This document shows positions 1 through 64,000 of a stretch of 64,000 nucleotides of DNA, piece by piece. Positions within the stretch are counted from its first letter, which is position 1; each line of letters opens with the position of its first letter. The position numbers were made by a program, and so were the translations under genes. Below the pieces are notes generated by a model that saw only the letters and a list, made by a program, of their open reading frames with translations, was not told where the DNA came from and ran no database searches. Origin of the DNA: Saccharopolyspora gregorii (GTDB taxonomy: Bacteria; Actinomycetota; Actinomycetes; Mycobacteriales; Pseudonocardiaceae); assembly GCF_024734405.1 (NCBI RefSeq), contig NZ_CP059556.1, forward strand, positions 3,658,001-3,722,000. The letters are read 5' to 3'.

Positions 1-15
1 ACACCTGGCACCCGC

Positions 16-399
16 TCAGTCGGACTCGTGCAGTTCCAACATGGGCGAGCGACCGATCATCAGATTCCGTACCGCGCCGTCGGCTCCGAGCCGGGCCGCC
101 GCGACGAAGGTCGACTCGAACACCTCACCGCGCCTGGTCTCACCGAGCACGAGTTCGTCGTGGCCATCGGCGCTCGCCGACACCACGTGGTGCGTGAGCA
201 CCCCCTTTTCGCGTTGCCGCAGATAGCCCTCGAGCGCCTCACGGTCGCCCGCGAAGTCCGTCGCCTGCCCCGCGCCCGTGCCGAACACGATCGAGAACCT
301 GAAATCCGGCGCGATCAGGTCGAGGATGCCTTCGGGGTGGTCGGAGTCGATCAGCGCGAACCACCGGGTCAGCGTGGGAGCACCTGCCGTGGACGTCAC
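16..399 (-). CDS. SnoaL-like (NTF2-fold) protein
   Basis: A 127-residue protein with the look of the SnoaL/NTF2-like superfamily: an N-terminal helix pair (FALIDSDHPEGILDL, about residues 14-28), then strands beginning PDFRFSIVFG and ending in an RNLMIGRSPM strand. Family members are small cone-shaped barrels acting as isomerases, hydratases, lactonases or ligand binders; the substrate cannot be read here. The GTG start at 399 is chosen because it overlaps the stop of the upstream gene (GTGA), which implies translational coupling. It is the second gene of a two-gene unit whose promoter region carries a copy of the island's palindrome, so it probably belongs to the same CoA-ester regulon. An open frame continues upstream of the GTG but is the shadow of the neighbouring gene. 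Confidence 0.75.
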   Translation of the reverse strand: MTSTAGAPTLTRWFALIDSDHPEGILDLIAPDFRFSIVFGTGAGQATDFAGDREALEGYLRQREKGVLTHHVVSASADGHDELVLGETRRGEVFESTFVAAARLGADGAVRNLMIGRSPMLELHESD

Positions 400-758
400 G
401 CCGCCTCCTCGGGGAGCAGGGAGAACGTCGGGTGGAAGAAGGACTGGTAGCGGGCCAGTTTCCCGCCGGGCGAGACCACACCCGCAGAGGCGAACGAACC
501 GGTGGGCTTCTCCTCCGGTCCTTCGACGACCACGCCGTAGACCATCTCCAGCTCGCCGTCCCGGGTGGACCTGAGAACGCGGTGCTTGCGCCCGACCGCC
601 GGGCGGCCCGAGATGTAGGAGGCGAGGTCCTCCAGGCCGCGGCCGGAGACCTCGTTGCCCGGCAATGCGAGCAGGAACTCGATATCGGACTCCACCAGCT
701 CCAGCCCGCTCAACGGATCCGGGCCGTCCAGCCGTGCGAAGTAGTCTGAGATGAGCAC
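396..758 (-). CDS. SnoaL-like (NTF2-fold) protein
   Basis: About 120 residues and again SnoaL-like: LISDYFARLDGPDP at the N-terminus, then DIEFLLALPG and the strand/loop pattern ending KLARYQSFFHPTFSLL. The tandem arrangement suggests a heterodimer or two successive steps acting on one substrate, but that is inference. An ATG at 797 would give 133 residues. The GTG at 758 is preferred because a strong AAGGAGGA ribosome-binding site lies 8 bases in front of it and would otherwise fall inside the coding frame. It overlaps the next gene by 4 bases. The leader carries the palindrome at 853-867, so expression is probably controlled together with the acyl-CoA operon by the nearby TetR protein. Confidence 0.72.
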   Translation of the reverse strand: MLISDYFARLDGPDPLSGLELVESDIEFLLALPGNEVSGRGLEDLASYISGRPAVGRKHRVLRSTRDGELEMVYGVVVEGPEEKPTGSFASAGVVSPGGKLARYQSFFHPTFSLLPEEAA

Positions 759-852
759 GTGCGGCTCCTCCTTGTCGCCGTTGACGAGGTGGTACACCAG
801 CCGGAACGAGATCGGCCACTGGATGGATCACTCGGCCCGCTCGACAACTAAG

Positions 853-867
853 CTGAATTCAGTTCGC
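853..867. promoter_or_regulatory. copy of the TTGAA-N5-TTCAA operator (SnoaL pair)
   Basis: Read on the minus strand this is GCGAA-CTGAA-TTCAG, a degenerate copy of the palindrome seen exactly at 12164-12178. It lies about 95 bases upstream of the GTG at 758. It is the weakest of the six copies; a central CTGAATTCAG is itself a perfect palindrome. Confidence 0.45.
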
Positions 868-950
868 TCCGTCTGACGCTAGCGCTCCCCCAAACACGCC
901 GCAAGACTCAAAATCGCCCAGCCGCGGAGAAGGCGTCGGAACAGGACGGA

Positions 951-988
951 GCTCCCCGCGCGGACGTCGGAGTCGACGCGCGGGGAGC
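951..988. terminator. 12-bp GC hairpin downstream of the TetR gene
   Basis: GCTCCCCGCGCG at 951-962 pairs perfectly with CGCGCGGGGAGC at 977-988 around a 14-base loop. It lies about 150 bases beyond the TetR stop, at the end of the long minus-strand operon. There is no U-tract, as is usual in actinomycetes. Confidence 0.5.
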
Positions 989-1139
989 GCACGGATACCG
1001 CTACTCACAGCGGGTACCGGTTCGATGGAAAGGTGACGCGGCGACCGTTCAGGGCCGCGAGGACGAGGGGTCGGAGATCAGTGGTGAACGCGGACGGCGC
1101 GCACCGCCGCGACGGCCGCACGGCGCACGCGGCGCGCGG

Positions 1140-1766
1140 TCACGGTGTCACGATGCGCACGCAGCAGTGGGTCACCAGCTCGCAGATCGCATCGAGACCG
1201 GTCTCCCCACCGGGTCGGTACCAGCGCCACACGGCGACGATCGTGCCCAGGAGCGTGCGCGCCAACAGCTGCGGATCACGGCGCGCGAACTCACCGGAAT
1301 CCATTCCCTGGCGGAGCAGCTCCGTCCAGTTCCGCTCGATCCTGGCGACCAGTTCCCGGCACGCCAGCCGCTCGGCCTCCTCCCGCTCCGAGCTGCGCTC
1401 GCTGACCAGCAACGCGATGTTGGCCTGCAGGATCCGGTTCTGCCGCACTTCCAGATCGGAGATCTCGTAGGCGCTGCGCACCGCCCGGCGCAGCGCCTCG
1501 TGCGCGCTCGGCGCGTCCGCGGTCGCCGCGCGGAACGCCTCGTCCGAGTTGTGCAGGCCGATGCGCATCACCGTGAGCAGGCAATGCGCTTTCGACTCGA
1601 AGTAGTGGTACAGCGCGGTCTGGCCGATGCCGACGTGCTTGGCGATCTCCGACCACTTGGTGGCTTCGAAGCCGACCTCACCGAAATGTTCCACGGCAGC
1701 GCCCAAAATCGCCGCTCGCTTCGACCTGGGGCCGTCGTCGGCCTCCCGCAACGTCTCGACGCCCAC
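1140..1766 (-). CDS. TetR-family transcriptional regulator
   Basis: A 208-residue TetR repressor. The N-terminal helix-turn-helix is clear (RAAILGAAVEHFGEVGFEAT, then SEIAKHVGIGQTALYHYFESK, about residues 17-59), followed by an all-helical ligand-binding domain of normal size. It starts at a GTG with a GGAGGG ribosome-binding site six bases upstream. The start lies only 46 bases after the flavoprotein gene in the same direction, so it may be the last gene of the acyl-CoA operon. A copy of the island's palindrome lies in its own leader (1807-1821), which fits autoregulation. By analogy with FadR/KstR-type TetR proteins the inducer may be an acyl-CoA made by the pathway; this is inference. Confidence 0.9.
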   Translation of the reverse strand: MGVETLREADDGPRSKRAAILGAAVEHFGEVGFEATKWSEIAKHVGIGQTALYHYFESKAHCLLTVMRIGLHNSDEAFRAATADAPSAHEALRRAVRSAYEISDLEVRQNRILQANIALLVSERSSEREEAERLACRELVARIERNWTELLRQGMDSGEFARRDPQLLARTLLGTIVAVWRWYRPGGETGLDAICELVTHCCVRIVTP

Positions 1767-1806
1767 ACCTTTCCCTCCGTCGGTGAGGATCCAGCATAGA
1801 TGCCAA

Positions 1807-1821
1807 CCGATGTCAGTTCAC
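1807..1821. promoter_or_regulatory. copy of the TTGAA-N5-TTCAA operator (tetR leader)
   Basis: Minus-strand reading GTGAA-CTGAC-ATCGG: the left arm and the CTGAC centre match the exact copy at 12164-12178, while the right arm is poor. It overlaps the stop codon of the flavoprotein gene and lies 41 bases upstream of the TetR start, a good place for autoregulation. Confidence 0.4.
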
Positions 1822-3111
1822 GAGGGATCCGGCCGCGGCGCGCCGCCCGAACACGATCGCCGGTGCCAGTCCCCCGGCGTAGGCGCGCTCGTACAGGCCA
1901 CCGATGTCCGCACCTGCCGCGAACAGGCCCGGGATCGGCGCACCGCTCGACGACAGGACCCGCGCCTGCGGGTCTATCCGGACACCGGTGAACGGGAACG
2001 TCACGGCTGGCCGCGCCTCCACGACGTAGTACGGCGGTTCGTCCAGCGCCCGAGGATCGGACTCCCGGCCAGGCCCTGCCGACTCGCCTCGGGCGAGGCG
2101 CCCCAGCTCCTCGGCGATCTTGGGGCCGTCGTAGCCCCACTCAGCGGGCATCTCGGCGAAATCGGACACGCTGTCGGCGACCACGCACCGCGCGCCCCGG
2201 GACCGGGCCAGCGCGAACTTGTCCAGGCTGTCGGCTCCCTCTACGTAGGCACCGGTGATCCGCTCCCGGTAGCCGCGGGCGTCGGTGACCAGCAGGCCCC
2301 GCGCCTCGGGTTGGTCGAGCAACGCCATCGCCGTGAGGTGATCCGCCTCCGTCTCGTCGACGAACCGCTCGCCCGCCAGGTTGAACAGGGCCGCGTGTTC
2401 GCTGTAGTAGAGCGTGATGTCCACGAACAGCTCCGGCTCCAGCGCGACACCGGACGGGATCAGGTGGCCGTAGAACCCTGCGCCCTCCGATCCGATCGCC
2501 GCACCGGCCTCGATCGCCAGCCGCAGTCCGTCACCGCTGCTGAACGGGTTCGACCGCAGCTCAACGTCCCGCGCCTGCTCGTGCAGGTACCGCGCACGCA
2601 GCTCGGGATCCGCCTGGAAGCCGCCGGTGGCCAGCAACGTCGCCGTCGCCTCCACGGTCCGCACCGAACCATCGGCCAGGCCTATCTCCGCGCCGCGCAC
2701 CACGCCGCCGTCGAGCAGCAACCTCCGGGCCGACGCCTCCGTCACGATCACGCCGTTCTTCCCGACCACGTGCCGGCAGCCGTCGACGTAGTGCGCCGTG
2801 TCGAACCGGTGCCCGCGCCCGTAGCCGATCACCGGTACGCGCTTGCCGCAGCTCACCCCCAGCGAGCCGATCCACTGGACGGCGTCGTCGAAGTCGTCCA
2901 CCAGCGCCCTCTTCAGCCCGGGGTCGCCACCGGGGTTCACCCGGTCCATCACGTCGTGGTCGGGCGCGGTCCAGATGTATCCGGCGTACTGGCCCGATCC
3001 GCCGAGCAACGGGCCCTTCTCCACCACCATCGCCGACCCGCCACCGCGGACCGTCGTGGCCGCGGCCGTCATACCGGCGATACCACCGCCGAGCACCAGC
3101 AGATCGAACAT
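1813..3111 (-). CDS. FAD-dependent oxidoreductase (fumarate reductase/3-ketosteroid dehydrogenase-like)
   Basis: A 432-residue flavoprotein of the FAD-binding-2 family (fumarate reductase, 3-ketosteroid delta-1-dehydrogenase, tricarballylate dehydrogenase). The dinucleotide-binding GGGIAG lies at the extreme N-terminus, with no signal peptide, and the second FAD motif is near the C-terminus (PGLFAAGADIGGLYERAYAGG). A middle substrate domain holds an RFVDE motif. Such enzymes introduce or remove a C=C bond next to a carbonyl, which would suit a ring or enoyl step in the pathway encoded by the operon. ATG start with AGGAGG about 8 bases upstream. It is shorter than typical ketosteroid dehydrogenases (about 510-560 aa), so a steroid substrate is not assumed. 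Confidence 0.82.
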   Translation of the reverse strand: MFDLLVLGGGIAGMTAAATTVRGGGSAMVVEKGPLLGGSGQYAGYIWTAPDHDVMDRVNPGGDPGLKRALVDDFDDAVQWIGSLGVSCGKRVPVIGYGRGHRFDTAHYVDGCRHVVGKNGVIVTEASARRLLLDGGVVRGAEIGLADGSVRTVEATATLLATGGFQADPELRARYLHEQARDVELRSNPFSSGDGLRLAIEAGAAIGSEGAGFYGHLIPSGVALEPELFVDITLYYSEHAALFNLAGERFVDETEADHLTAMALLDQPEARGLLVTDARGYRERITGAYVEGADSLDKFALARSRGARCVVADSVSDFAEMPAEWGYDGPKIAEELGRLARGESAGPGRESDPRALDEPPYYVVEARPAVTFPFTGVRIDPQARVLSSSGAPIPGLFAAGADIGGLYERAYAGGLAPAIVFGRRAAAGSLVN

Positions 3112-3229
3112 CGCTCACCGCACCTCCTCGTAGAACGTCATGCGAGTTCTTCCGGATGAACGAGGGCTCACCCGGCCACCGAGCCGCTGCCGAGCGCCGG
3201 GCTCACGCGGGTGGCGACCACCAGCGAGG

Positions 3230-3421
3230 TCACCGCGGGGAGAACACCACCACGAGACGGCCGTGGATCGCAAAGTCGTTGTACTCCAACGCCATTCCGG
3301 CAGCAGCCGCGGGACTCGCTCGTTCACCGACGAACATCTGCTGCCGTGAAGCGGTTTCTCTGATGATCACCGTTGCCCCTTCAGCGGTGTACGCGGTCGT
3401 CCCGCCCACCTCCAAGGTCAC
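3230..3421 (-). pseudogene. remnant of an MHS-family transporter N-terminus
   Basis: The minus-strand frame here encodes SPAAAAGMALEYNDFAIHG followed by RLVVVFSPR and a stop. This aligns with the N-terminus of the intact transporter at 14670 (SVAASAGTAIEYYDFAIYG, then YLAVVLAP). In MHS/MFS symporters this stretch leads into the first membrane helix. Here it ends after one partial helix, and the preceding residues do not resemble a transporter leader. I read it as a decayed copy of a substrate transporter lying between the acyl-CoA dehydrogenase and flavoprotein genes of the operon. The alternative, a chance short frame, is unlikely given the 8-residue near-identity around EYxDFAI. Confidence 0.55.
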
Positions 3422-3424
3422 CGG

Positions 3425-4567
3425 TCACCCGGCGTCGACGTGCAGACCGGACAGCAGGCGCTCCTGGTGGGTGTGCCGATCACCGAAGAGCACCGCGCTC
3501 GTGGCCGCCCGGCGGAAGTGCAGGTGCGCCGGGTGCTCCCAGGTGAACCCGATGCCGCCGTGCACCTGGATGGTCTCGGCGGCGACGTACTCGTAGGACC
3601 GGCTGCAGGTCAGCGCCGCTGCGGCTGCGGCGATGCCGGCCTCCGGCGAGTCCTCCGCGATCAGCCCGGTGGCCCACAGCGATGCCGACCGCGCCGACTC
3701 GAGCTCCACGGCCATGTCGGCGCAGCGGTGCTTGATCGCCTGCAGCATCCCGATCGGACGTCCGAACTGGACACGGTTCTTGACGTGCTCGACCGCCATG
3801 TCCAGCGACGCCGCCGCGCCACCGGTCTGCTCGCAGGCCAGCGCCGTCACCGCGCGGTCGCGCACCCGCCCGAGCACCCGATCCCCGGTGCCCGGATCGC
3901 TGACCAGTCGTGCCGGTGCCCCATCGAAGGTGACGGTGGCCAGTTGCCGGTTCGGGTCCATAGCGCGGTCGGTGGTGCGGCCCACACCCGGCGCGTCACC
4001 CTCGACGACGAACAGGGCCAGCCCGTCTTCCGCCCGGGCCGCGACGAACAGCAGGTCCACCGTGGCGCCCTCGACGACCAGGAGCTTGCGACCGGTGAGG
4101 CGCCAGGTGCCGCCGTCGTGCGCGGCTCGCGCCTGGATGCTGTGCCCGTCCAACCGGTCCGGGGTCTCGGCCCAGGCCAACGTGGCGGTGCGCGCACCGT
4201 CCGTCAGCGCGGGCAGCAGCTGCCTCCTGCGTTCCTCGGCCTCCACCCCCTCGGCGTGCAGCAGCACGCCGACGCCGAGCACGGCGGTGGTGAACCACGG
4301 CAACCGGACCAGGGATCGGCCCAGTTCCTCGGCCACGACCGCGACCGGGCGGAATCCGGCGTCCGCGCCGCCGTAGATCTCCGGCACGTCCAGCCCGACT
4401 ACGCCGAGCTCGCCGGCGAACCGGTTCCACACCGCCGGATCCCCAGCACGCTGCTCGCGCATCTCCCCGAACACCGCCGCGGTGTCGGCGTACTCGCGCA
4501 GGAATTCCCGGACGGCACCGCGGAACTCCTCGACGTCGGCGTCGTGCGTCAGCCTTCGGGCGGTCAT
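3425..4567 (-). CDS. acyl-CoA dehydrogenase (possible non-catalytic partner subunit)
   Basis: A 380-residue acyl-CoA dehydrogenase with the usual N-terminal helical, middle beta-barrel and C-terminal helical domains. QFGRPIGMLQAIKHRCADM and QVHGGIGFTWEHPAHLHFRR are typical C-domain signatures. After HFRRAATSAVLFGDRHTH there is no glutamate at the place where many family members carry the catalytic base. The middle domain is also divergent (TLAWAETPDRLDG in place of the usual TEP motif). It overlaps the larger dehydrogenase gene by 4 bases. Steroid side-chain degraders use paired dehydrogenases of this kind (ChsE1/ChsE2) as heterotetramers, and the same arrangement is plausible here. Confidence 0.85.
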   Translation of the reverse strand: MTARRLTHDADVEEFRGAVREFLREYADTAAVFGEMREQRAGDPAVWNRFAGELGVVGLDVPEIYGGADAGFRPVAVVAEELGRSLVRLPWFTTAVLGVGVLLHAEGVEAEERRRQLLPALTDGARTATLAWAETPDRLDGHSIQARAAHDGGTWRLTGRKLLVVEGATVDLLFVAARAEDGLALFVVEGDAPGVGRTTDRAMDPNRQLATVTFDGAPARLVSDPGTGDRVLGRVRDRAVTALACEQTGGAAASLDMAVEHVKNRVQFGRPIGMLQAIKHRCADMAVELESARSASLWATGLIAEDSPEAGIAAAAAALTCSRSYEYVAAETIQVHGGIGFTWEHPAHLHFRRAATSAVLFGDRHTHQERLLSGLHVDAG

Positions 4568-5883
4568 GCCGCACCGCCCGCCGCCGGGTCGACCTCATCC
4601 GCCTCGGCGAGCAGCTCGGAGTACCGGCCGAGCGCCTCCCGGGTGAGTTCGGGTCCGATGTAGGGCGGGAAGAGCCCGTCGTCCGGCGTGGTGCTGCGCA
4701 CGAGCGCCTTGGCGAGGTTGGTCTTGTGGACCTCGGTGGCGCCGTCGGCGAGTCCCATGTGGAACGACTCCATCACCCACTTGCCGAACGGCAGCTCCTT
4801 GGAGATGCCCAGCGAGCCGTGGATCTGGATGGCTCGGGACGAGACGTCCAGCAGCACCTTCGGCATCGCGGCCTTCACCGCCGCGATGTCGGCGCGCACC
4901 GCGCGGTAGTCGTCATGCTTGTCGATCTTCCACGCCGTCCGCAGCACCAGCAGCCGGAACTGCTCGATCTGGATCCACGAGTCGGCGATCATCTCCTGCA
5001 CCAGCTGCTTGTCCGCCAACCGCGCGCCCTTCGTGGTGCGCGACAACGCGCGGCGCTTCATCAGCTCGAACGCGCGCTGGACCAGGCCGACGGTGCGCAT
5101 CGCGTGGTGGATGCGGCCGCCCCCGAGCCGGGTCTGCGCGACCGCGAAGCCCTCGCCGCGCCGCCCCAGCAGGTTCTCCGCCGGCACCCGGACATCGGTG
5201 TAGCGCAGGTACTGGTGGGTCCCCACGGGTTCCTCGTGTCCCCACACCGACACGTCCCGCACCCGCTCGACCCCGGGCGCGTTCGCGGGCACCACGAACA
5301 TCGACATCCGTTCGTGCGGTGCGGCGTCCGGCTCGGTCACCGCCATCACGATGAGGAATTCGGCGAACAACGCGTGCGAGGAGAACCACTTCTCCCCGTT
5401 GATGACCCAGCTGTCACCGTCGAGCACCGCGGTGGTGCGGAAGCCCGTCGGGTCGGACCCGCCGTGGGGCTCCGTCATCGAGAACGAGGACACGATGTCG
5501 CCCTCGACCAGGGGCTCCAGGTAGGTCTTCTTCTGGAAGTCGCTGCCGTAGTGGGCGAGGATCTCGGCGTTGCCCGAATCCGGCGCCTGGCAACCGAACA
5601 CGACCGGTCCGGAATGCGTGCGCCCCAACTTCTCGTTCAGCAGCGCCAGCCGCAGCTGCCCGTACCCCTTGCCGCCCAGCTCCGGGCCGAGGTGGCAGGC
5701 CCACAGCTCGCGCTCCCGCACCCGTTGCTGCAGCGGCTTGATCAGCGCGTTGCGGCGCGGGTCACGGGTGTTCCAAGCGTGCTCGATCACCTGGTCCACC
5801 GGTTCGACCTCGTCGCGGACGAACTCCTCGACCCAGTCCAGCTCCCGCTGCACCTCGGGGTCGGTTTCGAAATCCCAAGCCAT
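4564..5883 (-). CDS. acyl-CoA dehydrogenase (ACAD10/11-like)
   Basis: A 439-residue acyl-CoA dehydrogenase with SFSMTEPHGGSDPTGF (flavin/substrate loop), INGEKWFSSHA, and a C-terminal IQIHGSLGISKELPFGKW followed by DGATEVHK, where the glutamate fits the catalytic position of the ACAD10/11 subgroup (usually D-G-x-x-E-V-H). It oxidises an acyl-CoA to the enoyl-CoA and passes electrons to ETF. The next gene downstream overlaps it by 4 bases; the thiolase-like gene ends 12 bases before its start. ACAD10/11 enzymes work with an aminoglycoside-phosphotransferase-like kinase on 4-hydroxyacyl-CoAs, and such a kinase is encoded in the same operon (10298-11305). Confidence 0.9.
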   Translation of the reverse strand: MAWDFETDPEVQRELDWVEEFVRDEVEPVDQVIEHAWNTRDPRRNALIKPLQQRVRERELWACHLGPELGGKGYGQLRLALLNEKLGRTHSGPVVFGCQAPDSGNAEILAHYGSDFQKKTYLEPLVEGDIVSSFSMTEPHGGSDPTGFRTTAVLDGDSWVINGEKWFSSHALFAEFLIVMAVTEPDAAPHERMSMFVVPANAPGVERVRDVSVWGHEEPVGTHQYLRYTDVRVPAENLLGRRGEGFAVAQTRLGGGRIHHAMRTVGLVQRAFELMKRRALSRTTKGARLADKQLVQEMIADSWIQIEQFRLLVLRTAWKIDKHDDYRAVRADIAAVKAAMPKVLLDVSSRAIQIHGSLGISKELPFGKWVMESFHMGLADGATEVHKTNLAKALVRSTTPDDGLFPPYIGPELTREALGRYSELLAEADEVDPAAGGAA

Positions 5884-5895
5884 TCCCTCGTCCTC

Positions 5896-7044
5896 TCAGC
5901 GGGTCAGAACCGTGCACGCGCTGATTCCGGGCGCACCGTAGACGTGCGTGAACCCCACGTGCGGTCGAGTCGACACCTGGTGGGCACCGGCGTCGCCGCG
6001 CAGCTGGAGCGCGTTCTCGTAGATCTGCCGCAGCCCGGAAGCCCCGACCGGCTCACCGTTGGCGATGCACCCGCCGTCGGTGTTGATGGGCAGCCGCCCC
6101 TCGATCTCGTTGTCCCCGGCCCTGATCAGGTGCTCCTGTTCACCGTGCTCGCACAGACCGGTCTCGGCCATGTGCATCAGCTCCGCTCCGGACTCGGTGT
6201 CCTGGATCTGCGCGATGTCTACTTCGGACGGTGCGATGCCCGCGGCTTCGAACGCCGCCTGCGATGCCTGCACCGTGGGCGACTCTGCGCGCTCGGCGGC
6301 GATCCAGGGCGCGTACACCTCGAACGAGCCGTAGCGCCTGCTGCGGAACGCCGCGCCTCTCAGGAAGACGGGTTCCTCGCTGTACCGGCGCGCCTGGTCC
6401 GCGCGGCACAGCACCAAGGCCACCGCGCCCTCGCCCGGGGAGCAGTACATGTATTGCGTCAACGGGTGCGAGATCATCGTCGCCGCGGCGATCTCAGCAG
6501 CGGTGAGCGTGTCGCGCCGCCACGCGTTCGGATTCAGCGATCCATTGCGGAACGACTTCTCCGCGATCACGGCGAGGACATCGGGACTGATGTCGTGGTC
6601 GTGCAGGTATCGCTGGATCTTCATGCCGAAGAACTGGGTGGTGACCATCATCCCGGTCTCGCCGTACCACGATCCGATGCCGTGCTCGGCCGGGTCCACG
6701 TTGAACGCGCCCCGGGGATGCTTGTCGAAACCGATCACGATGCCGAGATCGTGCTGCCCGGAGCGGATCGCGGCATCGGCGGAGATCAGCGCCGAACCGC
6801 CGGTCGCACAACCGTTGGCCACGTTGATGAACGGCAGACCGGTCAGGCCCAGCTCGGAGACCAGCGTGTCGGCGTCTCCAGCCGAGTGCGACCCGCCGAA
6901 CCCGAACTGCATGTCCGAGAAGGCCAGGCCCGCGTCCCGCAACGCCTCCCTCGCGGCGTGCACCGCCTGAGCCCGGCCGGAGACGCCCTTCGTCCGACCG
7001 AACCGGTGCATCCCGATCCCGACGATCGCCACACCGTCCGTCAT
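5896..7044 (-). CDS. thiolase-fold lipid-transfer protein / probable retro-aldolase
   Basis: A 382-residue thiolase-superfamily protein of the SCP2/Ltp branch. The Cys of the first thiolase motif is present (NVANGCATGG, C79), but the usual GHPxGATG motif reads GEPVGASG, with the active-site His replaced by Glu, and the C-terminal motif is HVGFTHVYGAPGISAC. It is encoded immediately after a DUF35 Zn-ribbon/OB protein (4-base overlap), the partner needed by Ltp2-type aldolases in steroid side-chain cleavage. I therefore favour carbon-carbon cleavage of a beta-hydroxyacyl-CoA (retro-aldol) over ordinary CoA-dependent thiolysis, but thiolysis is not excluded. ATG at 7044 is fixed by the overlap; a longer frame upstream belongs to the shadow of the partner gene. 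Confidence 0.85.
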   Translation of the reverse strand: MTDGVAIVGIGMHRFGRTKGVSGRAQAVHAAREALRDAGLAFSDMQFGFGGSHSAGDADTLVSELGLTGLPFINVANGCATGGSALISADAAIRSGQHDLGIVIGFDKHPRGAFNVDPAEHGIGSWYGETGMMVTTQFFGMKIQRYLHDHDISPDVLAVIAEKSFRNGSLNPNAWRRDTLTAAEIAAATMISHPLTQYMYCSPGEGAVALVLCRADQARRYSEEPVFLRGAAFRSRRYGSFEVYAPWIAAERAESPTVQASQAAFEAAGIAPSEVDIAQIQDTESGAELMHMAETGLCEHGEQEHLIRAGDNEIEGRLPINTDGGCIANGEPVGASGLRQIYENALQLRGDAGAHQVSTRPHVGFTHVYGAPGISACTVLTR

Positions 7045-7475
7045 GCGCGCACCTCCCGGTCCGGGGCGAACGCGAAGGTGTGCACCGGCTCGCCATCGTC
7101 GGCCGTCCGGAACGGCACCAGCTCCAAGTGCATCGGCATCCCGATCTCCAGTGCCTCCGGGTCCGGTTCCGTCAAGCGGGTCGCCACCAGGAGCTGCCCC
7201 GGCAGTTCGACGTACCCCACTCCGAACGGTTCGAACTCCTCCGGCCCCGTGTACGGATCCTTCGGCCGGAAGCCCTGGATCGTGAACGTCCACAGCGAGC
7301 CGTGCCGTGCCAGCGGGGTGTCCATCATGGACGCTCCGGTGCACCGCGGACACCCCGCCTGCCGCGGGAACGTGCAGGCGGCGCAGGCGGAGCACCGGCT
7401 GCCCAGCAGCGCCGGACCGTCCGGCGTGTCGGTGACGAGCGCGTCGTCCACCAGTCTCATCGCGACTCCCGTCAT
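7041..7475 (-). CDS. Zn-ribbon/OB-fold (DUF35) protein
   Basis: A 144-residue protein with a four-cysteine rubredoxin-like ribbon (CSACAACTFPRQAGCPRC, about residues 29-46) followed by an OB-fold (GSLWTFTIQGF through PGQLLVATRL). DUF35 proteins pair with thiolase-like enzymes, hydratases or aldolases and bind or gate the CoA tail. Here it overlaps the thiolase-fold gene by 4 bases, so the two probably form one complex. Two ATGs are available at the N-terminus; the first (7475) overlaps the stop of the preceding SDR gene and is kept, while the second, at 7460, would remove only five residues. Confidence 0.88.
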   Translation of the reverse strand: MTGVAMRLVDDALVTDTPDGPALLGSRCSACAACTFPRQAGCPRCTGASMMDTPLARHGSLWTFTIQGFRPKDPYTGPEEFEPFGVGYVELPGQLLVATRLTEPDPEALEIGMPMHLELVPFRTADDGEPVHTFAFAPDREVRA

Positions 7476-8290
7476 GGCGCGGCCAGCCTTCCTCCGTCGA
7501 CGGCCAGCAGCGACCCGGTCGTGTAGCTCGACGTCGGCCCGCACAGGTACAGCGCCGCGCCGACGATCTCCGCGGGGTCACCCCCGCGCTTCGAGGGCCA
7601 GGCCGCGGCCATCTCCTCGAACGCGTCCATGTCCCACGCCGTGCTGATGTCGGTGAAGAACGGCCCGGCGAGGATCGTGTTCACCCGCACCAGTGGTCCG
7701 TACTCCTGCGCGAACCCCGCGGTGAGCGTGTTCAACGCCGATTTCGCCGCCGCGTACGGCAGGTCGCCGCGGGTCGGTCTGCCCGAGGCGATCGAGGAGA
7801 TGTTGAGGATCGATCCGCCGTCGCGGGACGCCATCCGCTCGCCCGCGAGCGCCATCAGGCGGAACGGCCCTTTGAGGTTGACCCCGACGACCTTGTCGAA
7901 CAACTGCTCCGAGACCTCGGACAGGCTCGGGTAGACGGGGGCGATTCCCGCGTTGTTCACCACGATGTCGACCGGCCCGAGGGATTCCTCCACCTCGTCG
8001 AGCAGGGCGGGAAGTCGATCCCACGCACCGACATGAGCCCCGTGCGCGCTCACCCGGCGCCCGGTGGCCTCGGCGAGCTCACCCGCGAGCCGCTCGCAGG
8101 CGTCCTTCTTCCGGGAGACCACGGCCACATCCGCGCCGGCGGCCGCGAAGGCGATCGCGATCTCCCGGCCGAGTCCGCGCGAACCACCGGTCACCAGCGC
8201 GGTCCGCCCTCGGAGCGGGCTCGGCTGCGGGCGTGCTTCGGCGACCGCTTCCGCCACGGTGCGCACCGGACCGGTGCTGTCTGCCTGCAT
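7472..8290 (-). CDS. SDR-family oxidoreductase
   Basis: A classical short-chain dehydrogenase/reductase. From the ATG at 8290 it is 272 residues, with TGGSRGLG at 34-41, NNAG at 112-115, Ser near 164, and the YxxxK pair at Y179/K183. It probably oxidises a hydroxyacyl-CoA or alcohol made by the crotonase. An ATG at 8350 would overlap the upstream dehydrogenase gene by 22 bases. The one at 8290 has GGGAG in front and leaves a 38-base gap, so it is preferred. A 25-residue leader before the Rossmann fold is longer than usual. Confidence 0.88.
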   Translation of the reverse strand: MQADSTGPVRTVAEAVAEARPQPSPLRGRTALVTGGSRGLGREIAIAFAAAGADVAVVSRKKDACERLAGELAEATGRRVSAHGAHVGAWDRLPALLDEVEESLGPVDIVVNNAGIAPVYPSLSEVSEQLFDKVVGVNLKGPFRLMALAGERMASRDGGSILNISSIASGRPTRGDLPYAAAKSALNTLTAGFAQEYGPLVRVNTILAGPFFTDISTAWDMDAFEEMAAAWPSKRGGDPAEIVGAALYLCGPTSSYTTGSLLAVDGGRLAAP

Positions 8291-8328
8291 GGCCACTCCC
8301 GTCTCGTGTCCCTCTTGCCGTGCCGCCG

Positions 8329-9549
8329 CTACCGCGGGATGTCTCGCCACGGAACGTTCTTGTCCCCGCGCGGTTCGGTGGGCAGGCCGAGGATGCGTTC
8401 GGCGATGATGTTTCGCTGGATCTCATCCGACCCGCCCGCGATGCGGTACCCGGGCGCACCGAGCACGTGTTCGGTCCACTGGTAGACCTCGTCACCGGTG
8501 TCGGCGATCAACCGGTTTCCGAGCACGGTGGACGCGACTTCGCTGACCTGTTTCAACTTCTGCGCCCACGCGAGTTTGCGCAGCGAGCCGATCGCCGACG
8601 GCCTGGCGCCGTCCAGTCGTGCCTCGCGGTCCCGGGTGGCCGCCAGTTCGCCGAGCTTCTCCTGCACCCACACCTCGGCCAGGCCACGCCGGACGTCGGG
8701 GTCGTCGAGCCTGCCCAGTCTGCGGGCGGTCGCCACCAGGTGCCGGTATCCGCCGCCGAGTTCGGTGTTCGCACCGGAGTGGCTGCGCTCGAATCCCAAG
8801 GTGGCGAGGGTGACCTTCCACCCCGCACCGACCGCACCGAGACGCCACGCGTCGGGGATGCGGACGTCGTCGAGGAACACCTCGCAGAACGACGCCCCGC
8901 CCGACATCTGCCGCAGCGGCCGCACGCCGACGCCCGGGGTGTCCATCGGGAGCAGGAACGCCGTGAGGCCGCGGTGCTTCGGGACGTCCGGGTCGGTGCG
9001 CGCGATGAGCTCGCCCCAGCCCGCGAACTGGGCACCGGAGCTCCACACCTTCTGCCCGTTGACCACCCACTCGTCCCCCCGCCGCTCGGCCCGGGTGGCG
9101 AGCCCGGCGAGGTCGGATCCCGCGGATGGCTCGGAGAACAGCTGGCAGGCTAGTTCGTCACCGCGCAGCAACGGCCGGACTAGGTGCCGGCGTTGTTCGG
9201 GGGTGCCGAACAGGTCGATCGTCGGAGCGATCAAATGCGCACTGGCCGACGCCAGCTCGTGCTGACCCGGTGTGTCGAACTCGCGCTCCAGCTCGGCGAA
9301 CGCCTCCTCGTGCGCGGGGGTGAGCCCAGCACCACCCTCGGATTCGGGCCAGGTCAGCGCGCCGTATCCGGCGTCGAACCGCTGTCGCTGCCAGGCGCAC
9401 ACGCGGTCGAGCAGCGCGCGTTCCTCGTCCGCGGGCAGGTCGTGGAACACCGACACCGACGTACGGGACGCGTCGATGTCCTGACGTGGAGTCGCGTTCT
9501 GCTCAAGCCACTCGCGCGCCTCGGCGGTGAATTCGTCGATGCTCATCAT
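8329..9549 (-). CDS. acyl-CoA dehydrogenase
   Basis: A third acyl-CoA dehydrogenase, 406 residues, with QLFSEPSAGSDLAGLATRA, VNGQKVWSSGAQ and a C-terminal YRIAGGSDEIQRNIIAERIL. The GGSDEIQR stretch is the usual substrate/flavin loop near the end of the fold. Its sequence differs strongly from the two other dehydrogenases in this operon, so the three probably act on different intermediates. The second of three nearby ATGs (9549) is taken as the start because it overlaps the stop of the upstream SDR gene (ATGA), the same coupling seen between most genes of this operon. Confidence 0.9.
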   Translation of the reverse strand: MMSIDEFTAEAREWLEQNATPRQDIDASRTSVSVFHDLPADEERALLDRVCAWQRQRFDAGYGALTWPESEGGAGLTPAHEEAFAELEREFDTPGQHELASASAHLIAPTIDLFGTPEQRRHLVRPLLRGDELACQLFSEPSAGSDLAGLATRAERRGDEWVVNGQKVWSSGAQFAGWGELIARTDPDVPKHRGLTAFLLPMDTPGVGVRPLRQMSGGASFCEVFLDDVRIPDAWRLGAVGAGWKVTLATLGFERSHSGANTELGGGYRHLVATARRLGRLDDPDVRRGLAEVWVQEKLGELAATRDREARLDGARPSAIGSLRKLAWAQKLKQVSEVASTVLGNRLIADTGDEVYQWTEHVLGAPGYRIAGGSDEIQRNIIAERILGLPTEPRGDKNVPWRDIPR

Positions 9550-10301
9550 CGGGCCGTCCACCCTCCGTCGACCGCCAGTACCTGGCCGGTGCAGTAGCTC
9601 GACGCCGCTGATGCGAGGAAGAGCAGCGCACCGTCCAGTTCGGACCCTTCACCGGCCCGGCGGAGCATGGTGTTGCGTTCGATCCAGCGCACCGACCGGT
9701 CGTCGGCGAACAGTGCCTCGTTCATCTCCGTGCGGAACCACCCCGGCGCCAGCGCGTTGACGCGCACACCGCGACCGCCCCAGTGCCCGGCGAGTTCCCT
9801 GGTGAGGCCGATCAGGCCGGCCTTGCCCGCGGCGTAGCTCGCCCCGCCCAGCGGTGCCGCGGAGACCAGTCCGAGGATCGAACTGACGTTGATCACCGAC
9901 AGCGGACCGCCGCCGGCCGCGCGAGCCGCGAGCTGGGCCAGGTGGAACGGGGCGACCAGGTTGGTGCCGAGCACCCCCGCGAATCCGGACGGCGTCTCGT
10001 CCGACGGCTTCGCACCGCTTTCCGTGCCGGCGTTGTTCACCAGTACGTCGACCGCTCCGGTCTCGGCGATCAGCGCTTCCCTGGCCGCCTCGTCGGCGAG
10101 GTCGGCGGGTAGGACTCGCAACGCCGGATTCGTCGCCGCCAGCGCGTCGAGCTTCTCCTTGCGCCGGGCCGTGATCCACACAGTCGCGCCCGCGGTGGCC
10201 AGCACGGTCGCGAACCGTGCGCCCAGTCCTGACGACGCCCCGGTGACCAGCGCCGTCTTGCCCTGCAGTCCGAACAGTTCCCCGGGAGCCGGCACCGTCA
10301 T
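9546..10301 (-). CDS. SDR-family oxidoreductase
   Basis: A 251-residue SDR: TGASSGLG at 20-27, NNAG at 89-92, Ser 140, and Tyr 156/Lys 160 in SYAAGK. The arginine pair ITARRKEK after the second strand is typical of NADP(H)-preferring members. It starts with ATG overlapping the kinase stop and ends overlapping the next dehydrogenase start, so it is a tightly coupled operon member. Together with the SDR at 7472 it gives the pathway two hydroxyl/keto interconversion steps. Confidence 0.9.
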   Translation of the reverse strand: MTVPAPGELFGLQGKTALVTGASSGLGARFATVLATAGATVWITARRKEKLDALAATNPALRVLPADLADEAAREALIAETGAVDVLVNNAGTESGAKPSDETPSGFAGVLGTNLVAPFHLAQLAARAAGGGPLSVINVSSILGLVSAAPLGGASYAAGKAGLIGLTRELAGHWGGRGVRVNALAPGWFRTEMNEALFADDRSVRWIERNTMLRRAGEGSELDGALLFLASAASSYCTGQVLAVDGGWTAR

Positions 10302-11305
10302 CGCGGCCCTCCTTCGAGGATCGAGCGCCCCGAAGCGATCAGCGCGTCGATGGTGGCCGGTAGTTGCTCCTGGACCGGATCGTGGTGCACGCCCTCGCGA
10401 TGCCGCTTCAGGTTGTGCCCCATGATCGCGGCCATCTTCATCCGCCCGAGCGCGCGGAACCACGCGTGGTCCGGCGGTTCCGGGTTCCCGTAGACCGCCA
10501 GCAGCTCCGCTTCGGACGGCAGCTCCGCCACGACGCGACCGACACCGGGGAACAGCGCGCCGTCGGTGAACACGCCGAACCAACCGAGGTCGACCCGCGG
10601 ATCACCGAGGCTCCAGATCTCCCAATCGACCAGTGCCGTCGGTTCGGCACCGACGCAGAGCAGGTTGCCGAGGCGGAAGTCGCCGTGCACCAGCACCGGA
10701 TCCACGGCCACGGGCACCGCGGCCCGGAGCGCGGACAGCAACGCCTCCGAACCGGAACGGAGTTCTTCGGGAACGGCGTGCATCGTTTGCGTCCAGCGCG
10801 CGAGCTCGTCGGCGGGTCCGAGCGGTTCCGGCACCTCGCCCCCGGCCGAGCGCAGACCGGATTCGACACCCGCGAGCGGGACGGCGTGGAGATCGCCGAG
10901 GACGCGTGCCGCCGCGACCATCCGCTCCCGGGCGACCCCCGGTGGCAGCGGCTGCTCTTCCAGCACTGGTTCCGCGGCCGTTCCCGCAGCGCACTCCATG
11001 GCGAACCAAGCGGGCTCCGCCTCGCTGCGAGCGGTGACCGCGGGAAGCGGCACCCCCGGCCCGGCGCCTGCCGCGGCCAGGGCCGACAGCACGTGCGACT
11101 GCCGCAGGACGTCGTTGCGTCCCACGGCACGGCGTCCCGGCGGCACCGCCTTGACGACATGATCGTTCCCGGCGGCGTCCGTGACCCGGTAGGTCAATCC
11201 ACTGCGGCCGCCTTCCAGCGTCCGCAACGGGCCGGATCCGCCGAGCTCGGCACGCACCCGCGCACCGAGCTCGGGATCGTCGTCCACGACGGCCGGCTTC
11301 GTCAT
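10298..11305 (-). CDS. APH-family phosphotransferase (ACAD10/11- or LvaA-type kinase)
   Basis: A 335-residue protein-kinase-fold phosphotransferase with the Brenner motif HGDFRLGN at 207-214 and the metal-binding DWE at 227-229. In animals this domain is fused to ACAD10/11, and in Pseudomonas putida LvaA acts before an acyl-CoA dehydrogenase. In both it phosphorylates a 4-hydroxyacyl-CoA so that the hydroxyl can be eliminated. Its place among acyl-CoA dehydrogenases suggests the same here, not antibiotic resistance. The ATG at 11305 with AAGGAG upstream is preferred to an earlier in-frame codon at 11335. The crotonase stop is 60 bases upstream. Confidence 0.85.
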   Translation of the reverse strand: MTKPAVVDDDPELGARVRAELGGSGPLRTLEGGRSGLTYRVTDAAGNDHVVKAVPPGRRAVGRNDVLRQSHVLSALAAAGAGPGVPLPAVTARSEAEPAWFAMECAAGTAAEPVLEEQPLPPGVARERMVAAARVLGDLHAVPLAGVESGLRSAGGEVPEPLGPADELARWTQTMHAVPEELRSGSEALLSALRAAVPVAVDPVLVHGDFRLGNLLCVGAEPTALVDWEIWSLGDPRVDLGWFGVFTDGALFPGVGRVVAELPSEAELLAVYGNPEPPDHAWFRALGRMKMAAIMGHNLKRHREGVHHDPVQEQLPATIDALIASGRSILEGGPR

Positions 11306-11365
11306 CGCAAGCTCCTTCGCCAGCAAGGTCACCACTGCTCGATCACCGCGGAACGGACCACCGGC

Positions 11366-12154
11366 TCAGCGACCGGTCCACTTCGGGTCGCGCTTCTCCA
11401 AGAACGCCGAGACACCTTCGGCCGCGTCCTGGGAGTTGAGCGTGACGCCCACCGCGAGGTGCTCCAGCACCATCAGCGAGGCGATGTCGGCGTCCAGCCC
11501 CCGGTCCACCGCCATCTTGGTGAGCTTCATCTGGAACGGGCTCTTGTCCGTGAGGTGGCTGATGAACTCCTCGACCGTCTCGTCCAGCTTGTCGGCCGGA
11601 GCGCTGGCGTTGACGAGGTCGAAGTCGTCGGCCTCCTTGCCGCTGAGCAACTTGCCGGTGAGCATGAGCTCCTTGGTCTTGCGGATGCCCAACATGCGCG
11701 GCAGGCGGTAGATCGGGCCGGCACCACCGAACAGGGCGCGGCGGATGTGGAAGTCACCGATCTTCGCGTCGTCGTCGGCGATCGCGAAGTCGCAGGAGAT
11801 CATGACCTCGAACCCGCCCGCGGTGGCGTAGCCCTCGATGACGGCCACCGACGGCGTCGACATGTTGTAGAGCCGGTCGCAGACCTTCGCCGACACGACG
11901 GCGACGTCCATCGCGGTGCTCGAGCCGATGAAGTCGGACTGCAAGCTGTCCAGGTCGAAGCCGGACGAGAAGGTGTTCTCCCGGCCGCGGAAGACCAGAA
12001 CGCGCAGTTCCGGGTCGTTGTCGATCTCGGTGATGATCTCGTCGAGCCGGTTGAGCATCGGCACCGTGATGCAGTTCCGCTTGTGCGGACGGTTAAGCCA
12101 GACGCGTGCGACGTTGCCGTCCTTCTCGAACTGGATGTCGTCCTCGACTGCCAT
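11366..12154 (-). CDS. enoyl-CoA hydratase/isomerase (crotonase family)
   Basis: A 262-residue crotonase. The oxyanion-hole segments are FSSGFDLDSL and GYATAGGFEVMISC; the Glu in GGFEV matches one catalytic glutamate of enoyl-CoA hydratase. The second catalytic glutamate position (usually GxPEI) reads GDFHIRR, so isomerase, hydrolase or decarboxylase activity is as likely as simple hydration. It is the first gene of the long minus-strand operon. The ATG at 12154 has AGGAGG six bases upstream and sits just downstream of a strong promoter and the best copy of the operator. An upstream extension of the frame would run through the promoter and is rejected. Confidence 0.9.
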   Translation of the reverse strand: MAVEDDIQFEKDGNVARVWLNRPHKRNCITVPMLNRLDEIITEIDNDPELRVLVFRGRENTFSSGFDLDSLQSDFIGSSTAMDVAVVSAKVCDRLYNMSTPSVAVIEGYATAGGFEVMISCDFAIADDDAKIGDFHIRRALFGGAGPIYRLPRMLGIRKTKELMLTGKLLSGKEADDFDLVNASAPADKLDETVEEFISHLTDKSPFQMKLTKMAVDRGLDADIASLMVLEHLAVGVTLNSQDAAEGVSAFLEKRDPKWTGR

Positions 12155-12163
12155 GGTTCCTCC

Positions 12164-12211
12164 TTGAACTGACTTCAATTCGATAATGAGTCGCGGGCTC
12201 TCCCGTGTCAA
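12164..12211 (-). promoter_or_regulatory. promoter and exact TTGAA-N5-TTCAA operator of the acyl-CoA operon
   Basis: On the minus strand there is TTGACA (12206-12211), a 17-base spacer and CATTAT (12183-12188), close to the sigma-70-type consensus. The exact palindrome TTGAA-CTGAC-TTCAA occupies 12164-12178, over the expected transcription start and just before AGGAGG. A repressor bound there would block the whole operon. Confidence 0.75.
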
Positions 12212-12287
12212 TACTTCGGACACCTCACCCGTCTCTCGGACGGCACTGGAGCCAGGGGGTCGCCGACCTGCGCCGCCACGCCCAGCG

Positions 12288-12330
12288 TTGCGAAGAAGGC
12301 CGCATCCCGCCCATGCTGAACTCACTTCAC
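12288..12330 (+). promoter_or_regulatory. promoter/operator of the alcohol dehydrogenase gene
   Basis: TTGCGA (12288-12293), an 18-base spacer and CATGCT (12312-12317) are followed directly by CTGAA-CTCAC-TTCAC (12316-12330), a variant of the island's palindrome. The region between the divergent crotonase and alcohol dehydrogenase genes thus has one operator for each direction. Confidence 0.5.
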
Positions 12331-12364
12331 TTCAGATCCCAGGCCTGACGCGATGAGGAGCAGC

Positions 12365-13387
12365 ATGCGTGCGTATCGGATGTTCAGCGACGGCCACAGC
12401 GGACTGACCGAGGTCGCCTCACCCGTGCCGCAGGCCGGCCAGGTTCGGCTGGAGGTGCTGGCCACCGGTCTCTGCCAGTCGGACCTGCACGTCCTCGACG
12501 CGACCGGAGTCCGCTCGGCCACGGCCTGGCCGACGCCGTACACGCTCGGCCACGAAACCTGCGGCCGGGTCGCCGAACTAGGGACGGGCGTGACCGGCGT
12601 GCACGTCGGCGACCAGGTGATCGTCCACGGCCCGTGGGGATGCGGGCAGTGCGCGCGGTGCGCGACGGGAAGGCCGAACTACTGCGACCAGCCCGATCCG
12701 GACGCGGCGGGGATCGGACTCGGGGTCGACGGTGGGCTCGCCGATGAGATGGTGGTCGAGGCCGGGCGCCTTGTGCCCGCCGACGGCCTTGATCCCGCTC
12801 TCGCGGCGACCCTGGCGGACGCGGGACTCACGTCCTTCCACGCGATCGGCGGCTGCCGAGACGCGCTCGCCGAACCGGACGCGCTCGTGCTCGTGATCGG
12901 CGTCGGCGGGCTGGGACACCTCGCGGTCGGTATCCTCGCCGCCCTGTCGAACGCGCACGTCATCGCCGTCGACGTCCGCGCCGACGCGCGCGATCTCGCA
13001 CGCGCCTGCGGCGCCGCGACCGCCTGCGCGCCGGACGACGTCGTCGGCGCGCTCCCTGCCCGGGGAGCGGACGTGGTGCTGGACTTCGTCGGCAGCGACG
13101 CGACGATGGCGCTGGCGGCGCGATCGCTGCGCCGGGCCGGCGACCTCGTCGTGATCGGCAGCGCAGGCGGCACGCTGCCGATCGCGAAAGGGACCGCGCT
13201 GCCACTCGGAGCTCGTGTTCACGTCCCGTTCTGGGGAGCCCGCGACGAACTCGCCGAGGTCGTCGGGCTCGCACGCGACCGCGGTCTCCGCGCCGAGATC
13301 ACGACCTACTCGCTCGACGACGCGGACCAGGCCCTCGACGACCTGCGGCACGGCAGGCTCCTCGGCCGCGCCGTGGTCCTTCCTTAG
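12365..13387 (+). CDS. zinc-dependent alcohol dehydrogenase
   Basis: A 340-residue medium-chain alcohol dehydrogenase. Catalytic zinc ligands are C37 (GLCQSD) and H63/E64 (LGHETCG), probably with D152. The structural zinc site is C93, C96, C99 and C107 (GCGQCARC...NYC). A GVGGLG cofactor motif lies near residue 179. It probably oxidises an alcohol, or reduces an aldehyde, that enters the pathway. The ATG at 12365 has GAGGAG just upstream; an in-frame ATG at 12353 is also possible. A copy of the island's operator lies in front, and the CurA-like reductase gene follows in the same direction after 108 bases. Confidence 0.9.
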   Translation: MRAYRMFSDGHSGLTEVASPVPQAGQVRLEVLATGLCQSDLHVLDATGVRSATAWPTPYTLGHETCGRVAELGTGVTGVHVGDQVIVHGPWGCGQCARCATGRPNYCDQPDPDAAGIGLGVDGGLADEMVVEAGRLVPADGLDPALAATLADAGLTSFHAIGGCRDALAEPDALVLVIGVGGLGHLAVGILAALSNAHVIAVDVRADARDLARACGAATACAPDDVVGALPARGADVVLDFVGSDATMALAARSLRRAGDLVVIGSAGGTLPIAKGTALPLGARVHVPFWGARDELAEVVGLARDRGLRAEITTYSLDDADQALDDLRHGRLLGRAVVLP

Positions 13388-13495
13388 CGCCGCGCGAGGC
13401 GGACCCGTCCATCGGCGTCGGCACGCCCGGCGAAGCATTTCGCTGCCGGACGCGCGGACACCAAGTCAGGAACATCAACGATCTTGGGAGAACCC

Positions 13496-14518
13496 ATGGA
13501 AAGCGTTCAAGTGCAGGTGCTCGAGCTGCCGGTCGGCGAAGTCGGTCGGCACCACTTCAAGATCGCGACCGTCGCCCTGCCCGATCTCGAACCAGGGCAA
13601 GTGCTCGTGCGCAACACGTGGACCTCGGTGGATCCCGGGCTGCGGCTGCGGTTGCGCGCCGACGCACCGCAGGGGTACTTTGCCGCGTTCCCGATCGGCG
13701 AGGCGATGGACGGCATCTTCACCGTCGGCGTCGTCGAGGAATCGCTGGCCGAAGGCTTCCCCGCCGGCAGCACAGTGTGGCACTCCTACGGCTGGCGCAG
13801 CCACGCCGTGGTCGATTCCGGTGAGGTCGCGATGAACGGCATCGCGAACCTGCGCCTGCTCGACGTCGACAGGGCTCCGGCCCAGGCGTACCTGGGCCCG
13901 CTCGGCCCGATGGGCCTGACCGCCTATGCGGGATTGCACGTGATCGACGCGCTGGGCGGCTCCGGCACGATCTGGGTGTCGGCCGCCGCAGGCGCCGTCG
14001 GCAACCTGGTGTGCCAGATCGCGAAGCGCAGCGGCCTTCGGGTCGTGGCCAGCGCCGGAAGCGACGAGAAAGTGGCCTGGCTGCTCGACGAGATCGGTGT
14101 GGACGCGGCTTTCAACCGACGTTCGCGACCGTTGGCGGAGTCGCTGGCACAGGTCGCGCCCGAGGGGCTGGACTTCTACTTCGACGGTGTCGGCGGCGCT
14201 CACCTCGATGCCGCGCTCGACGCGTTGAACAACGACGGCCGGGCCGCGCTGTGCGGCTCGATCTCCGAATACGAGGGCGAGACGGCAGGGCCGCGCAACC
14301 TGTTCCTCGCCACCTCGAAGAACCTTACCCTGCGCGGATTCCGCGGCAGCGCGCACGTTCCGCTCCTCGACGAGATGCAGCGGCGCCTCGGCGGCTGGCT
14401 GGCCGAGGGACGACTGGTCCACCGGGAGAGCGTTTACGACGGTCTCCAGGCGGCACCCACCGCCCTGGTCGACATGCTGGCCGGACGCACGATCGGCAAG
14501 ACCCTCGTCCGGATCTGA
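13496..14518 (+). CDS. NADP-dependent oxidoreductase, MDR family (CurA/leukotriene B4 dehydrogenase-like)
   Basis: A 340-residue zinc-free medium-chain reductase. It has the SVDPGLRLRL segment, the GPLGPMGLTAYAGL helix and the cofactor-binding SAAAGAVGNLVCQIAK typical of CurA and prostaglandin/alkenal double-bond reductases, and it lacks the zinc cysteines of the neighbouring alcohol dehydrogenase. The expected reaction is NADPH-dependent reduction of an alpha,beta-unsaturated ketone or aldehyde. The ATG at 13496 with GGGAG seven bases upstream is preferred to a TTG 12 bases earlier. It may share the alcohol dehydrogenase transcript; no separate operator copy was seen. Confidence 0.87.
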   Translation: MESVQVQVLELPVGEVGRHHFKIATVALPDLEPGQVLVRNTWTSVDPGLRLRLRADAPQGYFAAFPIGEAMDGIFTVGVVEESLAEGFPAGSTVWHSYGWRSHAVVDSGEVAMNGIANLRLLDVDRAPAQAYLGPLGPMGLTAYAGLHVIDALGGSGTIWVSAAAGAVGNLVCQIAKRSGLRVVASAGSDEKVAWLLDEIGVDAAFNRRSRPLAESLAQVAPEGLDFYFDGVGGAHLDAALDALNNDGRAALCGSISEYEGETAGPRNLFLATSKNLTLRGFRGSAHVPLLDEMQRRLGGWLAEGRLVHRESVYDGLQAAPTALVDMLAGRTIGKTLVRI

Positions 14519-14584
14519 GCTGCGCACGGGCCACCGGATGCGGGTGTCCCGTTGACATCCCGCGTCCCTCCCGCCCGAAGTCAG

Positions 14585-14613
14585 TTGAACTGACGTCAAT
14601 TCATGTCTACCTT
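14585..14613 (+). promoter_or_regulatory. promoter/operator of the MHS transporter
   Basis: TTGAAC (14585-14590), 17 bases, then TACCTT (14608-14613). The palindrome TTGAA-CTGAC-GTCAA (14585-14599) covers the -35 element, so a bound repressor would exclude RNA polymerase. Confidence 0.6.
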
Positions 14614-14669
14614 ATCGGCACTGCGGCCAAACGACTCCGACGGTCGTTGCAGAGCGCAAAGGAGCGCCG

Positions 14670-16004
14670 ATGTCGACACAAGCAATGCGCGATCGCGACC
14701 GCCTGGCCCGCCGCGCCAGCGTGGCAGCGTCAGCCGGAACGGCCATCGAGTACTACGACTTCGCCATCTACGGCTACCTCGCGGTCGTCCTGGCACCGCT
14801 CTTCTTCCCCGCCGGTGACAGCCTCGTCGGACTGCTCGGAACACTGGGGGTGGTCGCCACCGGGGCACTGGCCCGGCCCATCGGCGGGTTGATCTTCGGC
14901 CGCATCGGTGACCGGCGCGGCCGCAAGGCCGTGCTCATGGCCACCGTCGCGGTGATGGGGACCGCCACGATGCTGACCGGAATCCTGCCGACCTACGCCT
15001 CGATCGGCATCTGGGCCCCCATCCTCCTGACGCTCCTGCGCATCGTCCAAGGGCTCGCCGCCGGAGGCGAGATCGGCGGGGCCGCCTCGCTGTCCACCGA
15101 ATCGGCCCCCTCCCGGCGGCGCGGCCTGTTCGGTTCCGCGACCTCGATCGGAGTGTCACTCGGCATCGCGAGTGCCGCGGGAACCGTTGCGATCCTGAGC
15201 GCCCTCACGTCCACGCAGCAGATGGCCGACTGGGGCTGGCGCGTACCGTTCCTCGTAGCCGCGCCGCTCCTGGCAGCCGCCGTGGTCTACCGGATGCGGG
15301 TCGAGGACTCCCCGATGTTCGTGCAGATGGCCAAGAAGTCCGCTGCTCCCAAAGCGCCCGTGCTCGAAGTCCTCCGGACGCACAAGGCCTCCGTCCTCCG
15401 GGTCATCGGCATCGCTTACTCGACCATGACCACCGGCGGGATCGCGTCGGTCTACTTGCTCGTCCACCTCTCGGCGGTCCTGAACTACCCGCTGACCGGG
15501 TCGCTGTGGCTGATCGTCCTGATCGTGCTCATGCCGTTGGCGGCCATCCCGTGGGCAGGTGCTCTGAGCGACCGCCTCGGTCGACGTCGTGTCCTGGCGG
15601 GCGCGATGATGGGGTTCGTCCTGCTCGCGATCCCCTGCTTCTGGGTCATGCAGCAAGGTTCGCTCCTGCTGGCCATCGTCGCGGCCCTGGTCCTGAACAT
15701 CCCGTTCAGCATCCAGCAGGGCGTGGTCTACACGCAGTACAGCGAGCTCTTCCCGACCAGGGTGCGCTACACCGGGATCTCGCTCGGGTTCAACATCGGC
15801 GGTGTCATCGGCACGGGGCTCGTATCGCTGATCGCGACCGGACTGGTCAAGGTCACCGGACTCACGATCTCCCCGGCGTTCTACGCGGTGTTCGCCGCGC
15901 TGGTGGGCCTGGTCGTCGTCGCGACGATGCACGAGACCTCGCGCGAGGACATGACGGGGGAACCGGCCGCCGACGAGCCGGAACCCCGACCGGTCCGGTC
16001 ATAG
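14670..16004 (+). CDS. MFS transporter, metabolite:H+ symporter (MHS) family
   Basis: A 444-residue inner-membrane transporter with about twelve hydrophobic helices. Family features are the N-terminal ASAGTAIEYYDFAIYG, the loop GRIGDRRGRK between helices 2 and 3, and its repeat DRLGRRRVL in the second half. MHS members (ProP, ShiA, KgtP, DctA-like dicarboxylate carriers) import organic acids or compatible solutes with protons. Its operator puts it in the same regulon as the acyl-CoA genes, so it probably imports the growth substrate. The stop overlaps the convergent DUF1254 gene by 6 bases. A broken relative lies at 3230-3421. Confidence 0.92.
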   Translation: MSTQAMRDRDRLARRASVAASAGTAIEYYDFAIYGYLAVVLAPLFFPAGDSLVGLLGTLGVVATGALARPIGGLIFGRIGDRRGRKAVLMATVAVMGTATMLTGILPTYASIGIWAPILLTLLRIVQGLAAGGEIGGAASLSTESAPSRRRGLFGSATSIGVSLGIASAAGTVAILSALTSTQQMADWGWRVPFLVAAPLLAAAVVYRMRVEDSPMFVQMAKKSAAPKAPVLEVLRTHKASVLRVIGIAYSTMTTGGIASVYLLVHLSAVLNYPLTGSLWLIVLIVLMPLAAIPWAGALSDRLGRRRVLAGAMMGFVLLAIPCFWVMQQGSLLLAIVAALVLNIPFSIQQGVVYTQYSELFPTRVRYTGISLGFNIGGVIGTGLVSLIATGLVKVTGLTISPAFYAVFAALVGLVVVATMHETSREDMTGEPAADEPEPRPVRS

Positions 16005-17345
16005 GCGGTCCGACGCGCCCACTCCTCGACGCACCGGAGCGGGCAGCCAGGACCCCGCGACGACCTCCTGCCCCGGCGAATAGATGCGCAGGATCAGGTA
16101 GAACTCGCCTTCCGGACACGGAAGCCAGTTCGCGGCGCCGGGATCGGCGTGGCTGATCACCAGCCGCGCCGGTCCCTCGTCACCGAGCGCCGCACTGCCC
16201 AAAGCGTGGCGATGCGCGGAGTTCGCGTGCAGCCGTCCCGTTTCTGCGCGGTAGAGGGTCACGCTCCAGAACGCGATCTGCGGTGGCTGCTCGGCGAATT
16301 CGAGGGTGTACGGCCCGTTGCGCCCGGCCAACCGCTGCCCGGTGGAGTCCACGTGCGTGTTGAACGACGTGTTCTCCTCCGCGACGTTCGCGCCGAGACC
16401 GACGTGGTTCATCACCGCGCGAGCGAGGAAGTTGTGCCCGTGCGCCCCCTTGTCGAGGACCCGCGTCCAGCCCGTGCCGGTGGCCACGCCCAACTGCGGA
16501 CGTGAGGAGCGGAGCAGGGACTGGGCGGTCGCGAAGGAACGCTCCAGCGCCCCCGCTGTTGCCGGGTCGAGCACGTCCGGATCCCAGGGCCTCGGCCCGA
16601 GCAGCTCCAGCCCCCGGAACTGCCGCACGTGGACCCATTCGTCACGCGGGAAGGAGTTGAGGCGCAGCACCGCGTCGAACGCCCGGAAGAAGGCGCGCCA
16701 GTCCTCCTCCACCTCATCGGCACCCACAACGGGACCAAGACCGTCACCGGGTTCGCCGCCTGTCAACCCGACCTGGTCCTGCAGCTCGTGGACCACGTCG
16801 AGGTCACCGTCCAGCACCTGGATCCGCAGCAACAACCAGATGATGGTGGTCGCCACCCGCACGACCGCGACGTCGTCGGGCGCTTCTCCCGACCAGCCGG
16901 GCGGAACCAGCCAGTAGCGGGCCGCGGCGCTGCCGAAGGTCCGGGCGCTGATGTTGATGGAGTTGCTGTAGGCGTCGACCACCTGAACGGTGAAGTAGCG
17001 GTCTCCGAAGTCCGGGAGCCGAAGCTCGACCGGCTCCGCACCCAGGCGCACCCACGCGTTGGAGTAGAGAGTGTCCACATTGGGCGCCCGGAACGCCTGG
17101 AACTCAGGGCCGGCCGGAATGCGCTCGTGAGCGAACGAGGCCATTCGTCCCGCTGCGCCCGGACGCAGCACCTGCTCCGACATCTGCGCGTACTGCAGCA
17201 CGGCGGGTGTGGCGTAGATCGTGGCCTGCACGCCCAGCACCTCGATCCAGGACGTGCGACTCCCCTGCTCTGCGGGAGTGATGTCGTCACTCGCGGATCT
17301 CCTGACCTGGGGCAGATCGTTCGTGTCATAGCCGAGCGGACCCAT
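15999..17345 (-). CDS. DUF1254/DUF1214-domain protein
   Basis: A 448-residue protein of the DUF1254-plus-DUF1214 type. The N-terminal domain has APNVDTLYSNAWVRL and LPDFGDRYFTVQVVD; the C-terminal domain has AFWSVTLYRAETGRL and ANWLPCPEGEFYLILRIY. These are conserved family blocks of unknown biochemical function. There is no signal peptide, unlike many proteobacterial members. It is transcribed divergently from a second family member starting 110 bases away; the two differ clearly in sequence. The shared intergenic region holds one copy of the island's operator, so both are probably controlled with the catabolic genes. Confidence 0.85.
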   Translation of the reverse strand: MGPLGYDTNDLPQVRRSASDDITPAEQGSRTSWIEVLGVQATIYATPAVLQYAQMSEQVLRPGAAGRMASFAHERIPAGPEFQAFRAPNVDTLYSNAWVRLGAEPVELRLPDFGDRYFTVQVVDAYSNSINISARTFGSAAARYWLVPPGWSGEAPDDVAVVRVATTIIWLLLRIQVLDGDLDVVHELQDQVGLTGGEPGDGLGPVVGADEVEEDWRAFFRAFDAVLRLNSFPRDEWVHVRQFRGLELLGPRPWDPDVLDPATAGALERSFATAQSLLRSSRPQLGVATGTGWTRVLDKGAHGHNFLARAVMNHVGLGANVAEENTSFNTHVDSTGQRLAGRNGPYTLEFAEQPPQIAFWSVTLYRAETGRLHANSAHRHALGSAALGDEGPARLVISHADPGAANWLPCPEGEFYLILRIYSPGQEVVAGSWLPAPVRRGVGASDRL

Positions 17346-17424
17346 GTCCCACCCATCCTCACGTGCGCGTCTTTTTTAGGACAGCTCCCTCTCGCCCCTG
17401 AGGGCCGTGGTTCGACTATGCTAA

Positions 17425-17439
17425 TTGAACCGACTTCAG
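17425..17439. promoter_or_regulatory. copy of the TTGAA-N5-TTCAA operator between the DUF1254 genes
   Basis: TTGAA-CCGAC-TTCAG, 13 of 15 positions equal to the exact copy at 12164. It lies 16 bases before the plus-strand GTG and 80 bases from the minus-strand start, so it could control both. Confidence 0.6.
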
Positions 17440-17455
17440 CTCAGTAGGGAGCGGC

Positions 17456-18760
17456 GTGTCCGGCGATCGAACGATGAACCTGGCCGAGGCCGCGCGGGCG
17501 GTCCAGGTGTGGGCCTATCCCCTCGTCTTCGCCCAGCGGGTGCGCCTCAACTTCACCCAGCCGCTGGACCCGACCGCGAAGCGACCCCTCAACTCCGCGG
17601 GTGCTCCGCTGAACACCTTCGGACACCAGCGCCGGCTTTCCGATCCGACGCTGACCGCCGGCGTCGCGCCCAACGTCGACACCCTCTACTCGGTGGCCTG
17701 GCTGGACGTCCGGCACAACCGCTTCACCCTGCGATTCCCGGACTTCGGCCCCGGATACGCGAGCTTCCAACTCGCCCTGCCCGACACCAGCACTCCGATC
17801 ACGGTCAGCGCACCGCCGGTGGGCGAACACCTGCCCGTGGTCTCGATCGCAGGCGGACCGGACCGGCTCGAAGTCACCGCGGACGAGGTCAGCCTGCACA
17901 CCTCGTGGCGCTACGTCATGGTCGTCGGGCGGATCTTGGTCGAGCCGGAGGCGTCGGACGCCGACCTCGCCGCCACGCATCGGTTGCAGGACGCGATCGA
18001 GCTGCAGCGCCTGCCCGTCGGCGAGGCGCCGCCACCCACCGGGGACCTGGCCCTCGCCCACTTGTCCCGCGAAGACGAGACGACGGTTCCCGAAGCTTTC
18101 GCCCGCGCGCTGCGGCAGGTTCTGGACGACGCCGACCCCGCGCTCCTCGACGGCCCCCTCCGCCGGACACTGACCCGGTTGCGGCTGCTGGACAGCCCCT
18201 CGCCACCGGAATCCGCCGACGGACTCAAGCACGGGATGCAGGACATCCGTGAACACGTGCGCGGACTCAGCCGACCCGCCAACGGCTGGGCGATCAACGA
18301 CAACGGAACCGATTTCGACGGAGACCACCTTGTGCGGGCCGCCGTGGCCCACTCGCAGATCTTCATCAACCCCGTCGCCGAAGCGCTGTACCCGGTGTGC
18401 GAAGTCGACTCCAACGGAGACCTCCTCGACGGCAGCGTGCACGATTACCGGCTGACCTTCGAGGCGGGATCACTGCCCCCGGCCCACGCGTTCTGGTCCC
18501 TGACCGCGTACCACGCGAAAGGCCTGCTGGTGGCCAACGGGACCGGCCGGTACGCCATCAGCGACCGCACACCCCGGCTCACGTACCGCCCGGACGGATC
18601 GCTGACCATCGAGCTCGGCGCCGCGCGACCTGACACGACGGCGAACTGGCTTCCAGTGCCCGCGGGTCCGTTCCGGCTGATGCTCAGGCTCTACCGACCG
18701 ACGACCACGGAATGGGATCCACCACCCGTAATCCCGATGCCCCTGCGAAAGATGCCCTGA
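17456..18760 (+). CDS. DUF1254/DUF1214-domain protein
   Basis: A 434-residue paralogue of the divergent neighbour. It keeps the blocks APNVDTLYSVAWLDV, FPDFGPGYASFQLAL, HAFWSLTAYHAKGLL and TANWLPVPAGPFRLMLRLY. The start is a GTG with AGGGAG five bases upstream; the next Met is only six residues in. There is no signal peptide or membrane segment. The function of the family is unknown. The pairing of two diverged copies around a shared operator suggests paired subunits or enzymes acting on related intermediates. Confidence 0.85.
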   Translation: MSGDRTMNLAEAARAVQVWAYPLVFAQRVRLNFTQPLDPTAKRPLNSAGAPLNTFGHQRRLSDPTLTAGVAPNVDTLYSVAWLDVRHNRFTLRFPDFGPGYASFQLALPDTSTPITVSAPPVGEHLPVVSIAGGPDRLEVTADEVSLHTSWRYVMVVGRILVEPEASDADLAATHRLQDAIELQRLPVGEAPPPTGDLALAHLSREDETTVPEAFARALRQVLDDADPALLDGPLRRTLTRLRLLDSPSPPESADGLKHGMQDIREHVRGLSRPANGWAINDNGTDFDGDHLVRAAVAHSQIFINPVAEALYPVCEVDSNGDLLDGSVHDYRLTFEAGSLPPAHAFWSLTAYHAKGLLVANGTGRYAISDRTPRLTYRPDGSLTIELGAARPDTTANWLPVPAGPFRLMLRLYRPTTTEWDPPPVIPMPLRKMP

Positions 18761-19204
18761 TTTGTCCACCCACCACCCGCAGCGACATGTCGGGGCGCGC
18801 CCCCGACTGCCCAGACGCTTCCGCCCGGACACATCGCCGCCACCACCGGCAACGAGCCAGCACAAGACACCCTCATACCGCGCCCGCTAACCGAAAACGT
18901 CGGCCACCGCACCGCAACCGCCCTACGAGCACGCGACCTCGACCATGACGGCGCACCAACCAGCACCTCTCGTCCCCCCGAGTCCGACAGGGATTTCGCC
19001 GCCTCCGCGGGAAAGCCGGCGCCAGCCACACATCAGCGCCCTCCCAACCGTTGAACTCCCTTCGGGGCGATCTAGCGCTCGAGCAGGATGCGGGCGGGAT
19101 CCGGCTACGTGGCCCGCTATGCAGGTCGAGCTGGGAACGGCAGCAAGAGAGGTTACGATCGCCGCATGGAGACGCGCATTGCGCGAATCCGCTACGCAGC
19201 GAGA
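18761..19204. other. gene-poor scar
   Basis: No credible gene. The plus strand is C- and A-rich and holds short frames with plausible-looking peptide stretches but no recognisable family. The end of the island, the recombinase tail next door and the absence of genes suggest the edge of an old insertion. Confidence 0.4.
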
Positions 19205-19430
19205 CTTGAGTCCCCCCTCGGACACGCACCAATACCCCAACGAGTCCGGGTCGAGAGTCATCTCGACCCGGACTTCGTCGTTGTGGGGATGATAGGTGAG
19301 GCGGAGGCCGAGGTTGCCGTAGAGGTCGGCCTTGTCGTCGTTGTCCGCGTTGCGGAGCAGCTCGTGTGGATCACCGATCCGGGTGACGAGTTGGTGGATC
19401 TCGTCTCGGGTGAGCTGCCGTTGGCCCTCG
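19205..19430 (-). pseudogene. C-terminal remnant of a site-specific (serine-type) recombinase
   Basis: The minus-strand frame reads QLTRDEIHQLVTRIGDP, then DKADLYGNLGLRLTYHP and EVRVEMTLDP, ending near SLGYWCVSEGGLKS. This is the tail usually found at the C-terminus of actinobacterial recombinase-family proteins (helical segment, then a GLRLTYHP strand). No catalytic domain or zinc-ribbon is present upstream; the TetR gene begins 185 bases away on the other strand. The VSEGGL ending often arises where an integrase gene runs antisense into a tRNA 3' end. The plus strand at 19206-19225 (TTGAGTCCCCCCTCGGACAC) resembles such a 3' end, but no paired T-stem is left. Family assignment rests on pattern recall. 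Confidence 0.5.
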
Positions 19431-19568
19431 TGGCGGATGCGCCGCAACCCAGCGGTGGCGTCGGCACGTGTCGTGCGCTCTCTGCGGCTCTGAAGATTCC
19501 CGCGCTGCGTCGAGCACGGTTCCGGCACGTCGTAACGGGACACGACAGGGGCAGGGCAATTTTTCTGG

Positions 19569-19593
19569 TTGCGCATTTTTGCGTGGTGCGCAA
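19569..19593. promoter_or_regulatory. inverted repeat upstream of tetR (putative operator)
   Basis: TTGCGCA (19569-19575) and TGCGCAA (19587-19593) form a perfect 7-bp inverted repeat with 11 bases between, 22 bases before the TetR GTG. This is a suitable size and place for an autoregulatory TetR operator. Confidence 0.5.
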
Positions 19594-19614
19594 GTTGGCG
19601 GTACGGTGGGCGGC

Positions 19615-20232
19615 GTGGACGGTGAGCGGAGCGGGCTGCGCGAGCGCAAGAAGCAGGAGACGCGGCTCGCGCTGAGCTGGGCGGCCATCCGGCTCGCGGT
19701 GGAGCGCGGGCTGGAGAACGTGCGGGTGGAGGACATCGCCGCCGAGGTCGGCGTCTCCCCGCGCACCTTCAACAACTACTTCGCCGGCAAGGGCGAGGCG
19801 ATCGCCGCGCGGCACCTGGAGCGGGCCCGCCAGATCGCGGTGGAGCTGCGGGCGCGGCCCGCGTCCGAGCCGTTGTGGACGGCCATCACCAACGCCGCGT
19901 TGGCCCGGTTCGCGCTGGGACAGGGCGCCGGCGAGCGCGAACCGGAGCAGCAGTGGCTCGACGGCGTGCGCTTGATGATCTCGGAACCAGCGTTGCAGGG
20001 CGAGTTCATGAAGGCCAACGTCGCGGCTGAGGCCGAGCTCGCCGCCGCCGTCGCCGAACGCACCGGCACCGATCCGGCCCGCGACCTGCATCCGCGGCTC
20101 GTGGCCGGAGCGGTGGGGGCTGCGATCGCGGTCGCCACCGAGCACTGGCTGAGGGCCGCCGAGCCCACTCCGCTGGCACCGGTGCTGCGCGACGCGCTGC
20201 GGCAGCTCGCCGCGGGGTTGCCCGTGCCGTAG
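19615..20232 (+). CDS. TetR-family transcriptional regulator
   Basis: About 205 residues. The N-terminal helix-turn-helix is clear (RLALSWAAIRLAVERGL, then VRVEDIAAEVGVSPRTFNNYFAGK), with a helical C-terminal domain. The NNYF recognition-helix ending is typical of regulators near drug efflux or monooxygenase genes. GTG at 19615 is taken as the start; GTG at 19606 is equally open. A monooxygenase gene follows in the same direction after 64 bases, and an inverted repeat lies just upstream, so it probably controls itself and the monooxygenase. Confidence 0.88.
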   Translation: MDGERSGLRERKKQETRLALSWAAIRLAVERGLENVRVEDIAAEVGVSPRTFNNYFAGKGEAIAARHLERARQIAVELRARPASEPLWTAITNAALARFALGQGAGEREPEQQWLDGVRLMISEPALQGEFMKANVAAEAELAAAVAERTGTDPARDLHPRLVAGAVGAAIAVATEHWLRAAEPTPLAPVLRDALRQLAAGLPVP

Positions 20233-20296
20233 TCCCGACCACCACCGGACGACGCGGTCCAGCGCGTCGTTTTCCCGCGGCAGCGAGGAGAAATCC

Positions 20297-21832
20297 GTGA
20301 CCACCGATGTCGTCATCGCAGGCGCCGGGCCGAACGGGCTGATGCTGGCCTGCGAGCTGAGCTTGGCCGGGATCCGGCCGCTGGTGCTCGAACGCCTGCC
20401 GGAGCGGACGGCGGAGCACCGCGCCAACGGACTGGTCGGCCAAGTGGTGCGGATGCTCGACCGCCGGGGCCTGTACGAGCGCCTCAGCGGGAGTTCCGGC
20501 CCGCCGCAACCGATCCCCGCCTTCGTCTTCGGCGCGATGCGGCTCGAGCTGGAGGACCTCGACGACAACCCGATGTACGCGCTGGGCGTGCCGCAACGCC
20601 GGATCGAGCAGGTGCTGGAGGAGCGCGCCGTCGAACTCGGCGCGGAGATCCGTCGCGGGCACGAACTCGTCGGGCTGGCCCAGGACACCGATTCCGTCGC
20701 CATCGACGTCGTCGGGCCGGACGGAGCACATCGGTTGCGGGCCCGCTACCTGGTCGGCGCGGACGGTGGGCGCAGCCAGACGCGCAAGCTCTCCGGCATC
20801 GGCTTCCCCGGCGCCACCAAGGACGACGTGGTCTCCCGCCTGGCACACGTCACCGTCCCGCCCTCGCTGGTGGACCCGGCGACGCTCGGCCTGAACGTGC
20901 CCGGGCACGGCTTCGTACCACCGTTCATCCACCACCGCACCGAGCGCGGCGTGCTCGCCTACGCCCCGTTCCCCGGGGGAGCACCGCTGGTGTCCACGAT
21001 GGAATGGTCGGCGAACCCCGCCGACCAGCCGATGACGGTGGACGAGCTGCGCGCGAGCGCGAGCCGCGTGCTCGGCGCCGACCTGCCGCTCGGCCCGCCC
21101 GCGGGCGACGGCCCGCACCAGTTGCGCCGGTTGACCAGCGGCAACACCCGGCTGGCCGACCGGTTCCGGGACCGCCGGGTGCTGCTGGTCGGCGACGCGG
21201 CCCACGTGCACTCGGCGATCGGCGGCCCCGGGCTGAACCTCGGGCTGCAGGACGCCGTGAACCTCGGTTGGAAGCTCGCCGCCGAACTGCACGGCTGGGC
21301 CCCGTCCGGGCTGCTGGACAGCTACGAAACCGAACGGCGAACGGTGGCCCGGCGGGTCGTCATGCACACCCGGGCCCAGTCCGCGCTGCTCTCCCCCGGC
21401 GACGAGATCAGCGCGCTGCGGGAGCTGTTCGGCGAACTCCTCCACGAGCCGCGCAACGTGCAGCACATCGCGGACCTGATGTCCGGCGCGGACGTCCGCT
21501 ACGAGATGGGCACCGACGCCGAGCACCCGCTGGTCGGCCGGTGGGCGCCGGACCTGCGGCTCGACACCGCCGGCGGATCCGTCCGGCTGGCGGAGCTGAC
21601 CGCGGGTGCCCGGCCGCTCCTGCTGGACACGACCGGCTCGCTCGTCGACGCGCTGTCCGGCTGGCGGGACCGGGTGCAGGTCGTCACCGGTCGCGCCGAC
21701 ACCTCGACCACCGCGATGCTCCTCCGCCCGGACGGCTACACGGCCTGGGCGTCGAACGACGCCCGACCGGACGCCCGATCCCTCCGCGAGGCCCTGACCA
21801 AGTGGTTCGGCCCCGCCACAGCAGGTGCGTGA
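20297..21832 (+). CDS. FAD-dependent aromatic monooxygenase (class A, PheA/TfdB or Rox-like)
   Basis: A 511-residue class A flavoprotein monooxygenase: GAGPNG at 9-14, the DG motif in LVGADGGRSQTRK, and the GD motif in RVLLVGDAAHVHSAIGGPGLNLGLQDA. The C-terminal thioredoxin-like domain common in phenol hydroxylases and rifampicin monooxygenases is present in degenerate form (residues about 400-511). These enzymes use NAD(P)H and O2 to hydroxylate aromatic or polyketide substrates. The GTG start has GAGGAG six bases upstream. Linkage to a TetR gene of the drug-sensing kind suggests inducible modification of a foreign aromatic compound; that is inference. Confidence 0.88.
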   Translation: MTTDVVIAGAGPNGLMLACELSLAGIRPLVLERLPERTAEHRANGLVGQVVRMLDRRGLYERLSGSSGPPQPIPAFVFGAMRLELEDLDDNPMYALGVPQRRIEQVLEERAVELGAEIRRGHELVGLAQDTDSVAIDVVGPDGAHRLRARYLVGADGGRSQTRKLSGIGFPGATKDDVVSRLAHVTVPPSLVDPATLGLNVPGHGFVPPFIHHRTERGVLAYAPFPGGAPLVSTMEWSANPADQPMTVDELRASASRVLGADLPLGPPAGDGPHQLRRLTSGNTRLADRFRDRRVLLVGDAAHVHSAIGGPGLNLGLQDAVNLGWKLAAELHGWAPSGLLDSYETERRTVARRVVMHTRAQSALLSPGDEISALRELFGELLHEPRNVQHIADLMSGADVRYEMGTDAEHPLVGRWAPDLRLDTAGGSVRLAELTAGARPLLLDTTGSLVDALSGWRDRVQVVTGRADTSTTAMLLRPDGYTAWASNDARPDARSLREALTKWFGPATAGA

Positions 21833-22113
21833 CCACGCTCCGGGAGGAATTCCTCCGACCCGGCCCCCTCCTCGTCCGTGCGGGAGCTTCCAGCGCGACG
21901 CCGGGTGGGCGGGGACAGCGGATTCGGGCCTCACCCAGCTGATTCAGGGCCTGGGGACGCCGCGACCGACCACCCGCGACCGGCCCGGAGGAGGTCCGGG
22001 TGACGCACGAGCCGCCCGGCCACCGCACACCGGCCGGGCGGCTGCTGGACGGAATCGCGCGGGGAAGACAGCTTTGGGGACGCAGGGAGAGCCACGAGGA
22101 CGAGGAGCCACGG

Positions 22114-23005
22114 GTGCGATTCGGCGTCAACGTACTGAACTTCGGGCCGGGCACGGACCCGTCGACGCTGCTGGGCTGGACCCGGTACGCGGAGGACCGC
22201 GGGTTCGACTTCGCGATGATCTCCGACCACGTCGCGGTCACGCCGGACGCGGCCGGACCGTACCCGGCGCCGTTCTACGACCCGTTCACCACGCTCGCCT
22301 GGCTCGCCGGGCAGACCGAGCGGATCGAGCTCGGCACGACGGTCGCGATCGTGCCGTACCGCCACCCGCTGCACACCGCCCGCGTCACCGCCAACATCGA
22401 CCGGTTCAGCGGCGGGCGGTTCCTGTTCGGGGCCGGGATCGGCTGGGCGCGCCAGGAGTTCGAGGCGCTGGGGCTGCCCTTCGAGCGCCGCGGCCGGATG
22501 ACCGACGAGTACCTGGAGGTCCTGACGCGGGCGTGGACCGAGGAGACGCTGTCGTTCCACGGTGAGTTCGTGTCCTTCGACGAGGTGTCCACCGGCCCGC
22601 TCCCGACCCGCCGTCCCCCGTTGTGGGTGGGCGGCAACGGGCACGCGGCGATCCGCCGGGCGGTGCGGTTCGGCGACGCGTGGCACCCGTTCAACCAGCG
22701 GGTCGCGTGGCTGCGCGACCAGGGCGTGCCCGCGCTGCTGCGCGCCGCCGAGGACGCCGGTCGCGCGGCGCCCGGCTTCGCGCCGCGGCTTCCCCTGCTG
22801 CTCACCGATTCCGCGCTGGACGACGACACGCGCCTGGCCGGGCAGGGCACGCTGGACCAGGTTCGCCGGGACCTCGGCGGGCTCGCGGAGCTCGGCGCGA
22901 CGCACGTCCTGTTCGACACCTACCCCGGGACTCCGGACGAGATGCGCTCGCAGGAGGCGGACCACCGGATGCTCGACGCGCTCGCCGCGCACGTCCTCGA
23001 CGGAC
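22114..23005 (+). CDS. LLM-class F420-dependent oxidoreductase, no in-frame stop at the expected end
   Basis: A luciferase-like TIM barrel close to the Rv2161c-type F420 group: DFAMISDHVAV, FYDPFTTLAWLAGQTERIELGT, GRFLFGAGIGWARQEFEALG and PPLWVGGNG. The GTG start at 22114 has AGGAG seven bases upstream. The fold is complete after about 296 residues (AAHVLDG, near 23005), but the frame has no stop there and stays open to 24282, running through a strong terminator hairpin and into the opposite-strand DUF6493 gene. I give the end of recognisable homology. A missing or extra base near 23000 is the simplest explanation; the nearest stop in another frame is at 23129. Confidence 0.7.
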
Positions 23006-23210
23006 CACGCCCCGGTCGGCGAGTGGGCCCCGGCCCGCGGGGGCCCACGCCGGACGATTCGCGGGCCCGGGCCGCCGTCGGTCGTGCGCCGGGTTCGCTC
23101 GGCAGGCCACGCTCGTCCCGGCGGGGTGATCAACGGCGATCTCCGCTGCCTTGCGGTGCGCACCCGGCCCGGCGAGGAACATCCTGCGCCGGGCATTGCC
23201 GGAGGCGGTG

Positions 23211-23257
23211 CCGCGTTCTTCGGCGGGCCCCGGAGGCAGGCCCGCCGAAGAACGCGG
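23211..23257. terminator. 19-bp perfect hairpin between convergent genes
   Basis: The arm at 23211-23229 is exactly complementary to 23239-23257 around a 9-base loop. It starts right after the DUF6493 stop and faces the oncoming LLM gene, so it can terminate both. No U-tract. Confidence 0.8.
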
Positions 23258-23259
23258 TG

Positions 23260-25896
23260 CTAGGCCAGCGCGTCCCGCAGGGCGCGGGCGCTCTTCACCA
23301 GCTGGGTGGGCCCCTTGCGGGCGGCGACCTCCGCGACGGCCGGGATCTCGCCCGTGGCGCCGCAGCGCGCGGCGCATTCGGTGGCGAGCGCGAGCAGGCG
23401 TGCCGAATCGCGGGGGATGTCGCCGCCGAGCAGCCCGGGCAGCGCCGCGGCGAGCACGGACCAGGTGGTGCGGTAGGCACCGGTGTCGGCCGCGGCCTGG
23501 AGCGTGGCGTGCACGTCGCTCACCTTCATCCTGCCCCCGCTCAACATCGCCCCGAGCTGCTCGCCGAGCAGTCCGGTGTCCAGCTGCCCGCGGGCGGCCA
23601 GCACCAGGAACGAGTCGAGCACGAGGTCGCGCAGGGCAGGACGGCAGCTGCCGATCTCGCCGGCCAGCAGGCGGTGCACGGCGAATCCCGCAGGGCCGCC
23701 CGCGGCGGCGAGGTGCGGCAGGAACCGCTCGTTGCCCCACCCCCGCACGAACGCGGTGTTGATGTCGCGGGCCACCACCTCGTCGCGGTGGTGCGGCAGC
23801 TGCGCGAGCCAGAAGGGGTCCAGCACGCAGCGCACCCGCTCCCGCTGCGCGTCGCCGACCAGGTCTCCGGCCGCGGGCGGCAGCGGCAGCTCGATCCCCG
23901 GGCCGGGGTGCGCCGGTCGGCACAACGCGTCGCGGTGCGCGGCCGGTTCCGCCCAGCCGGCGGGGGTGGAGTCCTGGTGCGGCAGGCCGCCGCCGCGCAG
24001 CCACCGCGCGAGCCGCCGCCCCGGTTCGGAGCGCAACGCCTCGGCGGCGCGCACGACCCGCTCGCCGGGGGCCGGGTCGACCCGCAGCAGCGCTTGGGCG
24101 AAGTCGTGCTCGGCCGCCAACACCCCGTGCTCCTCGAACACCGCGATCCGCTCCACCAGCGCGTCCGCGTCGAGAGCGCCCGTGGACCACGTGGGCGTGG
24201 CGAGCAGGAACGGCTGCGAGCCGGACTCGACGATGCGCAGCACCTCCAGCATCCGCGCGTCCAACATGGACTCCGGCGGTGACAGCACGGCCTCGTCCCG
24301 CCGGTACCGGTTCCAGATCGCACCGGTGAGAGCGAACTCCCGCGGCTCGTCACCGCGCAGCGTCCGCACGACGTCGAACAGGTACGGCCCCTGCCCGTAG
24401 AGCCCGCGCGGCTCCTTGCGGGCGACCGGGCGCAGCGCCTCGGTGAGCCCGGCCCGGTCGAGCGCGGCGTGGCGGACCACGCCGTCGAGGGCGCGTTCGA
24501 AACCGATCGGTTCCCAGTCGTCGGCGATGGCCACCGCCACCTCCTGCGCGACCTCGACCACCGTCTCGATCGGACCCGGTACCGGTTCCGGTTGCGGAGC
24601 GGGCGGAAGCGCCTCGACGCAGGTGCCGCCCGCTTCCTCGCTGCCGAGGACTTCCGCGGCACGCGGTGCGAGGCTCGCGTGCAGCCGCGCGGCCGAGGTG
24701 CGCAGCCGGGGCAGCACGTCGTCCCCCGCGGACCGCAGGTGCCGGGCGATCACGTGGAGCGCGCGCTCCTGCAGCACCACCTCCCGGTTGTCGAAGGCCA
24801 GCGCGGCGTCGAGCACCACGCGGTCCGCGCGGGCGGGATCCCCCTTCGCCAGCCGGTCGAGCCAGGACAGCTGGGTGCGGACCAGCTTCTTCTCCTCCCG
24901 CAGCAGGATCCGCGCGGACGCGTCGGAGACGAGCTCCGGTTCCAGCGGTTCCACCCGGTCGACCTCGACCAGCTGCTCCTGGGCGAGCGCGGCCACCGGC
25001 AACGACTTGTCCAGCAGCGCGAGGTGGTCCCGGACGTACCGGACGTTGTCCGCGGGGTCGGCGAGCAGCACGCGCAGGTAGTCCCGCGTCGGCTCGGTGG
25101 TCTTCCGGGTGCCGTCCTGGTGCAGGCGGGTCAGCTGGGCCTCGACGATCGCGGCGAGGTCGTCGGCCAGTTCGGCCCGCTCTTCCCGGGTGGGGGCGAG
25201 CAGCTCCCACTCCTGCGCGTGGCCGAAGGGAACCCTGCCGTCCTGCCGCACCTCCGCCACGACCCGCCGCAGCAGCGCCCGCCGCTCCAGCAGCCCGTCC
25301 TCGGCGAGCTGGACGAACGGCAGCAGCCAAGACCGCACCGGCACTCCGGGCCGTTCCAGGGCCAGGGGCAGGAACACCGGGGTGAGCGGGTCCGCACGCA
25401 GCCGCTCGACGTCCGCCGGGTCGAAGCGGGAGCTGCCTACGCGCCGGTAGTGCCCGAAGTGGTTGAACAGCCACGCGCGGAGGAACACGTCGCGGTCCGG
25501 CATCGGCGCCCCGGTTCCGCGGGCGATGTGCTCGACGAGCCGGAAACAGCACGAGTACCCCTCGTCGGGCACGGCGTCCCGGATCCGTGCCACCAGTTCG
25601 ATCCGCCAGGCGACCGGGTGCACGTCGACGGCACCGCTGAGCTGCCCGCTCCGGTCGGTTGTGGTGCCGCGGAACCTGATGAGCTGCTCCGCGGCCTCCG
25701 CCGGGCTGATCGCGCAGCCCAGCGTCGCCGCGAGCCAGGCCCACTTCTGCGCGAACGTCCACTCGTCCGACCGCGCGCGTCGCGCCGCGAACAGCCGTTC
25801 GCCGCATTCGGCGTCGCGCTCCTCGGGCGGCAACCCGGGCAGGGCCTCGATCACCCCGTCGCAGTCGGCCGCCTCCACCAGTTCGAGCAACGTCAC
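23260..25896 (-). CDS. DUF6493-like large repeat protein
   Basis: An 878-residue protein, mostly helical and rich in Leu/Arg/Glu, resembling the actinobacterial DUF6493 family, whose function is unknown. The N-terminal part (LLELVEAADCDGVIEALPGL, then EWTFAQKWAWLAATLG) and repeated helices such as DRVVLDAALAFDNREVVLQ look like HEAT/ARM-type repeats. A Pro/Glu linker near residue 450 divides it into two halves. There is no signal peptide, membrane segment or catalytic motif. The GTG start overlaps the stop of the SWIM gene (GTGA) and has GGAGG seven bases upstream, so the two are translated together and probably work together. DUF6493 is assigned from memory of the family. Confidence 0.75.
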   Translation of the reverse strand: MTLLELVEAADCDGVIEALPGLPPEERDAECGERLFAARRARSDEWTFAQKWAWLAATLGCAISPAEAAEQLIRFRGTTTDRSGQLSGAVDVHPVAWRIELVARIRDAVPDEGYSCCFRLVEHIARGTGAPMPDRDVFLRAWLFNHFGHYRRVGSSRFDPADVERLRADPLTPVFLPLALERPGVPVRSWLLPFVQLAEDGLLERRALLRRVVAEVRQDGRVPFGHAQEWELLAPTREERAELADDLAAIVEAQLTRLHQDGTRKTTEPTRDYLRVLLADPADNVRYVRDHLALLDKSLPVAALAQEQLVEVDRVEPLEPELVSDASARILLREEKKLVRTQLSWLDRLAKGDPARADRVVLDAALAFDNREVVLQERALHVIARHLRSAGDDVLPRLRTSAARLHASLAPRAAEVLGSEEAGGTCVEALPPAPQPEPVPGPIETVVEVAQEVAVAIADDWEPIGFERALDGVVRHAALDRAGLTEALRPVARKEPRGLYGQGPYLFDVVRTLRGDEPREFALTGAIWNRYRRDEAVLSPPESMLDARMLEVLRIVESGSQPFLLATPTWSTGALDADALVERIAVFEEHGVLAAEHDFAQALLRVDPAPGERVVRAAEALRSEPGRRLARWLRGGGLPHQDSTPAGWAEPAAHRDALCRPAHPGPGIELPLPPAAGDLVGDAQRERVRCVLDPFWLAQLPHHRDEVVARDINTAFVRGWGNERFLPHLAAAGGPAGFAVHRLLAGEIGSCRPALRDLVLDSFLVLAARGQLDTGLLGEQLGAMLSGGRMKVSDVHATLQAAADTGAYRTTWSVLAAALPGLLGGDIPRDSARLLALATECAARCGATGEIPAVAEVAARKGPTQLVKSARALRDALA

Positions 25897-27248
25897 TTCG
25901 CGACCTCCTGGAACATGCGGGTGGCGAGCACGTGCGCGCACGGCCCCCGTCCGCCGCGGTACCTCGCCCACCACGGGCAGGTGCAGCTCAGCGCCCCCGC
26001 GCCGTCCGCTCGGACCAGCTGGGCCCGGGCGGGCGTGCCCACCTGGAAGATCTCGCGGTCGCGCCGGACCAGGCCCTCGGCGATCAGCGCCCGCGCCCGC
26101 CGCAGCCGGGGGTTGCGGGTCTCGACGGCACCCGCCGAGAACGGCAGGCAGCGGTGGAAGTACGCCTGCTCGGCGAGGTCGTAGCCGACCTGCCCGGAGG
26201 TGCCGAGCACGGTCAGCGCGGCGCGCACCCGTTCCGGCGGCAGGTCCGCCTGCCGGGCCAGTTCGGGCACGTCGATCGTCGGCTCCCACGCCAGCAGCGC
26301 GGAGATCAGGTCGGCGTCGGCCTCGGCGCTGCCCGTCGCGAGATCGTCGAGCACGCCGCCTTCGCCGGAGAACCCGCGCCCGGGTTCCGGCGAGAGCATC
26401 AGGGTGAGCCGCAGGTGCGGCAGCTCCACCTCCCACGCCACCGCGGTGCTCTCCTCGGCCGCCGGGGAGTACGCGCGCAGCGCGACGGCGTGCGGCAGCA
26501 CGTGCCGCACCGCGTGCAACCGCTCCGGACCGGGCAGCGGGATCGCGCCCGGCACCGGCCGGGTGACGGGCCGCAGCGCGCCGCCCACCGGCAGCACCCA
26601 CCGCGTGCCGCGGGCGCCGGCGGACGGGTTCGGCCGGGGCAGCGTCCGCAGCAGGGCCGCCGCTTCCGCCGCGGGCACCTCGGCACGCAGCTCGAAACCC
26701 GCGCCGAGCACCTGGGCTTCGGCGAAACCGCGCAACCAGCGCTCGGGCAGCGGGACCCGCTTCTCCACGAACCGGCCGTCGAAGGTGCGCACCGCCAGCT
26801 CGTCCGGGCCGATCGCCAGGTGCAGCGGGTCCAGACCGCCGAGCGTGGCGAGCGCCCGCTGCAACGCCGGGTTGACGTCGACGTTCGTGGTGCCGTGGCC
26901 GATCTCGTCGCCGTCGAGCCCCGGAGCCAGCACGTCGAGGCGCGCGTACACGCCGCCGCAGCCGGAGAAGGACTCCACCCGCAACCGGTCCCCGTTCGCG
27001 GTCACCACCGGGTCCCGGGACCGCGCGGCGTCGTGGCGGACGTAGCGGGCCTGCGCCACCTCCGCGACCGCCAGCACGCCTGCCGCGGCGGCGAGCGGCG
27101 CCGTCAGGAAACCGCGGAAGAACACCGGGTGGGCGACGTCCCCGCTCGGTGTGGAACCGCCGGAGGTCTCCAGCGCGAGCGCCCGGCCGGAACCGGATCC
27201 GCGCACGGCCGACGGCCGCACGTAGGAATACGTCTGGACTGCTGTCAT
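25893..27248 (-). CDS. SWIM zinc-finger protein
   Basis: A 451-residue protein whose C-terminus carries a SWIM zinc finger, CxC...CxH, at C422, C424, C437 and H439 (CTCPWWARYRGGRGPCAH). A winged-helix-like segment (ISALLAWEPTIDVPELARQA, then DLPPERVRAALTVLG) precedes it. SWIM fingers bind DNA or proteins; bacterial stand-alone forms with large repeat partners are widespread in actinomycetes but uncharacterised. ATG at 27248. It is the first gene of a two-gene operon with the DUF6493-like gene (4-base overlap). The 555-base region upstream must hold its promoter. Confidence 0.85.
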   Translation of the reverse strand: MTAVQTYSYVRPSAVRGSGSGRALALETSGGSTPSGDVAHPVFFRGFLTAPLAAAAGVLAVAEVAQARYVRHDAARSRDPVVTANGDRLRVESFSGCGGVYARLDVLAPGLDGDEIGHGTTNVDVNPALQRALATLGGLDPLHLAIGPDELAVRTFDGRFVEKRVPLPERWLRGFAEAQVLGAGFELRAEVPAAEAAALLRTLPRPNPSAGARGTRWVLPVGGALRPVTRPVPGAIPLPGPERLHAVRHVLPHAVALRAYSPAAEESTAVAWEVELPHLRLTLMLSPEPGRGFSGEGGVLDDLATGSAEADADLISALLAWEPTIDVPELARQADLPPERVRAALTVLGTSGQVGYDLAEQAYFHRCLPFSAGAVETRNPRLRRARALIAEGLVRRDREIFQVGTPARAQLVRADGAGALSCTCPWWARYRGGRGPCAHVLATRMFQEVAK

Positions 27249-27803
27249 GCGCGAACCCTACGAAGGGTCTCCGACGATTCCCCCGCGCAACGCAGAACCG
27301 CGACCGACGCCTTCGAACGAGCATCCGCGCTGCTCGAACCGCAGGTAGAACGGGTGCGCACCAGTTCGCGTGCCGACGATTCCGGCGAAAGCCGCGGTGG
27401 CGCTGAGCCGATCAGCGCAATGCGCGATCGTCCCGTTCCGACCGCCCGGAATGCGGTCCTCCCGCGAATCGGCACGATCGGGCACGGGCATTTCCCCTTC
27501 GCCCGCCGAGAACGTTCTGCCCCGGTGATCGACCCGGGCGCTGATCCGCGGGAGGAACCGGAGCGGGCGGTGCTCGCGGCGCCGGGTCGCCGAGGGGGCG
27601 GGGGTTTGCCCGCCCTGGCGGGCGGGGCACCCGCACGGTGAGGCCAGACCTCGGGAGGGCAGACCGCCCGAGGTGCTCGCCGGGGAGGCGGACGGGCTCC
27701 GGCCCGCACCGCGAGGAGGCACGAGCGGCGTCCGCAGCCCGCGAACGGTGTCGGCGAGCCTGGTCCTCCACCGGAGATCCGCGCGGGGGAAAGAGGAACC
27801 GCC
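27249..27803. other. intergenic region with two GC hairpins
   Basis: No gene is supported. It separates the divergent SWIM and DUF4190 genes, so it carries promoters for both. Two hairpins sit near the plus-strand gene: GCCCGCC/GGCGGGC at 27608-27623 and ACCTCGGG/CCCGAGGT at 27648-27674. They may belong to a structured leader. Confidence 0.4.
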
Positions 27804-28334
27804 ATGGCGCACTCGTACGACTCGCACGACGTGGAACGGCAGACCGACCCGCGGCAGGTGCGGCGGCAGACCGGCTCCGGCCGGACCGGCGCCCCGGAGG
27901 CCGAAGCGCAGCACCCCGGTGCGAGCCAGGTCGATCCGCGGCAGACCGACACCGGGCAGCAGCCCGAGCGGGGAACTTCGTGGACGACGGGCACCCCCAC
28001 CGAGATGCCCAGGGCCAAGACCAGTCCGATGGCCGTGTTCGGCCTCGTGCTCGGGTTGCTGGCGCTGCTCTGCGGGCTGACCGGCGTGCTGGCGCCGCTG
28101 GCGATCGTGTTCGGGATCGTCGGCATCGTGCTCGGCATCCTCGGGCGCAAGGACGGCATGCAGCGCGAGCGCACCGGCAAGGGCGTGGCCACGGCGGGTC
28201 TCATCATGGCCATCATCGGACTGGTCCTGGGCGTGCTGGCCGGGATCGCGTTCGTGCTGGGCGCGATGAACCCGGACCTGTTCATCCCGGCGCAGCAGCA
28301 GGTCGGTGACCTGATGACGCAGGTGCCGCGCTGA
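27804..28334 (+). CDS. DUF4190-type membrane protein
   Basis: A 176-residue protein with a 70-residue polar, Gln/Thr/Pro-rich cytoplasmic N-terminus and then two long hydrophobic helical regions (VFGLVLGLLALLCGLTGVLA and, after a charged loop GRKDGMQRERTGKG, TAGLIMAIIGLVLGVLAGIA). The loop sequence and helix pair match DUF4190 proteins, small actinobacterial membrane proteins of unknown role, often with disordered N-termini. The ATG follows GAGGAAC by a few bases. It stands alone between the SWIM operon and a luciferase-like gene. Confidence 0.8.
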   Translation: MAHSYDSHDVERQTDPRQVRRQTGSGRTGAPEAEAQHPGASQVDPRQTDTGQQPERGTSWTTGTPTEMPRAKTSPMAVFGLVLGLLALLCGLTGVLAPLAIVFGIVGIVLGILGRKDGMQRERTGKGVATAGLIMAIIGLVLGVLAGIAFVLGAMNPDLFIPAQQQVGDLMTQVPR

Positions 28335-28377
28335 TCCGCGGGGCGGGCTCCCCGGGCCACCGGGGAGAATCCCGCGG

Positions 28378-29366
28378 GTGGCGTGCGATCTGACGTTGTC
28401 GGTGCTGGACACCTCGCCGATCGTCGACGGTTCTTCGGCGGCGGAGGCGCTGCACCGGACGCTGGACCTGGCCCGGCTCGCCGATCGGGCCGGGTTCCAC
28501 CGCTACTGGGTTCCCGAACACCACGGGATGCGCGGCGTGGCGTGCGCGGAGCCCGCGGTGCTGGCGGGGGCCATCGCGTCCGCCACGGGCTGCGCGTCGG
28601 CGCGGGCGGGGTGCTGCTGCCGAACCATCCGCCGCTGCTGGTGGCCGAGCGGTGGGGCATGCTCGCCGCCCTGCACCCGGGCCGGATCGACCTGGGGATC
28701 GGCCGGGCTCCCGGCGGTACGCCCGCGACGGCCGCGGCGCTGCGGCGGCCCCCGGACGCGACGACGGCACCGGCGCACGCCGCCGCGCTCGGCGAACTGC
28801 TGTCCTGCTTCGAACCGGAGTCGCGGGCGGTTCCCGCGCGCGGGAACCGGCCGGAGATCTGGCTGCTGGGCTCGTCCGACACCGGGGCGCGGTTGGCCGC
28901 CGAGCACGGGTTGCCGTGCGCGCACGCCCACCACCTCGATCCGGAGGGCGTGCCGGAAGCCGCGCGGGTCTACCGGGAGTCGTTCCGTCCGTCGGCGCAC
29001 CTGGCGGAGCCCGCGAGGCTGGTCAGCGTGGCGGTGATCTGCGCGGAGAGCGACGCCGAGGCCGAGCGGCTCGCCGGGTCGACGCGTTGGAAGACCCTCA
29101 GCCGCTGGCGCGGGCGGCGCATCCTGCTGCCGAGCCCGGAGCGGGCCGTCGCGGAGCTGGCCGGACTGGACCGGGCGGAGGTCGAGTCCTGCTCCCCCGG
29201 CCTCGTCGTCGGCTCTCCACGAACCGTTCGGCGGGAACTGCTCGCCATCGCGGCGCGGACCGGCAGCACCGAGCTGATGATCACCACGCCGGTGCACGAC
29301 CACGCGCGGCGGCGGCGCTCCTACGAACTCCTCGCCGACGCGGTGCACCCGCCCCGGCCGGGGTGA
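28378..29366 (+). pseudogene. LLM-class flavin-dependent oxidoreductase, frameshifted
   Basis: The N-terminus (VACDLTLSVLDTSPI, then ALHRTLDLARLADRAGFHR and YWVPEHHGMRGVACAEP) is encoded in the frame beginning with GTG at 28378. After AIASATG, near 28590, homology continues in the next frame as LRVGAGGVLLPNHPPLL, MLAALHPGRIDLGIGRAPG and on to a stop at 29366. One base is missing in the run at 28586-28592. Joined, the two parts make a normal luciferase-like monooxygenase of about 330 residues. Because the sequence on both sides is well preserved, this is either a recent mutation or an error in a GC-rich run. FMN and F420 use cannot be told apart by eye. Confidence 0.75.
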
Positions 29367-29479
29367 CCGAGCGGGTTCCCGGCCTCGTCGGCCCACCGCC
29401 CGGCGAACTCCCGAATGAGTCGGCGTCGCGCCACGGCGGTGGGGGCGCCGGTGCCGGGCGGCGGCACCGGCGCCCTGCG

Positions 29480-30313
29480 TCACCAGCGGACCGCGCGGAG
29501 GTAGTCGAAGCCGACGCCCGCGGTGCGCAGCGGATCGGTCGGCTGGTCGTGCTCGACGATGTACTCGCAGGCCGACCGGGCGTGCGCGAAGATCGCCGGG
29601 AAGTCCATGGTGCCGGTGCCCGGGTCGGCCATCTCGCCGTCGGGAGCGCGGTCCTTGACGTGCAGCTGGCGGATGCGGTCCCGTTCGGCGTCGATCAGCG
29701 CGAGCACGTCCTGGCCCGCGTGCACCGCCCAGTACAGGTCGAGTTCGAAGTGGACGAACCGGCGATCGGTGCGCTCCCGCAGCACGTCGTACGGGAGGAC
29801 GCCGTCCACCGGGGCGAATTCGTGGTCGTGGTTGTGGTAGCCGAACCGCAGCCCGGCGGCGCGGCACTTCCGGCCCGCTTCGTTGAGCTCGTCGGCGAAG
29901 ACGCGCCAGCCGTCGGCCGTGTCGAACACGGCGTGCGGGACGACGACCTGCCGGTGGCCCAGGGCGTGGGCGTCCTCGATGAGCGCGTCCACGCCGTCGT
30001 CGAGGTCGACGTGCCCGGAGGTGGCGCGCAGCCCGAGGTCGTCGAGGATCGTGCGGAATTCGGCGGCGGTGCGCCCGTGCAGGTCCGCCGTCTCGACGCT
30101 GCGGTACCCGAGGTCGGCGACCTGGCGCAGCGTGCCGGGCACGTCCTCGTCCAGCAGGGTGCGCAGCGTGTAGAGCTGGATGCTGATGGACTCGTGCGGG
30201 ATGCGGCCGCGTGGATGTCCGGTGGCCGCGGCGGCGGTGCCCGTCGCGGCGGTCGCGCCAGCGGCGGCCAGCAGGGCGGTGGTGTGCAGCAGGGTTCTGC
30301 GGGTGAGCGGCAT
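29480..30313 (-). CDS. Tat-exported sugar phosphate isomerase/epimerase (xylose-isomerase-like barrel)
   Basis: A 277-residue AP-endonuclease-2/xylose-isomerase-type TIM barrel with a twin-arginine leader (LTRRTLLHTTALLAAAG, then an Ala-rich stretch). Metal-site segments are RFGYHNHDHEF, FELDLYWAVHAG and QLHVKDR. Proteins of this class act on sugars or cyclitols outside the membrane or after export. It is the last gene of the Ebo-type operon, 25 bases after the phosphatase gene. The ATG has AAGGAC upstream. The export signal is notable because Ebo clusters are linked with moving precursors to the periplasm in cyanobacteria. Confidence 0.87.
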   Translation of the reverse strand: MPLTRRTLLHTTALLAAAGATAATGTAAAATGHPRGRIPHESISIQLYTLRTLLDEDVPGTLRQVADLGYRSVETADLHGRTAAEFRTILDDLGLRATSGHVDLDDGVDALIEDAHALGHRQVVVPHAVFDTADGWRVFADELNEAGRKCRAAGLRFGYHNHDHEFAPVDGVLPYDVLRERTDRRFVHFELDLYWAVHAGQDVLALIDAERDRIRQLHVKDRAPDGEMADPGTGTMDFPAIFAHARSACEYIVEHDQPTDPLRTAGVGFDYLRAVRW

Positions 30314-30338
30314 TGCTCGTCCTTTCGAAGCGTCGTTC

Positions 30339-31724
30339 TCAGCGGATTCCGTGCAGCTCCAGCAGCAGGTCGTGCACGTCGGTGGCGGCGAGGCGCCCGG
30401 TGCGCTCGACGGCGGCCGGGACGCGCGGGTCGGAGCACAGCAGCACCGGCCCGTAGTCCGGGGAGTCCGGCAGCCGGCCGTGCGAGCCGCGGACGGCCCG
30501 CCCGTCGAGCGGGACGACGTTCATGGCGTAGCGCAGACCGGCCTTCTTCTTCACCAGGTTCAGCGCGGCCTTGGCGCGCACCCACCGGTCGTCGGGATCG
30601 AGGAACAGTTCGGCCGGGTCGTAGCCGGGTTTGCGGTGGATCTCCACTCCCCCGGCGAAATCGGGTGCGCGGTCCCGGTCCAGCCAGTAGTAGTAGGTGA
30701 ACCAGGAATCGGGTTCGGCGACCGCGACGAGGTCCCCGGCGCGCGGGTGGTCCAGCCCGTAGCGGGCCTGCGCGGCGCGGTCGAGCACCTCGTCGACGCC
30801 GGGCAGCGCGGCGACCAGCGAGCGGACCCGGTCCACATCGGACTCGTCGCGGATGTGCAGGTGCGCGACCTGGTGGTCGGCGACGGCGAACGCGCGGGAG
30901 GCCCACGGGTCGAGGTACTCCATGCCCGCCTGGGTGTGCACGTCGAGCAGGCCTTCCGCGCGCAGCGCCCGGTTGAGGTGGACCTGCCGGTGCACCGGGG
31001 TGATGCCGTACTCGCTGAGCACCACCGTCGTCGCCCCGGCCTCGCGCGCATCGGCGAGCAGCCCGCCGAGCACTCCGTCGACCTCGGTGGCCGCGGTGCG
31101 GGCCTGCGGGCCGTGCGGGCCGTGGCGCTGCAGGTCGTAGTCGAGGTGCGGGACGTAGCACAGCAGCAGGTCCGGCCGGTGGTCGCGCAGCACGCGGCGG
31201 GCCGCGCCGGCGATCCACCGGGAGGAGGCCAGGCCCGCGGTCGGCCCCCAGTAGTGGAACAGCGGGAAGGTGCCGAGTTCGGCGGTGAGCTCGTCGTGCA
31301 GCTCCGGCGGCCGGGTGTAGCAGTCCGGGGACTTGCGCCCGTCGGCGTGGTAGATCGGGCGGGGCGTGACGGTCCGGTCGGTGCCCGCGCCCATCGCGTA
31401 CCACCAGCACACGTTGGCCGCGGTGTAGCCGGGGTGGTGGCGGCGCGCGGTGTCCCACACCTTGTCGCCGAGCACGAGACCGTTGTGCTGCCGCCAGAAC
31501 AGGACCTCGCCGAGCTCCCGGAAGTACCAGCCGTTGCCGACGATCCCGTGCTCGGCGGGCATCGTCCCGGTCAGGAAGGTGGATTGCACGCTGCAAGTGA
31601 CCGCGGGCAGCACGGTGCCCAGTTCGGCCTGCCACCCGTCGGCGGCGACGGACCGCAGGTTCGGCATGTGGGCGAGCAACGCGGGCGTGAGGCCCACGAC
31701 GTCGAGCAGCAGCACGGGTTTCAC
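30339..31724 (-). CDS. alkaline phosphatase-superfamily protein (nucleotide pyrophosphatase-like, EboF-type)
   Basis: A 461-residue metal-dependent phosphohydrolase of the nucleotide pyrophosphatase/phosphodiesterase branch. The nucleophile region is LPAVTCSVQSTFLTG; metal-site segments include PHLDYDLQRHG and LSEYGITPVHRQVHLN. There is no signal peptide, so it acts in the cytosol. Position and type match EboF in Ebo metabolite-traffic clusters. The GTG start at 31724 overlaps the EboE-type stop (GTGA), so its translation is coupled. The substrate is unknown; a phosphorylated or nucleotide-activated precursor is likely. Confidence 0.85.
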   Translation of the reverse strand: MKPVLLLDVVGLTPALLAHMPNLRSVAADGWQAELGTVLPAVTCSVQSTFLTGTMPAEHGIVGNGWYFRELGEVLFWRQHNGLVLGDKVWDTARRHHPGYTAANVCWWYAMGAGTDRTVTPRPIYHADGRKSPDCYTRPPELHDELTAELGTFPLFHYWGPTAGLASSRWIAGAARRVLRDHRPDLLLCYVPHLDYDLQRHGPHGPQARTAATEVDGVLGGLLADAREAGATTVVLSEYGITPVHRQVHLNRALRAEGLLDVHTQAGMEYLDPWASRAFAVADHQVAHLHIRDESDVDRVRSLVAALPGVDEVLDRAAQARYGLDHPRAGDLVAVAEPDSWFTYYYWLDRDRAPDFAGGVEIHRKPGYDPAELFLDPDDRWVRAKAALNLVKKKAGLRYAMNVVPLDGRAVRGSHGRLPDSPDYGPVLLCSDPRVPAAVERTGRLAATDVHDLLLELHGIR

Positions 31725-32806
31725 GAGACCTCCCGATCGTCGATCAGCCGCCGGGTGAACGCGAGTTCCGCGGCGATACCCGCCGCCAGGTCCGCGGGCG
31801 GCTCGGGCAGCACGGTCCAGGTGTAGGTCTCCACCTCGACGTCCGGCAGCGGACCGGGCAGGGCGGTGAGGACCTCGCGCAGCACCCCGGTCGTGGGCCG
31901 CACCGGCCCGTCGGCGGCCCAGTGCACCGGCACGTGGAAGTGCACGCGCCACGGCCCGGCCCCGGGGAGGTCGTCGAAGGCCCGTGGGAGGTCGTCGCAG
32001 CAGCTGATCCCGTCGGGACCGCGTTCCCGGACCTGGTGCAGGTAGCGGGGTTCGGCGTAGCGGGCGAGCTCGGCGCGAGCCGCGGCGGGATCCTCGACGT
32101 GCAGCGCGGCGGAGGCCTGCACCTTGACGACGTCGACACCGCTCGCCGCGATGGCGCGCACGGTCTCGGCGGGGTCGGCGAAGGACACCGCGAGGTGGCA
32201 GGTGTCCAGGCACAGTCCGATGTGCTCGGTGTCGCAACCGGGCAGCCAGGCGAGGGCGTCGGCGACGGTGTCCAGCCGGCAGCCGGGTTCGGGTTCGACC
32301 GCCAGGCGGATCCGGCGTCCCGTCCGCTCCGCCAGCAGAGCGAGCCCGCGCGCGGCCCGGTCCAGGTTCCGCCGCGCCGCGTCCTCGTCGTGGCCGGTCC
32401 ACGGCGTCCGCCAGCCGAGCGGCAGCGTGGAGATGCTGCCCCGGCCGCCTTCGGGCAGCAGCGCGGCGAGGACGTCGGCGCAGTGCAGCGTGTAGCGGAG
32501 CCGTTCCGGCGTGGTCCAGGACGGCTCGTACACCCGGTGCTTGACCACCGGCTGGTGGAACCCGCGGTGCGGGAAGGCGTTGAGGGTGCGCACCACGAGC
32601 CCGCGTCCGTCCAGTTCGGACCGCAACCCGCCCAGCGCGGCGGGGTCCGCGGCCAGCTGCTCCGCGAGGTCCGCCGCCAGCCACAGGCCGACGCCGAGCA
32701 CGTCGGCGCCCAGCGCCTCCCGGACCGGCTCGGCGTGCTCGGCGAGCTGGGCGCGGACCCCGTCGAGGTCTTCGGCCGGGTGGACGTTCGTGCAGTAGGA
32801 CAGCAT
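31721..32806 (-). CDS. eboE: metabolite traffic protein EboE-like (xylose-isomerase-like barrel)
   Basis: A 361-residue barrel beginning LSYCTNVHPAEDLDGV. The opening SYCTNVHP/AE and GLWLAADLAEQL are characteristic of EboE. Metal-site segments are AVEPEPGCRLDT, GLCLDTCHLAVSF and a late HFHVPVHW. It belongs to the sugar phosphate isomerase/epimerase fold, but its reaction is unknown. The ATG has GGGAG upstream, with a 4-base gap from the TatD-family gene. Symbol by family resemblance. Confidence 0.85.
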   Translation of the reverse strand: MLSYCTNVHPAEDLDGVRAQLAEHAEPVREALGADVLGVGLWLAADLAEQLAADPAALGGLRSELDGRGLVVRTLNAFPHRGFHQPVVKHRVYEPSWTTPERLRYTLHCADVLAALLPEGGRGSISTLPLGWRTPWTGHDEDAARRNLDRAARGLALLAERTGRRIRLAVEPEPGCRLDTVADALAWLPGCDTEHIGLCLDTCHLAVSFADPAETVRAIAASGVDVVKVQASAALHVEDPAAARAELARYAEPRYLHQVRERGPDGISCCDDLPRAFDDLPGAGPWRVHFHVPVHWAADGPVRPTTGVLREVLTALPGPLPDVEVETYTWTVLPEPPADLAAGIAAELAFTRRLIDDREVS

Positions 32807-32810
32807 CGGC

Positions 32811-33674
32811 TCACTCCCGGGATCCGCGGAGCACGGAGTTGTCGGCGAAGGTGGCCGCGTCGGCGCTGAACCCGGGCAGCGGCTCCAGGTTCAGCCGTCC
32901 GCTCTGCCCGTAGAAGGCGACCGGGTTCTGCCACAGCACCCGGTCGACGTCGGCGTCGGTGAAGCCGGCGCGCAGCATCGCCTCGCCGGTGGCGCGCGTC
33001 TTCAGCGGGTCCGAGCGGCCCCAGTCGGCGGCGGAGTTGACGACCATCCGCTCGGTGCCGTGCCGCCGCAGCAGCCGCACCATCCGCTCCTCGTCCATCT
33101 TGGTGTCCGGGTAGAGGGAGAAGCCCAGCCAGCAGCCGGTGCCGGCGACCAGCTCGACGGTGACCTCGTTGAGGTGGTCGACGAGCACGCGCTCCGGGGG
33201 CAGCCCGGATTCGCGGACCACGTCGAGGGTGCGGCGGGTGCCGGCGGGCTTGTCGCGGTGCGGGGTGTGCACCAGCACCGGCAGGTCGGCCGCGGCGGCG
33301 AGCTGGAGCTGCTGGGCGAACGCGTCGTCCTCCTCGGGGGTCATCGAGTCGTAGCCGACCTCGCCGACCGCGACGACCCCGTCCTTGGCCAGGTACCGGG
33401 GCAGGACGTCGAGCACCTCGCGACATCGGGGATCGTTGGCCTCCTTGGGGTTGAGCGCGACCGTGGCGTGGTGGCGGATGCCGAACTGCGCGGCGCGGAA
33501 GCGCTCCCAGCCGATCAGCGCGTCGAAGTAATCGGTGAACGAGGTGACGCCGGTGCGCGGCTGGCCGAGCCAGAACGCGGGTTCGACGAGGGCCCGGATC
33601 CCGGCGGCGTGCATCGCCTCGTAGTCGTCGGTGGTGCGGGACGTCATGTGGACGTGCGGTTCGAAGATGCGCAT
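32811..33674 (-). CDS. eboB: TatD-family metal hydrolase (EboB-like)
   Basis: A 287-residue TatD/amidohydrolase-type barrel: HVH near the N-terminus (residues about 7-9), GEVGYDS with the metal-bridging Glu, LVHTPHRD, LVDHLNE and NSAADWGRSDP. It lacks features of the DNA-repair TatD enzymes and resembles EboB, a predicted hydrolase of Ebo clusters. A GTG three bases upstream of the ATG overlaps the preceding stop; the ATG at 33674 has better spacing from GGAGG and is used. Confidence 0.85.
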   Translation of the reverse strand: MRIFEPHVHMTSRTTDDYEAMHAAGIRALVEPAFWLGQPRTGVTSFTDYFDALIGWERFRAAQFGIRHHATVALNPKEANDPRCREVLDVLPRYLAKDGVVAVGEVGYDSMTPEEDDAFAQQLQLAAAADLPVLVHTPHRDKPAGTRRTLDVVRESGLPPERVLVDHLNEVTVELVAGTGCWLGFSLYPDTKMDEERMVRLLRRHGTERMVVNSAADWGRSDPLKTRATGEAMLRAGFTDADVDRVLWQNPVAFYGQSGRLNLEPLPGFSADAATFADNSVLRGSRE

Positions 33675-35065
33675 CACGCCTCCAGGAGTGCGCGGGCGTC
33701 ACCGGGGACGTCGCGCCCGGCGGCGCGGCGTTCGGCGGCGAAGTCGGTGACCATGCGGCGGAGTTCCTCGTCGGCGCGCCGCGGCAGCCCGGCGACGGCG
33801 GCGAGCGGCACGCCGGTGAACAGGCACTTGAGGACGCCGTGCCGCCAGGAGTGGTCGTCGAGGTGCCGGGCGAACGGCCCCATCGCGGCGGCGATGAGCC
33901 GGATGTCGTTGGCGCGCAACGCATCCCGCACCAGCTCCAGGCCCGCTCCCACCACGTCCGGGCCGAGCCCGTCGAGCGCGCGGAGCACGCCGCGCCGTTC
34001 GGCGTCGTCGCCGTGCCGGTACAGTGCCGCGACCTCCGCCACCAGCCGGTCGGGTTCCGCGGTGTCGGCGAGGGCGCGCAGCAGCCGCCCGCGCACCCGG
34101 TCGTCGACGGTGCCGTGCACGAGCCCGTGCGGATCGTCCCGGTCGAGGGGGCGGCGGCCGACGTGACGGCCCACCGCGGGGAACAGGGTCGCGATGCTCG
34201 CCGGGTCCCGGCGCACCGCCGCCAGCGCCTCGGCCACCCACGGCTGCCGGAGCGCGCCGATCGCGCGGCGCGCGACCTGCGGGGCGGCGTGGCCGTGCCG
34301 GGGCAGTTCGACGGCGGCGAGGCCGGTGTACCCGATGCCGGCCAACGCCTCCAGGGTGCCGGGGAGGTCGAGCTCGCCGTCGCCGAACTCCAGGTGCTCG
34401 TGCACCCCGGGCCGCATGTCGTCGAGCTGCACGTGCACCAGGTGGTCCCGCAACCGCCAGGCGCACCCGGCGGCGGTGTCCTGCTCCACCGCGACGCAGT
34501 GGCCGACGTCGAGGGTGATGCCGAGCGGTTCCGGCGCGCCGAGCCGGTCGAGCACGGCCAGCGCCGCGTCCACCGTGTCGACGAGCATGCCGGGTTCGGG
34601 TTCGAGCCCGAGCCGCACGCCGTGGCGCGCGGCTTCCTCGACGACCTGCGCGCTGCCGTCCAGCAACCGCTCGAACGCAGCGTGCTCGTCCACTTCGGAC
34701 GGTCGAATTCCGGACCAGAACGACACGACGTCGGATCCGAGATCGGCGGCGACGCGCACCGCGCGCCGCAGGAAGTCCACCCGGCGCCCGCTGTCCGCGG
34801 AGACCAGCGTCGGGTGGTGCTTGCGGTGCGGGTCGAGGAGGTAGCGCGCCCCGGTCTCGACCACCACCGACAGGCCGAACCGGTCGAGCAGGCCGCGCAC
34901 CCGGCGCACCTGCTCGGCGAGACCGGCGTCGAACGGGTCGAGCCGGTGGTGGTCGAGGGTCAGCGCGACCCCGTCGTAGCCGAGCTCGGCGATCACCCGC
35001 AGCGCGTCGTCGAGCCGGTGATCCCCGAACCCGTTGGTGCCGTAGCCGAAGCGCAGCGCCGTCAC
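33674..35065 (-). CDS. fusion of xylose-isomerase-like barrel and EboA domain
   Basis: 463 residues in two parts. Residues 1-265 are a sugar phosphate isomerase/epimerase barrel (FGYGTNGFGDHRLDDALRV, GLEPEPGMLVDT, ITLDVGHCVAVE, HVQLDDMRPG). Residues about 275-463 resemble the EboA domain (RLLRALADTAEPDRLVAEVA, ALRANDIRLIAAAMGPFARH, DDHSWRHGVLKCLFTGVPL). In other clusters EboA is usually separate, so the fusion itself suggests that barrel and EboA act together. The GTG start overlaps the EboC-type stop. EboA has no known catalytic activity. The domain boundary is judged by eye. Confidence 0.85.
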   Translation of the reverse strand: MTALRFGYGTNGFGDHRLDDALRVIAELGYDGVALTLDHHRLDPFDAGLAEQVRRVRGLLDRFGLSVVVETGARYLLDPHRKHHPTLVSADSGRRVDFLRRAVRVAADLGSDVVSFWSGIRPSEVDEHAAFERLLDGSAQVVEEAARHGVRLGLEPEPGMLVDTVDAALAVLDRLGAPEPLGITLDVGHCVAVEQDTAAGCAWRLRDHLVHVQLDDMRPGVHEHLEFGDGELDLPGTLEALAGIGYTGLAAVELPRHGHAAPQVARRAIGALRQPWVAEALAAVRRDPASIATLFPAVGRHVGRRPLDRDDPHGLVHGTVDDRVRGRLLRALADTAEPDRLVAEVAALYRHGDDAERRGVLRALDGLGPDVVGAGLELVRDALRANDIRLIAAAMGPFARHLDDHSWRHGVLKCLFTGVPLAAVAGLPRRADEELRRMVTDFAAERRAAGRDVPGDARALLEA

Positions 35066-35913
35066 GTCGCCGACACCACCTTCCCGGAGATCCGGACCAC
35101 CGGCGGGAGCGCCGCCAGCAGCGCCGCCGTGCCGAGGTCGTGCCGGGCGGTCAGCGCGATCTGCAGCGGCACCATGCCGTGGATGCCCGCGCGGGTCGCC
35201 GCGCGCGCGGTCGGCGCGTCCGGGTTCCGGCAGGCGCGCAGCTGCACCTCGCCGACCCGCGCCGCGTACCAGGCGGCTGCGGCGAGCGCCGCGATCCGGT
35301 GCAGCGGGGAGGCGCAGCGCCCGCCCACCGCGGCGACCGCCACCAGGGCGGTGGTGCCCGCGGCCGCGGCGGCCGTGACCGGGTCGGTGCCGCGGACCTC
35401 GCCGCGGGAGAGCGCGGTGACCGAGCAGGTGTGCGCGGCGAGCAGCGCCGCGGCGGGCCACGCCGCCCGGGCCCCGCCCGCCCCGAGCAGCACGTCGAGC
35501 CCGCGGCAGGCGGCCATCGCCACCGGCCCGGCGGGGCCGGTCTTGAACACCACGTCGTAGCCGACGACGGCCGCGGCGAGCGCCGCCACCAGCCCGGCCT
35601 CGGCCGACCCGACGACCGCCGCGGCGGCGGCCCCGGAACCCGCGAGCACCGCTGCGATCCCGAGCGCGGCACCGGCGCCGAGCCGTCCGGACGGGATGGG
35701 CCGCTCCGGGCGCTCCGCGGCGTCGAGCTCGCGGTCGGCCCAGTCGTTGAGCGCCATGCCCGCCCAGTACAGCGCCACCGAGGACACCGGCAGCAGCGCA
35801 CGGCGCCCCCGCAGCGGACGTCCGGCGGCCGCGGCGCCGACCGCGGTGTCGCCGAGCGCGGTCAGCGCGGCCGGGGCGCGGGTCAGCGCGATCAGCGCGC
35901 GCAGCCGGCTCAT
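35062..35913 (-). CDS. eboC: UbiA-like prenyltransferase (EboC-like)
   Basis: A 283-residue integral membrane protein with about eight hydrophobic helices and one UbiA aspartate motif, NDWADRELD, at 56-64, followed by RPIPSGRL. The second aspartate motif of true UbiA enzymes is reduced to GYDVVFKTG. UbiA proteins join a polyprenyl diphosphate to an acceptor; EboC proteins are the membrane component of Ebo clusters. The ATG overlaps the stop of the inositol-phosphate synthase gene, which suggests a cyclitol product as acceptor (inference). Confidence 0.87.
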   Translation of the reverse strand: MSRLRALIALTRAPAALTALGDTAVGAAAAGRPLRGRRALLPVSSVALYWAGMALNDWADRELDAAERPERPIPSGRLGAGAALGIAAVLAGSGAAAAAVVGSAEAGLVAALAAAVVGYDVVFKTGPAGPVAMAACRGLDVLLGAGGARAAWPAAALLAAHTCSVTALSRGEVRGTDPVTAAAAAGTTALVAVAAVGGRCASPLHRIAALAAAAWYAARVGEVQLRACRNPDAPTARAATRAGIHGMVPLQIALTARHDLGTAALLAALPPVVRISGKVVSAT

Positions 35914-37100
35914 CGCGCACCTCCGCCGCTGAGCGAGCGCACCCACTCGTGCAGCTCGCGGACCTGGTGGTCGAAGCGGTGCCGATCCGGGTCGCCACCG
36001 GCGCCGAACGGGGCCTTGAAGAAGCACCCGAGCGCGGTCAGCGGCCCGCTGCACCCGGCGTGGTGCCCCAGCGCGACGAGCCGGGTCAGGTCCAGCACCA
36101 GCGGCGCCGCCAGCGCCGAGTCGCACGCGGACCAGGTCAGCTGCAACGTCACCGGCGAGCCGAGGAAGCCCTCGGCGTGCACGTGGTCCCACGCCACCTT
36201 CGTCTGGCCGAGGTCCGGCACGTTGTCGATGTGCAGCGGTGCGGCGACCTCGTCGCCGAGCAGGGCGTGCAGCCCGCGGGACTTCGCGGTCAGCTTGCTC
36301 GCCGCGGTGCCCGGGTCGGCGAGCGTCGCGCCGTCACCCCCGCCGAGCAGGTTGGTGCCCGCCCAGGACCGGACCGCCAGCGCGCGTTCGGCGAACATCG
36401 GCGCGAGCGCGGTGCGCAGCAAGGTCTCGCCGGTCTTGCCGTCGGCGCCCGCGTAGGGCAGGCCGCGCTGCCGCGCCAGGGCGCCCAGCGCGGGGACCGA
36501 GATCCCGGTGGACGGGGTGAACTCCACGTACGGGCAGCCCGCCCGCACCGCCGCGCGGGCGGCCACGACGCTGGCCGGGACGGCCTCGTCCGCGGCCAGC
36601 ACCGCGTCCAGGTCCGCGGCGGTCAGCAGCCGCGCCCCGGCCGGCCACGGCGGTTCGGTGGAGGCGACGTCGACCACCACGACCCGGTCCAGGTCGTGGC
36701 GCCGCGCGAACGCGGACATGTCCCCGGCCAGCCGGACGGCGGCGTCCGCCCCGGTCTCGGCGCGGGTCGCCGGGTCGAAACCGGGTCGCAGCTCCGCTTC
36801 CGCCTCGGCCAGCTGCGGTGCCACCGCGGCCACCACCCCGGCGGGCAGCACGCCCGCCGCCACCAGGCCGTCCGCGGTCTTGCGCAGATCAGCGGCGGAG
36901 ATGTCGTGCCCGCCGACCACGATCTCGTCCCAGCCCGGCAACGGCGCCGAGCCGAACGCGGGCAGCTCGGTGACGCAGCCCGTCGGCGGCACCAGGCCGG
37001 CCCGCAGCGCGGCCAGTCCGACGATCGCCGTGGTCGCCACCGAACCGCGCGCGCCGATCAACCACATGCCGGTGCGACCCGGCCGTGCGTGGTCCCCCAT
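35910..37100 (-). CDS. inositol-3-phosphate synthase family protein
   Basis: A 396-residue protein of the myo-inositol-1-phosphate synthase family. It has the NAD-binding IGARGSVATT at the start, EFTPSTGISVPAL, the active-site GADGKTGETLL, and the C-terminal HIDNVPDLGQTKVAWDHV. The family converts glucose-6-phosphate to inositol-3-phosphate with tightly bound NAD. ATG at 37100 with AGGAGG eight bases upstream; it is the first gene of the Ebo-type operon. In other Ebo clusters the corresponding place is held by a 3-dehydroquinate-synthase-like cyclase (EboD), so a different sugar-phosphate cyclase appears to be used here. It may be a diverged paralogue and not the housekeeping enzyme. Confidence 0.87.
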   Translation of the reverse strand: MGDHARPGRTGMWLIGARGSVATTAIVGLAALRAGLVPPTGCVTELPAFGSAPLPGWDEIVVGGHDISAADLRKTADGLVAAGVLPAGVVAAVAPQLAEAEAELRPGFDPATRAETGADAAVRLAGDMSAFARRHDLDRVVVVDVASTEPPWPAGARLLTAADLDAVLAADEAVPASVVAARAAVRAGCPYVEFTPSTGISVPALGALARQRGLPYAGADGKTGETLLRTALAPMFAERALAVRSWAGTNLLGGGDGATLADPGTAASKLTAKSRGLHALLGDEVAAPLHIDNVPDLGQTKVAWDHVHAEGFLGSPVTLQLTWSACDSALAAPLVLDLTRLVALGHHAGCSGPLTALGCFFKAPFGAGGDPDRHRFDHQVRELHEWVRSLSGGGAR

Positions 37101-37123
37101 CTGGTCACCTCCTGGAGCAGGAA

Positions 37124-37156
37124 TGGCGGTGGCCCGACCCGCGCGGGCCACCGCCA
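37124..37156. terminator. 13-bp perfect hairpin
   Basis: TGGCGGTGGCCCG (37124-37136) pairs with CGGGCCACCGCCA (37144-37156) around 7 bases. It lies directly after the sorbosone-dehydrogenase-like gene and before the inositol-phosphate synthase gene, suggesting that the Ebo-type operon has its own promoter or is expressed by partial readthrough. Confidence 0.7.
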
Positions 37157-37162
37157 CGCTGA

Positions 37163-39664
37163 TCAACGGTCGCCGCGCGCCCGCGCCGACCGGTCGTCCG
37201 GGGGCACGGGCCGGGACACCCCGTCCCCGGTGAAGTGCACCGCGTCGAGCGCGAACAGCTCGGTGCCCTCGCCGCGGAACACGAAGAACAGCGCGCCGGA
37301 ACCGCCCGGGTCGAGCACCGGGGACGACGGCACGTCCACGTGCTCACCACCGGTGCCCGCGATCTCGACCGACTGCAGCAGTTCCCCGTCCACGGCACCG
37401 GCCCGCACTTCGATCACGCCGCCGTCCCCGGCCGCCGCGACGCGGTAGCCGATGCCGTCGACACCGGTCAGGTCCACCGGGTCGATCGAGATCCAGTCGC
37501 CGTCCTCGACGGCACCGACCTCCCGGCCACCGGCCGCATCCGGGTTCGCCACGACCTCGACGCCCTCGGCGTCGGTGAAGAACTCGGCCTGCTTCTCCGC
37601 GGGCTGCAGCACCACGCGGTCGCTGCCGGTCACCGGCGGCAGGTCTTCGGCACCGCCGTCGGTGTAGTCGGCGGTGAGCACGCCGAACACGTTCGCGTCC
37701 AGCCCGTGGCCCTCGTCGGCCGGGGTCTCGATGACGCCTTCGCAGCCGCGTTCCTCCTTGAGCGGGTGCGCGTGCGTGTCGTGGCCGAGCGCGTAGCTGA
37801 CGGCGACCCGGGAGCAGTCGATCCGCTCGTCCTCGGCGTCGGTGACGCTGACCCGGAACGGAACCTCCTCGCCGAAGGCGAACACCCCGCCGTCCGGCGG
37901 GAGTTCCACCCGCACCTGCGGCGGCGTGTTACCGACGACGATCTGCACGCTGGCGTACCCGGTCTTGCCGGTCTCATCGGTGACGGCGAGCTTCGCGGTG
38001 TGCGCGCCGCGCTCGTCGTAGGTGAACGACACCGGGCCCGGTTCGGTCGAGTCGACGACGCCGTCGCCGGTGAAGTCCCACGCGTAGCTCAGCTCGCCGC
38101 CGTCGGGATCCGCGGTGCCCGCGGGGTCGAAGCCGACCGTCAGCGGTGCCTGCCCGGCGGAGGTGACGTCGGCGGCGAGATGCGGCCGCGGGGTCTTCGC
38201 GTCCGGGCTGTGCTCGATGCGGTACAGCGCCGAGTCGTCCGCCCCGCCGAAGTAGCTGGAGCCGTAGTCGAGCACGTACAGCGCGCCGTCCGGGCCGAAC
38301 TCGACGTTCATCGGCCGCACCAGGTCCATCGAGTCGAAGAACGGCCGGATCGCCGCCAGCGACCCGTCCTGCCCGACCTCGAACTCCTTGATCCAGCCGC
38401 GGTCCCACTCGTAGTTGAACGCCTTCCCGTCGTAGTGCGCCGGGAACTTCAGCGGCTCGTCCAGGTCCGGGTCGAAGTGGTACACCGGTCCGCCCATCGG
38501 CGATTCCGGTCCCGCGCCGAGTTCGGGGACCGAGTCGTCGTCGTAGGCGAGCCACGCGGGTTGCGCCGGCGGCAGCTCAACGAGCCCGGTGTTGTGCGGG
38601 CTCTCGTTGCGCGGCGCCGCGCAGTCGAACGGCTCGCCGGACTCGCCGGTCGCGAAGTCGTGGTCGACGAACGGTTCGTCGTCACCGATGCAGTACGGCC
38701 AGCCCAGGTTCTGCGGTTCCCGGATCAGGTCGTACTCGACGATGCCGCCGGGTCCCCGATCCGGGTCGGCGGCGCCCGCGTCCGGCCCGTACTCGCCGAG
38801 GTGGATCCAGCCGGTGCGCTCGTCCACGGCGAACCGGAACGGGTTGCGCAGGCCCATCGCGTAGATCTCGGGCCGGGTCCGCTCGGTTCCGGGCGGGAAC
38901 AGGTTGCCGTCGGGGACGGTGTAGGTGCCGTCCGGTTCGACGTGGATGCGCAGGACCTTGCCGCGCAGGTCGTTGGTGTTGCCCGCGGTGCGCTGCGCGT
39001 CGAACGCCGGGTTGCGCTCGGGGCGTTCGTCGATCGGCGTGTAGCCGTCCGAGGAGAACGGGTTGGTGTCGTCCCCGGTGGACAGGTACAGGTTCCCGTC
39101 GGCGTCGAAGTCGATCTCGCCACCGGCGTGGCAGCAGGTGCCGCGGTTCGCCGGGACGCGCAGGATCTCCTGCCCGGCGTCGAGGTCGAGCGCGCCGTCG
39201 TCGGTGAGCGGGAACCGGGACAGCGAGTTGTAGCCGTCGAACGGCGCGAAGTCCGCCGCGGTGCCCTCCTCGGGGGCGTCGCCCTCCGGGGTGTCCAGCG
39301 GGGGCGCGTAGTACAGGTACACCCACCGGTTCTCGGCGAAGCCGGGGTCCACGGCGACGCCCTGCAACCCGTCCTCGTCGTGGTTGTAGACCGGCAGGTG
39401 CGCGGCCAGCGTGGTGGTGGCGTCCGGCGTGGTGAGGAAGACGTCGCCGTCGCGGGAGGTGTGCAGCACGCGGCGGTCGGGCAGCACCGCCAGCGCCATC
39501 GGCTCGCCCAGCTTGGTCTCACCTCGGGCCAGCGTGATCTGGTCGAACGCGGTGTCCGGTGGTGGCTCGGCGGTCGCGGGCGGCAGGGTCAGGGCGGTCG
39601 CGGTCACGACCGCGAAGGTCGCGCAGGCGACCGATCCGGGTAATCGCACCAGGAGGCTCCTCAT
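37163..39664 (-). CDS. secreted PQQ-type sugar (sorbosone) dehydrogenase with PKD and carbohydrate-binding domains
   Basis: An 833-residue exported protein. A signal peptide covers residues 1-32 (hydrophobic VACATFAVVTATALT, cleavage near ATAEP). A six-bladed glucose/sorbosone dehydrogenase propeller spans about 40-490 (VLHTSRDGDVFL, DGLQGVAVDPGF, NRGTCCHAGGEIDFD, DLRGKVLRIH, YAMGLRNPFRFAVD, NVEFGPDGALYVLDYG). A PKD domain follows at about 505-585 (YAWDFTGDGVVDSTEPGP). The C-terminus (about 700-815) resembles a CBM6-type domain (EDGDWISIDPVDLTG). It probably oxidises or binds a sugar outside the cell. It follows the ABC importer genes in the same direction, which suggests linked use of that sugar. 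Confidence 0.88.
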   Translation of the reverse strand: MRSLLVRLPGSVACATFAVVTATALTLPPATAEPPPDTAFDQITLARGETKLGEPMALAVLPDRRVLHTSRDGDVFLTTPDATTTLAAHLPVYNHDEDGLQGVAVDPGFAENRWVYLYYAPPLDTPEGDAPEEGTAADFAPFDGYNSLSRFPLTDDGALDLDAGQEILRVPANRGTCCHAGGEIDFDADGNLYLSTGDDTNPFSSDGYTPIDERPERNPAFDAQRTAGNTNDLRGKVLRIHVEPDGTYTVPDGNLFPPGTERTRPEIYAMGLRNPFRFAVDERTGWIHLGEYGPDAGAADPDRGPGGIVEYDLIREPQNLGWPYCIGDDEPFVDHDFATGESGEPFDCAAPRNESPHNTGLVELPPAQPAWLAYDDDSVPELGAGPESPMGGPVYHFDPDLDEPLKFPAHYDGKAFNYEWDRGWIKEFEVGQDGSLAAIRPFFDSMDLVRPMNVEFGPDGALYVLDYGSSYFGGADDSALYRIEHSPDAKTPRPHLAADVTSAGQAPLTVGFDPAGTADPDGGELSYAWDFTGDGVVDSTEPGPVSFTYDERGAHTAKLAVTDETGKTGYASVQIVVGNTPPQVRVELPPDGGVFAFGEEVPFRVSVTDAEDERIDCSRVAVSYALGHDTHAHPLKEERGCEGVIETPADEGHGLDANVFGVLTADYTDGGAEDLPPVTGSDRVVLQPAEKQAEFFTDAEGVEVVANPDAAGGREVGAVEDGDWISIDPVDLTGVDGIGYRVAAAGDGGVIEVRAGAVDGELLQSVEIAGTGGEHVDVPSSPVLDPGGSGALFFVFRGEGTELFALDAVHFTGDGVSRPVPPDDRSARARGDR

Positions 39665-39707
39665 CTTCGCGGTCCCGGCGGCGGTGCCGGGACGGGTCGG
39701 GTGGTCC

Positions 39708-39736
39708 GCCCGGTGGCGGTGCGGAAGCCGCCGGGC
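39708..39736. terminator. 10-bp hairpin after the ABC importer genes
   Basis: GCCCGGTGGC (39708-39717) pairs with GCCGCCGGGC (39727-39736) with one G-T wobble and a 9-base loop, between the binding-protein gene and the sorbosone-dehydrogenase-like gene. It may be a partial terminator. Confidence 0.45.
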
Positions 39737-39764
39737 GTCGGGATTTCCGGTTCGCCGGGTCCGC

Positions 39765-40811
39765 TCACGAGGCGAACCCGACGTCCAGGTACTGGTCGAC
39801 GTTCTGCCGGGTCACCACGGCCGAGTAGGTCGTGATCGCGCGGGGGATCTCGTGCTCGGCGAGGTCGCCCATCCCGCGCGCTTGGCCGAGCAGCCGGGCC
39901 AGCGAGATCGCCGAGGAGCACATCGACGGGTTGTAGAGCACCGTCGCCTGCACCACGCCGTCGCCCGCCTTGATGCGGTCCATCATGTTGCGCGAGCCGG
40001 CGCCGCCGACCAGGAAGAAGTCGTCTCGCCCGGCGGCCTGCACCGCGGCGAGCACGCCGATGCCCTGGTCGTCGTCGTGGTTCCACACCGCGTCCAGCCG
40101 CGCCGCGGCCTGCAGCAGGTTCGTCGCCTGCCGCTCGCCGGATTCGGCGGTGAAGTCGGCGGCGACGCGCCGCGATACCCGGATCCCGTGCCGGGCGAGG
40201 CCGTCGCGGAACCCGGCGCTGCGCTCCTGGGTCAGCGGCAGCGAATCGGTGCCCGCGATCTCGGCGACGACCGGGTCTGTGACGCCGCGGCGCCGCAGCT
40301 CGGCGGCGATGTGCTCGGCGGCGTTGACGCCCATGCCGTGGTTGTCCCCGCCGATCCACACCCGGTAGGCGTCGGCGGAGTCGAAGACGCGGTCCACGTT
40401 GACCACCGGGATCCCGGCGCGGGTGGCGCGGCGAGCCACGTCGGTCAGCGCCTTGCCGTCGGCGGGCAGGATGACCAGCACGTCGACCTGCTCGTTGATC
40501 AGCGTCTCGACCTGGGCGACCTGCTGGTTGACGTCGCTGCTGCCCTCGGTGGGGCGGAACGTGACGTCCGGCAGCGCTTCGGCTTGCGCGCGGGCGTTGG
40601 TGGTCATGGCCGCCATCCAGCCGTGATCGGCGGCGGGCGCGGAGAACCCGATGGTCACCGGGGCGCCGGGGGCCGCGCCGTCACCTCCGGCGGCGACGGC
40701 GGCCGGTCGTTGCTGCTGCGGCGGATCGTTGGCGAGGCACCCGGTCAGCAGCGCGGTCGCGCCGAGTGCGCCGGTGCCGAACAGGAATCCACGACGAGGA
40801 GTTGCGGACAT
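39765..40811 (-). CDS. sugar ABC transporter substrate-binding lipoprotein (RbsB-like)
   Basis: A 348-residue type-1 periplasmic-binding protein. The leader has a twin-arginine pair and a lipobox (MSATPRRGFLFGTG, then LLTGC with Cys 25), so it is probably a Tat-exported lipoprotein anchored outside the membrane. The RbsB-like core includes GFSAPAADHGWMAAM, EQVDVLVILPADGKALTDVA, VPVVNVDRVF-type segments and AVWNHDDDQGIGVLAAV. Ligands of such proteins are pentoses, hexoses or inositol. It is the last gene of the importer set, 27 bases after the permease gene. Confidence 0.9.
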   Translation of the reverse strand: MSATPRRGFLFGTGALGATALLTGCLANDPPQQQRPAAVAAGGDGAAPGAPVTIGFSAPAADHGWMAAMTTNARAQAEALPDVTFRPTEGSSDVNQQVAQVETLINEQVDVLVILPADGKALTDVARRATRAGIPVVNVDRVFDSADAYRVWIGGDNHGMGVNAAEHIAAELRRRGVTDPVVAEIAGTDSLPLTQERSAGFRDGLARHGIRVSRRVAADFTAESGERQATNLLQAAARLDAVWNHDDDQGIGVLAAVQAAGRDDFFLVGGAGSRNMMDRIKAGDGVVQATVLYNPSMCSSAISLARLLGQARGMGDLAEHEIPRAITTYSAVVTRQNVDQYLDVGFAS

Positions 40812-40838
40812 GGCGGTCTCCGGGAGGGGAGGAGGGGT

Positions 40839-41837
40839 TCAGCGGAGGGCGGTGCCGCGGCGGCGCGTGCGGGCCTGCAGCAGCACGGCGAGCACGATGA
40901 TCGCGCCCTTGACGATGTTCTGAACGTCGGTTTCGAGGTTGTTGAGCGTGAACACGTTGCTCAACGTCGTGAAGATCAGCACCCCGAGCACGGTGCCGGT
41001 CATGCTGCCGCGCCCACCGGCGAGCAGCGTGCCGCCGATGACGACGGCGGCGATCGCGTCCAGTTCGTAGTACAGGCCGTTGGTGGAGGCCCCGGAGGTC
41101 GTGCGCGCCACCACCATGATCGCGGCGATGGCGCAGCAGAACCCGGCGAGCGCGTACACCAGCGCGAGGTGCCTGCGCACGTCGATCCCGGCCAGCCGGG
41201 CGGCTTCGGCGTTGCCGCCGACGGCCAGCGTGCGCCGCCCGAACGTGGTGCGGTTGAGCAGCGTCCAGCCGCCGGCGAACACGGCGGCGAAGATCCAGAT
41301 CAGCACCGGGACGCCCAGCAGGTCGGCCTGGAACACCGCGCCGAACGCGGGGACGTCGACGACCTGCGTCTGCCTGCCGCTGATCCGCTCGGCCAGCCCG
41401 CGCGCGGAGGCCATCATCGCCAGCGTCGCGATGAACGGCACCACCCGCCCGTAGGCGACGAGCAGCCCGTTGACCAGCCCGCACCCGGTGCCCACCAGCA
41501 GCGCGCACCCCACCATCGCGAACGCCCCGTACGACTGGGTGGCCCAGGTGGTCATCCACACGCTGCACAACGCGACCATCGAGCCGACGGACAGGTCGAT
41601 ACCGCCCGCTGAGATCACGAAGGTCATGCCGACGCTGACCACGCCGATGGCGGCGGCCAGCCGCAGCACGGTGGAGATGTTGCCCTCGGTGAGGAACGCG
41701 TCCGGCCGGGTCGCGTAACCGACCGCGCACAGTCCGACGAGGACGAACACCAGCGCGGTCAGCCGGATGTCCGCCCGCGCCCACCAGCGGCTCAGCCGCG
41801 AGGGGCGGGTCGAGGCGGCGAGAGCCTGCTCGTTCAT
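40839..41837 (-). CDS. sugar ABC transporter permease (RbsC-like)
   Basis: A 332-residue polytopic membrane protein of the ribose/xylose/inositol permease family. It has VGMTFVISAGGIDLSVGSMVAL near the N-terminus and GRRTLAVGGNAEAARLAGIDV (the cytoplasmic loop contacting the ATPase), then AVVIGGTLLAGGRGSMTGTVLG. About eight to ten hydrophobic helices are visible. The ATG overlaps the ATPase stop and has GGAGGG upstream. One permease gene implies a homodimeric channel. Confidence 0.92.
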   Translation of the reverse strand: MNEQALAASTRPSRLSRWWARADIRLTALVFVLVGLCAVGYATRPDAFLTEGNISTVLRLAAAIGVVSVGMTFVISAGGIDLSVGSMVALCSVWMTTWATQSYGAFAMVGCALLVGTGCGLVNGLLVAYGRVVPFIATLAMMASARGLAERISGRQTQVVDVPAFGAVFQADLLGVPVLIWIFAAVFAGGWTLLNRTTFGRRTLAVGGNAEAARLAGIDVRRHLALVYALAGFCCAIAAIMVVARTTSGASTNGLYYELDAIAAVVIGGTLLAGGRGSMTGTVLGVLIFTTLSNVFTLNNLETDVQNIVKGAIIVLAVLLQARTRRRGTALR

Positions 41838-43342
41838 CGCGCACCCTCCACGACCAGGTCCAGCACATCGGATTCGGTGAGCTCACCGGCGGCGGCGGTG
41901 CGCACCGCGGTGCCGTCGCGCAGCACCAGCACCCGGTCGGCCAGCGCCAGCACCTCCGGGATGTCGCTGGAGACCACCACGATCGCGAGGCCTTCCGCGG
42001 CGAGTCCCCGCACCAGCGCGTACAGCTCGGCCCGGGCACCGACGTCGACGCCGCGGGTGGGTTCGTCCAGCAGCAGCACGCGGCAGCCGCGCAGCACCCA
42101 CCGGCCGATGACGGCCTTCTGCTGGTTGCCGCCGGAGAACGCGGCGATCGGCCGGTGCGGGTCGGCGGGGCGCAGCTGGAGCCGGTCGACGATCTGCCGC
42201 GTCGCGGCGATCTCCCGGGCGCGGTCGACGAATCCGAACCGGCTGAACCGCGCCAGCGCGGCCAGGGTGGTGTTCGCGGCCAGCGACAGCCGCGGCAGCA
42301 GCGCCTGGTCCTTGCGCTCCTCCGGGGTGAGCCCGATCCCCGCGGCCACGGCGGCCGGGACCGAGCCCGGCCGCACCCGGCGGCCGTCCACTCGCACTTC
42401 CCCGGAATCCGGTGCCCTGGCGCCGAAAACGGTCTCCAGCAATTCGCTGCGGCCGCAGCCGACGAGACCGGCGATGCCGACGATCTCGCCCGCGTGCGCG
42501 GTGAGGCTCACGTCCGCGAACTCGCCGCGGCGCCCGAGCCCGCGCACCTCCAGCACCGGGCGCCCGGTGGCGGAACCGCCCGCCGCCTCGACCTCCGGTG
42601 GCACGCCGCCCGTCATCAGGGCGACGAGCTCGCCGGTGGTCACCTCCCCCACCGGGAGCCCGGCGGCGACCGTGGCGCCGTCCTTGATGACCGTGACGCG
42701 GTCGGCGATGCGGCGGATCTCCGCCATGCGGTGGGAGATGTAGACCACCGCGACGTCGTCGGCGGTGAGCTCGCCGATGACGCGGAACAGGTTGTCCACC
42801 TCGCCCGCGGACAGCGACGCGGTGGGCTCGTCCATCACGATCAGCCGCGCCTCGTAGTGCAACGCCCTGGCCATCGACACCAGCTGCCGCACCGCCGCGG
42901 GCAGGCTCCCGACCGCGCGGTCCGGGTCGATCTCCGGATGTCCCAGCCGGGTCAGCAGCCGCGTCGCCTCGGCGCGCGCCCGGCCGCGGCGGGTGAACCC
43001 GGCGGTGGCCCGCTCGTCGCCGAGGAAGATGTTCTCGGCGACGCTCAACCCCGGCACCAGGTCCAGTTCCTGGTACATCGCGGCGATGCCCCGCCGCAGC
43101 GCGCCCGCCGGGGAGCCGGGCGCGACCTCCGCGCCCAGCCAGCGGATCGTGCCGCCGTCCGCGGGGTGCGCGCCGGAGAGCACCTTGATCAGCGTGGACT
43201 TCCCGGCGCCGTTCTGCCCGAGCAGGCAGTGCACCTCGCCCGGGCGCACCCGCAGGTCCACCCCGTCCAAGGCGCGCACGCCCGGGAACACCTTGACGAT
43301 GCCGGACATCACCAGCACGTCGTCCGCCCGCGGCCGGGTCAT
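41834..43342 (-). CDS. sugar ABC transporter ATP-binding protein (RbsA-like)
   Basis: A 502-residue double ATPase. The first half has Walker A GQNGAGKST and Walker B LIVMDEPTASL, with a divergent signature region LPAAVRQLVSMARAL. The second half has a degenerate Walker A (GLVGCGRSELL), the signature SGGNQQK and Walker B LLLDEPTRGVDVGA. One functional and one altered site is usual in this family. The ATG at 43342 overlaps the Gfo/Idh stop. The order Gfo/Idh, ATPase, permease, binding protein forms one coupled operon. Confidence 0.93.
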   Translation of the reverse strand: MTRPRADDVLVMSGIVKVFPGVRALDGVDLRVRPGEVHCLLGQNGAGKSTLIKVLSGAHPADGGTIRWLGAEVAPGSPAGALRRGIAAMYQELDLVPGLSVAENIFLGDERATAGFTRRGRARAEATRLLTRLGHPEIDPDRAVGSLPAAVRQLVSMARALHYEARLIVMDEPTASLSAGEVDNLFRVIGELTADDVAVVYISHRMAEIRRIADRVTVIKDGATVAAGLPVGEVTTGELVALMTGGVPPEVEAAGGSATGRPVLEVRGLGRRGEFADVSLTAHAGEIVGIAGLVGCGRSELLETVFGARAPDSGEVRVDGRRVRPGSVPAAVAAGIGLTPEERKDQALLPRLSLAANTTLAALARFSRFGFVDRAREIAATRQIVDRLQLRPADPHRPIAAFSGGNQQKAVIGRWVLRGCRVLLLDEPTRGVDVGARAELYALVRGLAAEGLAIVVVSSDIPEVLALADRVLVLRDGTAVRTAAAGELTESDVLDLVVEGAR

Positions 43343-44487
43343 CTGCCGCCTCCGACCGGTGTCCACCTGCTGTGGTCGGCGGCGCTGCGCTGCACCGCGT
43401 CGAGCACCCGCTGCACCCGCAGCCCGGCGGCGAAGTCCGGGCTGGGGCTGGTGCGCTCGCCGATGGCGGTCACGAAGTCCCGCAGCTGGTGGGTGAACGT
43501 GTGCTCGTAGCCGAGCACGTGGCCCGGCGGGTACCAGGCGCGCAGGTACGGGTGATCGGCCTCGGTGGCCAGGATGCGGCGGAACCCCGCGGTGGCCGCG
43601 TCCTCGGTCGCGTCGTAGAAGGACAGCTCGTTCATCGACTCGAAGTCGAACGCGAGGCTGCCCGCGCTGCCGTTGACCTCGACGCGCAACCCGTTCTTGC
43701 GCCCCGCGGCGTAGCGGGTCGCCTCGAAGGTGCCGAGCGCGCCGCCGCCGAAGCGGGCGGTGAACATCGTCGCGTCGTCCACCGTCACCGGGCCGGTGCG
43801 GTCGGTGCCCGCGCCCAGCGGCCGTTCGGCCACGAAGGTGTCGACCAGGCCGCAAACGCTGGTGATCTCGTCGTCCAGCAGGAACTGGGCGAGGTCGACC
43901 AGGTGCGCGCCCAGGTCGCCGAGCGCCCCGGATCCGGCGCGTTCGGCCTGCAACCGCCAGGTCAGCGGGGCCTGCGGGTCGAGCAGCCAGTCCTGCAGGT
44001 ACTGGGCGCGCACGTGCCGGATCCGGCCCAGCCTGCCCTGCGCGACCAGCGTCCTCGCCAGCGACAGCGCGGGAACCCGGCGGTAGTTGAACCCGACCAT
44101 CGACCGGATCCCCCGCTGCCGCGCGCGTTCCGCGGCGTCGGCCATCGCGACCGCTTCGGCGACCGAGTTCGCCAGCGGCTTCTCGCACAGCACGTGCTTG
44201 CCGGCTTCCAGGGCGCTCATCGCGATCTCGGCGTGGCTGTCGCCGGGGGTGCAGATGTCGACGACGTGCACGTCGTCGCGCACCAGCGCGGATTTCCAGT
44301 CGTCGCTGGCCTCCCGCCAGCCGAGCCGGGCGGCGGCGTGGTGCACGGCGTCCTTGCGGCGCCCGCACAGCACCACCATCTCCGGCCGGACCGGGAGGTC
44401 GAAGACCCGCCCCACGGTCCGCCACGCCTGCGAGTGGACCACTCCCATGAAGGCGTGGCCCACCAGGGCGACACCGAGTGCGTTCAT
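43339..44487 (-). CDS. Gfo/Idh/MocA-family oxidoreductase
   Basis: A 382-residue NAD(P)-dependent dehydrogenase with a Rossmann start (GVALVGHAFMGVVHSQAW; the GxGxxG is relaxed to GHAFMG), the conserved EKPLANS after strand 5, and GDLGAHLVDLAQFLL (residues that hold the sugar). Relatives include inositol 2-dehydrogenase and glucose-fructose oxidoreductase. The ATG has AGGAGG upstream. It lies between the ROK repressor and the importer ATPase, so it probably carries out the first oxidation of the imported sugar or cyclitol. Confidence 0.9.
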   Translation of the reverse strand: MNALGVALVGHAFMGVVHSQAWRTVGRVFDLPVRPEMVVLCGRRKDAVHHAAARLGWREASDDWKSALVRDDVHVVDICTPGDSHAEIAMSALEAGKHVLCEKPLANSVAEAVAMADAAERARQRGIRSMVGFNYRRVPALSLARTLVAQGRLGRIRHVRAQYLQDWLLDPQAPLTWRLQAERAGSGALGDLGAHLVDLAQFLLDDEITSVCGLVDTFVAERPLGAGTDRTGPVTVDDATMFTARFGGGALGTFEATRYAAGRKNGLRVEVNGSAGSLAFDFESMNELSFYDATEDAATAGFRRILATEADHPYLRAWYPPGHVLGYEHTFTHQLRDFVTAIGERTSPSPDFAAGLRVQRVLDAVQRSAADHSRWTPVGGGR

Positions 44488-44594
44488 CCCGTCCTCCTGT
44501 CGTGCGGAGCGCGTCCAGAGCGGTGCGCGAAGCGGGGTGGTGCTGCGGGAGCTCGGGCGGCTCCTCGCCGATCGGTGTGCCGGGGATTCCCCGG

Positions 44595-45779
44595 TCACGG
44601 CGCGGCTGCGCCGCCGAGCACGTGGTCGCTGATCAGTCCGGCGGCGCCGACGACGCCGGCGGTCCCGCCCAGTTCGGAGAGCGCGATCGGCAGGCTGCTG
44701 GTGGCCAGCGGCGTGGATCGCCGGTAGAGCTCGCTGCGCACCTCCGCCAGCAGCGGGTGGCCGAGCCCGGCCACTCCCCCGCCGACCACGATCATCGCGG
44801 GATTCGCGAAGTTCACCAGCCCGGCCAGCACCGTGCCCAGCCGCCGCGCGCCCTCGCGCACCAGGCCGAGCGCCAGCGGATCGCCGTGGCGCATCGCGGT
44901 TCCCACGTCGTGCGCGGTGAGCACGTCGCGACCGGCGAGCAGTTCCCGCAGCTCCGGTGATTCGCCGCTGCGCGCCAGCGCGGTGGCGTCGCGGGACAGG
45001 GAGGCGCCGCTGAACCACGCCTCCAGGCACCCGGTCCGCCCGCAGCCGCACACCGGCCCGGTGTCGTGCACCGCGATGTGCCCGATGTCCCCGGCGCTGC
45101 CGTTGCTGCCGCGCAGCACCCGGTTCCCGGTGATGATGCCGCAGCCGATCCCGGTGCCGATCTTGACGAACAGGAAGTCCGGCACCGAACGGCCCAGCCC
45201 GCGGTACATCTCGCCGAGCGCCATCAGGTTCACGTCGTTGTCCACCAGCGCCGGCACGCCCAGCCGCTGCGCGAAGTACTCCCGCACCGGGTAGCGGTCC
45301 CACCCGGGCATGATCGGCGGGGAGACGGTGAACCCGTCCCGGAAGCTCACCGGACCGGGCACCCCGACGCCCACGCCGTGCAGGCCCGGCAGGTGCCCGG
45401 CGACGCGCATCTCCTCGACCACGTCGACGGCGCGGCCGAGCACGGCGTCCGGACCGTCCTTGATCTCGATGCCTTCGCTGGTGTGCGCGACCAGGTCCAG
45501 CAGTCCGTCGGTGACCCCGACGTCCAGCGAGGTGGCGCCGATGTCGATGCCGACGAAACGCAGCCGCCGGGACAGCTGCACCAGGCCGGAGCGCCGCCCG
45601 CCCCGCGAGGCGGCCTTGCCTGCGCGTTCCACGAATCCGAGTTCCTGCAACCGGGCCAGCTCCTGACCGATCTTGGAGCGGGACAGCGACACCTGCGCGG
45701 CCAGTTCCGCCGCCGCTTGGGCGCCGCCGAACCGCAACGAGGTCAGCAGGCGAGCTTGGTGTGCGTTCTCCGGTTGCAC
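44595..45779 (-). CDS. ROK-family transcriptional repressor
   Basis: A 394-residue ROK repressor. The N-terminal winged helix (residues about 1-60) includes LAAQVSLSRSKIGQELARLQ. The sugar-kinase-like domain has GIDIGATSLDVGV, an NDVNLMALGE catalytic-type Asp, and the zinc motif CGCGRTGCLEAW. Repressors of this kind release DNA on binding the imported sugar. The GTG at 45779 is taken as the start; a promoter and a small palindrome lie just upstream. It stands first in the operon with the Gfo/Idh and ABC genes. Confidence 0.9.
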   Translation of the reverse strand: MQPENAHQARLLTSLRFGGAQAAAELAAQVSLSRSKIGQELARLQELGFVERAGKAASRGGRRSGLVQLSRRLRFVGIDIGATSLDVGVTDGLLDLVAHTSEGIEIKDGPDAVLGRAVDVVEEMRVAGHLPGLHGVGVGVPGPVSFRDGFTVSPPIMPGWDRYPVREYFAQRLGVPALVDNDVNLMALGEMYRGLGRSVPDFLFVKIGTGIGCGIITGNRVLRGSNGSAGDIGHIAVHDTGPVCGCGRTGCLEAWFSGASLSRDATALARSGESPELRELLAGRDVLTAHDVGTAMRHGDPLALGLVREGARRLGTVLAGLVNFANPAMIVVGGGVAGLGHPLLAEVRSELYRRSTPLATSSLPIALSELGGTAGVVGAAGLISDHVLGGAAAP

Positions 45780-45807
45780 CGACTACCCCACTTCTTGCGC
45801 GGAGCGT

Positions 45808-45852
45808 ACGAAGTTCGTCACAGAGTAGGCGAACGTTTTCTCCTGCGGTCAA
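45808..45852 (-). promoter_or_regulatory. promoter and palindrome upstream of the ROK gene
   Basis: On the minus strand there is TTGACC (45847-45852), 19 bases, then TACTCT (45822-45827). ACGAA-G-TTCGT (45808-45818) is a perfect palindrome near the expected transcription start, a candidate ROK operator. The rest of 45853-46168 shows no gene. Confidence 0.45.
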
Positions 45853-46168
45853 GGAGAAATCGGCGATGTCCCCCGGATGTCCGCTGCCCGGACGGGTGCA
45901 GCCGACCGCGTCCGTTCGGGCGCTGCCCGGGGAATCCGGAATGCGGGGGGAAGAACGCGCCGTCTCGCCCGGAACTCCTCGCCGAGTCCACAGTGGAACG
46001 GCAAGGGCGCTGCGGGAACACCGGTCCGGACCGCCGATCGCCGACCAGCGGGCCACCCGCCATCGCGCCGAGCCGCCGCAGCGCCGAAGGATCCCTCGCC
46101 GACTGGGCCGAACGCGCCATTCCGCGCAAAACGGACGCGAGTTCCGCGGTGCCCCAGGAGCGGAGAAC

Positions 46169-46197
46169 GGCGCCGCCGTCGAGGTGACGGCGACGCC
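46169..46197. terminator. hairpin downstream of the barrel-protein gene
   Basis: GGCGCCGCCGTC (46169-46180) pairs with GACGGCGACGCC (46186-46197), 11 of 12 positions, with a 5-base loop, 19 bases beyond the stop of the gene at 46216. Confidence 0.6.
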
Positions 46198-46215
46198 GGA
46201 GTTCCGCGGACGCGC

Positions 46216-47223
46216 CTACGCCTCGGTGCTGAACGCCGCGTCGAAGGCGACCGCGGGCGGCTCGATCGCCGCCAGCTTCCGGACGAACGCGAGCGCGTCC
46301 GGGGCGCCCAGCATCCGGTCCATGCCCGCGTCCTCCCACTCCACCGAGATCGGCCCGGAGTAGCCGATCGCGTTGAGCCCCCGGAAGATCGGCTCCCACG
46401 GCACGTCCCCGTGCCCGGTGGAGACGAAGTCCCAGCCGCGCCGCGGATCCGCCCACGGCAGGTGCGAGCCGAGCCGGCCGTTGCGGCCGTTGAACTGCTT
46501 CACCGACTCCTTGCAGTCCACGTGGTAGATCCGGTCCTGGAAGTCCCACAGGAACGTCACCGGGTCCAGGTCCTGCCACAGGAAGTGGCTCGGGTCGAAG
46601 TTCAACCCGAACGCGGGGCGGTGCCCGATCGCCTCCAGCGCGCGCCGCGTCGTCCAGTAGTCGTAGGCGATCTCGCTCGGGTGGACCTCGTGCGCGAACC
46701 GCACCCCCTCCTCGTCGAACACGTCCAGGATCGGGTTCCACCGCTCGGCGAAGTCGGCGTAGCCGCGCTCCACCATCTCCGCCGGGACCGGCGGGAACAT
46801 CGCCACGGTGTGCCAGATGGAGGAGCCGGTGAACCCGACCACGGTGGACACGCCGAGCTTCGCCGCCGCCCGCGCGGTGTCCTTCAGCTCCTCCGCCGCA
46901 CGGGTCCGCACGCCCTCCGGTGCACCGTCGCCCCAGATCCGGGACGGCAGGATCCCGCGATGCCGCTCGTCGATCGGGTGGTCGCACACCGCTTGACCCA
47001 CCAGGTGGTTCGACAGCGTCCACACCTCCAGCCCGTGCGCGGCGAGCAGGTCCAGCCTCCCCTGCACGTAGTCGTCCTCGGCCAACGCCCGGTCCACCTC
47101 GAAGTGGTCCCCGGAGCAGGCGATCTCCAGCCCGTCGTAGCCCCATCCGGCGGCCAGCCGGCACACCTCCTCGAACGGCAGGTCGGCCCACTGGCCGGTG
47201 AACAACGTGACCGGTCTCGGCAT
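46216..47223 (-). CDS. sugar phosphate isomerase/epimerase (xylose-isomerase-like barrel)
   Basis: A 335-residue TIM barrel without a leader peptide. It has [20 protein letters not shown] at the start, [36 protein letters not shown] and SVEWEDAGM at the metal and substrate positions. Relatives include inosose dehydratase/isomerases and hydroxypyruvate isomerases. The ATG at 47223 with GGGAG six bases upstream is preferred over an in-frame codon at 47259. It is transcribed toward the ROK gene but separated from it by a hairpin and the ROK promoter, so it is a separate unit of the sugar region. Confidence 0.87.
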
Positions 47224-47930
47224 CGTGATCTCCCTTGCTCGACGGCGGGGAAGGAGCACTCACCGGGGGCCGCCGACCTCGCGGCGGAGTCGGTCCACAT
47301 CGGACCGACCGGGCGCACGGCGCCCCGCATCCCGGGACACCGCCCATCTTGGAGGAGGCGGGGAGCAGATGCCAGGGGCTCAGTGCGCCGTGGGCACCAG
47401 TCGGCTCCCGGCGACGCCTTGCCCCAGCATCTCGCCACCCGGATCGAAGGTGACGGCCAGCATGACGTCCATCAAGGTCCCGACCTGCTGGTCCGGCACC
47501 GAGGCGCCACCGACCATCCGGACAGGTCGTCCTTGCCTCGGTAGAACGCGTGCAGCGCGCCATTCCCGTCCCGGTGCACACGCGCATCGGATCGCACACC
47601 GCCCTCGACGGTCGCGACAGTGCGGCCGTCGGGACGGGGACCGGCCCGAACGCATCCACCATCGAATCCCCCGACTCGACTTCGTCGACACCAGTGAAAG
47701 GTGTTGATCACGAGAACACCGCCACAATCGATCACGCCTGCGTCGAACGGCCGATCGCATGCTGTGAACGGTCGATCACCTCCGGTGAACGGGTGAACCG
47801 GGCGCCGGACCGCCGAAAGGGATCGTCGAGAATCCGATCTCGCAGCAGAACTTCCGATCCGCACCTGCCGGTGCGGTGCGCCGAATACGATCTCCGACCG
47901 CAGGGTGGGGGCGAAGGACGGGAACGGGAC
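47224..47930. other. intergenic region, possibly with a decayed minus-strand fragment
   Basis: No intact gene. On the minus strand, a peptide-like stretch RVHRDGNGALHAFYRGKDD in one frame (about 47530-47590) is followed in another frame by VMLAVTFDPGGEMLGQGV and a stop near 47380, which may be the eroded tail of a lost gene. The rest holds promoters for the divergent genes at each end. Confidence 0.35.
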
Positions 47931-48707
47931 ATGTGGCTGGTGGGATTGGTCGTGGTGGCCCTGGCGGTCGCCGGGTTCTTCTGGATGCGCCGCACCCGCG
48001 GCGAACTCCACGCGATGATCGGCACCGAGACCTCCACGATCGACGAGCTGGAGGAGCTGCGCCGCATCTCCGATGACCTCGGCGCGCGCGGCGGGTTCCG
48101 CAGGACCGCCGAGGTCGTCGGCGCCGCCCACCCCCGCCCGGAAGGCCTGCTCACCGCCGCGCTCAGCGAAGCGCCCTGCGTCTGGTACCGCTACCAGGTG
48201 GAACGGATCTACGAGCAGGTCGAGCAGCGCGACGGCCGGACCAGGCGGGTCCGCAAGACCGAAACGGTCTCCGAGCACACCTCGGAGGAGGGCTACGCGC
48301 TGATCGACGAGCAGGGCCGGACCATCGGGATCGCCCCGGCGGGGACGAAGCCCGAGGGCGTCGAGCAGTCGGTCGAGCGGTTCGAACCGCACAACGGCGG
48401 CGGTGGCGGATTCAGGTTCCAGCTGGGCGGGTTCAGCTTCGGCGACCGGAGCTCCACGATCGGCATGCGCTACAAGGAATGGCTGATCCGCCCGGGCACC
48501 CGGCTCTACGCGCTCGGCGAGGTGCACGACGCCATCGGCCCGCTGGTCCTCGGGAAACCGCAGGAGAAGGGGCACTTCATCATCGCCGCGAAGACCGAGC
48601 GGCAGCTGCGGGAGGAGCGCACGAAGCGGCACCGGCTGCTCGCCATCGGCGTGCCCGTCGCGTTCGTCGCGGGCGCCGCCCTCACGATCTTCGACCTGGT
48701 GCGCTGA
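47931..48707 (+). CDS. GIDE-domain (MUL1/MULAN-like) membrane protein
   Basis: A 258-residue protein with an N-terminal membrane helix (WLVGLVVVALAVAGFFWM), a soluble middle domain and a C-terminal hydrophobic helix (LLAIGVPVAFVAGAALTIF). The middle domain matches the GIDE/BAM type found in the mitochondrial ligase MUL1: PEGLLTAALSEAPCVWYRYQVER, a basic stretch, EEGYALIDEQG, and GMRYKEWLIRPGTRLYALGEV. No RING finger is present, so it is not a ubiquitin ligase despite the name often given to such proteins. The bacterial function is unknown. The ATG at 47931 is preceded by a GA-rich stretch; upstream extension of the frame is shadow. Confidence 0.82.
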   Translation: MWLVGLVVVALAVAGFFWMRRTRGELHAMIGTETSTIDELEELRRISDDLGARGGFRRTAEVVGAAHPRPEGLLTAALSEAPCVWYRYQVERIYEQVEQRDGRTRRVRKTETVSEHTSEEGYALIDEQGRTIGIAPAGTKPEGVEQSVERFEPHNGGGGGFRFQLGGFSFGDRSSTIGMRYKEWLIRPGTRLYALGEVHDAIGPLVLGKPQEKGHFIIAAKTERQLREERTKRHRLLAIGVPVAFVAGAALTIFDLVR

Positions 48708-48840
48708 TCCGCGCAGGTCACGGCGCCGGCGGCTGCGCACCGCAGGGCAGGGCATACTGCTGTCGGTGAACCTGCTCGGTGAGTTCTTCGGCTGTTTCCT
48801 GTCAGCGGCGAAGCCGATGAGCAGCAACCACCCGCAGGTT

Positions 48841-48925
48841 CTCAGCGGTTCCCTCGCGAGGACAGCGATCTCTCCTGTGGCGGAGCCACCGGGGACATCG
48901 ATCCCGCAGCGAGGGAACCGCTGAG
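48841..48925. repeat. 85-base near-continuous hairpin element
   Basis: CTCAGCGGTTCCCTCGC (48841-48857) is the exact complement of 48909-48925. The 51-base interior folds again: GATCTCTCC pairs with GGGGACATC, and GTGGC-GGA-GCCAC forms the tip. The result is a stem of about 31 pairs with small bulges, ending 52 bases before the lyase start codon. It could be a mobile palindromic repeat or a structured RNA. Confidence 0.75.
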
Positions 48926-48977
48926 GTTCCGCCACCCGAGTGCTACGCAACACGAGTTCGGAAGGCAGGCAGTTCAC

Positions 48978-49757
48978 ATGACATCGACCGCCGACAAGGC
49001 CGCACGGCTGCAGGAACTGCACGCGGCACCCGAACTGCTGCTCGTCGTCAACGCGTGGGACGCGATCACCGCGAAGGTGGTGGCCGAGACCCCGGGCACC
49101 AAGGCGCTGGCCACCCCGAGCCACGGCATCGCCGCCTCCCGCGGCTACCCCGACGGGGAGCGGATCCCGCGCGACGAGATGATCGCCGAGGTCGGGTTGA
49201 TCGTGCGCGTCGCCGGGGACCTGCCGGTGACCGCGGACCTGGAGGCCGGGTACGGCGACCCGGGCGGCACCATCGCCCGCGCCATCGACGTCGGCGCCGT
49301 CGGCGCGAACCTCGAAGACCAGATGAAACCGCTGGACGAGGCGGTGCGGGCCGTCGAGGCCGCGGTCTCCGCCGCGCGCTCGGCCGGGGTCGACTTCGTG
49401 CTCAACGCGCGCACCGACGCGTTCCTCAAGGCGGGTGACCGGGACCCGGAGGCGGTGCTCGACGAGGCGATCACCCGGGGCCGGGCCTACCTGGACGCGG
49501 GCGCGTCGAACTTCTTCGCGCCCGGCAAGCTCACCGAGGACCAGATCTCCCGGCTCGTCGCGGAACTGGGCGAGCGCAAGGTGAACATCATCGGGGTGCC
49601 CGGCTCGGTGCCGCTGGAGACCGCGCAGCGGCTCGGGGTGTCCCGGGTGTCCTACGGGCCGTGGAGCCAGAACGTGGCGCTCACCGCGCTCGCCGAACTC
49701 GCCGAGGACGTCTACGCCGGAGGCGGCCTCCCCGAGAACACCCGCAAGCTCAACTGA
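48978..49757 (+). CDS. isocitrate lyase/PEP mutase-family protein
   Basis: A 259-residue barrel of the PEP mutase/isocitrate lyase superfamily. LLLVVNAWDAITAKVV, ALATPSHGIAASRGYPDG, VTADLEAGYGDP (metal-binding Asp), NLEDQMKP and VLNARTDAFLK are the standard active-site blocks. The cysteine signature of isocitrate and methylisocitrate lyases (KKCGH type) is absent, so this belongs to the oxaloacetate decarboxylase/carboxyvinyl-type group of unknown exact substrate. It stands alone, with a terminator just after it and the hairpin repeat just before it. Confidence 0.9.
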   Translation: MTSTADKAARLQELHAAPELLLVVNAWDAITAKVVAETPGTKALATPSHGIAASRGYPDGERIPRDEMIAEVGLIVRVAGDLPVTADLEAGYGDPGGTIARAIDVGAVGANLEDQMKPLDEAVRAVEAAVSAARSAGVDFVLNARTDAFLKAGDRDPEAVLDEAITRGRAYLDAGASNFFAPGKLTEDQISRLVAELGERKVNIIGVPGSVPLETAQRLGVSRVSYGPWSQNVALTALAELAEDVYAGGGLPENTRKLN

Positions 49758-49764
49758 CGTCCCG

Positions 49765-49813
49765 GGTGAGTGGCCCGTTCGCCCATTCCCGTTGGGCGGG
49801 TGGGCCACTCACC
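49765..49813. terminator. 12-bp hairpin with nested stem
   Basis: GGTGAGTGGCCC (49765-49776) pairs with GGGCCACTCACC (49802-49813); CGCCC/GGGCG (49780-49798) pairs inside. It lies just after the lyase stop and faces the convergent flavin reductase gene, so it is probably bidirectional. Confidence 0.75.
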
Positions 49814-49911
49814 TCGCTCGGAGCATCCGGCGCTGGTGCAGCAGCGCGGCGGAGCGGTGATGCCAACCATGACTCTCCTTTCGAGCACGGGACTTCGGCG
49901 CGGGGCGGGCG

Positions 49912-50408
49912 TCAGCCGGGCAGCAGCGATCGGTAGGTGCCGCCGTGGAACACGAGCGGTTCGGCGTCGGCGGCGATGCCGGTGGCCAGCACGCGCAGCA
50001 GCACGATGCGGTGGTCCCCGGCGGGCAGTTCGTCGTGCGGGGTGCATTCGAACCAGGCGGCGGCGTCCTCCACGAGGACCGCGCCGCGGTCGGTGGCGTG
50101 CCAGCGCACCCCGCGAACCGGTCGGCGCCGCGCGCGGCGAGCCCGCGGCTGAGCTCGCCCTGCCGGGCGCCGAGCACGCTCAGCCCGAGGCTCGGCAGCC
50201 GGGCCAGCCGCGGCCAGGTGGTGGAGGTGCGCTGCACGCACACCGACACCAGCGGCGGTTCCAGCGAGACGGAGGTGAAGCTGCTGGCGGCCATGCCGAC
50301 CGGTCCGCCGTCCAGCCCGCACACGGCGAGCACCCCGGCGGGCACCGTGCCGAACACCTCCCGCAGCGCGGAGGTGTCCCGGACCGGGTGCAGCGGTGGG
50401 CGGCTCAT
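49912..50408 (-). pseudogene. flavin reductase-like FMN-binding protein, frameshifted
   Basis: The ATG at 50408 overlaps the DUF4387 stop and begins SRPPLHPVRDTSALREVFG, followed by GVLAVCGLDGGPVGMAASSF and SLEPPLVSVCVQRTSTTWP, a classic NAD(P)H:FMN reductase N-terminus. After GADRFAG (near 50115) the homology moves to another frame, VRWHATDRGAVLVEDAAAW, then HRIVLLRVLATGI and a stop at 49912. A run of four G where five would keep the frame explains it. Joined, the protein is about 165 residues, normal for the family. Its role would be to supply FMNH2 to the monooxygenase three genes upstream. As written it would be truncated; a sequence error is possible. Confidence 0.75.
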
Positions 50409-50719
50409 GCGGGCACCTCCAGGTCGAGCAGCGGCGCGTGCTGCTGAGCGCCGAAGGTGTCCCGCTCCCCCGCGCCGCCCTGCGCACCCGGCCGGACCAG
50501 GGTGAGCTTGAAGGCGAGCGCGGGGGCGAAGAACGTGCACACCCGCACCTGGTCGACGCTCGTGCGGTAGAGGGCGGCGAGCCGTGCCGGGGTGAGCACG
50601 CCGCTGTCGCGCACCCGCGCGAACGTCGCCTCGTCGGTGAACATCACGTCGAAGGTGATCTCGTAGGGCCCGGCGTTCTTGCTGCGGACCACCTTCGCCA
50701 GTTCGCGCAGCGCGGTCAT
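50405..50719 (-). CDS. DUF4387 protein
   Basis: A 104-residue protein beginning TALRELAKVVRSKNAGPYEITFDV, then MFTDEATFARVRDSGVLT and RVCTFFAPALAFKLTLVRP, the conserved pattern of DUF4387. The family is nearly always encoded after an AtuA-type (DUF1446) protein, sometimes fused to it, and is likely its small partner. It overlaps both neighbours by 4 bases. No catalytic residues are recognised. Confidence 0.85.
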   Translation of the reverse strand: MTALRELAKVVRSKNAGPYEITFDVMFTDEATFARVRDSGVLTPARLAALYRTSVDQVRVCTFFAPALAFKLTLVRPGAQGGAGERDTFGAQQHAPLLDLEVPA

Positions 50720-52068
50720 GCGCCGACCTCCTCGCGCACCACGGCGTGCTCGATGCCCTCGGCGTCCACCAGGTGGTAGAGGCTGAACGCGCACACCGGT
50801 CCGATCGGGTTGTCCAGCGGGGTCAGCGGCAGCGCCAGGTTCCCGGCGGTGGCCAGCTGACCCGGGTAGTTCAGGTGCAGCACCCCGACCCGCGCGCTGG
50901 TGCAGATCGCCTTCGCCAGTTCCGGGGTGGGCGCGACGGCTTCGCCGAGCACCCCGACTTCGTGGCCCGGCACGGGATGCGGTTCGCGGTCGCCCATCAC
51001 CGCGTCCCGGCCGTAGACGTGGAACCGGACGGTCGCGGTCCCGTCGGCCAGTTCCGGGTGCAGTGCGGCGGTCTCCGCCTCGACGCGGGCGAGGAAGTCG
51101 TCGAGCTGCCCGATGAGGACGGGATCGTGGATGCCGCCGATGAACACGCAGCGGTGCCCGGTGATCCGGGCGCCCTCCAGCTTGAGCAGCCGCCGCTCGG
51201 TGGGTTCGAACCGGCTGCCGCGGACCCGCACGGTGCGCTCGTCGAGCTGCTCGTAGTCGCAGCCGCTCACGTCGAGCACTCCGCCGGGCCCGGCGAGCAA
51301 GTCCGGTCTGCTGTTCTCGTAGAGGGTGTGCGCGGCCACCGACAGCGGGGTGCAGCGCTGCTCGGGCCCCATCGGGCGGATGTCGAAGGAGTCGGCGCGG
51401 GCGGTGGCCAACGCACCGCCGCCCTTCGGCTCGGCGCACACCCCGCCGCATTCGAGGATCTTCCCGAGGTGCCAGGCGATTCCGGGTTCGACCCCGCGCG
51501 GCACGAGGAACGCGGCGTAGGGCGCCGGGTCGTAGGCCCGCCCGGCGACGACGACGTCGACCGGTTCGGCCAGCGCCTGTTCGAAGGGTTCGGCGCCGAT
51601 CTGCGCCACCACCGCGAGCGTGTCGTCCACATCGGACTCGGTGGGCAGTTCGCCGCGCACGTTCGGCTCGATCCGGCCCTGCGCCAGGCGGTCCCGCACC
51701 AGCCCGTGCGGCACCTGCGAGTGGATCGCCGCGACGCGCAGCGAGATGCCCTGCTCGGCGGCGATGCGGCCCAGCAGCGCCACCATGCCGTCGACCTGCT
51801 CGTCGGTGCCCGCCCCGCCCGCCGAGCCGATGAGCAGCGGAATCCGGTGCCGGTGCACGGCGCGCACCATGGGGCGCAGGTCGCGCAGGTAGGACTCCTC
51901 GGTGACCAGGGTGTGCCCGAGCCCCAGCATGGACGGGCCCGGATCGGTCGAACCGGAGTCGACGACGATGGCGTCCACGCCCTCGGCCACGCACGCGTCG
52001 AAGTCCGCTTCCCGGTAGCCGTAGCCGAGCATCCCGACCGGCGAGAGCACGGTGAACTCGCCGCTCAT
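50716..52068 (-). CDS. acyclic terpene utilization AtuA-family protein (DUF1446)
   Basis: A 450-residue protein of the AtuA/DUF1446 family: VLSPVGMLGYGYREADFDACV, DAIVVDSGSTDPGP, LLIGSAGGAGTDEQVDGM, VVVAGRAYDPAPYAAFLV and ARVGVLHLNYPGQLATAGN. AtuA is needed for citronellol/geranyl-CoA breakdown in Pseudomonas, but its reaction is not established; many homologues lie in other catabolic operons. The ATG overlaps the monooxygenase stop. With DUF4387 downstream it probably forms a two-part enzyme acting on an oxidised or CoA-linked acid. Confidence 0.88.
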   Translation of the reverse strand: MSGEFTVLSPVGMLGYGYREADFDACVAEGVDAIVVDSGSTDPGPSMLGLGHTLVTEESYLRDLRPMVRAVHRHRIPLLIGSAGGAGTDEQVDGMVALLGRIAAEQGISLRVAAIHSQVPHGLVRDRLAQGRIEPNVRGELPTESDVDDTLAVVAQIGAEPFEQALAEPVDVVVAGRAYDPAPYAAFLVPRGVEPGIAWHLGKILECGGVCAEPKGGGALATARADSFDIRPMGPEQRCTPLSVAAHTLYENSRPDLLAGPGGVLDVSGCDYEQLDERTVRVRGSRFEPTERRLLKLEGARITGHRCVFIGGIHDPVLIGQLDDFLARVEAETAALHPELADGTATVRFHVYGRDAVMGDREPHPVPGHEVGVLGEAVAPTPELAKAICTSARVGVLHLNYPGQLATAGNLALPLTPLDNPIGPVCAFSLYHLVDAEGIEHAVVREEVGA

Positions 52069-53414
52069 GCCGGTACCCCGTCCACCGCCGGGAGTCCGAG
52101 GTTGCCGCGCAGCGTCTCGGCCGCGTAGTCCGGGCGGACCAGGCCGCGGCGGCGCAGCTCCGGGGTGACGAGCCGGGAGAAGTCGTCGTAGCTTCCGGGC
52201 ACCGAGGCGGCGGCGAGGACGAACCCGTCCCCGCAGGTGCCGTGCAGCTCCTCCAGCCGGTCGGCGACGACCTCGGGTGTGCCCGCCACGATCTCGGCCT
52301 CGCGCAACCGGCCGCGGCCGGAGAACTCCACGAAGTCCCGCACCGACGGGTTCTCCTTGCCGCTCAACGTGATCACGCGATCGCGCAGGCCCTGGTAGGA
52401 CATCGCGCGCAGCTCCGCGTCGGTGAACGGCTCCTCGTAGGGCCGGGCGCCGAAGTCGGTGTTGAGCGCTTCGCACAGCAGCGCCAGCCCGTCCTCCTCG
52501 CGGGCGAGATCTTCCAGCATCGCCTGCTTGCGCTCCACGAGCTCCGGGGTCTCCGCGGTGACCACGTTGATCAGCGGCGCGATCACCACCGAATCCGGAT
52601 CGCGGCCCGCGTCCTCGATCCCCTGGCGCAGCCGGGCGTAGGTGCGGGTGCCGGATTCGACGTTCGCGAAGTGGGTGAAGATGACGTCGGCCCAGCGCGC
52701 CGCGAACTCCTGGCCGCGCCCGCTGGCCCCGGCCTGCAGCAGCACCGGCCTGCCCTGCGGCGATCGCGGGACCGGGAAGGTGCCGTGCGAGGTGAAGAAC
52801 CGCCCGTCGTGGTCGAGCCGGTGCACCTTCGCCGGGTCGGCGAACTCGCCGCTGCGCTTGTCCACGCTCAGCGCGTCCGGTTCCCAGGTGTCCCACATGC
52901 GCGTGACGATGTCGACGAACTCGTCGGCGCGCTCGTAGCGCAGGTCGTGGTCGAGGTGTTCGGTGCGGCCGAAGTTCGCCGCCTCCGAGTCGTTCAGCGA
53001 GGTCACGATGTTCCACCCGGTGCGCCCGCCGGTCATCAGGTCGGCGGTGGCGAAGTGCCGGGCGATGTGGAACGGCTCGTAGTACGTCGTCGAGTAGGTG
53101 GCGGCGACGCCGAGGTGCCGGGTGGCCATCGCCATCGCCAGCATCACCACCGTCGGGTCCATCTTGACCGAGCGGATGCCGTGCCGGACGGCGAGCTCGT
53201 GGCTGCCCCGGTAGATGTCGGGCATCGCCAGCCGGTCGTCGAAGAAGGCGAGGTCGAAGCCGCCGTCCTCCAAGGTCCGAGCGATGCGGGTGAAGTAGTC
53301 CGCGGTGAGGAAGTCGCTCGCCGAGCCGGGCGCACGCCACGACCCGACGTAGTTGGAGCAGTTCTGCGCCTGGAGGAACGCGATCAGCGCCATGCTCCGC
53401 GGTGAGCTCGTCAT
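52065..53414 (-). CDS. FMN-dependent monooxygenase (NtaA/SnaA/DszA family)
   Basis: A 449-residue luciferase-like monooxygenase of the NtaA/SnaA/DszA branch: FLQAQNCSNYVGSWRAP at the N-terminus, DLAFFDDRLAMPD, ATYSTTYYEPFHIARHFAT, GRTGWNIVTSLNDSEAANFG (strongly typical), and PVLLQAGASGRGQEFAARWAD. These enzymes use FMNH2 from a separate reductase and O2 to open C-N, C-S or cyclic ketone bonds. The matching reductase is the last gene of this operon. The ATG at 53414 with AGGAG five bases upstream faces the divergent IclR gene. Confidence 0.92.
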   Translation of the reverse strand: MTSSPRSMALIAFLQAQNCSNYVGSWRAPGSASDFLTADYFTRIARTLEDGGFDLAFFDDRLAMPDIYRGSHELAVRHGIRSVKMDPTVVMLAMAMATRHLGVAATYSTTYYEPFHIARHFATADLMTGGRTGWNIVTSLNDSEAANFGRTEHLDHDLRYERADEFVDIVTRMWDTWEPDALSVDKRSGEFADPAKVHRLDHDGRFFTSHGTFPVPRSPQGRPVLLQAGASGRGQEFAARWADVIFTHFANVESGTRTYARLRQGIEDAGRDPDSVVIAPLINVVTAETPELVERKQAMLEDLAREEDGLALLCEALNTDFGARPYEEPFTDAELRAMSYQGLRDRVITLSGKENPSVRDFVEFSGRGRLREAEIVAGTPEVVADRLEELHGTCGDGFVLAAASVPGSYDDFSRLVTPELRRRGLVRPDYAAETLRGNLGLPAVDGVPA

Positions 53415-53491
53415 CAGCACTCCTGGGTTCGCCGTGCCCGTTTCGCACCTCCGGCCGTGGCCGGCCGGTGGTTCCACAGCGTCGGCGAGCC

Positions 53492-53531
53492 GTGGCAGCA
53501 TCTCCAAGCGGAGTGGCAGCATCTGCAACCA
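53492..53531. promoter_or_regulatory. tandem 19-base direct repeat (putative IclR site)
   Basis: GTGGCAGCATCTCCAAGC (53492) and GTGGCAGCATCTGCAACC (53513) match at 16 of 18 positions with a 21-base period, two helical turns. They lie between the divergent IclR and monooxygenase genes, 16 bases before the IclR start. Confidence 0.55.
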
Positions 53532-53546
53532 ACGAGGGTGGCGGGG

Positions 53547-54350
53547 ATGGGTGAGGAGCTCTCCGGACCGGCGCGCGTGCTGCACGTGCTCGAAGCGCTG
53601 GCCGGGCTGGAACAACCGGCGAACCTGGACGTGGTCGCGGCCGAGGCGGGGCTGGGCAAGTCGAAGACCTACCGCTCGCTGCGGGTGCTGCAGGAGGAGG
53701 GCTACGTCGACCACGTCGGCCGCAGCGGATACCGCATCGGCAGCCGCGCGGTGGCGCTGTCCTCGCTGATCGGCCCGCGTCCCGCACTGCTGCGGCTGGC
53801 CCGCCCCACCATGGCCAGGCTGGCCGCGGAGGCCGCGGAGACCACCCACCTGCACCTGCGCAGCGGCACGCACCGGGTGGTGATCCTCTCCGAGGATCCG
53901 CCGCGCAACCCGGAACGCCAGGGCGGCACCGTCGGCGAGCGCTCCCCGCTGACCTCCGGCTGCGGCGGCACCTCGATCCTGGCGTTCCTGCCCGCCGAGC
54001 AGGCACGTGAGGTGCTGCGCAGCGCCGGGACGCCGAAGCCCCGCGGGCTGCGGGCGCGGCTGTCCCGCGTCCGCGACACCGGGTTCGCACTGTCGTTCAG
54101 CGACAACCACCCGGCGCTGAACGGGATCGCCGCGCCGCTGTTCGACCCGGAGGACGGCTCCCCGATCGGGTCGATCTCCATCGCCGGGCACGAGAGCCGG
54201 CTGCCGGAGCGGGTGCTGCTGCGCCTGGTGGACCCGCTGCGCGCGGCGTGCGCCGATCTGGCGCCGCGCCTGGCGGCGTTCCTCGGCCCGAACTCCTCCG
54301 CCCGGCTGGCGAAGCTCGACGTCACGGTCCAGAACCTGCTGCCCGGCTGA
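53547..54350 (+). CDS. IclR-family transcriptional regulator
   Basis: A 267-residue IclR protein. The N-terminal winged helix (RVLHVLEALAGLEQPANLDVV, then AEAGLGKSKTYRSLRVLQEEG) covers residues about 8-58; the effector domain follows (LHLRSGTHRVVIL, GCGGTSILAFLPAEQA, and GIAAPLFDPEDGSPIGSISIAG). The ATG at 53547 is used; frames upstream would include the tandem repeat, which is more likely its binding site. It is divergent from the monooxygenase-AtuA operon and probably controls it in response to the substrate or a breakdown acid. Confidence 0.88.
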   Translation: MGEELSGPARVLHVLEALAGLEQPANLDVVAAEAGLGKSKTYRSLRVLQEEGYVDHVGRSGYRIGSRAVALSSLIGPRPALLRLARPTMARLAAEAAETTHLHLRSGTHRVVILSEDPPRNPERQGGTVGERSPLTSGCGGTSILAFLPAEQAREVLRSAGTPKPRGLRARLSRVRDTGFALSFSDNHPALNGIAAPLFDPEDGSPIGSISIAGHESRLPERVLLRLVDPLRAACADLAPRLAAFLGPNSSARLAKLDVTVQNLLPG

Positions 54351-54465
54351 GCGAACCGCGCACCCCCGTGCCGCCGGACGTCACGCTCGCGGCGGATGCC
54401 GCGCGGTGATCGAGCTGCTTGGCTGGTGGTGCTGACGGGCTTCGCCGTCGACGGAGGGAGCGTCG

Positions 54466-55527
54466 GTGTCCACTTCCGGGGGGTTCGGAACGCTGGTCGT
54501 GCTCCGCGCGAAGCAGGGCGAGTTCGCCGCGCTCCACGCCGTGGACGAGCGGGCGCACGTCGAGCGCGTGCAGCCGCTGCTCGAATTCATCCCGAACGGA
54601 TCGACACCGGCGGGTCAGCTGGACGGGGTGGAGGCGGTGGCGCGGCGGCTGCACGGCCTCGGCCGCACGATCATGGTCGACGCCGCCGAAGTGACCGGCG
54701 AACCCGGGTTCGGTGCAGGCCCGGTGGGCGCACTCGGGGAGCTGGCCGACCGGCTGGCGCACCCGGTGGACCTCTTCGACGAGCAGGTGCCGGTTCCGTT
54801 CCTCCCGGTCGTCCGCGGCACCGCGACCGCTGACGAGCTCCCCGCGCTCGGACGCCTCTGCCAGGAGCTCGGGGCGGGCGGGGCGCTGCGGATCGGGGCA
54901 GCCGAGGTGGAGCGGGTGAGACGGCTGCTCGGCCGGCTGCGGGTCGAGCCGGGCGACCTCGATCTCATCGTCGATCTCGGCTACCTGCCGGAGCTGCCCG
55001 CGCGGGTCGTCCACCGGGCCGCCGCCGCGGTCGACGCCGCCGCCGGGTGCGGCCCGTTCCGATCGGTCAGCGTGCTGAGCGGTTCCATCCCCCGGTCGCT
55101 CGGCCGCACCTCGCTCTGGGAGCAGCCGCGCGTCGAGGAGCGGCTGTGGCGCACGCTGGTCGAGGACGGGCGCACCGACCTCCGGCTCGGTGACTACGGC
55201 ATCGCGCACCCGGTGATCGGCGAGGGGCGTCGCAGCAAGCACGTCGCCCTCCGGTACTCCTGCCCGGACCACTGGCTGTACTCGCGCGAGCGGCAACCGG
55301 TCGCGGACGGCGCGGCGGAGGCGGAGAACGGGCGGGCGCGCACCGTCCGGTCGGTGTGCCGGAACCTCGTCGAGTCCGACGGGTACGCGGGTCCCGGATT
55401 CTCCTGGGGCGACCGGGAAATCCTCGACGCGGCGGAGAGCCGGGGCAGCGGGCTCGGCGCGACGAGCAAGCCGCCCGCGCTCGCCACGTCGCACCACCTC
55501 GCCTACCTCGCCGCCCACGCCGCGTAG
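54466..55527 (+). CDS. beta family protein (phage T4 beta-like)
   Basis: A 353-residue protein that looks like the T4 beta protein-like family of bacteria and phages. It opens TLVVLRAKQGEFAALHAV, with ERVQPLLEFIP, has a TIM-barrel-like alternation of helices and strands (DLDLIVDLGYLPEL), and ends with GDYGIAHPV, RYSCPDHWLYSRER and SWGDREILDAAESRGSGLG, the family's typical tail. No biochemical function is known. The start is a GTG with GGAGG eight bases upstream. No toxin, nuclease or phage gene lies next to it here, so it is an isolated copy. The family call is from pattern memory. Confidence 0.7.
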   Translation: MSTSGGFGTLVVLRAKQGEFAALHAVDERAHVERVQPLLEFIPNGSTPAGQLDGVEAVARRLHGLGRTIMVDAAEVTGEPGFGAGPVGALGELADRLAHPVDLFDEQVPVPFLPVVRGTATADELPALGRLCQELGAGGALRIGAAEVERVRRLLGRLRVEPGDLDLIVDLGYLPELPARVVHRAAAAVDAAAGCGPFRSVSVLSGSIPRSLGRTSLWEQPRVEERLWRTLVEDGRTDLRLGDYGIAHPVIGEGRRSKHVALRYSCPDHWLYSRERQPVADGAAEAENGRARTVRSVCRNLVESDGYAGPGFSWGDREILDAAESRGSGLGATSKPPALATSHHLAYLAAHAA

Positions 55528-55618
55528 CGGGAGCCCGGGGGTCCGCACGGGACCGAAGTGTCCGATGTGGACTCCACCGGATGCCGCCGCAGCACCGCGC
55601 CCGAACCGGGGGGTGGCT

Positions 55619-55647
55619 TTGCGCGCCGCCGATCTTGCCGGTACCTT
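55619..55647 (+). promoter_or_regulatory. promoter for a leaderless padR transcript
   Basis: TTGCGC (55619-55624), exactly 17 bases, then TACCTT (55642-55647). The expected transcription start, seven bases on, falls on the ATG at 55655, and no ribosome-binding site precedes that ATG. This fits leaderless initiation, common in actinomycetes. Confidence 0.55.
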
Positions 55648-55654
55648 GCGTGGC

Positions 55655-56002
55655 ATGGTTCTAGACGAGAGCGGCGTGCTCACCCACTTGCGCCGCGGAG
55701 TGCTGGAGTACTGCATCCTCGCGATGGTCGACGTCGAACCGCTGTACGGCCTGGAGATCGCGCGCAGGCTCGGCGAGCACGACATCCTGCTGCAGAGCGA
55801 GGGAACGCTGTACCCGCTGCTCGCACGCCTCCGGCGGCAGGGACTCGTGGAGACCAGCCAGGTGAAGTCCACCTCCGGCCCTCCGCGCCGCTACTACGCG
55901 CTCACCGCGGAGGGCAGGTCGGCGCTGGCCACCTTCCGCAGCACCTGGTCCACCTTCCGCAGCGCCGTCGATTCCGCCATGACAGGAGAACAACGATCGT
56001 GA
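55655..56002 (+). CDS. PadR-family transcriptional regulator
   Basis: A 115-residue PadR protein: RRGVLEYCILAMVDVEPLYGLEIARRL, SEGTLYPLLARLRRQGLVET and GPPRRYYALTAEGR form the winged helix and wing. PadR regulators bind palindromic sites next to their own operon and respond to small molecules or membrane stress. The gene overlaps the following membrane-protein gene (GTGA), the usual PadR/DUF1700-type pair. The ATG at 55655 probably begins a leaderless message. Confidence 0.88.
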   Translation: MVLDESGVLTHLRRGVLEYCILAMVDVEPLYGLEIARRLGEHDILLQSEGTLYPLLARLRRQGLVETSQVKSTSGPPRRYYALTAEGRSALATFRSTWSTFRSAVDSAMTGEQRS

Positions 56003-56631
56003 CCAAGACCCACGCCCGCGTGCACAGCTACCTGGAAGAGCTCAACGACCTGCTGCGCGACGCACCCGCCTCCGTCCGCCGCGACGTGATCGCCGGCGTG
56101 CACGAGCACTTCGACGCCAGCGTCGGCCCGGACGCGGACGCGGCCACCGTCGACGACGCCATCGAGCGGATGGGCACCCCCGAGCAGGTCGCCGCGGAGG
56201 CGGGCGTCGAGCCCGGCCGCGCGCAATCCGCCCGGCAGGGTTCCGTGCTCGCCGCAGCGCTGGCCTGCCTCGCCCTGGCAGGCGCCTGCTCGCTCACCTA
56301 CCTCATCGGCGGCCTCATGGCGCTGTCCGCGGGCTTCGACGCCGACTCCGACTGGGAGATCAACGGCCCCACCATGGCCGCCGCGTTCGTGCTCTCGTTC
56401 GCGGCCTGGCTCTGCGGCACGGTGCTGGTGGCCGTGAACCGATCCTGGTCGCGGCGGCAGAAGGCGCTGCTGATCGCCTCCTGGCCCGCGGCCCTGGTCC
56501 TCTCCGAGCTCTGCAACCTGCCCACCGGGCCGCTGTTCGCGGTCAACGTGATCAGCTTCGTCGTGCAGGGCGTCATCGGGGTCCTCGTCGTCGTCGCCCT
56601 CGCCAAGCTCTGGTTCGCGACGCGGCGTTGA
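55999..56631 (+). CDS. membrane protein with HAAS/DUF1700-like N-terminus
   Basis: A 210-residue protein. Residues 1-65 resemble the HAAS/DUF1700 signalling domain that partners PadR regulators (SYLEELNDLLRDAPASVRRDV, then DAIERMGTPEQVAAEAG). Four hydrophobic helices follow (LAAALACLALAGACSLTYL, MAAAFVLSFAAWLCGTVLVAV, ALLIASWPAALVLS, and the C-terminal VQGVIGVLVVVALAKL). It probably senses the membrane state and passes the signal to the co-translated PadR protein. The GTG start overlaps the PadR stop, with AGGAG ten bases upstream. Confidence 0.8.
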   Translation: MTKTHARVHSYLEELNDLLRDAPASVRRDVIAGVHEHFDASVGPDADAATVDDAIERMGTPEQVAAEAGVEPGRAQSARQGSVLAAALACLALAGACSLTYLIGGLMALSAGFDADSDWEINGPTMAAAFVLSFAAWLCGTVLVAVNRSWSRRQKALLIASWPAALVLSELCNLPTGPLFAVNVISFVVQGVIGVLVVVALAKLWFATRR

Positions 56632-56643
56632 TGGGAATGCCTG

Positions 56644-56675
56644 CCGCCCGGCGCCGGAAACCCGGCGCCGGGCGG
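56644..56675. terminator. 14-bp perfect hairpin between convergent genes
   Basis: CCGCCCGGCGCCGG (56644-56657) pairs with CCGGCGCCGGGCGG (56662-56675) around AAAC, twelve bases after the membrane-protein stop and fourteen before the hydrolase stop on the other strand. Confidence 0.8.
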
Positions 56676-56689
56676 TTCCGCTGCCGACG

Positions 56690-57523
56690 TCAGCCGCGGA
56701 GGAACCCCAGCAGCGCTTCGTTGAACCGCGCGGGGTGGGAGGCGTTGACGGCGTGCGGACCGTTCTCGACCACCACGAGTTCGCTGTTCGCGAGCGCCTC
56801 GGCGGAACGCCGCCCGCTGACCTCGAACGGCACGATGGCGTCCGAGTCGCCGTGGATCACGAGGGTCGGCACGGTGATCTCGGCGAGGTCGCCGCGGAAG
56901 TCGGTGCGGCCGAACGCGGCGATGCAGTCCAGGGTGCCCTTCGGGGACGCGAACGACGCGATCGTCTGCGCGTGGGCGCGCTGCTGCTCGCTGACCAGCA
57001 GCCGCCCGTTCGCGGAGAAGAAGTCGGTGGTGAAGCCCTCCAGGAAGGCGAACCGGTCGGTGCGGACGCCGTCCTCGAACCGGGCGATGGTCGCGTCGTC
57101 CAGGCCACCGTCCGGGTTCTCGGCGGTCCGGTGCAGGTACGGCGGCACCGCGGCCGCGAGCACGGCCTTGTCGACCCGGCCGGAACCGCGGGTGCCGAGG
57201 TAGCGGACCACTTCTCCCCCGCCCATCGAGAACCCGACGAGCGTCGCCCCGCGCACGTCGAGGTGGTCCAGCAAGGCGTGCAGGTCGGCCGCCAGGGTGT
57301 CGTAGTCGTACCCGCCCCACGGCTGGGAGGACCGGCCGAAACCGCGGCGGTCGTAGGTGATCACGCGGTGTCCCGCGTCGATGAGCGCCGGGACTTGCTG
57401 CTCCCAGGAACGTCCGCTCAGCGGCCAGCCGTGGATCAGCACGACGGGCGGGCCGGAGCCGTGGTCCTCGTAGTGCAGCTCGATCGGGCTGCCGTTCTCG
57501 GTCCCGACGGTGACGACGGGCAT
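56690..57523 (-). CDS. alpha/beta hydrolase (non-haem chloroperoxidase-like)
   Basis: A 277-residue alpha/beta hydrolase of the bacterial chloroperoxidase/esterase group: VVLIHGWPLSGRSWEQQ (oxyanion hole), RVITYDRRGFGRSSQP, nucleophile S99 in GFSMGG, probable acid D227 in HGDSDAIVP and H256 in NGPHAVN. Family enzymes hydrolyse esters or lactones and can perhydrolyse acetate. The ATG at 57523 has GGAGGAG just upstream; the frame continues further but without support. No leader peptide. Confidence 0.92.
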   Translation of the reverse strand: MPVVTVGTENGSPIELHYEDHGSGPPVVLIHGWPLSGRSWEQQVPALIDAGHRVITYDRRGFGRSSQPWGGYDYDTLAADLHALLDHLDVRGATLVGFSMGGGEVVRYLGTRGSGRVDKAVLAAAVPPYLHRTAENPDGGLDDATIARFEDGVRTDRFAFLEGFTTDFFSANGRLLVSEQQRAHAQTIASFASPKGTLDCIAAFGRTDFRGDLAEITVPTLVIHGDSDAIVPFEVSGRRSAEALANSELVVVENGPHAVNASHPARFNEALLGFLRG

Positions 57524-57662
57524 GGGCTCCTCCGGTGCGGTCGATGCCGGTTGCGCGCCATCCGCATGCCCTCTCGGCCGCCGCACCAAACCTCCCGCCG
57601 CGCCGGAACGCCGCGCGCGGAGCACTCGCGAGAGCGTCCCGGAGCTCGGCGCGAGCCTCGGA

Positions 57663-58241
57663 TCACCGCCCGCAGCAGCGGGACATCCCGCGCCAGAGGA
57701 GGTCGATGAGGGCTTCGGTCTGGGCGCGCCAGGGGCCGCGCTGGTCGAGGAAGAGGAGGCCGCCGAGGCCGCGCAGCACCACCTCCGGGTCGAGGCCGGC
57801 GCGGACGGTCCCGGCTTCGACGTTGGCGGCGAGCAGCGTCGCCACCGAGCCGACCAGCGCTTCGTGCGCGGTCTTGGGCAGCTCGCCGCGGGCGGCGGTG
57901 GCGGCGCTGAGCGCGTTCGCGAGGCCGCGCTTGGTCATCATGTAGTGCGCCAGGTGGTCGGTGGTCCACACCCGGAACGCCTGCTCCGGCGGGTGGTTCT
58001 CCAGCAGGCTGGGCACCACCTCGACCAAGTGCCGCACCTCCCGCTGGTAGACGGCGAGGATGAGGTCCTCCGGGGCCGGGAAGTGGCGGTAGACGGTGCC
58101 GACACCGACTCCGGCGTGCTTGGCGATCGCGTTGAACGACACCTCGCCGCAGCTCGTCAGCGATTCGGCGGCGGCCGCGAGGATCAGCTCGTGGTTGCGC
58201 CGCGTGTCGGCGCGCCGGTGGTTCACCGCACCCGTGCTCAT
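57663..58241 (-). CDS. TetR-family transcriptional regulator
   Basis: A 192-residue TetR repressor: NHELILAAAAESLTSCGEVS, NAIAKHAGVGVGTVYRHFPAPEDL is the helix-turn-helix (about residues 16-58), with a helical ligand domain of normal length. It is divergent from the molybdenum hydroxylase operon. The 219 bases between them hold two copies of an 18-base palindrome over the hydroxylase promoter, so repression of that operon is well supported. Confidence 0.9.
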   Translation of the reverse strand: MSTGAVNHRRADTRRNHELILAAAAESLTSCGEVSFNAIAKHAGVGVGTVYRHFPAPEDLILAVYQREVRHLVEVVPSLLENHPPEQAFRVWTTDHLAHYMMTKRGLANALSAATAARGELPKTAHEALVGSVATLLAANVEAGTVRAGLDPEVVLRGLGGLLFLDQRGPWRAQTEALIDLLWRGMSRCCGR

Positions 58242-58311
58242 CGTTCCCTCCCCTTCCGCTCTGCCCCCGAGAGCCTCCTGACCTGCGTGAAAAGACCGCG
58301 CCTAGGCATGT

Positions 58312-58368
58312 TTGCCGACCGGATACTAATCCGCTAGCCTCGATGAGGACAGCGGATTTTTATCCGGT
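58312..58368 (+). promoter_or_regulatory. hydroxylase promoter with two TetR operators
   Basis: TTGCCG (58312-58317), 17 bases, TAGCCT (58335-58340). Two palindromes CGGAT-N4-ATCCG lie at 58320-58333 (between -35 and -10) and 58353-58366 (over the start of the transcript). Both extend outward as A-S-CGGAT...ATCCG-S-T, and their centres are 33 bases apart. Confidence 0.75.
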
Positions 58369-58460
58369 TCCCGGCGCGGCGTCGTGCGCGACGTGGCCAC
58401 CACCCCACCACATCATGCCGCCCGGCTCCGGGGCGCGGTTCCAGCGGAGAAAGAGTTCCT

Positions 58461-58913
58461 TTGCACATCTCACTCGAAGTCAACGGCAGCCAGGAGCAGC
58501 TCGACGCCGAACCCGGCGTGACGCTGCTGGACGCGCTGCGCGAACGGCTCGACATCACCGGCCCCAAGAAGGGTTGCGACCGCGGCCAGTGCGGTGCGTG
58601 CACCGTGCACGTCGACGGCCGCCCCGTGCTCTCCTGCCTCACCCTCGCGGCCGCGGTGAAAGCACCGGTGACCACTGTGGAGGGTCTGGCCGAAGGCGAA
58701 GAGCTGACCCCGTTGCAGCAGGCGTTCGTCGACCAGGACGCCATGCAGTGCGGGTTCTGCACCTCCGGGCAGATCATGTCGGCCCAGGCGGCCATCGACC
58801 AGGACGTCACCGACGTCCGCGAGTTCATGTCCGGCAACCTGTGCCGCTGCTCGGCCTACCCGAACATCATCGCCGCGATCGACCAAGCTAAGGGCACCGA
58901 TGCGACAGTTTGA
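58461..58913 (+). CDS. [2Fe-2S] subunit of a molybdenum hydroxylase (PaoA/CoxS-like)
   Basis: A 150-residue two-cluster iron-sulfur protein. The plant-type site is C39, C44, C47 and C59 ([13 protein letters not shown]...SC); the second site is C97, C100, C128 and C130 (QCGFCTSGQ...[11 protein letters not shown]). It passes electrons from the molybdenum centre to FAD. There is no twin-arginine leader, unlike E. coli PaoA, so the complex is cytosolic. The start is TTG at 58461 with GGAGA rather far upstream; no better start exists in frame. It overlaps the FAD subunit gene by 14 bases. Confidence 0.9.
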
Positions 58914-59859
58914 GCTCACCACCCCTGCCTCCGTCGAAGCGGCCACCGCGGAGCCGGCCACCTACCTGGCGGGCGGCACGACGCTGGTCGACCTGATGAA
59001 GCTCGACGTGCTCACCCCGCAGCGGGTGCAGGACATCAACGAGCTGCCGCTGCGCGGCCTCGACGCCGCGGACGGGCTGCGGATCGGCGCGCTGGAGCGG
59101 ATGAGCGACGTCGCGGCGCACCCGGGCGTCTACCCGATGATCTCCCGGGCACTGCTGCTCAGCGCGTCCCAGCAGCTGCGGAACATGGCCAGCATCGGCG
59201 GGAACCTGCTGCAGCGGACCCGCTGCACCTACTTCCGCGACGTCGCGATGCCCTGCAACAAGCGCGAACCCGGCAGCGGCTGCCCCGCGCTGGACGGGGC
59301 GAACCGGATGCACGCGGTGCTCGGCACCAGCGACTCCTGCCTGGCCACCCACGCCAGCGACGTGGCGGTCGCGTTCACCGCGCTCGACGCCGAGGTGCGG
59401 CTGCTGAGCTCCGAGGGCGCGCGCACCGTGCCGCTCGCCGAGTTCTACCGGCTGCCCGGCGACACCCCCGACGTCGAGAACGACCTGCGGCCGGGCGAAC
59501 TGATCACCGAGGTCGTGGTCCCGCGCCTGGACTGGGCCGCGAACTCCACCTACGTCAAGGTGCGCGACCGGCAGTCCTACGAGTTCGCGCTGTGCTCGGC
59601 CGCCGTCGCGCTGGACGTGCGGGACGGCCGCATCGCGGACGCCCGGGTGGCGGTCGGTGGCGTGGCCACCGTGCCGTGGCGGCTGCACGCCGTCGAAGAG
59701 GCGCTGCGCGGCGCACCCGCCACCGAGGAGTCCTTCGAGCACGCCGCCGGGGCTGCGGGCGAGGGCGCCCGGACGCGGGGCGCGAACGGCTTCAAACCGG
59801 CCCTGCTGAAGCGGACCGTGATCCGCGCGCTGCTCGAACTGACCGAGGGGAACCGCTGA
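58900..59859 (+). CDS. FAD-binding subunit of a molybdenum hydroxylase (PaoB/YagS-like)
   Basis: A 319-residue CoxM-type FAD subunit: [17 protein letters not shown] and [14 protein letters not shown] bind FAD. An insertion with C109, C119, C128 and C147 ([28 protein letters not shown]) matches the extra [4Fe-4S] site of E. coli PaoB/YagS, which sets it apart from ordinary CO- and xanthine-dehydrogenase subunits. It overlaps the genes on both sides (14 bases and 1 base). Confidence 0.9.
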
Positions 59860-62033
59860 TGACCAGCCGACTCGACGGGCCGGTCAAGGCCACCGGCCGG
59901 GCCAAGTACGGGGTGGACCACAACCTGCCCGGCATGGCCTACGGATACCTGGTGCTCAGCACTGTCGCGCACGGCGAGATCGCGTCGATGGACCTCACCG
60001 CGGCCCGCGCCGCCGACGGGGTGCTCGCCGCGTATTCGCCGTTCGACCCGCTGGAGCTGGGGACGCCGACGCTGCCCGCGTTCGGCAACACCTGGGTTCC
60101 GCTGCAGGACAAGGAGGTCGCCTACTACGGGCAGCCGATCGGGTTCGTGGTCGCCGCGACCTTCGAGCAGGCGCGCGACGCCGCGCTGCTCGTCGAGGTC
60201 GAGTACCACGAGCGGCCCGCGCTGACCTCGCTGGCGGACGGGCTCGCGACCGCCGAGGACGCGCCGACCTCCGGCCACGGCGGCGGGCCGTCCCTGGACA
60301 TCCTCGCCGACGGCGTCGAGTCCATCGAGGACGCACTCGCCGCCAGCACCGTGGTGGTGTCCGAGACCTACTCGACCGCGCCGCAGAACCACGCACCGAT
60401 GGAACCGCATTCGGCCGTGGCGCACTGGGATTCCACCGGACTGACCATCCACAGTGGAACCCAGGCGTCGGACATGCAGGCCGCGGAGCTGTCGATGGCG
60501 CTCGGGGTCGAGATGTCCCGCGTGCACGCGGTGAACCCGTACGTCGGGGGCGCGTTCGGCGGCAAGGGCCGCACCTCGGCGCCCGCGTTCCTCGCGGCGG
60601 CCGCGTCCCGCGACCTCGGCAGGCCGGTGAAGGCGTCGCTGACCCGCGAGCAGGTGTTCACCGCCACCGCGGGCCGCGCCGCCACCGTGCAGGAGGTCTC
60701 GCTCGGCGCCGACGCGGACGGGACGCTCGTCGCGGTGCGGCACGACTCGTGGTGCAGCACCGGCGCGGACCGCTCGTTCGTGGAACCGACCTCGCACGGC
60801 ACCTCCCGCGAGTGGTACGCCACGCCCAACCTGTCGCTGCGGCAGAAGATGGTGCCGCTGAACCTGCCGCCCACCACGTTCATGCGCGCCCCCGGCGAAG
60901 CCCCCGGGTCGTTCGCGCTGGAGAGCGCGATGGACGAGCTCGCGGTGGCGCTGCGGATGGACCCGATCGAGCTGCGGCTGCGGAACAACTCGATCGCGCC
61001 GCCCGGCAAGGACCTGCAGTGGTCGGCGAAGTACCTCGACGACTGCTTCCGGATCGGCGCGCAGCGGTTCGGCTGGGACCAGCGCACCCCGAACGGGCGC
61101 ACCGACGGCGACTGGCTGGTCGGGCTCGGCACCGCCACCGCCATGTTCCCGGCGCTGCGCTTCCCCGCCTCGGTACGGGTCACGCTCGGCGCGGACGGCA
61201 GGGCGGAGGTCGCCACCAGCGGCGCCGACCCGGGCACCGGGCTGCTGACGGTGCTCTCCCTGGTGGGCGCGGAGACGCTGGACATCGCGCCGGAACGGGT
61301 GACGCCGAAGCTGGGCGACTCCTCGCTCCCGGCGGGCGGCATGTCCGGCGGCTCCACGGCGACCGCCAGCGCGGGCTCCTCGGTGATGCTCGCCGCGTCC
61401 ACGGTGCTCGACTCGCTGCTGGAACTGGCGGCCGCGCCCGGAGCGCCGTTCGAGGGGTCCGAGGTCACCTACGCGGACGGGCAGGTGTTCGCCGACGGGC
61501 GGAGCATGCCGTTCGGCGAGCTGCTGCGGGCGGTGGGCCGCGACTCCCTGTCGGCGACCGGCTCCACCGCGCCCGGTGAGGAGCTGACCAAGCACTCGTT
61601 CAGCTCCTTCGGCGCCCAGTTCTGCGAGGTCCGGGTGCACCGCTGGACCCGGGAGGCGCGGGTGTCCCGGCTGCTCGGGGTGTTCGACGCGGGCCGGATC
61701 GTCAACGAGAAGGCGGCCCGCAGCCAGCTCAGCGGCGGCATGATCTGGGGCGTCTCGGCGGCGCTGCACGAGGCGATGGAGGTCGAGCCGAACGGCCGCA
61801 TCGCCAACGGCGACTTCGCCGGGTACCTGCTGCCGGTGCACGCGGACATCCCCGACATCGACGTGCAGTTCATCGAGCACCCGGACACGCTGCACAACCC
61901 GGTGGGGGCGAAGGGCGTCGGGGAGATCGGCACCGTCGGCCTGGCCGCCGCGATCGCCAACGCGATCTACAACGCCACCGGCACCCGCGTCCGCCACATC
62001 CCCATCACCATCGAGGACCTCCTCGACGACTGA
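59859..62033 (+). CDS. molybdopterin-binding catalytic subunit (PaoC/YagR-like, xanthine oxidase family)
   Basis: A 724-residue xanthine-oxidase-family large subunit: KATGRAKYGVDHNLPGMAYG, EPHSAVAHWD, NPYVGGAFGGKG, TTFMRAPGEAPGSFALES, and the catalytic Glu at about residue 689 in GAKGVGEIGTVG. With the [4Fe-4S]-bearing FAD subunit it resembles the PaoABC/YagTSR aldehyde oxidoreductases, which oxidise aromatic aldehydes to acids. ATG at 59859, one base over the preceding stop. The XdhC/PaoD-type cofactor insertion gene is not in this window, so one must be supplied elsewhere. Confidence 0.92.
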   Translation: MTSRLDGPVKATGRAKYGVDHNLPGMAYGYLVLSTVAHGEIASMDLTAARAADGVLAAYSPFDPLELGTPTLPAFGNTWVPLQDKEVAYYGQPIGFVVAATFEQARDAALLVEVEYHERPALTSLADGLATAEDAPTSGHGGGPSLDILADGVESIEDALAASTVVVSETYSTAPQNHAPMEPHSAVAHWDSTGLTIHSGTQASDMQAAELSMALGVEMSRVHAVNPYVGGAFGGKGRTSAPAFLAAAASRDLGRPVKASLTREQVFTATAGRAATVQEVSLGADADGTLVAVRHDSWCSTGADRSFVEPTSHGTSREWYATPNLSLRQKMVPLNLPPTTFMRAPGEAPGSFALESAMDELAVALRMDPIELRLRNNSIAPPGKDLQWSAKYLDDCFRIGAQRFGWDQRTPNGRTDGDWLVGLGTATAMFPALRFPASVRVTLGADGRAEVATSGADPGTGLLTVLSLVGAETLDIAPERVTPKLGDSSLPAGGMSGGSTATASAGSSVMLAASTVLDSLLELAAAPGAPFEGSEVTYADGQVFADGRSMPFGELLRAVGRDSLSATGSTAPGEELTKHSFSSFGAQFCEVRVHRWTREARVSRLLGVFDAGRIVNEKAARSQLSGGMIWGVSAALHEAMEVEPNGRIANGDFAGYLLPVHADIPDIDVQFIEHPDTLHNPVGAKGVGEIGTVGLAAAIANAIYNATGTRVRHIPITIEDLLDD

Positions 62034-62037
62034 AGCA

Positions 62038-62071
62038 CCCCGGGGGCGCGCGAACCCGCGCGCCCCCGGGG
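62038..62071. terminator. 15-bp perfect hairpin after the hydroxylase operon
   Basis: CCCCGGGGGCGCGCG (62038-62052) pairs with CGCGCGCCCCCGGGG (62057-62071) around AACC, four bases after the catalytic-subunit stop, facing the convergent methyltransferase gene. Confidence 0.85.
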
Positions 62072-62129
62072 GCCGGGCACGCACCGCCTCGTGCGCGTCC
62101 GCACGGCGGCTTCCGTCGTTGCCGGCCCG

Positions 62130-63503
62130 TCACGCTCGTTTTCTGGTGGTGAGGAAGAGGAAGGTGCCCGGGCCGCTGGAGTCGACCACGTCCAGGCCCG
62201 CTTCGTCGAAGGCGACCGCCAGCTCCTCCGGTTCGAAGGAGCGCAGGCCGAATACCCGTTCGTGGCAGCGCTGGAAGTGGCGTTGGAACGAGCGGGTGCC
62301 GCGCCGGTAGGTGGTGGCGGTGAACGTCCCCGCCGGGTGCAGGCAGCGGGAGACCTCGGCGATCACCCGGCGCGGTTCCGGCAGCACGTGCAGCGCGTCG
62401 GAGCAGTTCGCGGCGCCGAGGAACCCGTCGGGGAACGGCAACGCGCGCGCGTCCCCCTCGGTGAACAGCACCCCGGGCACCGCGAACCGCGCGACCTCCA
62501 GCACCGCCGCCGCCGAGTCCAGGCCGAGGACGCGTTCCGGGCCGACCTGTTCGGCCAGGACCCGGGTCCAGCGGCCCGCGCCGCACGCCACGTCGAGCAC
62601 CGGGCCCGGTGCGGGGCGCAGGTTGCGCCGCAGGTAGGCGTCCTCGTCGCGGACCGACACGGTCCCGCCCCAGTTGGCGCCGGGCACCGTGGCGGAGGCG
62701 GGGCGCAGCAGTTCGGCGTGGCGTCCCGCCGTCGAGTCGTGCTCCAGCAGGCGCCGGTACGCGCCGGGCCGGACGGTGCCGGTGAACTCGGGGGGATCGG
62801 GCAGCTCCGGCCAGCCGATCTCCTGCTGCACCTGGTGTTCCGCGCGGGCGCCCTGGTACGCGAGCAGCGCCGCGGTCTCCGCGTCCCACAGGTCCGCGAG
62901 TTCCGCCCCGGTCCGCGCGGGACCGGGGCTCGGCGAGAGCCGCGCCCAGAACTCCGGGGACGGCCACGCGCGCCCGATCCCGGCGGCGCAGGCGGGATCG
63001 TCGAGGTCCGGCACGGTCAGGCAGCGCCGGACGCGGGCCAGTTCGTGCTCGTCGGCGACGCGCGCCACCACCGGCAGGATCCGGTCCCGGTGCGCCGGGA
63101 AGTGCGCCAGCAGGTAGAGGACCGCGGTGCGCAGGCACTGCTCGGTGTCGGGTCGTTCCAGCAGCCGCAGCGGTGCGGCGAGACGTTCGGTGAACACGTC
63201 CCTGATCTGACCGGGCAGGTAGGAGCGGGTCGCGTCCTCCCCGGCGAGCAGCCCCAGCAGCAGCGCCACCCGCGGCCGGTTGGGGTGCGGCGGTCCGGTG
63301 AGGACCTCCATCGGCCCGATCAGGTCGGCGGGCCCGACGGCGGCCGGGTCGAGCAGCTGGCGGGCGAGCCGGGTGAAGGCCGCATCGGCCGTGTCCCGGT
63401 CCGGGTGCGCCAGCGCGGCCCGCAGGCCGCCCCAGCCCTGCCCGGGTTCCGCACCGCCTCGGCCGGGGATCCGCTGGAGTTCCGGTTGCTCTTGAGCACG
63501 CAT
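62130..63503 (-). CDS. SAM-dependent methyltransferase with an N-terminal helical extension
   Basis: 457 residues. The C-terminal part is a class I methyltransferase: motif I at 302-310 (VLDVACGAG), the acidic GLDSAAAVLE, EGDARALPFPDGFLGAANCSDALHVL and a FTATTYRRG strand. The first 280 residues are not part of the usual fold. They contain helical segments (RALLLGLLAGED-like, LRTAVLYLLAHFPAHRDRIL) suggesting HEAT-type repeats, then a Trp/Pro-rich linker. The ATG at 63503 has GGAG nine bases upstream, and the frame is well kept through the extension, so the fusion appears real. The substrate is unknown. Confidence 0.82.
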   Translation of the reverse strand: MRAQEQPELQRIPGRGGAEPGQGWGGLRAALAHPDRDTADAAFTRLARQLLDPAAVGPADLIGPMEVLTGPPHPNRPRVALLLGLLAGEDATRSYLPGQIRDVFTERLAAPLRLLERPDTEQCLRTAVLYLLAHFPAHRDRILPVVARVADEHELARVRRCLTVPDLDDPACAAGIGRAWPSPEFWARLSPSPGPARTGAELADLWDAETAALLAYQGARAEHQVQQEIGWPELPDPPEFTGTVRPGAYRRLLEHDSTAGRHAELLRPASATVPGANWGGTVSVRDEDAYLRRNLRPAPGPVLDVACGAGRWTRVLAEQVGPERVLGLDSAAAVLEVARFAVPGVLFTEGDARALPFPDGFLGAANCSDALHVLPEPRRVIAEVSRCLHPAGTFTATTYRRGTRSFQRHFQRCHERVFGLRSFEPEELAVAFDEAGLDVVDSSGPGTFLFLTTRKRA

Positions 63504-64000
63504 CGACTCGACTCCTTCGCTGTTCCACCGCTGCTCCCGCCGACGCCGGAGCGGCCGGACCGGAGGGGAGTCCGGGGCGCGGCGCCGGCGTGTTCGAGGA
63601 GCGATCAGTGACCCCGGTCCCGGGGTGGGATCGCGGTTGTTCCGGCAGCGGGCGCGTCGTTGCGCCGGCTCGCGGTCGGCGGAGATCCGCTCGATCGACC
63701 GCGGGGCCCGGACCTCCTCGGCCGGGGACGGCCCCGGCGGAGGGGATGGGTCGGGATCGATCCATCATGGACGAGCGGGACCTGCGATGACGACCACCGA
63801 AAGCGTTTTCCTGCGTCCCCGCGTCGAGTGATCATCGGCTCGTTCGCGATCACCGTCGGTCGATCGGGGTGGGCGGCGCCGCCCCCGCGAGCGCGGTGCA
63901 CCTCCCTCCAACGGGTAGCCGTCGCGGATCTTCCTTGCCCGGCGCCGGAGGGCGCTGCCATGCTCGGCCGCGCCTTCCGGCGGTCGATCGTCGGCGCGCT
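63504..64000. other. right-end region without a supported gene
   Basis: Contains only short frames. It holds the promoter of the methyltransferase gene and probably the start region of a gene beyond the window edge. Confidence 0.4.

Follow-up and report, generated by a model that had tools for sequence, protein, structure and literature searches.

Results

An inositol-phosphate synthase homologue opens a variant ebo operon

The ebo operon of Saccharopolyspora gregorii, contained in a window of 64,000 nucleotides (the whole stretch of DNA that was analysed), begins with an inositol-3-phosphate synthase homologue (INO) in the place of the sugar-phosphate cyclase EboD, and we are confident that INO replaces EboD functionally. 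In operons of this type, INO would probably do EboD's job together with a second protein, the TIM barrel Abar, supplying the cyclitol of the ebo product. The genes are as follows (window coordinates).

29480..30313, minus strand: TIM barrel with a twin-arginine leader (TRRTLL, read from the sequence), operon end; PF01261
30339..31730, minus strand: EboF, type I phosphodiesterase/nucleotide pyrophosphatase family; PF01663 217 bits, EboF profile built here 784 bits
31721..32806, minus strand: EboE, TIM barrel, "metabolite traffic protein EboE"; NF035939 414.9 bits (cut-off 250)
32811..33677, minus strand: EboB, TatD-type metal hydrolase; PF01026 45.4 bits, EboB profile built here 493 bits
33674..35065, minus strand: Abar-EboA fusion; PF01261 at residues 23-273, NF035938 at residues 321-460
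35062..35913, minus strand: EboC, UbiA-type membrane prenyltransferase of the SCO3242 family; NF045897 304.7 bits (cut-off 260)
35910..37100, minus strand: INO, inositol-3-phosphate synthase homologue, opening the operon in EboD's place; PF07994 168 bits, PF01658 99 bits
37163..39664, minus strand: GSDH, glucose/sorbosone-dehydrogenase-type protein with PKD and CBM6 domains; PF07995, PF18911, PF03422

For INO we chose the ATG at 37100 as the start; the longest open reading frame begins with TTG at 37166. The stop of INO and the start of EboC share an ATGA overlap, which bears out the original prediction that INO comes first and overlaps EboC. By ORF coordinates, there are overlaps of 4 nt at both EboC/EboA and EboA/EboB and of 10 nt at EboE/EboF, with gaps of 4 nt between EboB and EboE, 25 nt between EboF and the barrel, and 62 nt between GSDH and INO. 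EboA, B, C, E and F all lie where that prediction had placed them, but its single overlapping operon has gapped junctions (4 and 25 nt). In 92 of 99 INO-type clusters the genes stand in one and the same order, INO-EboC-Abar-EboA-EboB-EboE-EboF, so the arrangement in S. gregorii is not due to chance. EboE scores above its NCBIfam cut-off, EboA is present as a fusion, and EboB, EboC and EboF cluster with EboE (493, 290 and 784 bits with profiles built here). Our own profile search found no EboD match inside the cluster, and because EboD is missing we class the operon as a variant rather than a standard ebo cluster.

INO and EboD never share a sampled ebo cluster

Using EboE to find ebo clusters, we sampled 183, among which 99 contain INO, 70 contain EboD, none contains both and 14 contain neither. 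INO is present in 96 of the 105 sampled actinobacterial clusters (9 are without it), and EboD is the rule in the sampled phyla other than Actinomycetota. The INO variant is thus the norm among sampled Actinomycetota, a point overlooked in the original prediction. The sample derives from 208 EboE loci, of which 25 had fewer than two of EboA, B, C and F and were set aside; from one search 86 of the 94 places above the EboE cut-off were used and no place below it, all but G627 and G651 of the six genomes with a match in one search were included, and 11 of 48 plasmid records were taken. Haloarchaeal loci (L225, L230-L232), loci of a YcaO cluster (L226-L229) and one contig of the bin G353 (L236) stand outside the 183. 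The sampled loci are not independent, with near-copies among Nostoc and actinobacteria and several genomes contributing two clusters; the list of named genomes is a capped one, ranked by likeness to Gemmatirosa EboE.

The exclusion extends beyond the clusters. None of 17 INO-type genomes searched whole has an EboD-grade gene, and the S. gregorii genome likewise has none, its two EboD-profile matches scoring 195 and 155 bits against roughly 490-650 for full-length EboDs. Two candidates for an EboD elsewhere in this genome were rejected: L143 passes the AroB model (346.5, cut-off 305), and L142 falls under every model cut-off (224 of 333, 223 of 305). The predicted exclusion of the two cyclases is borne out, and the functional replacement of EboD well supported, by the 0 of 183 clusters with both, by all 17 whole genomes and S. 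gregorii, and by the probable exchange of the cyclase at least twice (see below).

Some of the 14 clusters with neither cyclase are cut by contig ends; L025, L035, L046, L161 and L197 are uncut, as are L067, L084 and L119, the uncut ones outside Actinomycetota. Because some of these clusters are uncut, ebo does not always require a cyclase close by. In one Gemmatimonadetes MAG bin, G353, both cluster types are present, each on its own contig and with its own, different EboC gene. We rejected the reading of these contigs as one cluster with both cyclases, given that the EboC pieces cover a common homologous stretch with different sequences and that no exact overlap joins the contig ends; the bin may contain mixed strains.

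Probable exchange of the cyclase on two or more occasions

INO and Abar stand in EboD's place in Gemmatimonadota as well, where the remaining genes of the INO cluster group in the EboD-type branch. In the Gemmatirosa INO cluster (L047), among the rows compared, EboB shares 75% identity with EboD-type relatives and no more than 46% with those of the actinobacterial INO type; the corresponding values are 63% (partial) versus 42% for EboC, 62% versus 45% for EboE and 75% versus 59% for EboF. This cluster has EboG instead of EboA. A four-gene test rejects one origin of the INO type (delta lnL 142.6, p-AU 6.7e-5) on 30 rows (12 INO, 18 EboD) picked by hand with the earlier trees known, the INO group having been named beforehand. 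A first likelihood test against one origin (p 3e-60) was unfair, because two actinobacterial rows with neither cyclase counted as outsiders, and was discarded; in the test of EboE and EboF with the two such rows removed, one origin survives (p-AU 0.254). Single genes may have been mixed between clusters. Based on the placement of the Gemmatirosa genes in the EboD-type branch and the four-gene rejection of one origin, these sequence comparisons suggest that exchange of the cyclase probably took place two or more times.

The operon INO is distinct from the genome's own INO1

The operon INO has both Pfam domains of inositol-phosphate synthases and the catalytic Lys, Asp and Asn residues. Its nearest solved sequence is the Ino1 1u1i, from A. 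fulgidus (191.6 bits, versus 50.6 bits for 6k96). Residues matching D225, N255, K274, K278, K306, D332 and K367 of 1u1i are kept in all 99 ebo INO sequences; N255, K278 and K367 vary among other solved entries of the same protein, which we read as engineered changes, and we take the remaining matched residues to be catalytic. Another solved member, 1jkf, is the yeast enzyme. On the mycothiol INO1 model TIGR03450, the operon INO reaches 24.6 bits, far under the cut-off of 638, and a second INO in the S. gregorii genome, of the mycothiol type, scores 681.7 bits. The ebo INO forms a separate branch, far from this INO1, whose presence rules out the operon gene as the cell's sole inositol-phosphate synthase. 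The proposal of INO in the role of EboD is well supported with regard to replacement, but had overlooked this second synthase.

Two other roles for INO were weighed. It might merely be co-regulated and provide inositol for the cell's usual needs (phosphatidylinositol, mycothiol), with no relation to the ebo product, as the name of its Pfam family (myo-inositol-1-phosphate synthase) and the nine actinobacterial clusters without INO would allow. The separate mycothiol-type INO1, the mutual exclusion of INO and EboD in clusters and the replacement of EboD by INO and Abar also in Gemmatimonadota argue against this role, which we regard as very improbable. Alternatively, the ebo INO might make another cyclitol phosphate, from a different sugar phosphate or with a different ring size, in line with its distance from the genome's INO1 (24.6 of 638 on the equivalog model) and with the five-membered-cyclitol-phosphate synthase 6k96 in the same superfamily. 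However, with 1u1i by far the closer of the two and its catalytic residues kept, we consider inositol 3-phosphate the likelier product and the alternative improbable.

A second TIM barrel accompanies INO

The EboA protein of S. gregorii carries a C-terminal EboA domain (155.6 bits, cut-off 50) and an N-terminal xylose-isomerase-like barrel, Abar. The Abar family profile matches MJ1311 and IolI, making it an IolI-like TIM barrel, and Art22 is among its structure matches. At 150 bits or more, Abar is present in 95 of 99 INO clusters (it was not found in L148, L150, L172 and L177) versus none of 70 EboD clusters; where Abar and EboA were both found in INO-type clusters, they are fused in 19 and separate in 74. 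The original prediction of a swap of INO for EboD overlooked Abar, with which the replacement is no one-for-one exchange. Because Abar homologues also occur about 4-5 kb from INO in the different, YcaO-containing cluster (L226-L229), Abar most likely acts on INO's product, as judged from this co-occurrence.

EboC and its acceptor

S. gregorii EboC falls under the equivalog cut-off of the EboC model NF035940 (134.5 bits, cut-off 250) and passes the sister model SCO3242_trans (304.7, cut-off 260). Its Asp-rich prenyl-diphosphate motif reads NDWADRELD, and NDxxDxxxD is found in 97 of 97 EboC proteins of INO-type clusters and 64 of 66 EboD-type EboC matches.

Scytonemin precursors are aromatic, and EboC could accordingly prenylate an aromatic or other non-cyclitol acceptor, with INO or EboD making a separate cyclitol part (head group, co-substrate) joined at another step. 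Tryptophan and p-hydroxyphenylpyruvate are named in the scytonemin context (PMC7997468), and in the one in vitro study of an EboC that we found, UbiA-297, a flavobacterial EboC, farnesylated 6 of 14 aromatic acceptors, quinolines among them, 8-hydroxyquinoline-2-carboxylic acid being the best (PMC9235831). The acceptors given in the part of that study used here were, however, all aromatic and hence offer no comparison of preference with cyclitols, and EboC is maybe the sole step joining two molecules, as Yurchenko et al. argue (PMC5133447). We judge an aromatic or other non-cyclitol acceptor rather unlikely. As for a cyclitol acceptor, the chances that the ring is carried into the prenylated product appear evenly balanced, and inositol phosphate itself as the direct acceptor of EboC is doubtful.

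Other operon genes

A structure search with EboF matched only phosphonoacetate hydrolase and PafA. The barrel with a Tat signal was predicted at the operon end and is present there with its twin-arginine leader; its best NCBIfam match is the IolE model (52.5 bits, cut-off 290), it has no match in the S. gregorii genome except itself, and homologues of at least 50 bits lie near 50 of 96 actinobacterial INO-type clusters. The GSDH-type protein, probably secreted judging by its leader, likewise matches only itself in the genome. Homologues of at least 100 bits occur near 56 of 96 actinobacterial INO-type clusters versus 0 of 59 EboD clusters (named-phyla set), and the GSDH-type gene upstream of INO is a probable ebo-associated gene.

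Discussion

As a plausible pathway, INO would act as a dedicated NAD-dependent enzyme converting glucose 6-phosphate to inositol 3-phosphate, consistent with its kept catalytic residues, and Abar, given its co-occurrence and IolI/epimerase kinship, would isomerise, epimerise or dehydrate the resulting cyclitol. EboC, with its kept prenyl-diphosphate motif, may then prenylate this cyclitol or something derived from it, and EboF, EboB and EboE would, by their families, perform shared phosphate-ester and hydrolytic or isomerising steps. The membrane-held product might act at or across the cytoplasmic membrane, as proposed for Nostoc, and perhaps meets the GSDH-type protein and the Tat barrel outside.

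A third, diverged version of the INO type occurs on plasmids of haloarchaea; one of these plasmids (L232) has the cluster, with no INO found in the stretch examined. We tentatively propose that ebo is a general pathway for a prenylated-cyclitol membrane lipid or carrier in bacteria and haloarchaea, in which the ring step is swappable (EboD alone, or INO with an IolI-like barrel). The INO version would make a prenyl-inositol, the second barrel turning inositol (phosphate) into a mimic of EboD's product, so that EboE, B and F could handle either ring. We know of no description of prenyl-inositol as a membrane lipid class.

The ebo genes are found in many phyla; bringing the scytonemin precursor to the periplasm depends on them, as does resistance to nematode predation in a pseudomonad (PMC6282210). 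Until now, a cyclitol as the product of EboD was guessed from the superfamily of the enzyme (PMC5133447). Its repeated replacement by an enzyme that is not homologous to it and whose chemistry is known gives independent evidence for a cyclitol as the shared need; this replacement suggests that a polyalcohol ring forms the core of the ebo product and makes this core testable.

Our literature search found no paper describing an INO-type ebo operon. The solved inositol-phosphate synthases 1u1i and 1jkf share family and catalytic residues with the ebo INO and differ in operon context. EboD-type ebo/EDB clusters, as described in the parts of the literature drawn on here (Yurchenko 2016, PMC5133447; Klicki 2018, PMC6282210), have EboA (or EboG), B, C, E and F, the conserved content and the tight packing in common with the INO type. 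They have their own EboD of the DHQ-synthase superfamily, whereas the INO type has an unrelated NAD-dependent cyclase and an extra TIM barrel. The BE-40644 pathway likewise takes a cyclitol from a sugar-phosphate cyclase and then farnesylates it, presumably by a UbiA-type enzyme, but its cyclase is of the EEVS type, its prenyltransferase belongs to another UbiA branch, and EboA, B, E and F go unmentioned in that account of it (PMC5133447, in the part cited). The Streptomyces SCO3242/SCO3243 loci have a prenyltransferase of the same family as S. gregorii EboC; they are listed with the CDA cluster in PMC3610822, where the portion consulted draws no link to ebo or to cyclase replacement. In Streptomyces plasmid records, a SCO3242-family prenyltransferase is annotated beside an inositol-3-phosphate synthase and ebo genes, and the SCO3242 locus is probably of the same operon type as the INO-type ebo operon. 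The repeated replacement of EboD also suggests a single pathway in several versions, among them the "SCO3242" operon of Streptomyces, the ebo genes of cyanobacteria and the operon on haloarchaeal plasmids.

Organization of the ebo operon

In the window, a homologue of inositol-3-phosphate synthase (INO) heads an ebo operon whose gene content is established by domain and family matches, as the original prediction had listed it.

37100 to 29480, reverse strand: ebo operon, in the order INO, EboC, Abar::EboA, EboB, EboE, EboF, Tat TIM barrel
39765-44425, reverse strand: genes for a periplasmic sugar-binding protein, then ABC permease-like and ATPase-like genes, upstream of the GSDH gene

The INO stop and the EboC start share an ATGA overlap, and the last gene, after EboF, encodes a TIM-barrel protein whose leader is of the twin-arginine type. 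Overlooked previously, the EboA protein is a fusion of an IolI-like/xylose-isomerase-like TIM barrel (Abar, residues 23-273) with the EboA domain (residues 321-460). Hybrids of this kind in actinobacteria are mentioned as "data not shown" in the text of Yurchenko et al. 2016 (PMC5133447), and neither that article nor Klicki et al. 2018 (PMC6282210) uses the word "inositol" in its main text.

The gene upstream of INO encodes a glucose/sorbosone-dehydrogenase-type protein (GSDH) with PKD and CBM6 domains, probably secreted, judging from its leader; within the genome, this protein and the Tat barrel match only themselves (E 0.001). Homologues of GSDH (at least 100 bits) and of the Tat barrel (at least 50 bits) lie near 56 and 50, respectively, of the 96 actinobacterial INO clusters. 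The same profiles, which were built from the window alone and therefore miss distant versions in other phyla, find 0 and 0 among 59 EboD clusters of the named-genome set (best 80 of at least 575 relatives), 0/9 and 1/9 among EboD plasmid clusters, and 0/8 and 0/8 among actinobacterial EboE genes outside ebo clusters. An annotated quinone-dependent dehydrogenase near a Salipiger EboD cluster (L052) is uncounted by the GSDH profile, and in a Streptomyces plasmid cluster a ScyD/ScyE-family gene (255.4 over 80) immediately precedes INO. These neighbours suit a putative step outside the membrane, and the sugar-binding protein and ABC-like genes may feed the operon.

Mutual exclusion of INO and EboD

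EboE searches gave matches in 24 of 60 relatives, 14 of 296 genomes of the window's phylum, 98 of 394 genomes of its class (86 of the 94 places over the cut-off being sampled), 3 of 200 genomes of the phylum of the Gemmatimonadota MAG, 6 of 251 of the phylum of Herpetosiphon, and 48 records of a plasmid collection (11 regions sampled); the named-genome set comprised the best 80 of at least 575 confirmed relatives, ordered by likeness to the Gemmatirosa EboE. The resulting 208 loci, including the window, were sorted with profiles from the named loci and the window (INO above 150 bits, EboD, the DHQ-synthase-like cyclase of other clusters, above 250 bits), and 25 loci with EboE but fewer than two of EboA/B/C/F were left out.

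Among the 183 ebo clusters, a non-independent sample in which near relatives and genomes with two clusters are counted, 99 carry INO, 70 carry EboD, 14 carry neither and none carries both, upholding the mutual exclusion expected if INO stands in place of EboD; for this sample, the exclusion is established. The respective counts of INO, EboD and neither are 96, 0 and 9 in Actinobacteria genomes (Actinomycetota, including the window) and 0, 59 and 5 in the named set (best 80 of at least 575 relatives). Plasmids contribute 2 INO (Gemmatirosa, Streptomyces) and 9 EboD clusters, and Gemmatimonadota/Chloroflexota genomes 1 and 2. Some "neither" loci are truncated by contig ends (e.g., L031, L060), and one (L087) has a partial EboD slightly below threshold. 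A Gemmatimonadetes MAG (G353) has both cluster types, on separate short contigs and with differing EboC genes.

Abar (at least 150 bits) is an established partner of INO, found in 95/99 INO clusters, 6/14 "neither" clusters and 0/70 EboD clusters; where Abar and EboA are both found, they are fused in 19 clusters and separate in 74.

Several loci are of separate interest. L067 and L084 (Acetobacteraceae/Rhodospirillales MAGs) have EboE-C-A-B-F with no EboD or INO in the examined stretch. L035 and L161, from two genomes of one family, are second ebo clusters with Abar and without INO; within L035, FAD-dependent desaturase-like and inositol-monophosphatase-like genes can be read from the sequence upstream of the cluster. 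By the same kind of reading, lone actinobacterial EboE-family genes (L021 8868-14798, L101 4760-10197) adjoin 2-oxoacid-dehydrogenase-like and peptidase-like genes, and EboE paralogues may also be used in a catabolic context.

Probable repeated exchange of the cyclase

Gemmatirosa kalamazoonensis (L047) and genome G429 (L221) have Abar-INO-EboC-EboF-EboB with EboE divergent, and profile search of these loci finds no EboD. The remaining genes stand well apart from their actinobacterial counterparts. Among the rows compared, L047 EboB shares 75% identity with EboD-type Chloroflexota proteins vs at most 46% with actinobacterial INO-type proteins, EboC 63% (with a partial EboC on an EboD-type Gemmatimonadetes MAG contig) vs 42%, EboE 62% vs 45% and EboF 75% vs 59%; L221 behaves likewise (EboB 71/45, EboC 59/40, EboE 57/42, EboF 74/58). 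Both loci also have EboG, which in L047 immediately precedes EboB and is described as an alternative to EboA in the text of Yurchenko et al. (PMC5133447).

In a four-gene tree of 30 hand-picked rows (12 INO-type and 18 EboD-type, chosen after earlier trees, with the INO group named before), both clusters nest in the EboD-type side (SH-aLRT 100), and forcing the 12 INO-type clusters into one group costs 142.6 log units (p-AU 6.7e-5). Together with EboG, this tree and test indicate that the cyclase has likely been exchanged at least twice. An EboE+EboF test on 61 rows does not reject the INO-type clusters together (p 0.254), and single genes may have been mixed between clusters. Subject to these two caveats, repeated exchange is shown.

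Conserved residues and other cyclases of the genome

D225, N255, K274, K278, K306, D332 and K367 (numbering of 1u1i, from A. fulgidus) are kept in 99/99 ebo INO and in 13/13 other sequences. D225, K274, K306 and D332 are presumably catalytic, and for each of N255, K278 and K367 a further structure of this protein carries Ala at that position. The EboC motif NDxxDxxxD is present in 97/97 INO-type and 64/66 EboD-type proteins with an EboC match.

The genome encodes a second inositol-phosphate synthase, which exceeds the mycothiol INO1 cut-off (681.7 over 638); the operon INO scores 24.6 bits on that model, and the two group distantly in a tree. Two genes of the DHQ-synthase superfamily match the EboD profile (155 and 195 bits): L143 meets the AroB model, and L142 (1471-2775) falls under both the AroB and PRK06203 cut-offs, with a match of similar score in another genome (G207). 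Across 17 INO-type genomes searched whole, the maximum is 199 bits, against 537-562 bits in two EboD-bearing genomes of the same search; with the profile used to sort the loci, full-length EboDs reach about 490-650 bits. Thus, the operon INO is not the housekeeping enzyme, and there is no EboD backup elsewhere.

A proposed cyclitol pathway and related clusters

As a plausible mechanism, INO would produce inositol 3-phosphate, Abar would modify it, EboC would prenylate the ring, and the ebo product would function in the membrane or in export, as has been suggested for Nostoc. The strongest fact against this cyclitol mechanism comes from a flavobacterial EboC that farnesylates quinolines; the acceptors described in the text of that report include no cyclitol (PMC9235831). 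A literature search, mostly of open-access papers, found no description of ebo clusters that contain an inositol-phosphate synthase. For pathway specialists, the recurrent replacement of one cyclase by a non-homologous one, nearly always accompanied by Abar, would be informative, and it makes the old ebo guess approachable by labelling.

Haloarchaeal plasmids of Halocatena, Natronococcus and Halobaculum have a TatD(EboB)-barrel-UbiA-barrel arrangement accompanied by INO and an EboF-type gene; a Haladaptatus plasmid has the rest of the cluster, with INO absent in the examined stretch.

L225 3408-9709: haloarchaeal ebo-like cluster
L230 4272-10945: haloarchaeal ebo-like cluster
L231 3237-9787: haloarchaeal ebo-like cluster
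L232 4010-9739: haloarchaeal ebo-like cluster

INO is thus present in 3/4, both barrels are Abar-like, and EboA and EboD profiles have no match in these clusters. For the UbiA protein of L225, the scores on the EboC model (178) and the SCO3242 model (164) both stay under the cut-off. This plasmid cluster is a diverged relative of ebo and not a member. In a CDA cluster listing, SCO3242 is a putative transferase and SCO3243 a myo-inositol phosphate synthase (PMC3610822).

Against a profile built from 15 Abar-like proteins, MJ1311 scores 98 bits, followed by the inositol-catabolism protein IolI (75 bits) and sugar epimerases; E, D, H and E residues, presumably typical of the metal-dependent barrel fold, are unchanged across the 15. 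Abar relatives (44-49% identity) and INO, ~4-5 kb apart, also occur in a non-ebo cluster, which in Roseomonas includes YcaO, methyltransferase, glycosyltransferase and PIG-L deacetylase genes and in Hymenobacter YcaO and PIG-L genes.

L226 2473-11785: YcaO cluster with INO, Gfo/Idh oxidoreductase, YcaO, Abar homologue and PIG-L deacetylase; additionally methyltransferase, MBL-fold hydrolase and glycosyltransferase
L227 3214-11915: YcaO cluster with INO, Gfo/Idh oxidoreductase, YcaO, Abar homologue and PIG-L deacetylase

Two Methylobacterium plasmids also have INO and Abar together beside unannotated genes, and L228 and L229 have INO and Abar profile matches. The strongest hint that the substrate of Abar would be the INO product is that the two recur as a pair in a second pathway. 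A literature search found no description of the YcaO-INO-Abar cluster, which resembles the logic of mycothiol but with a YcaO step.
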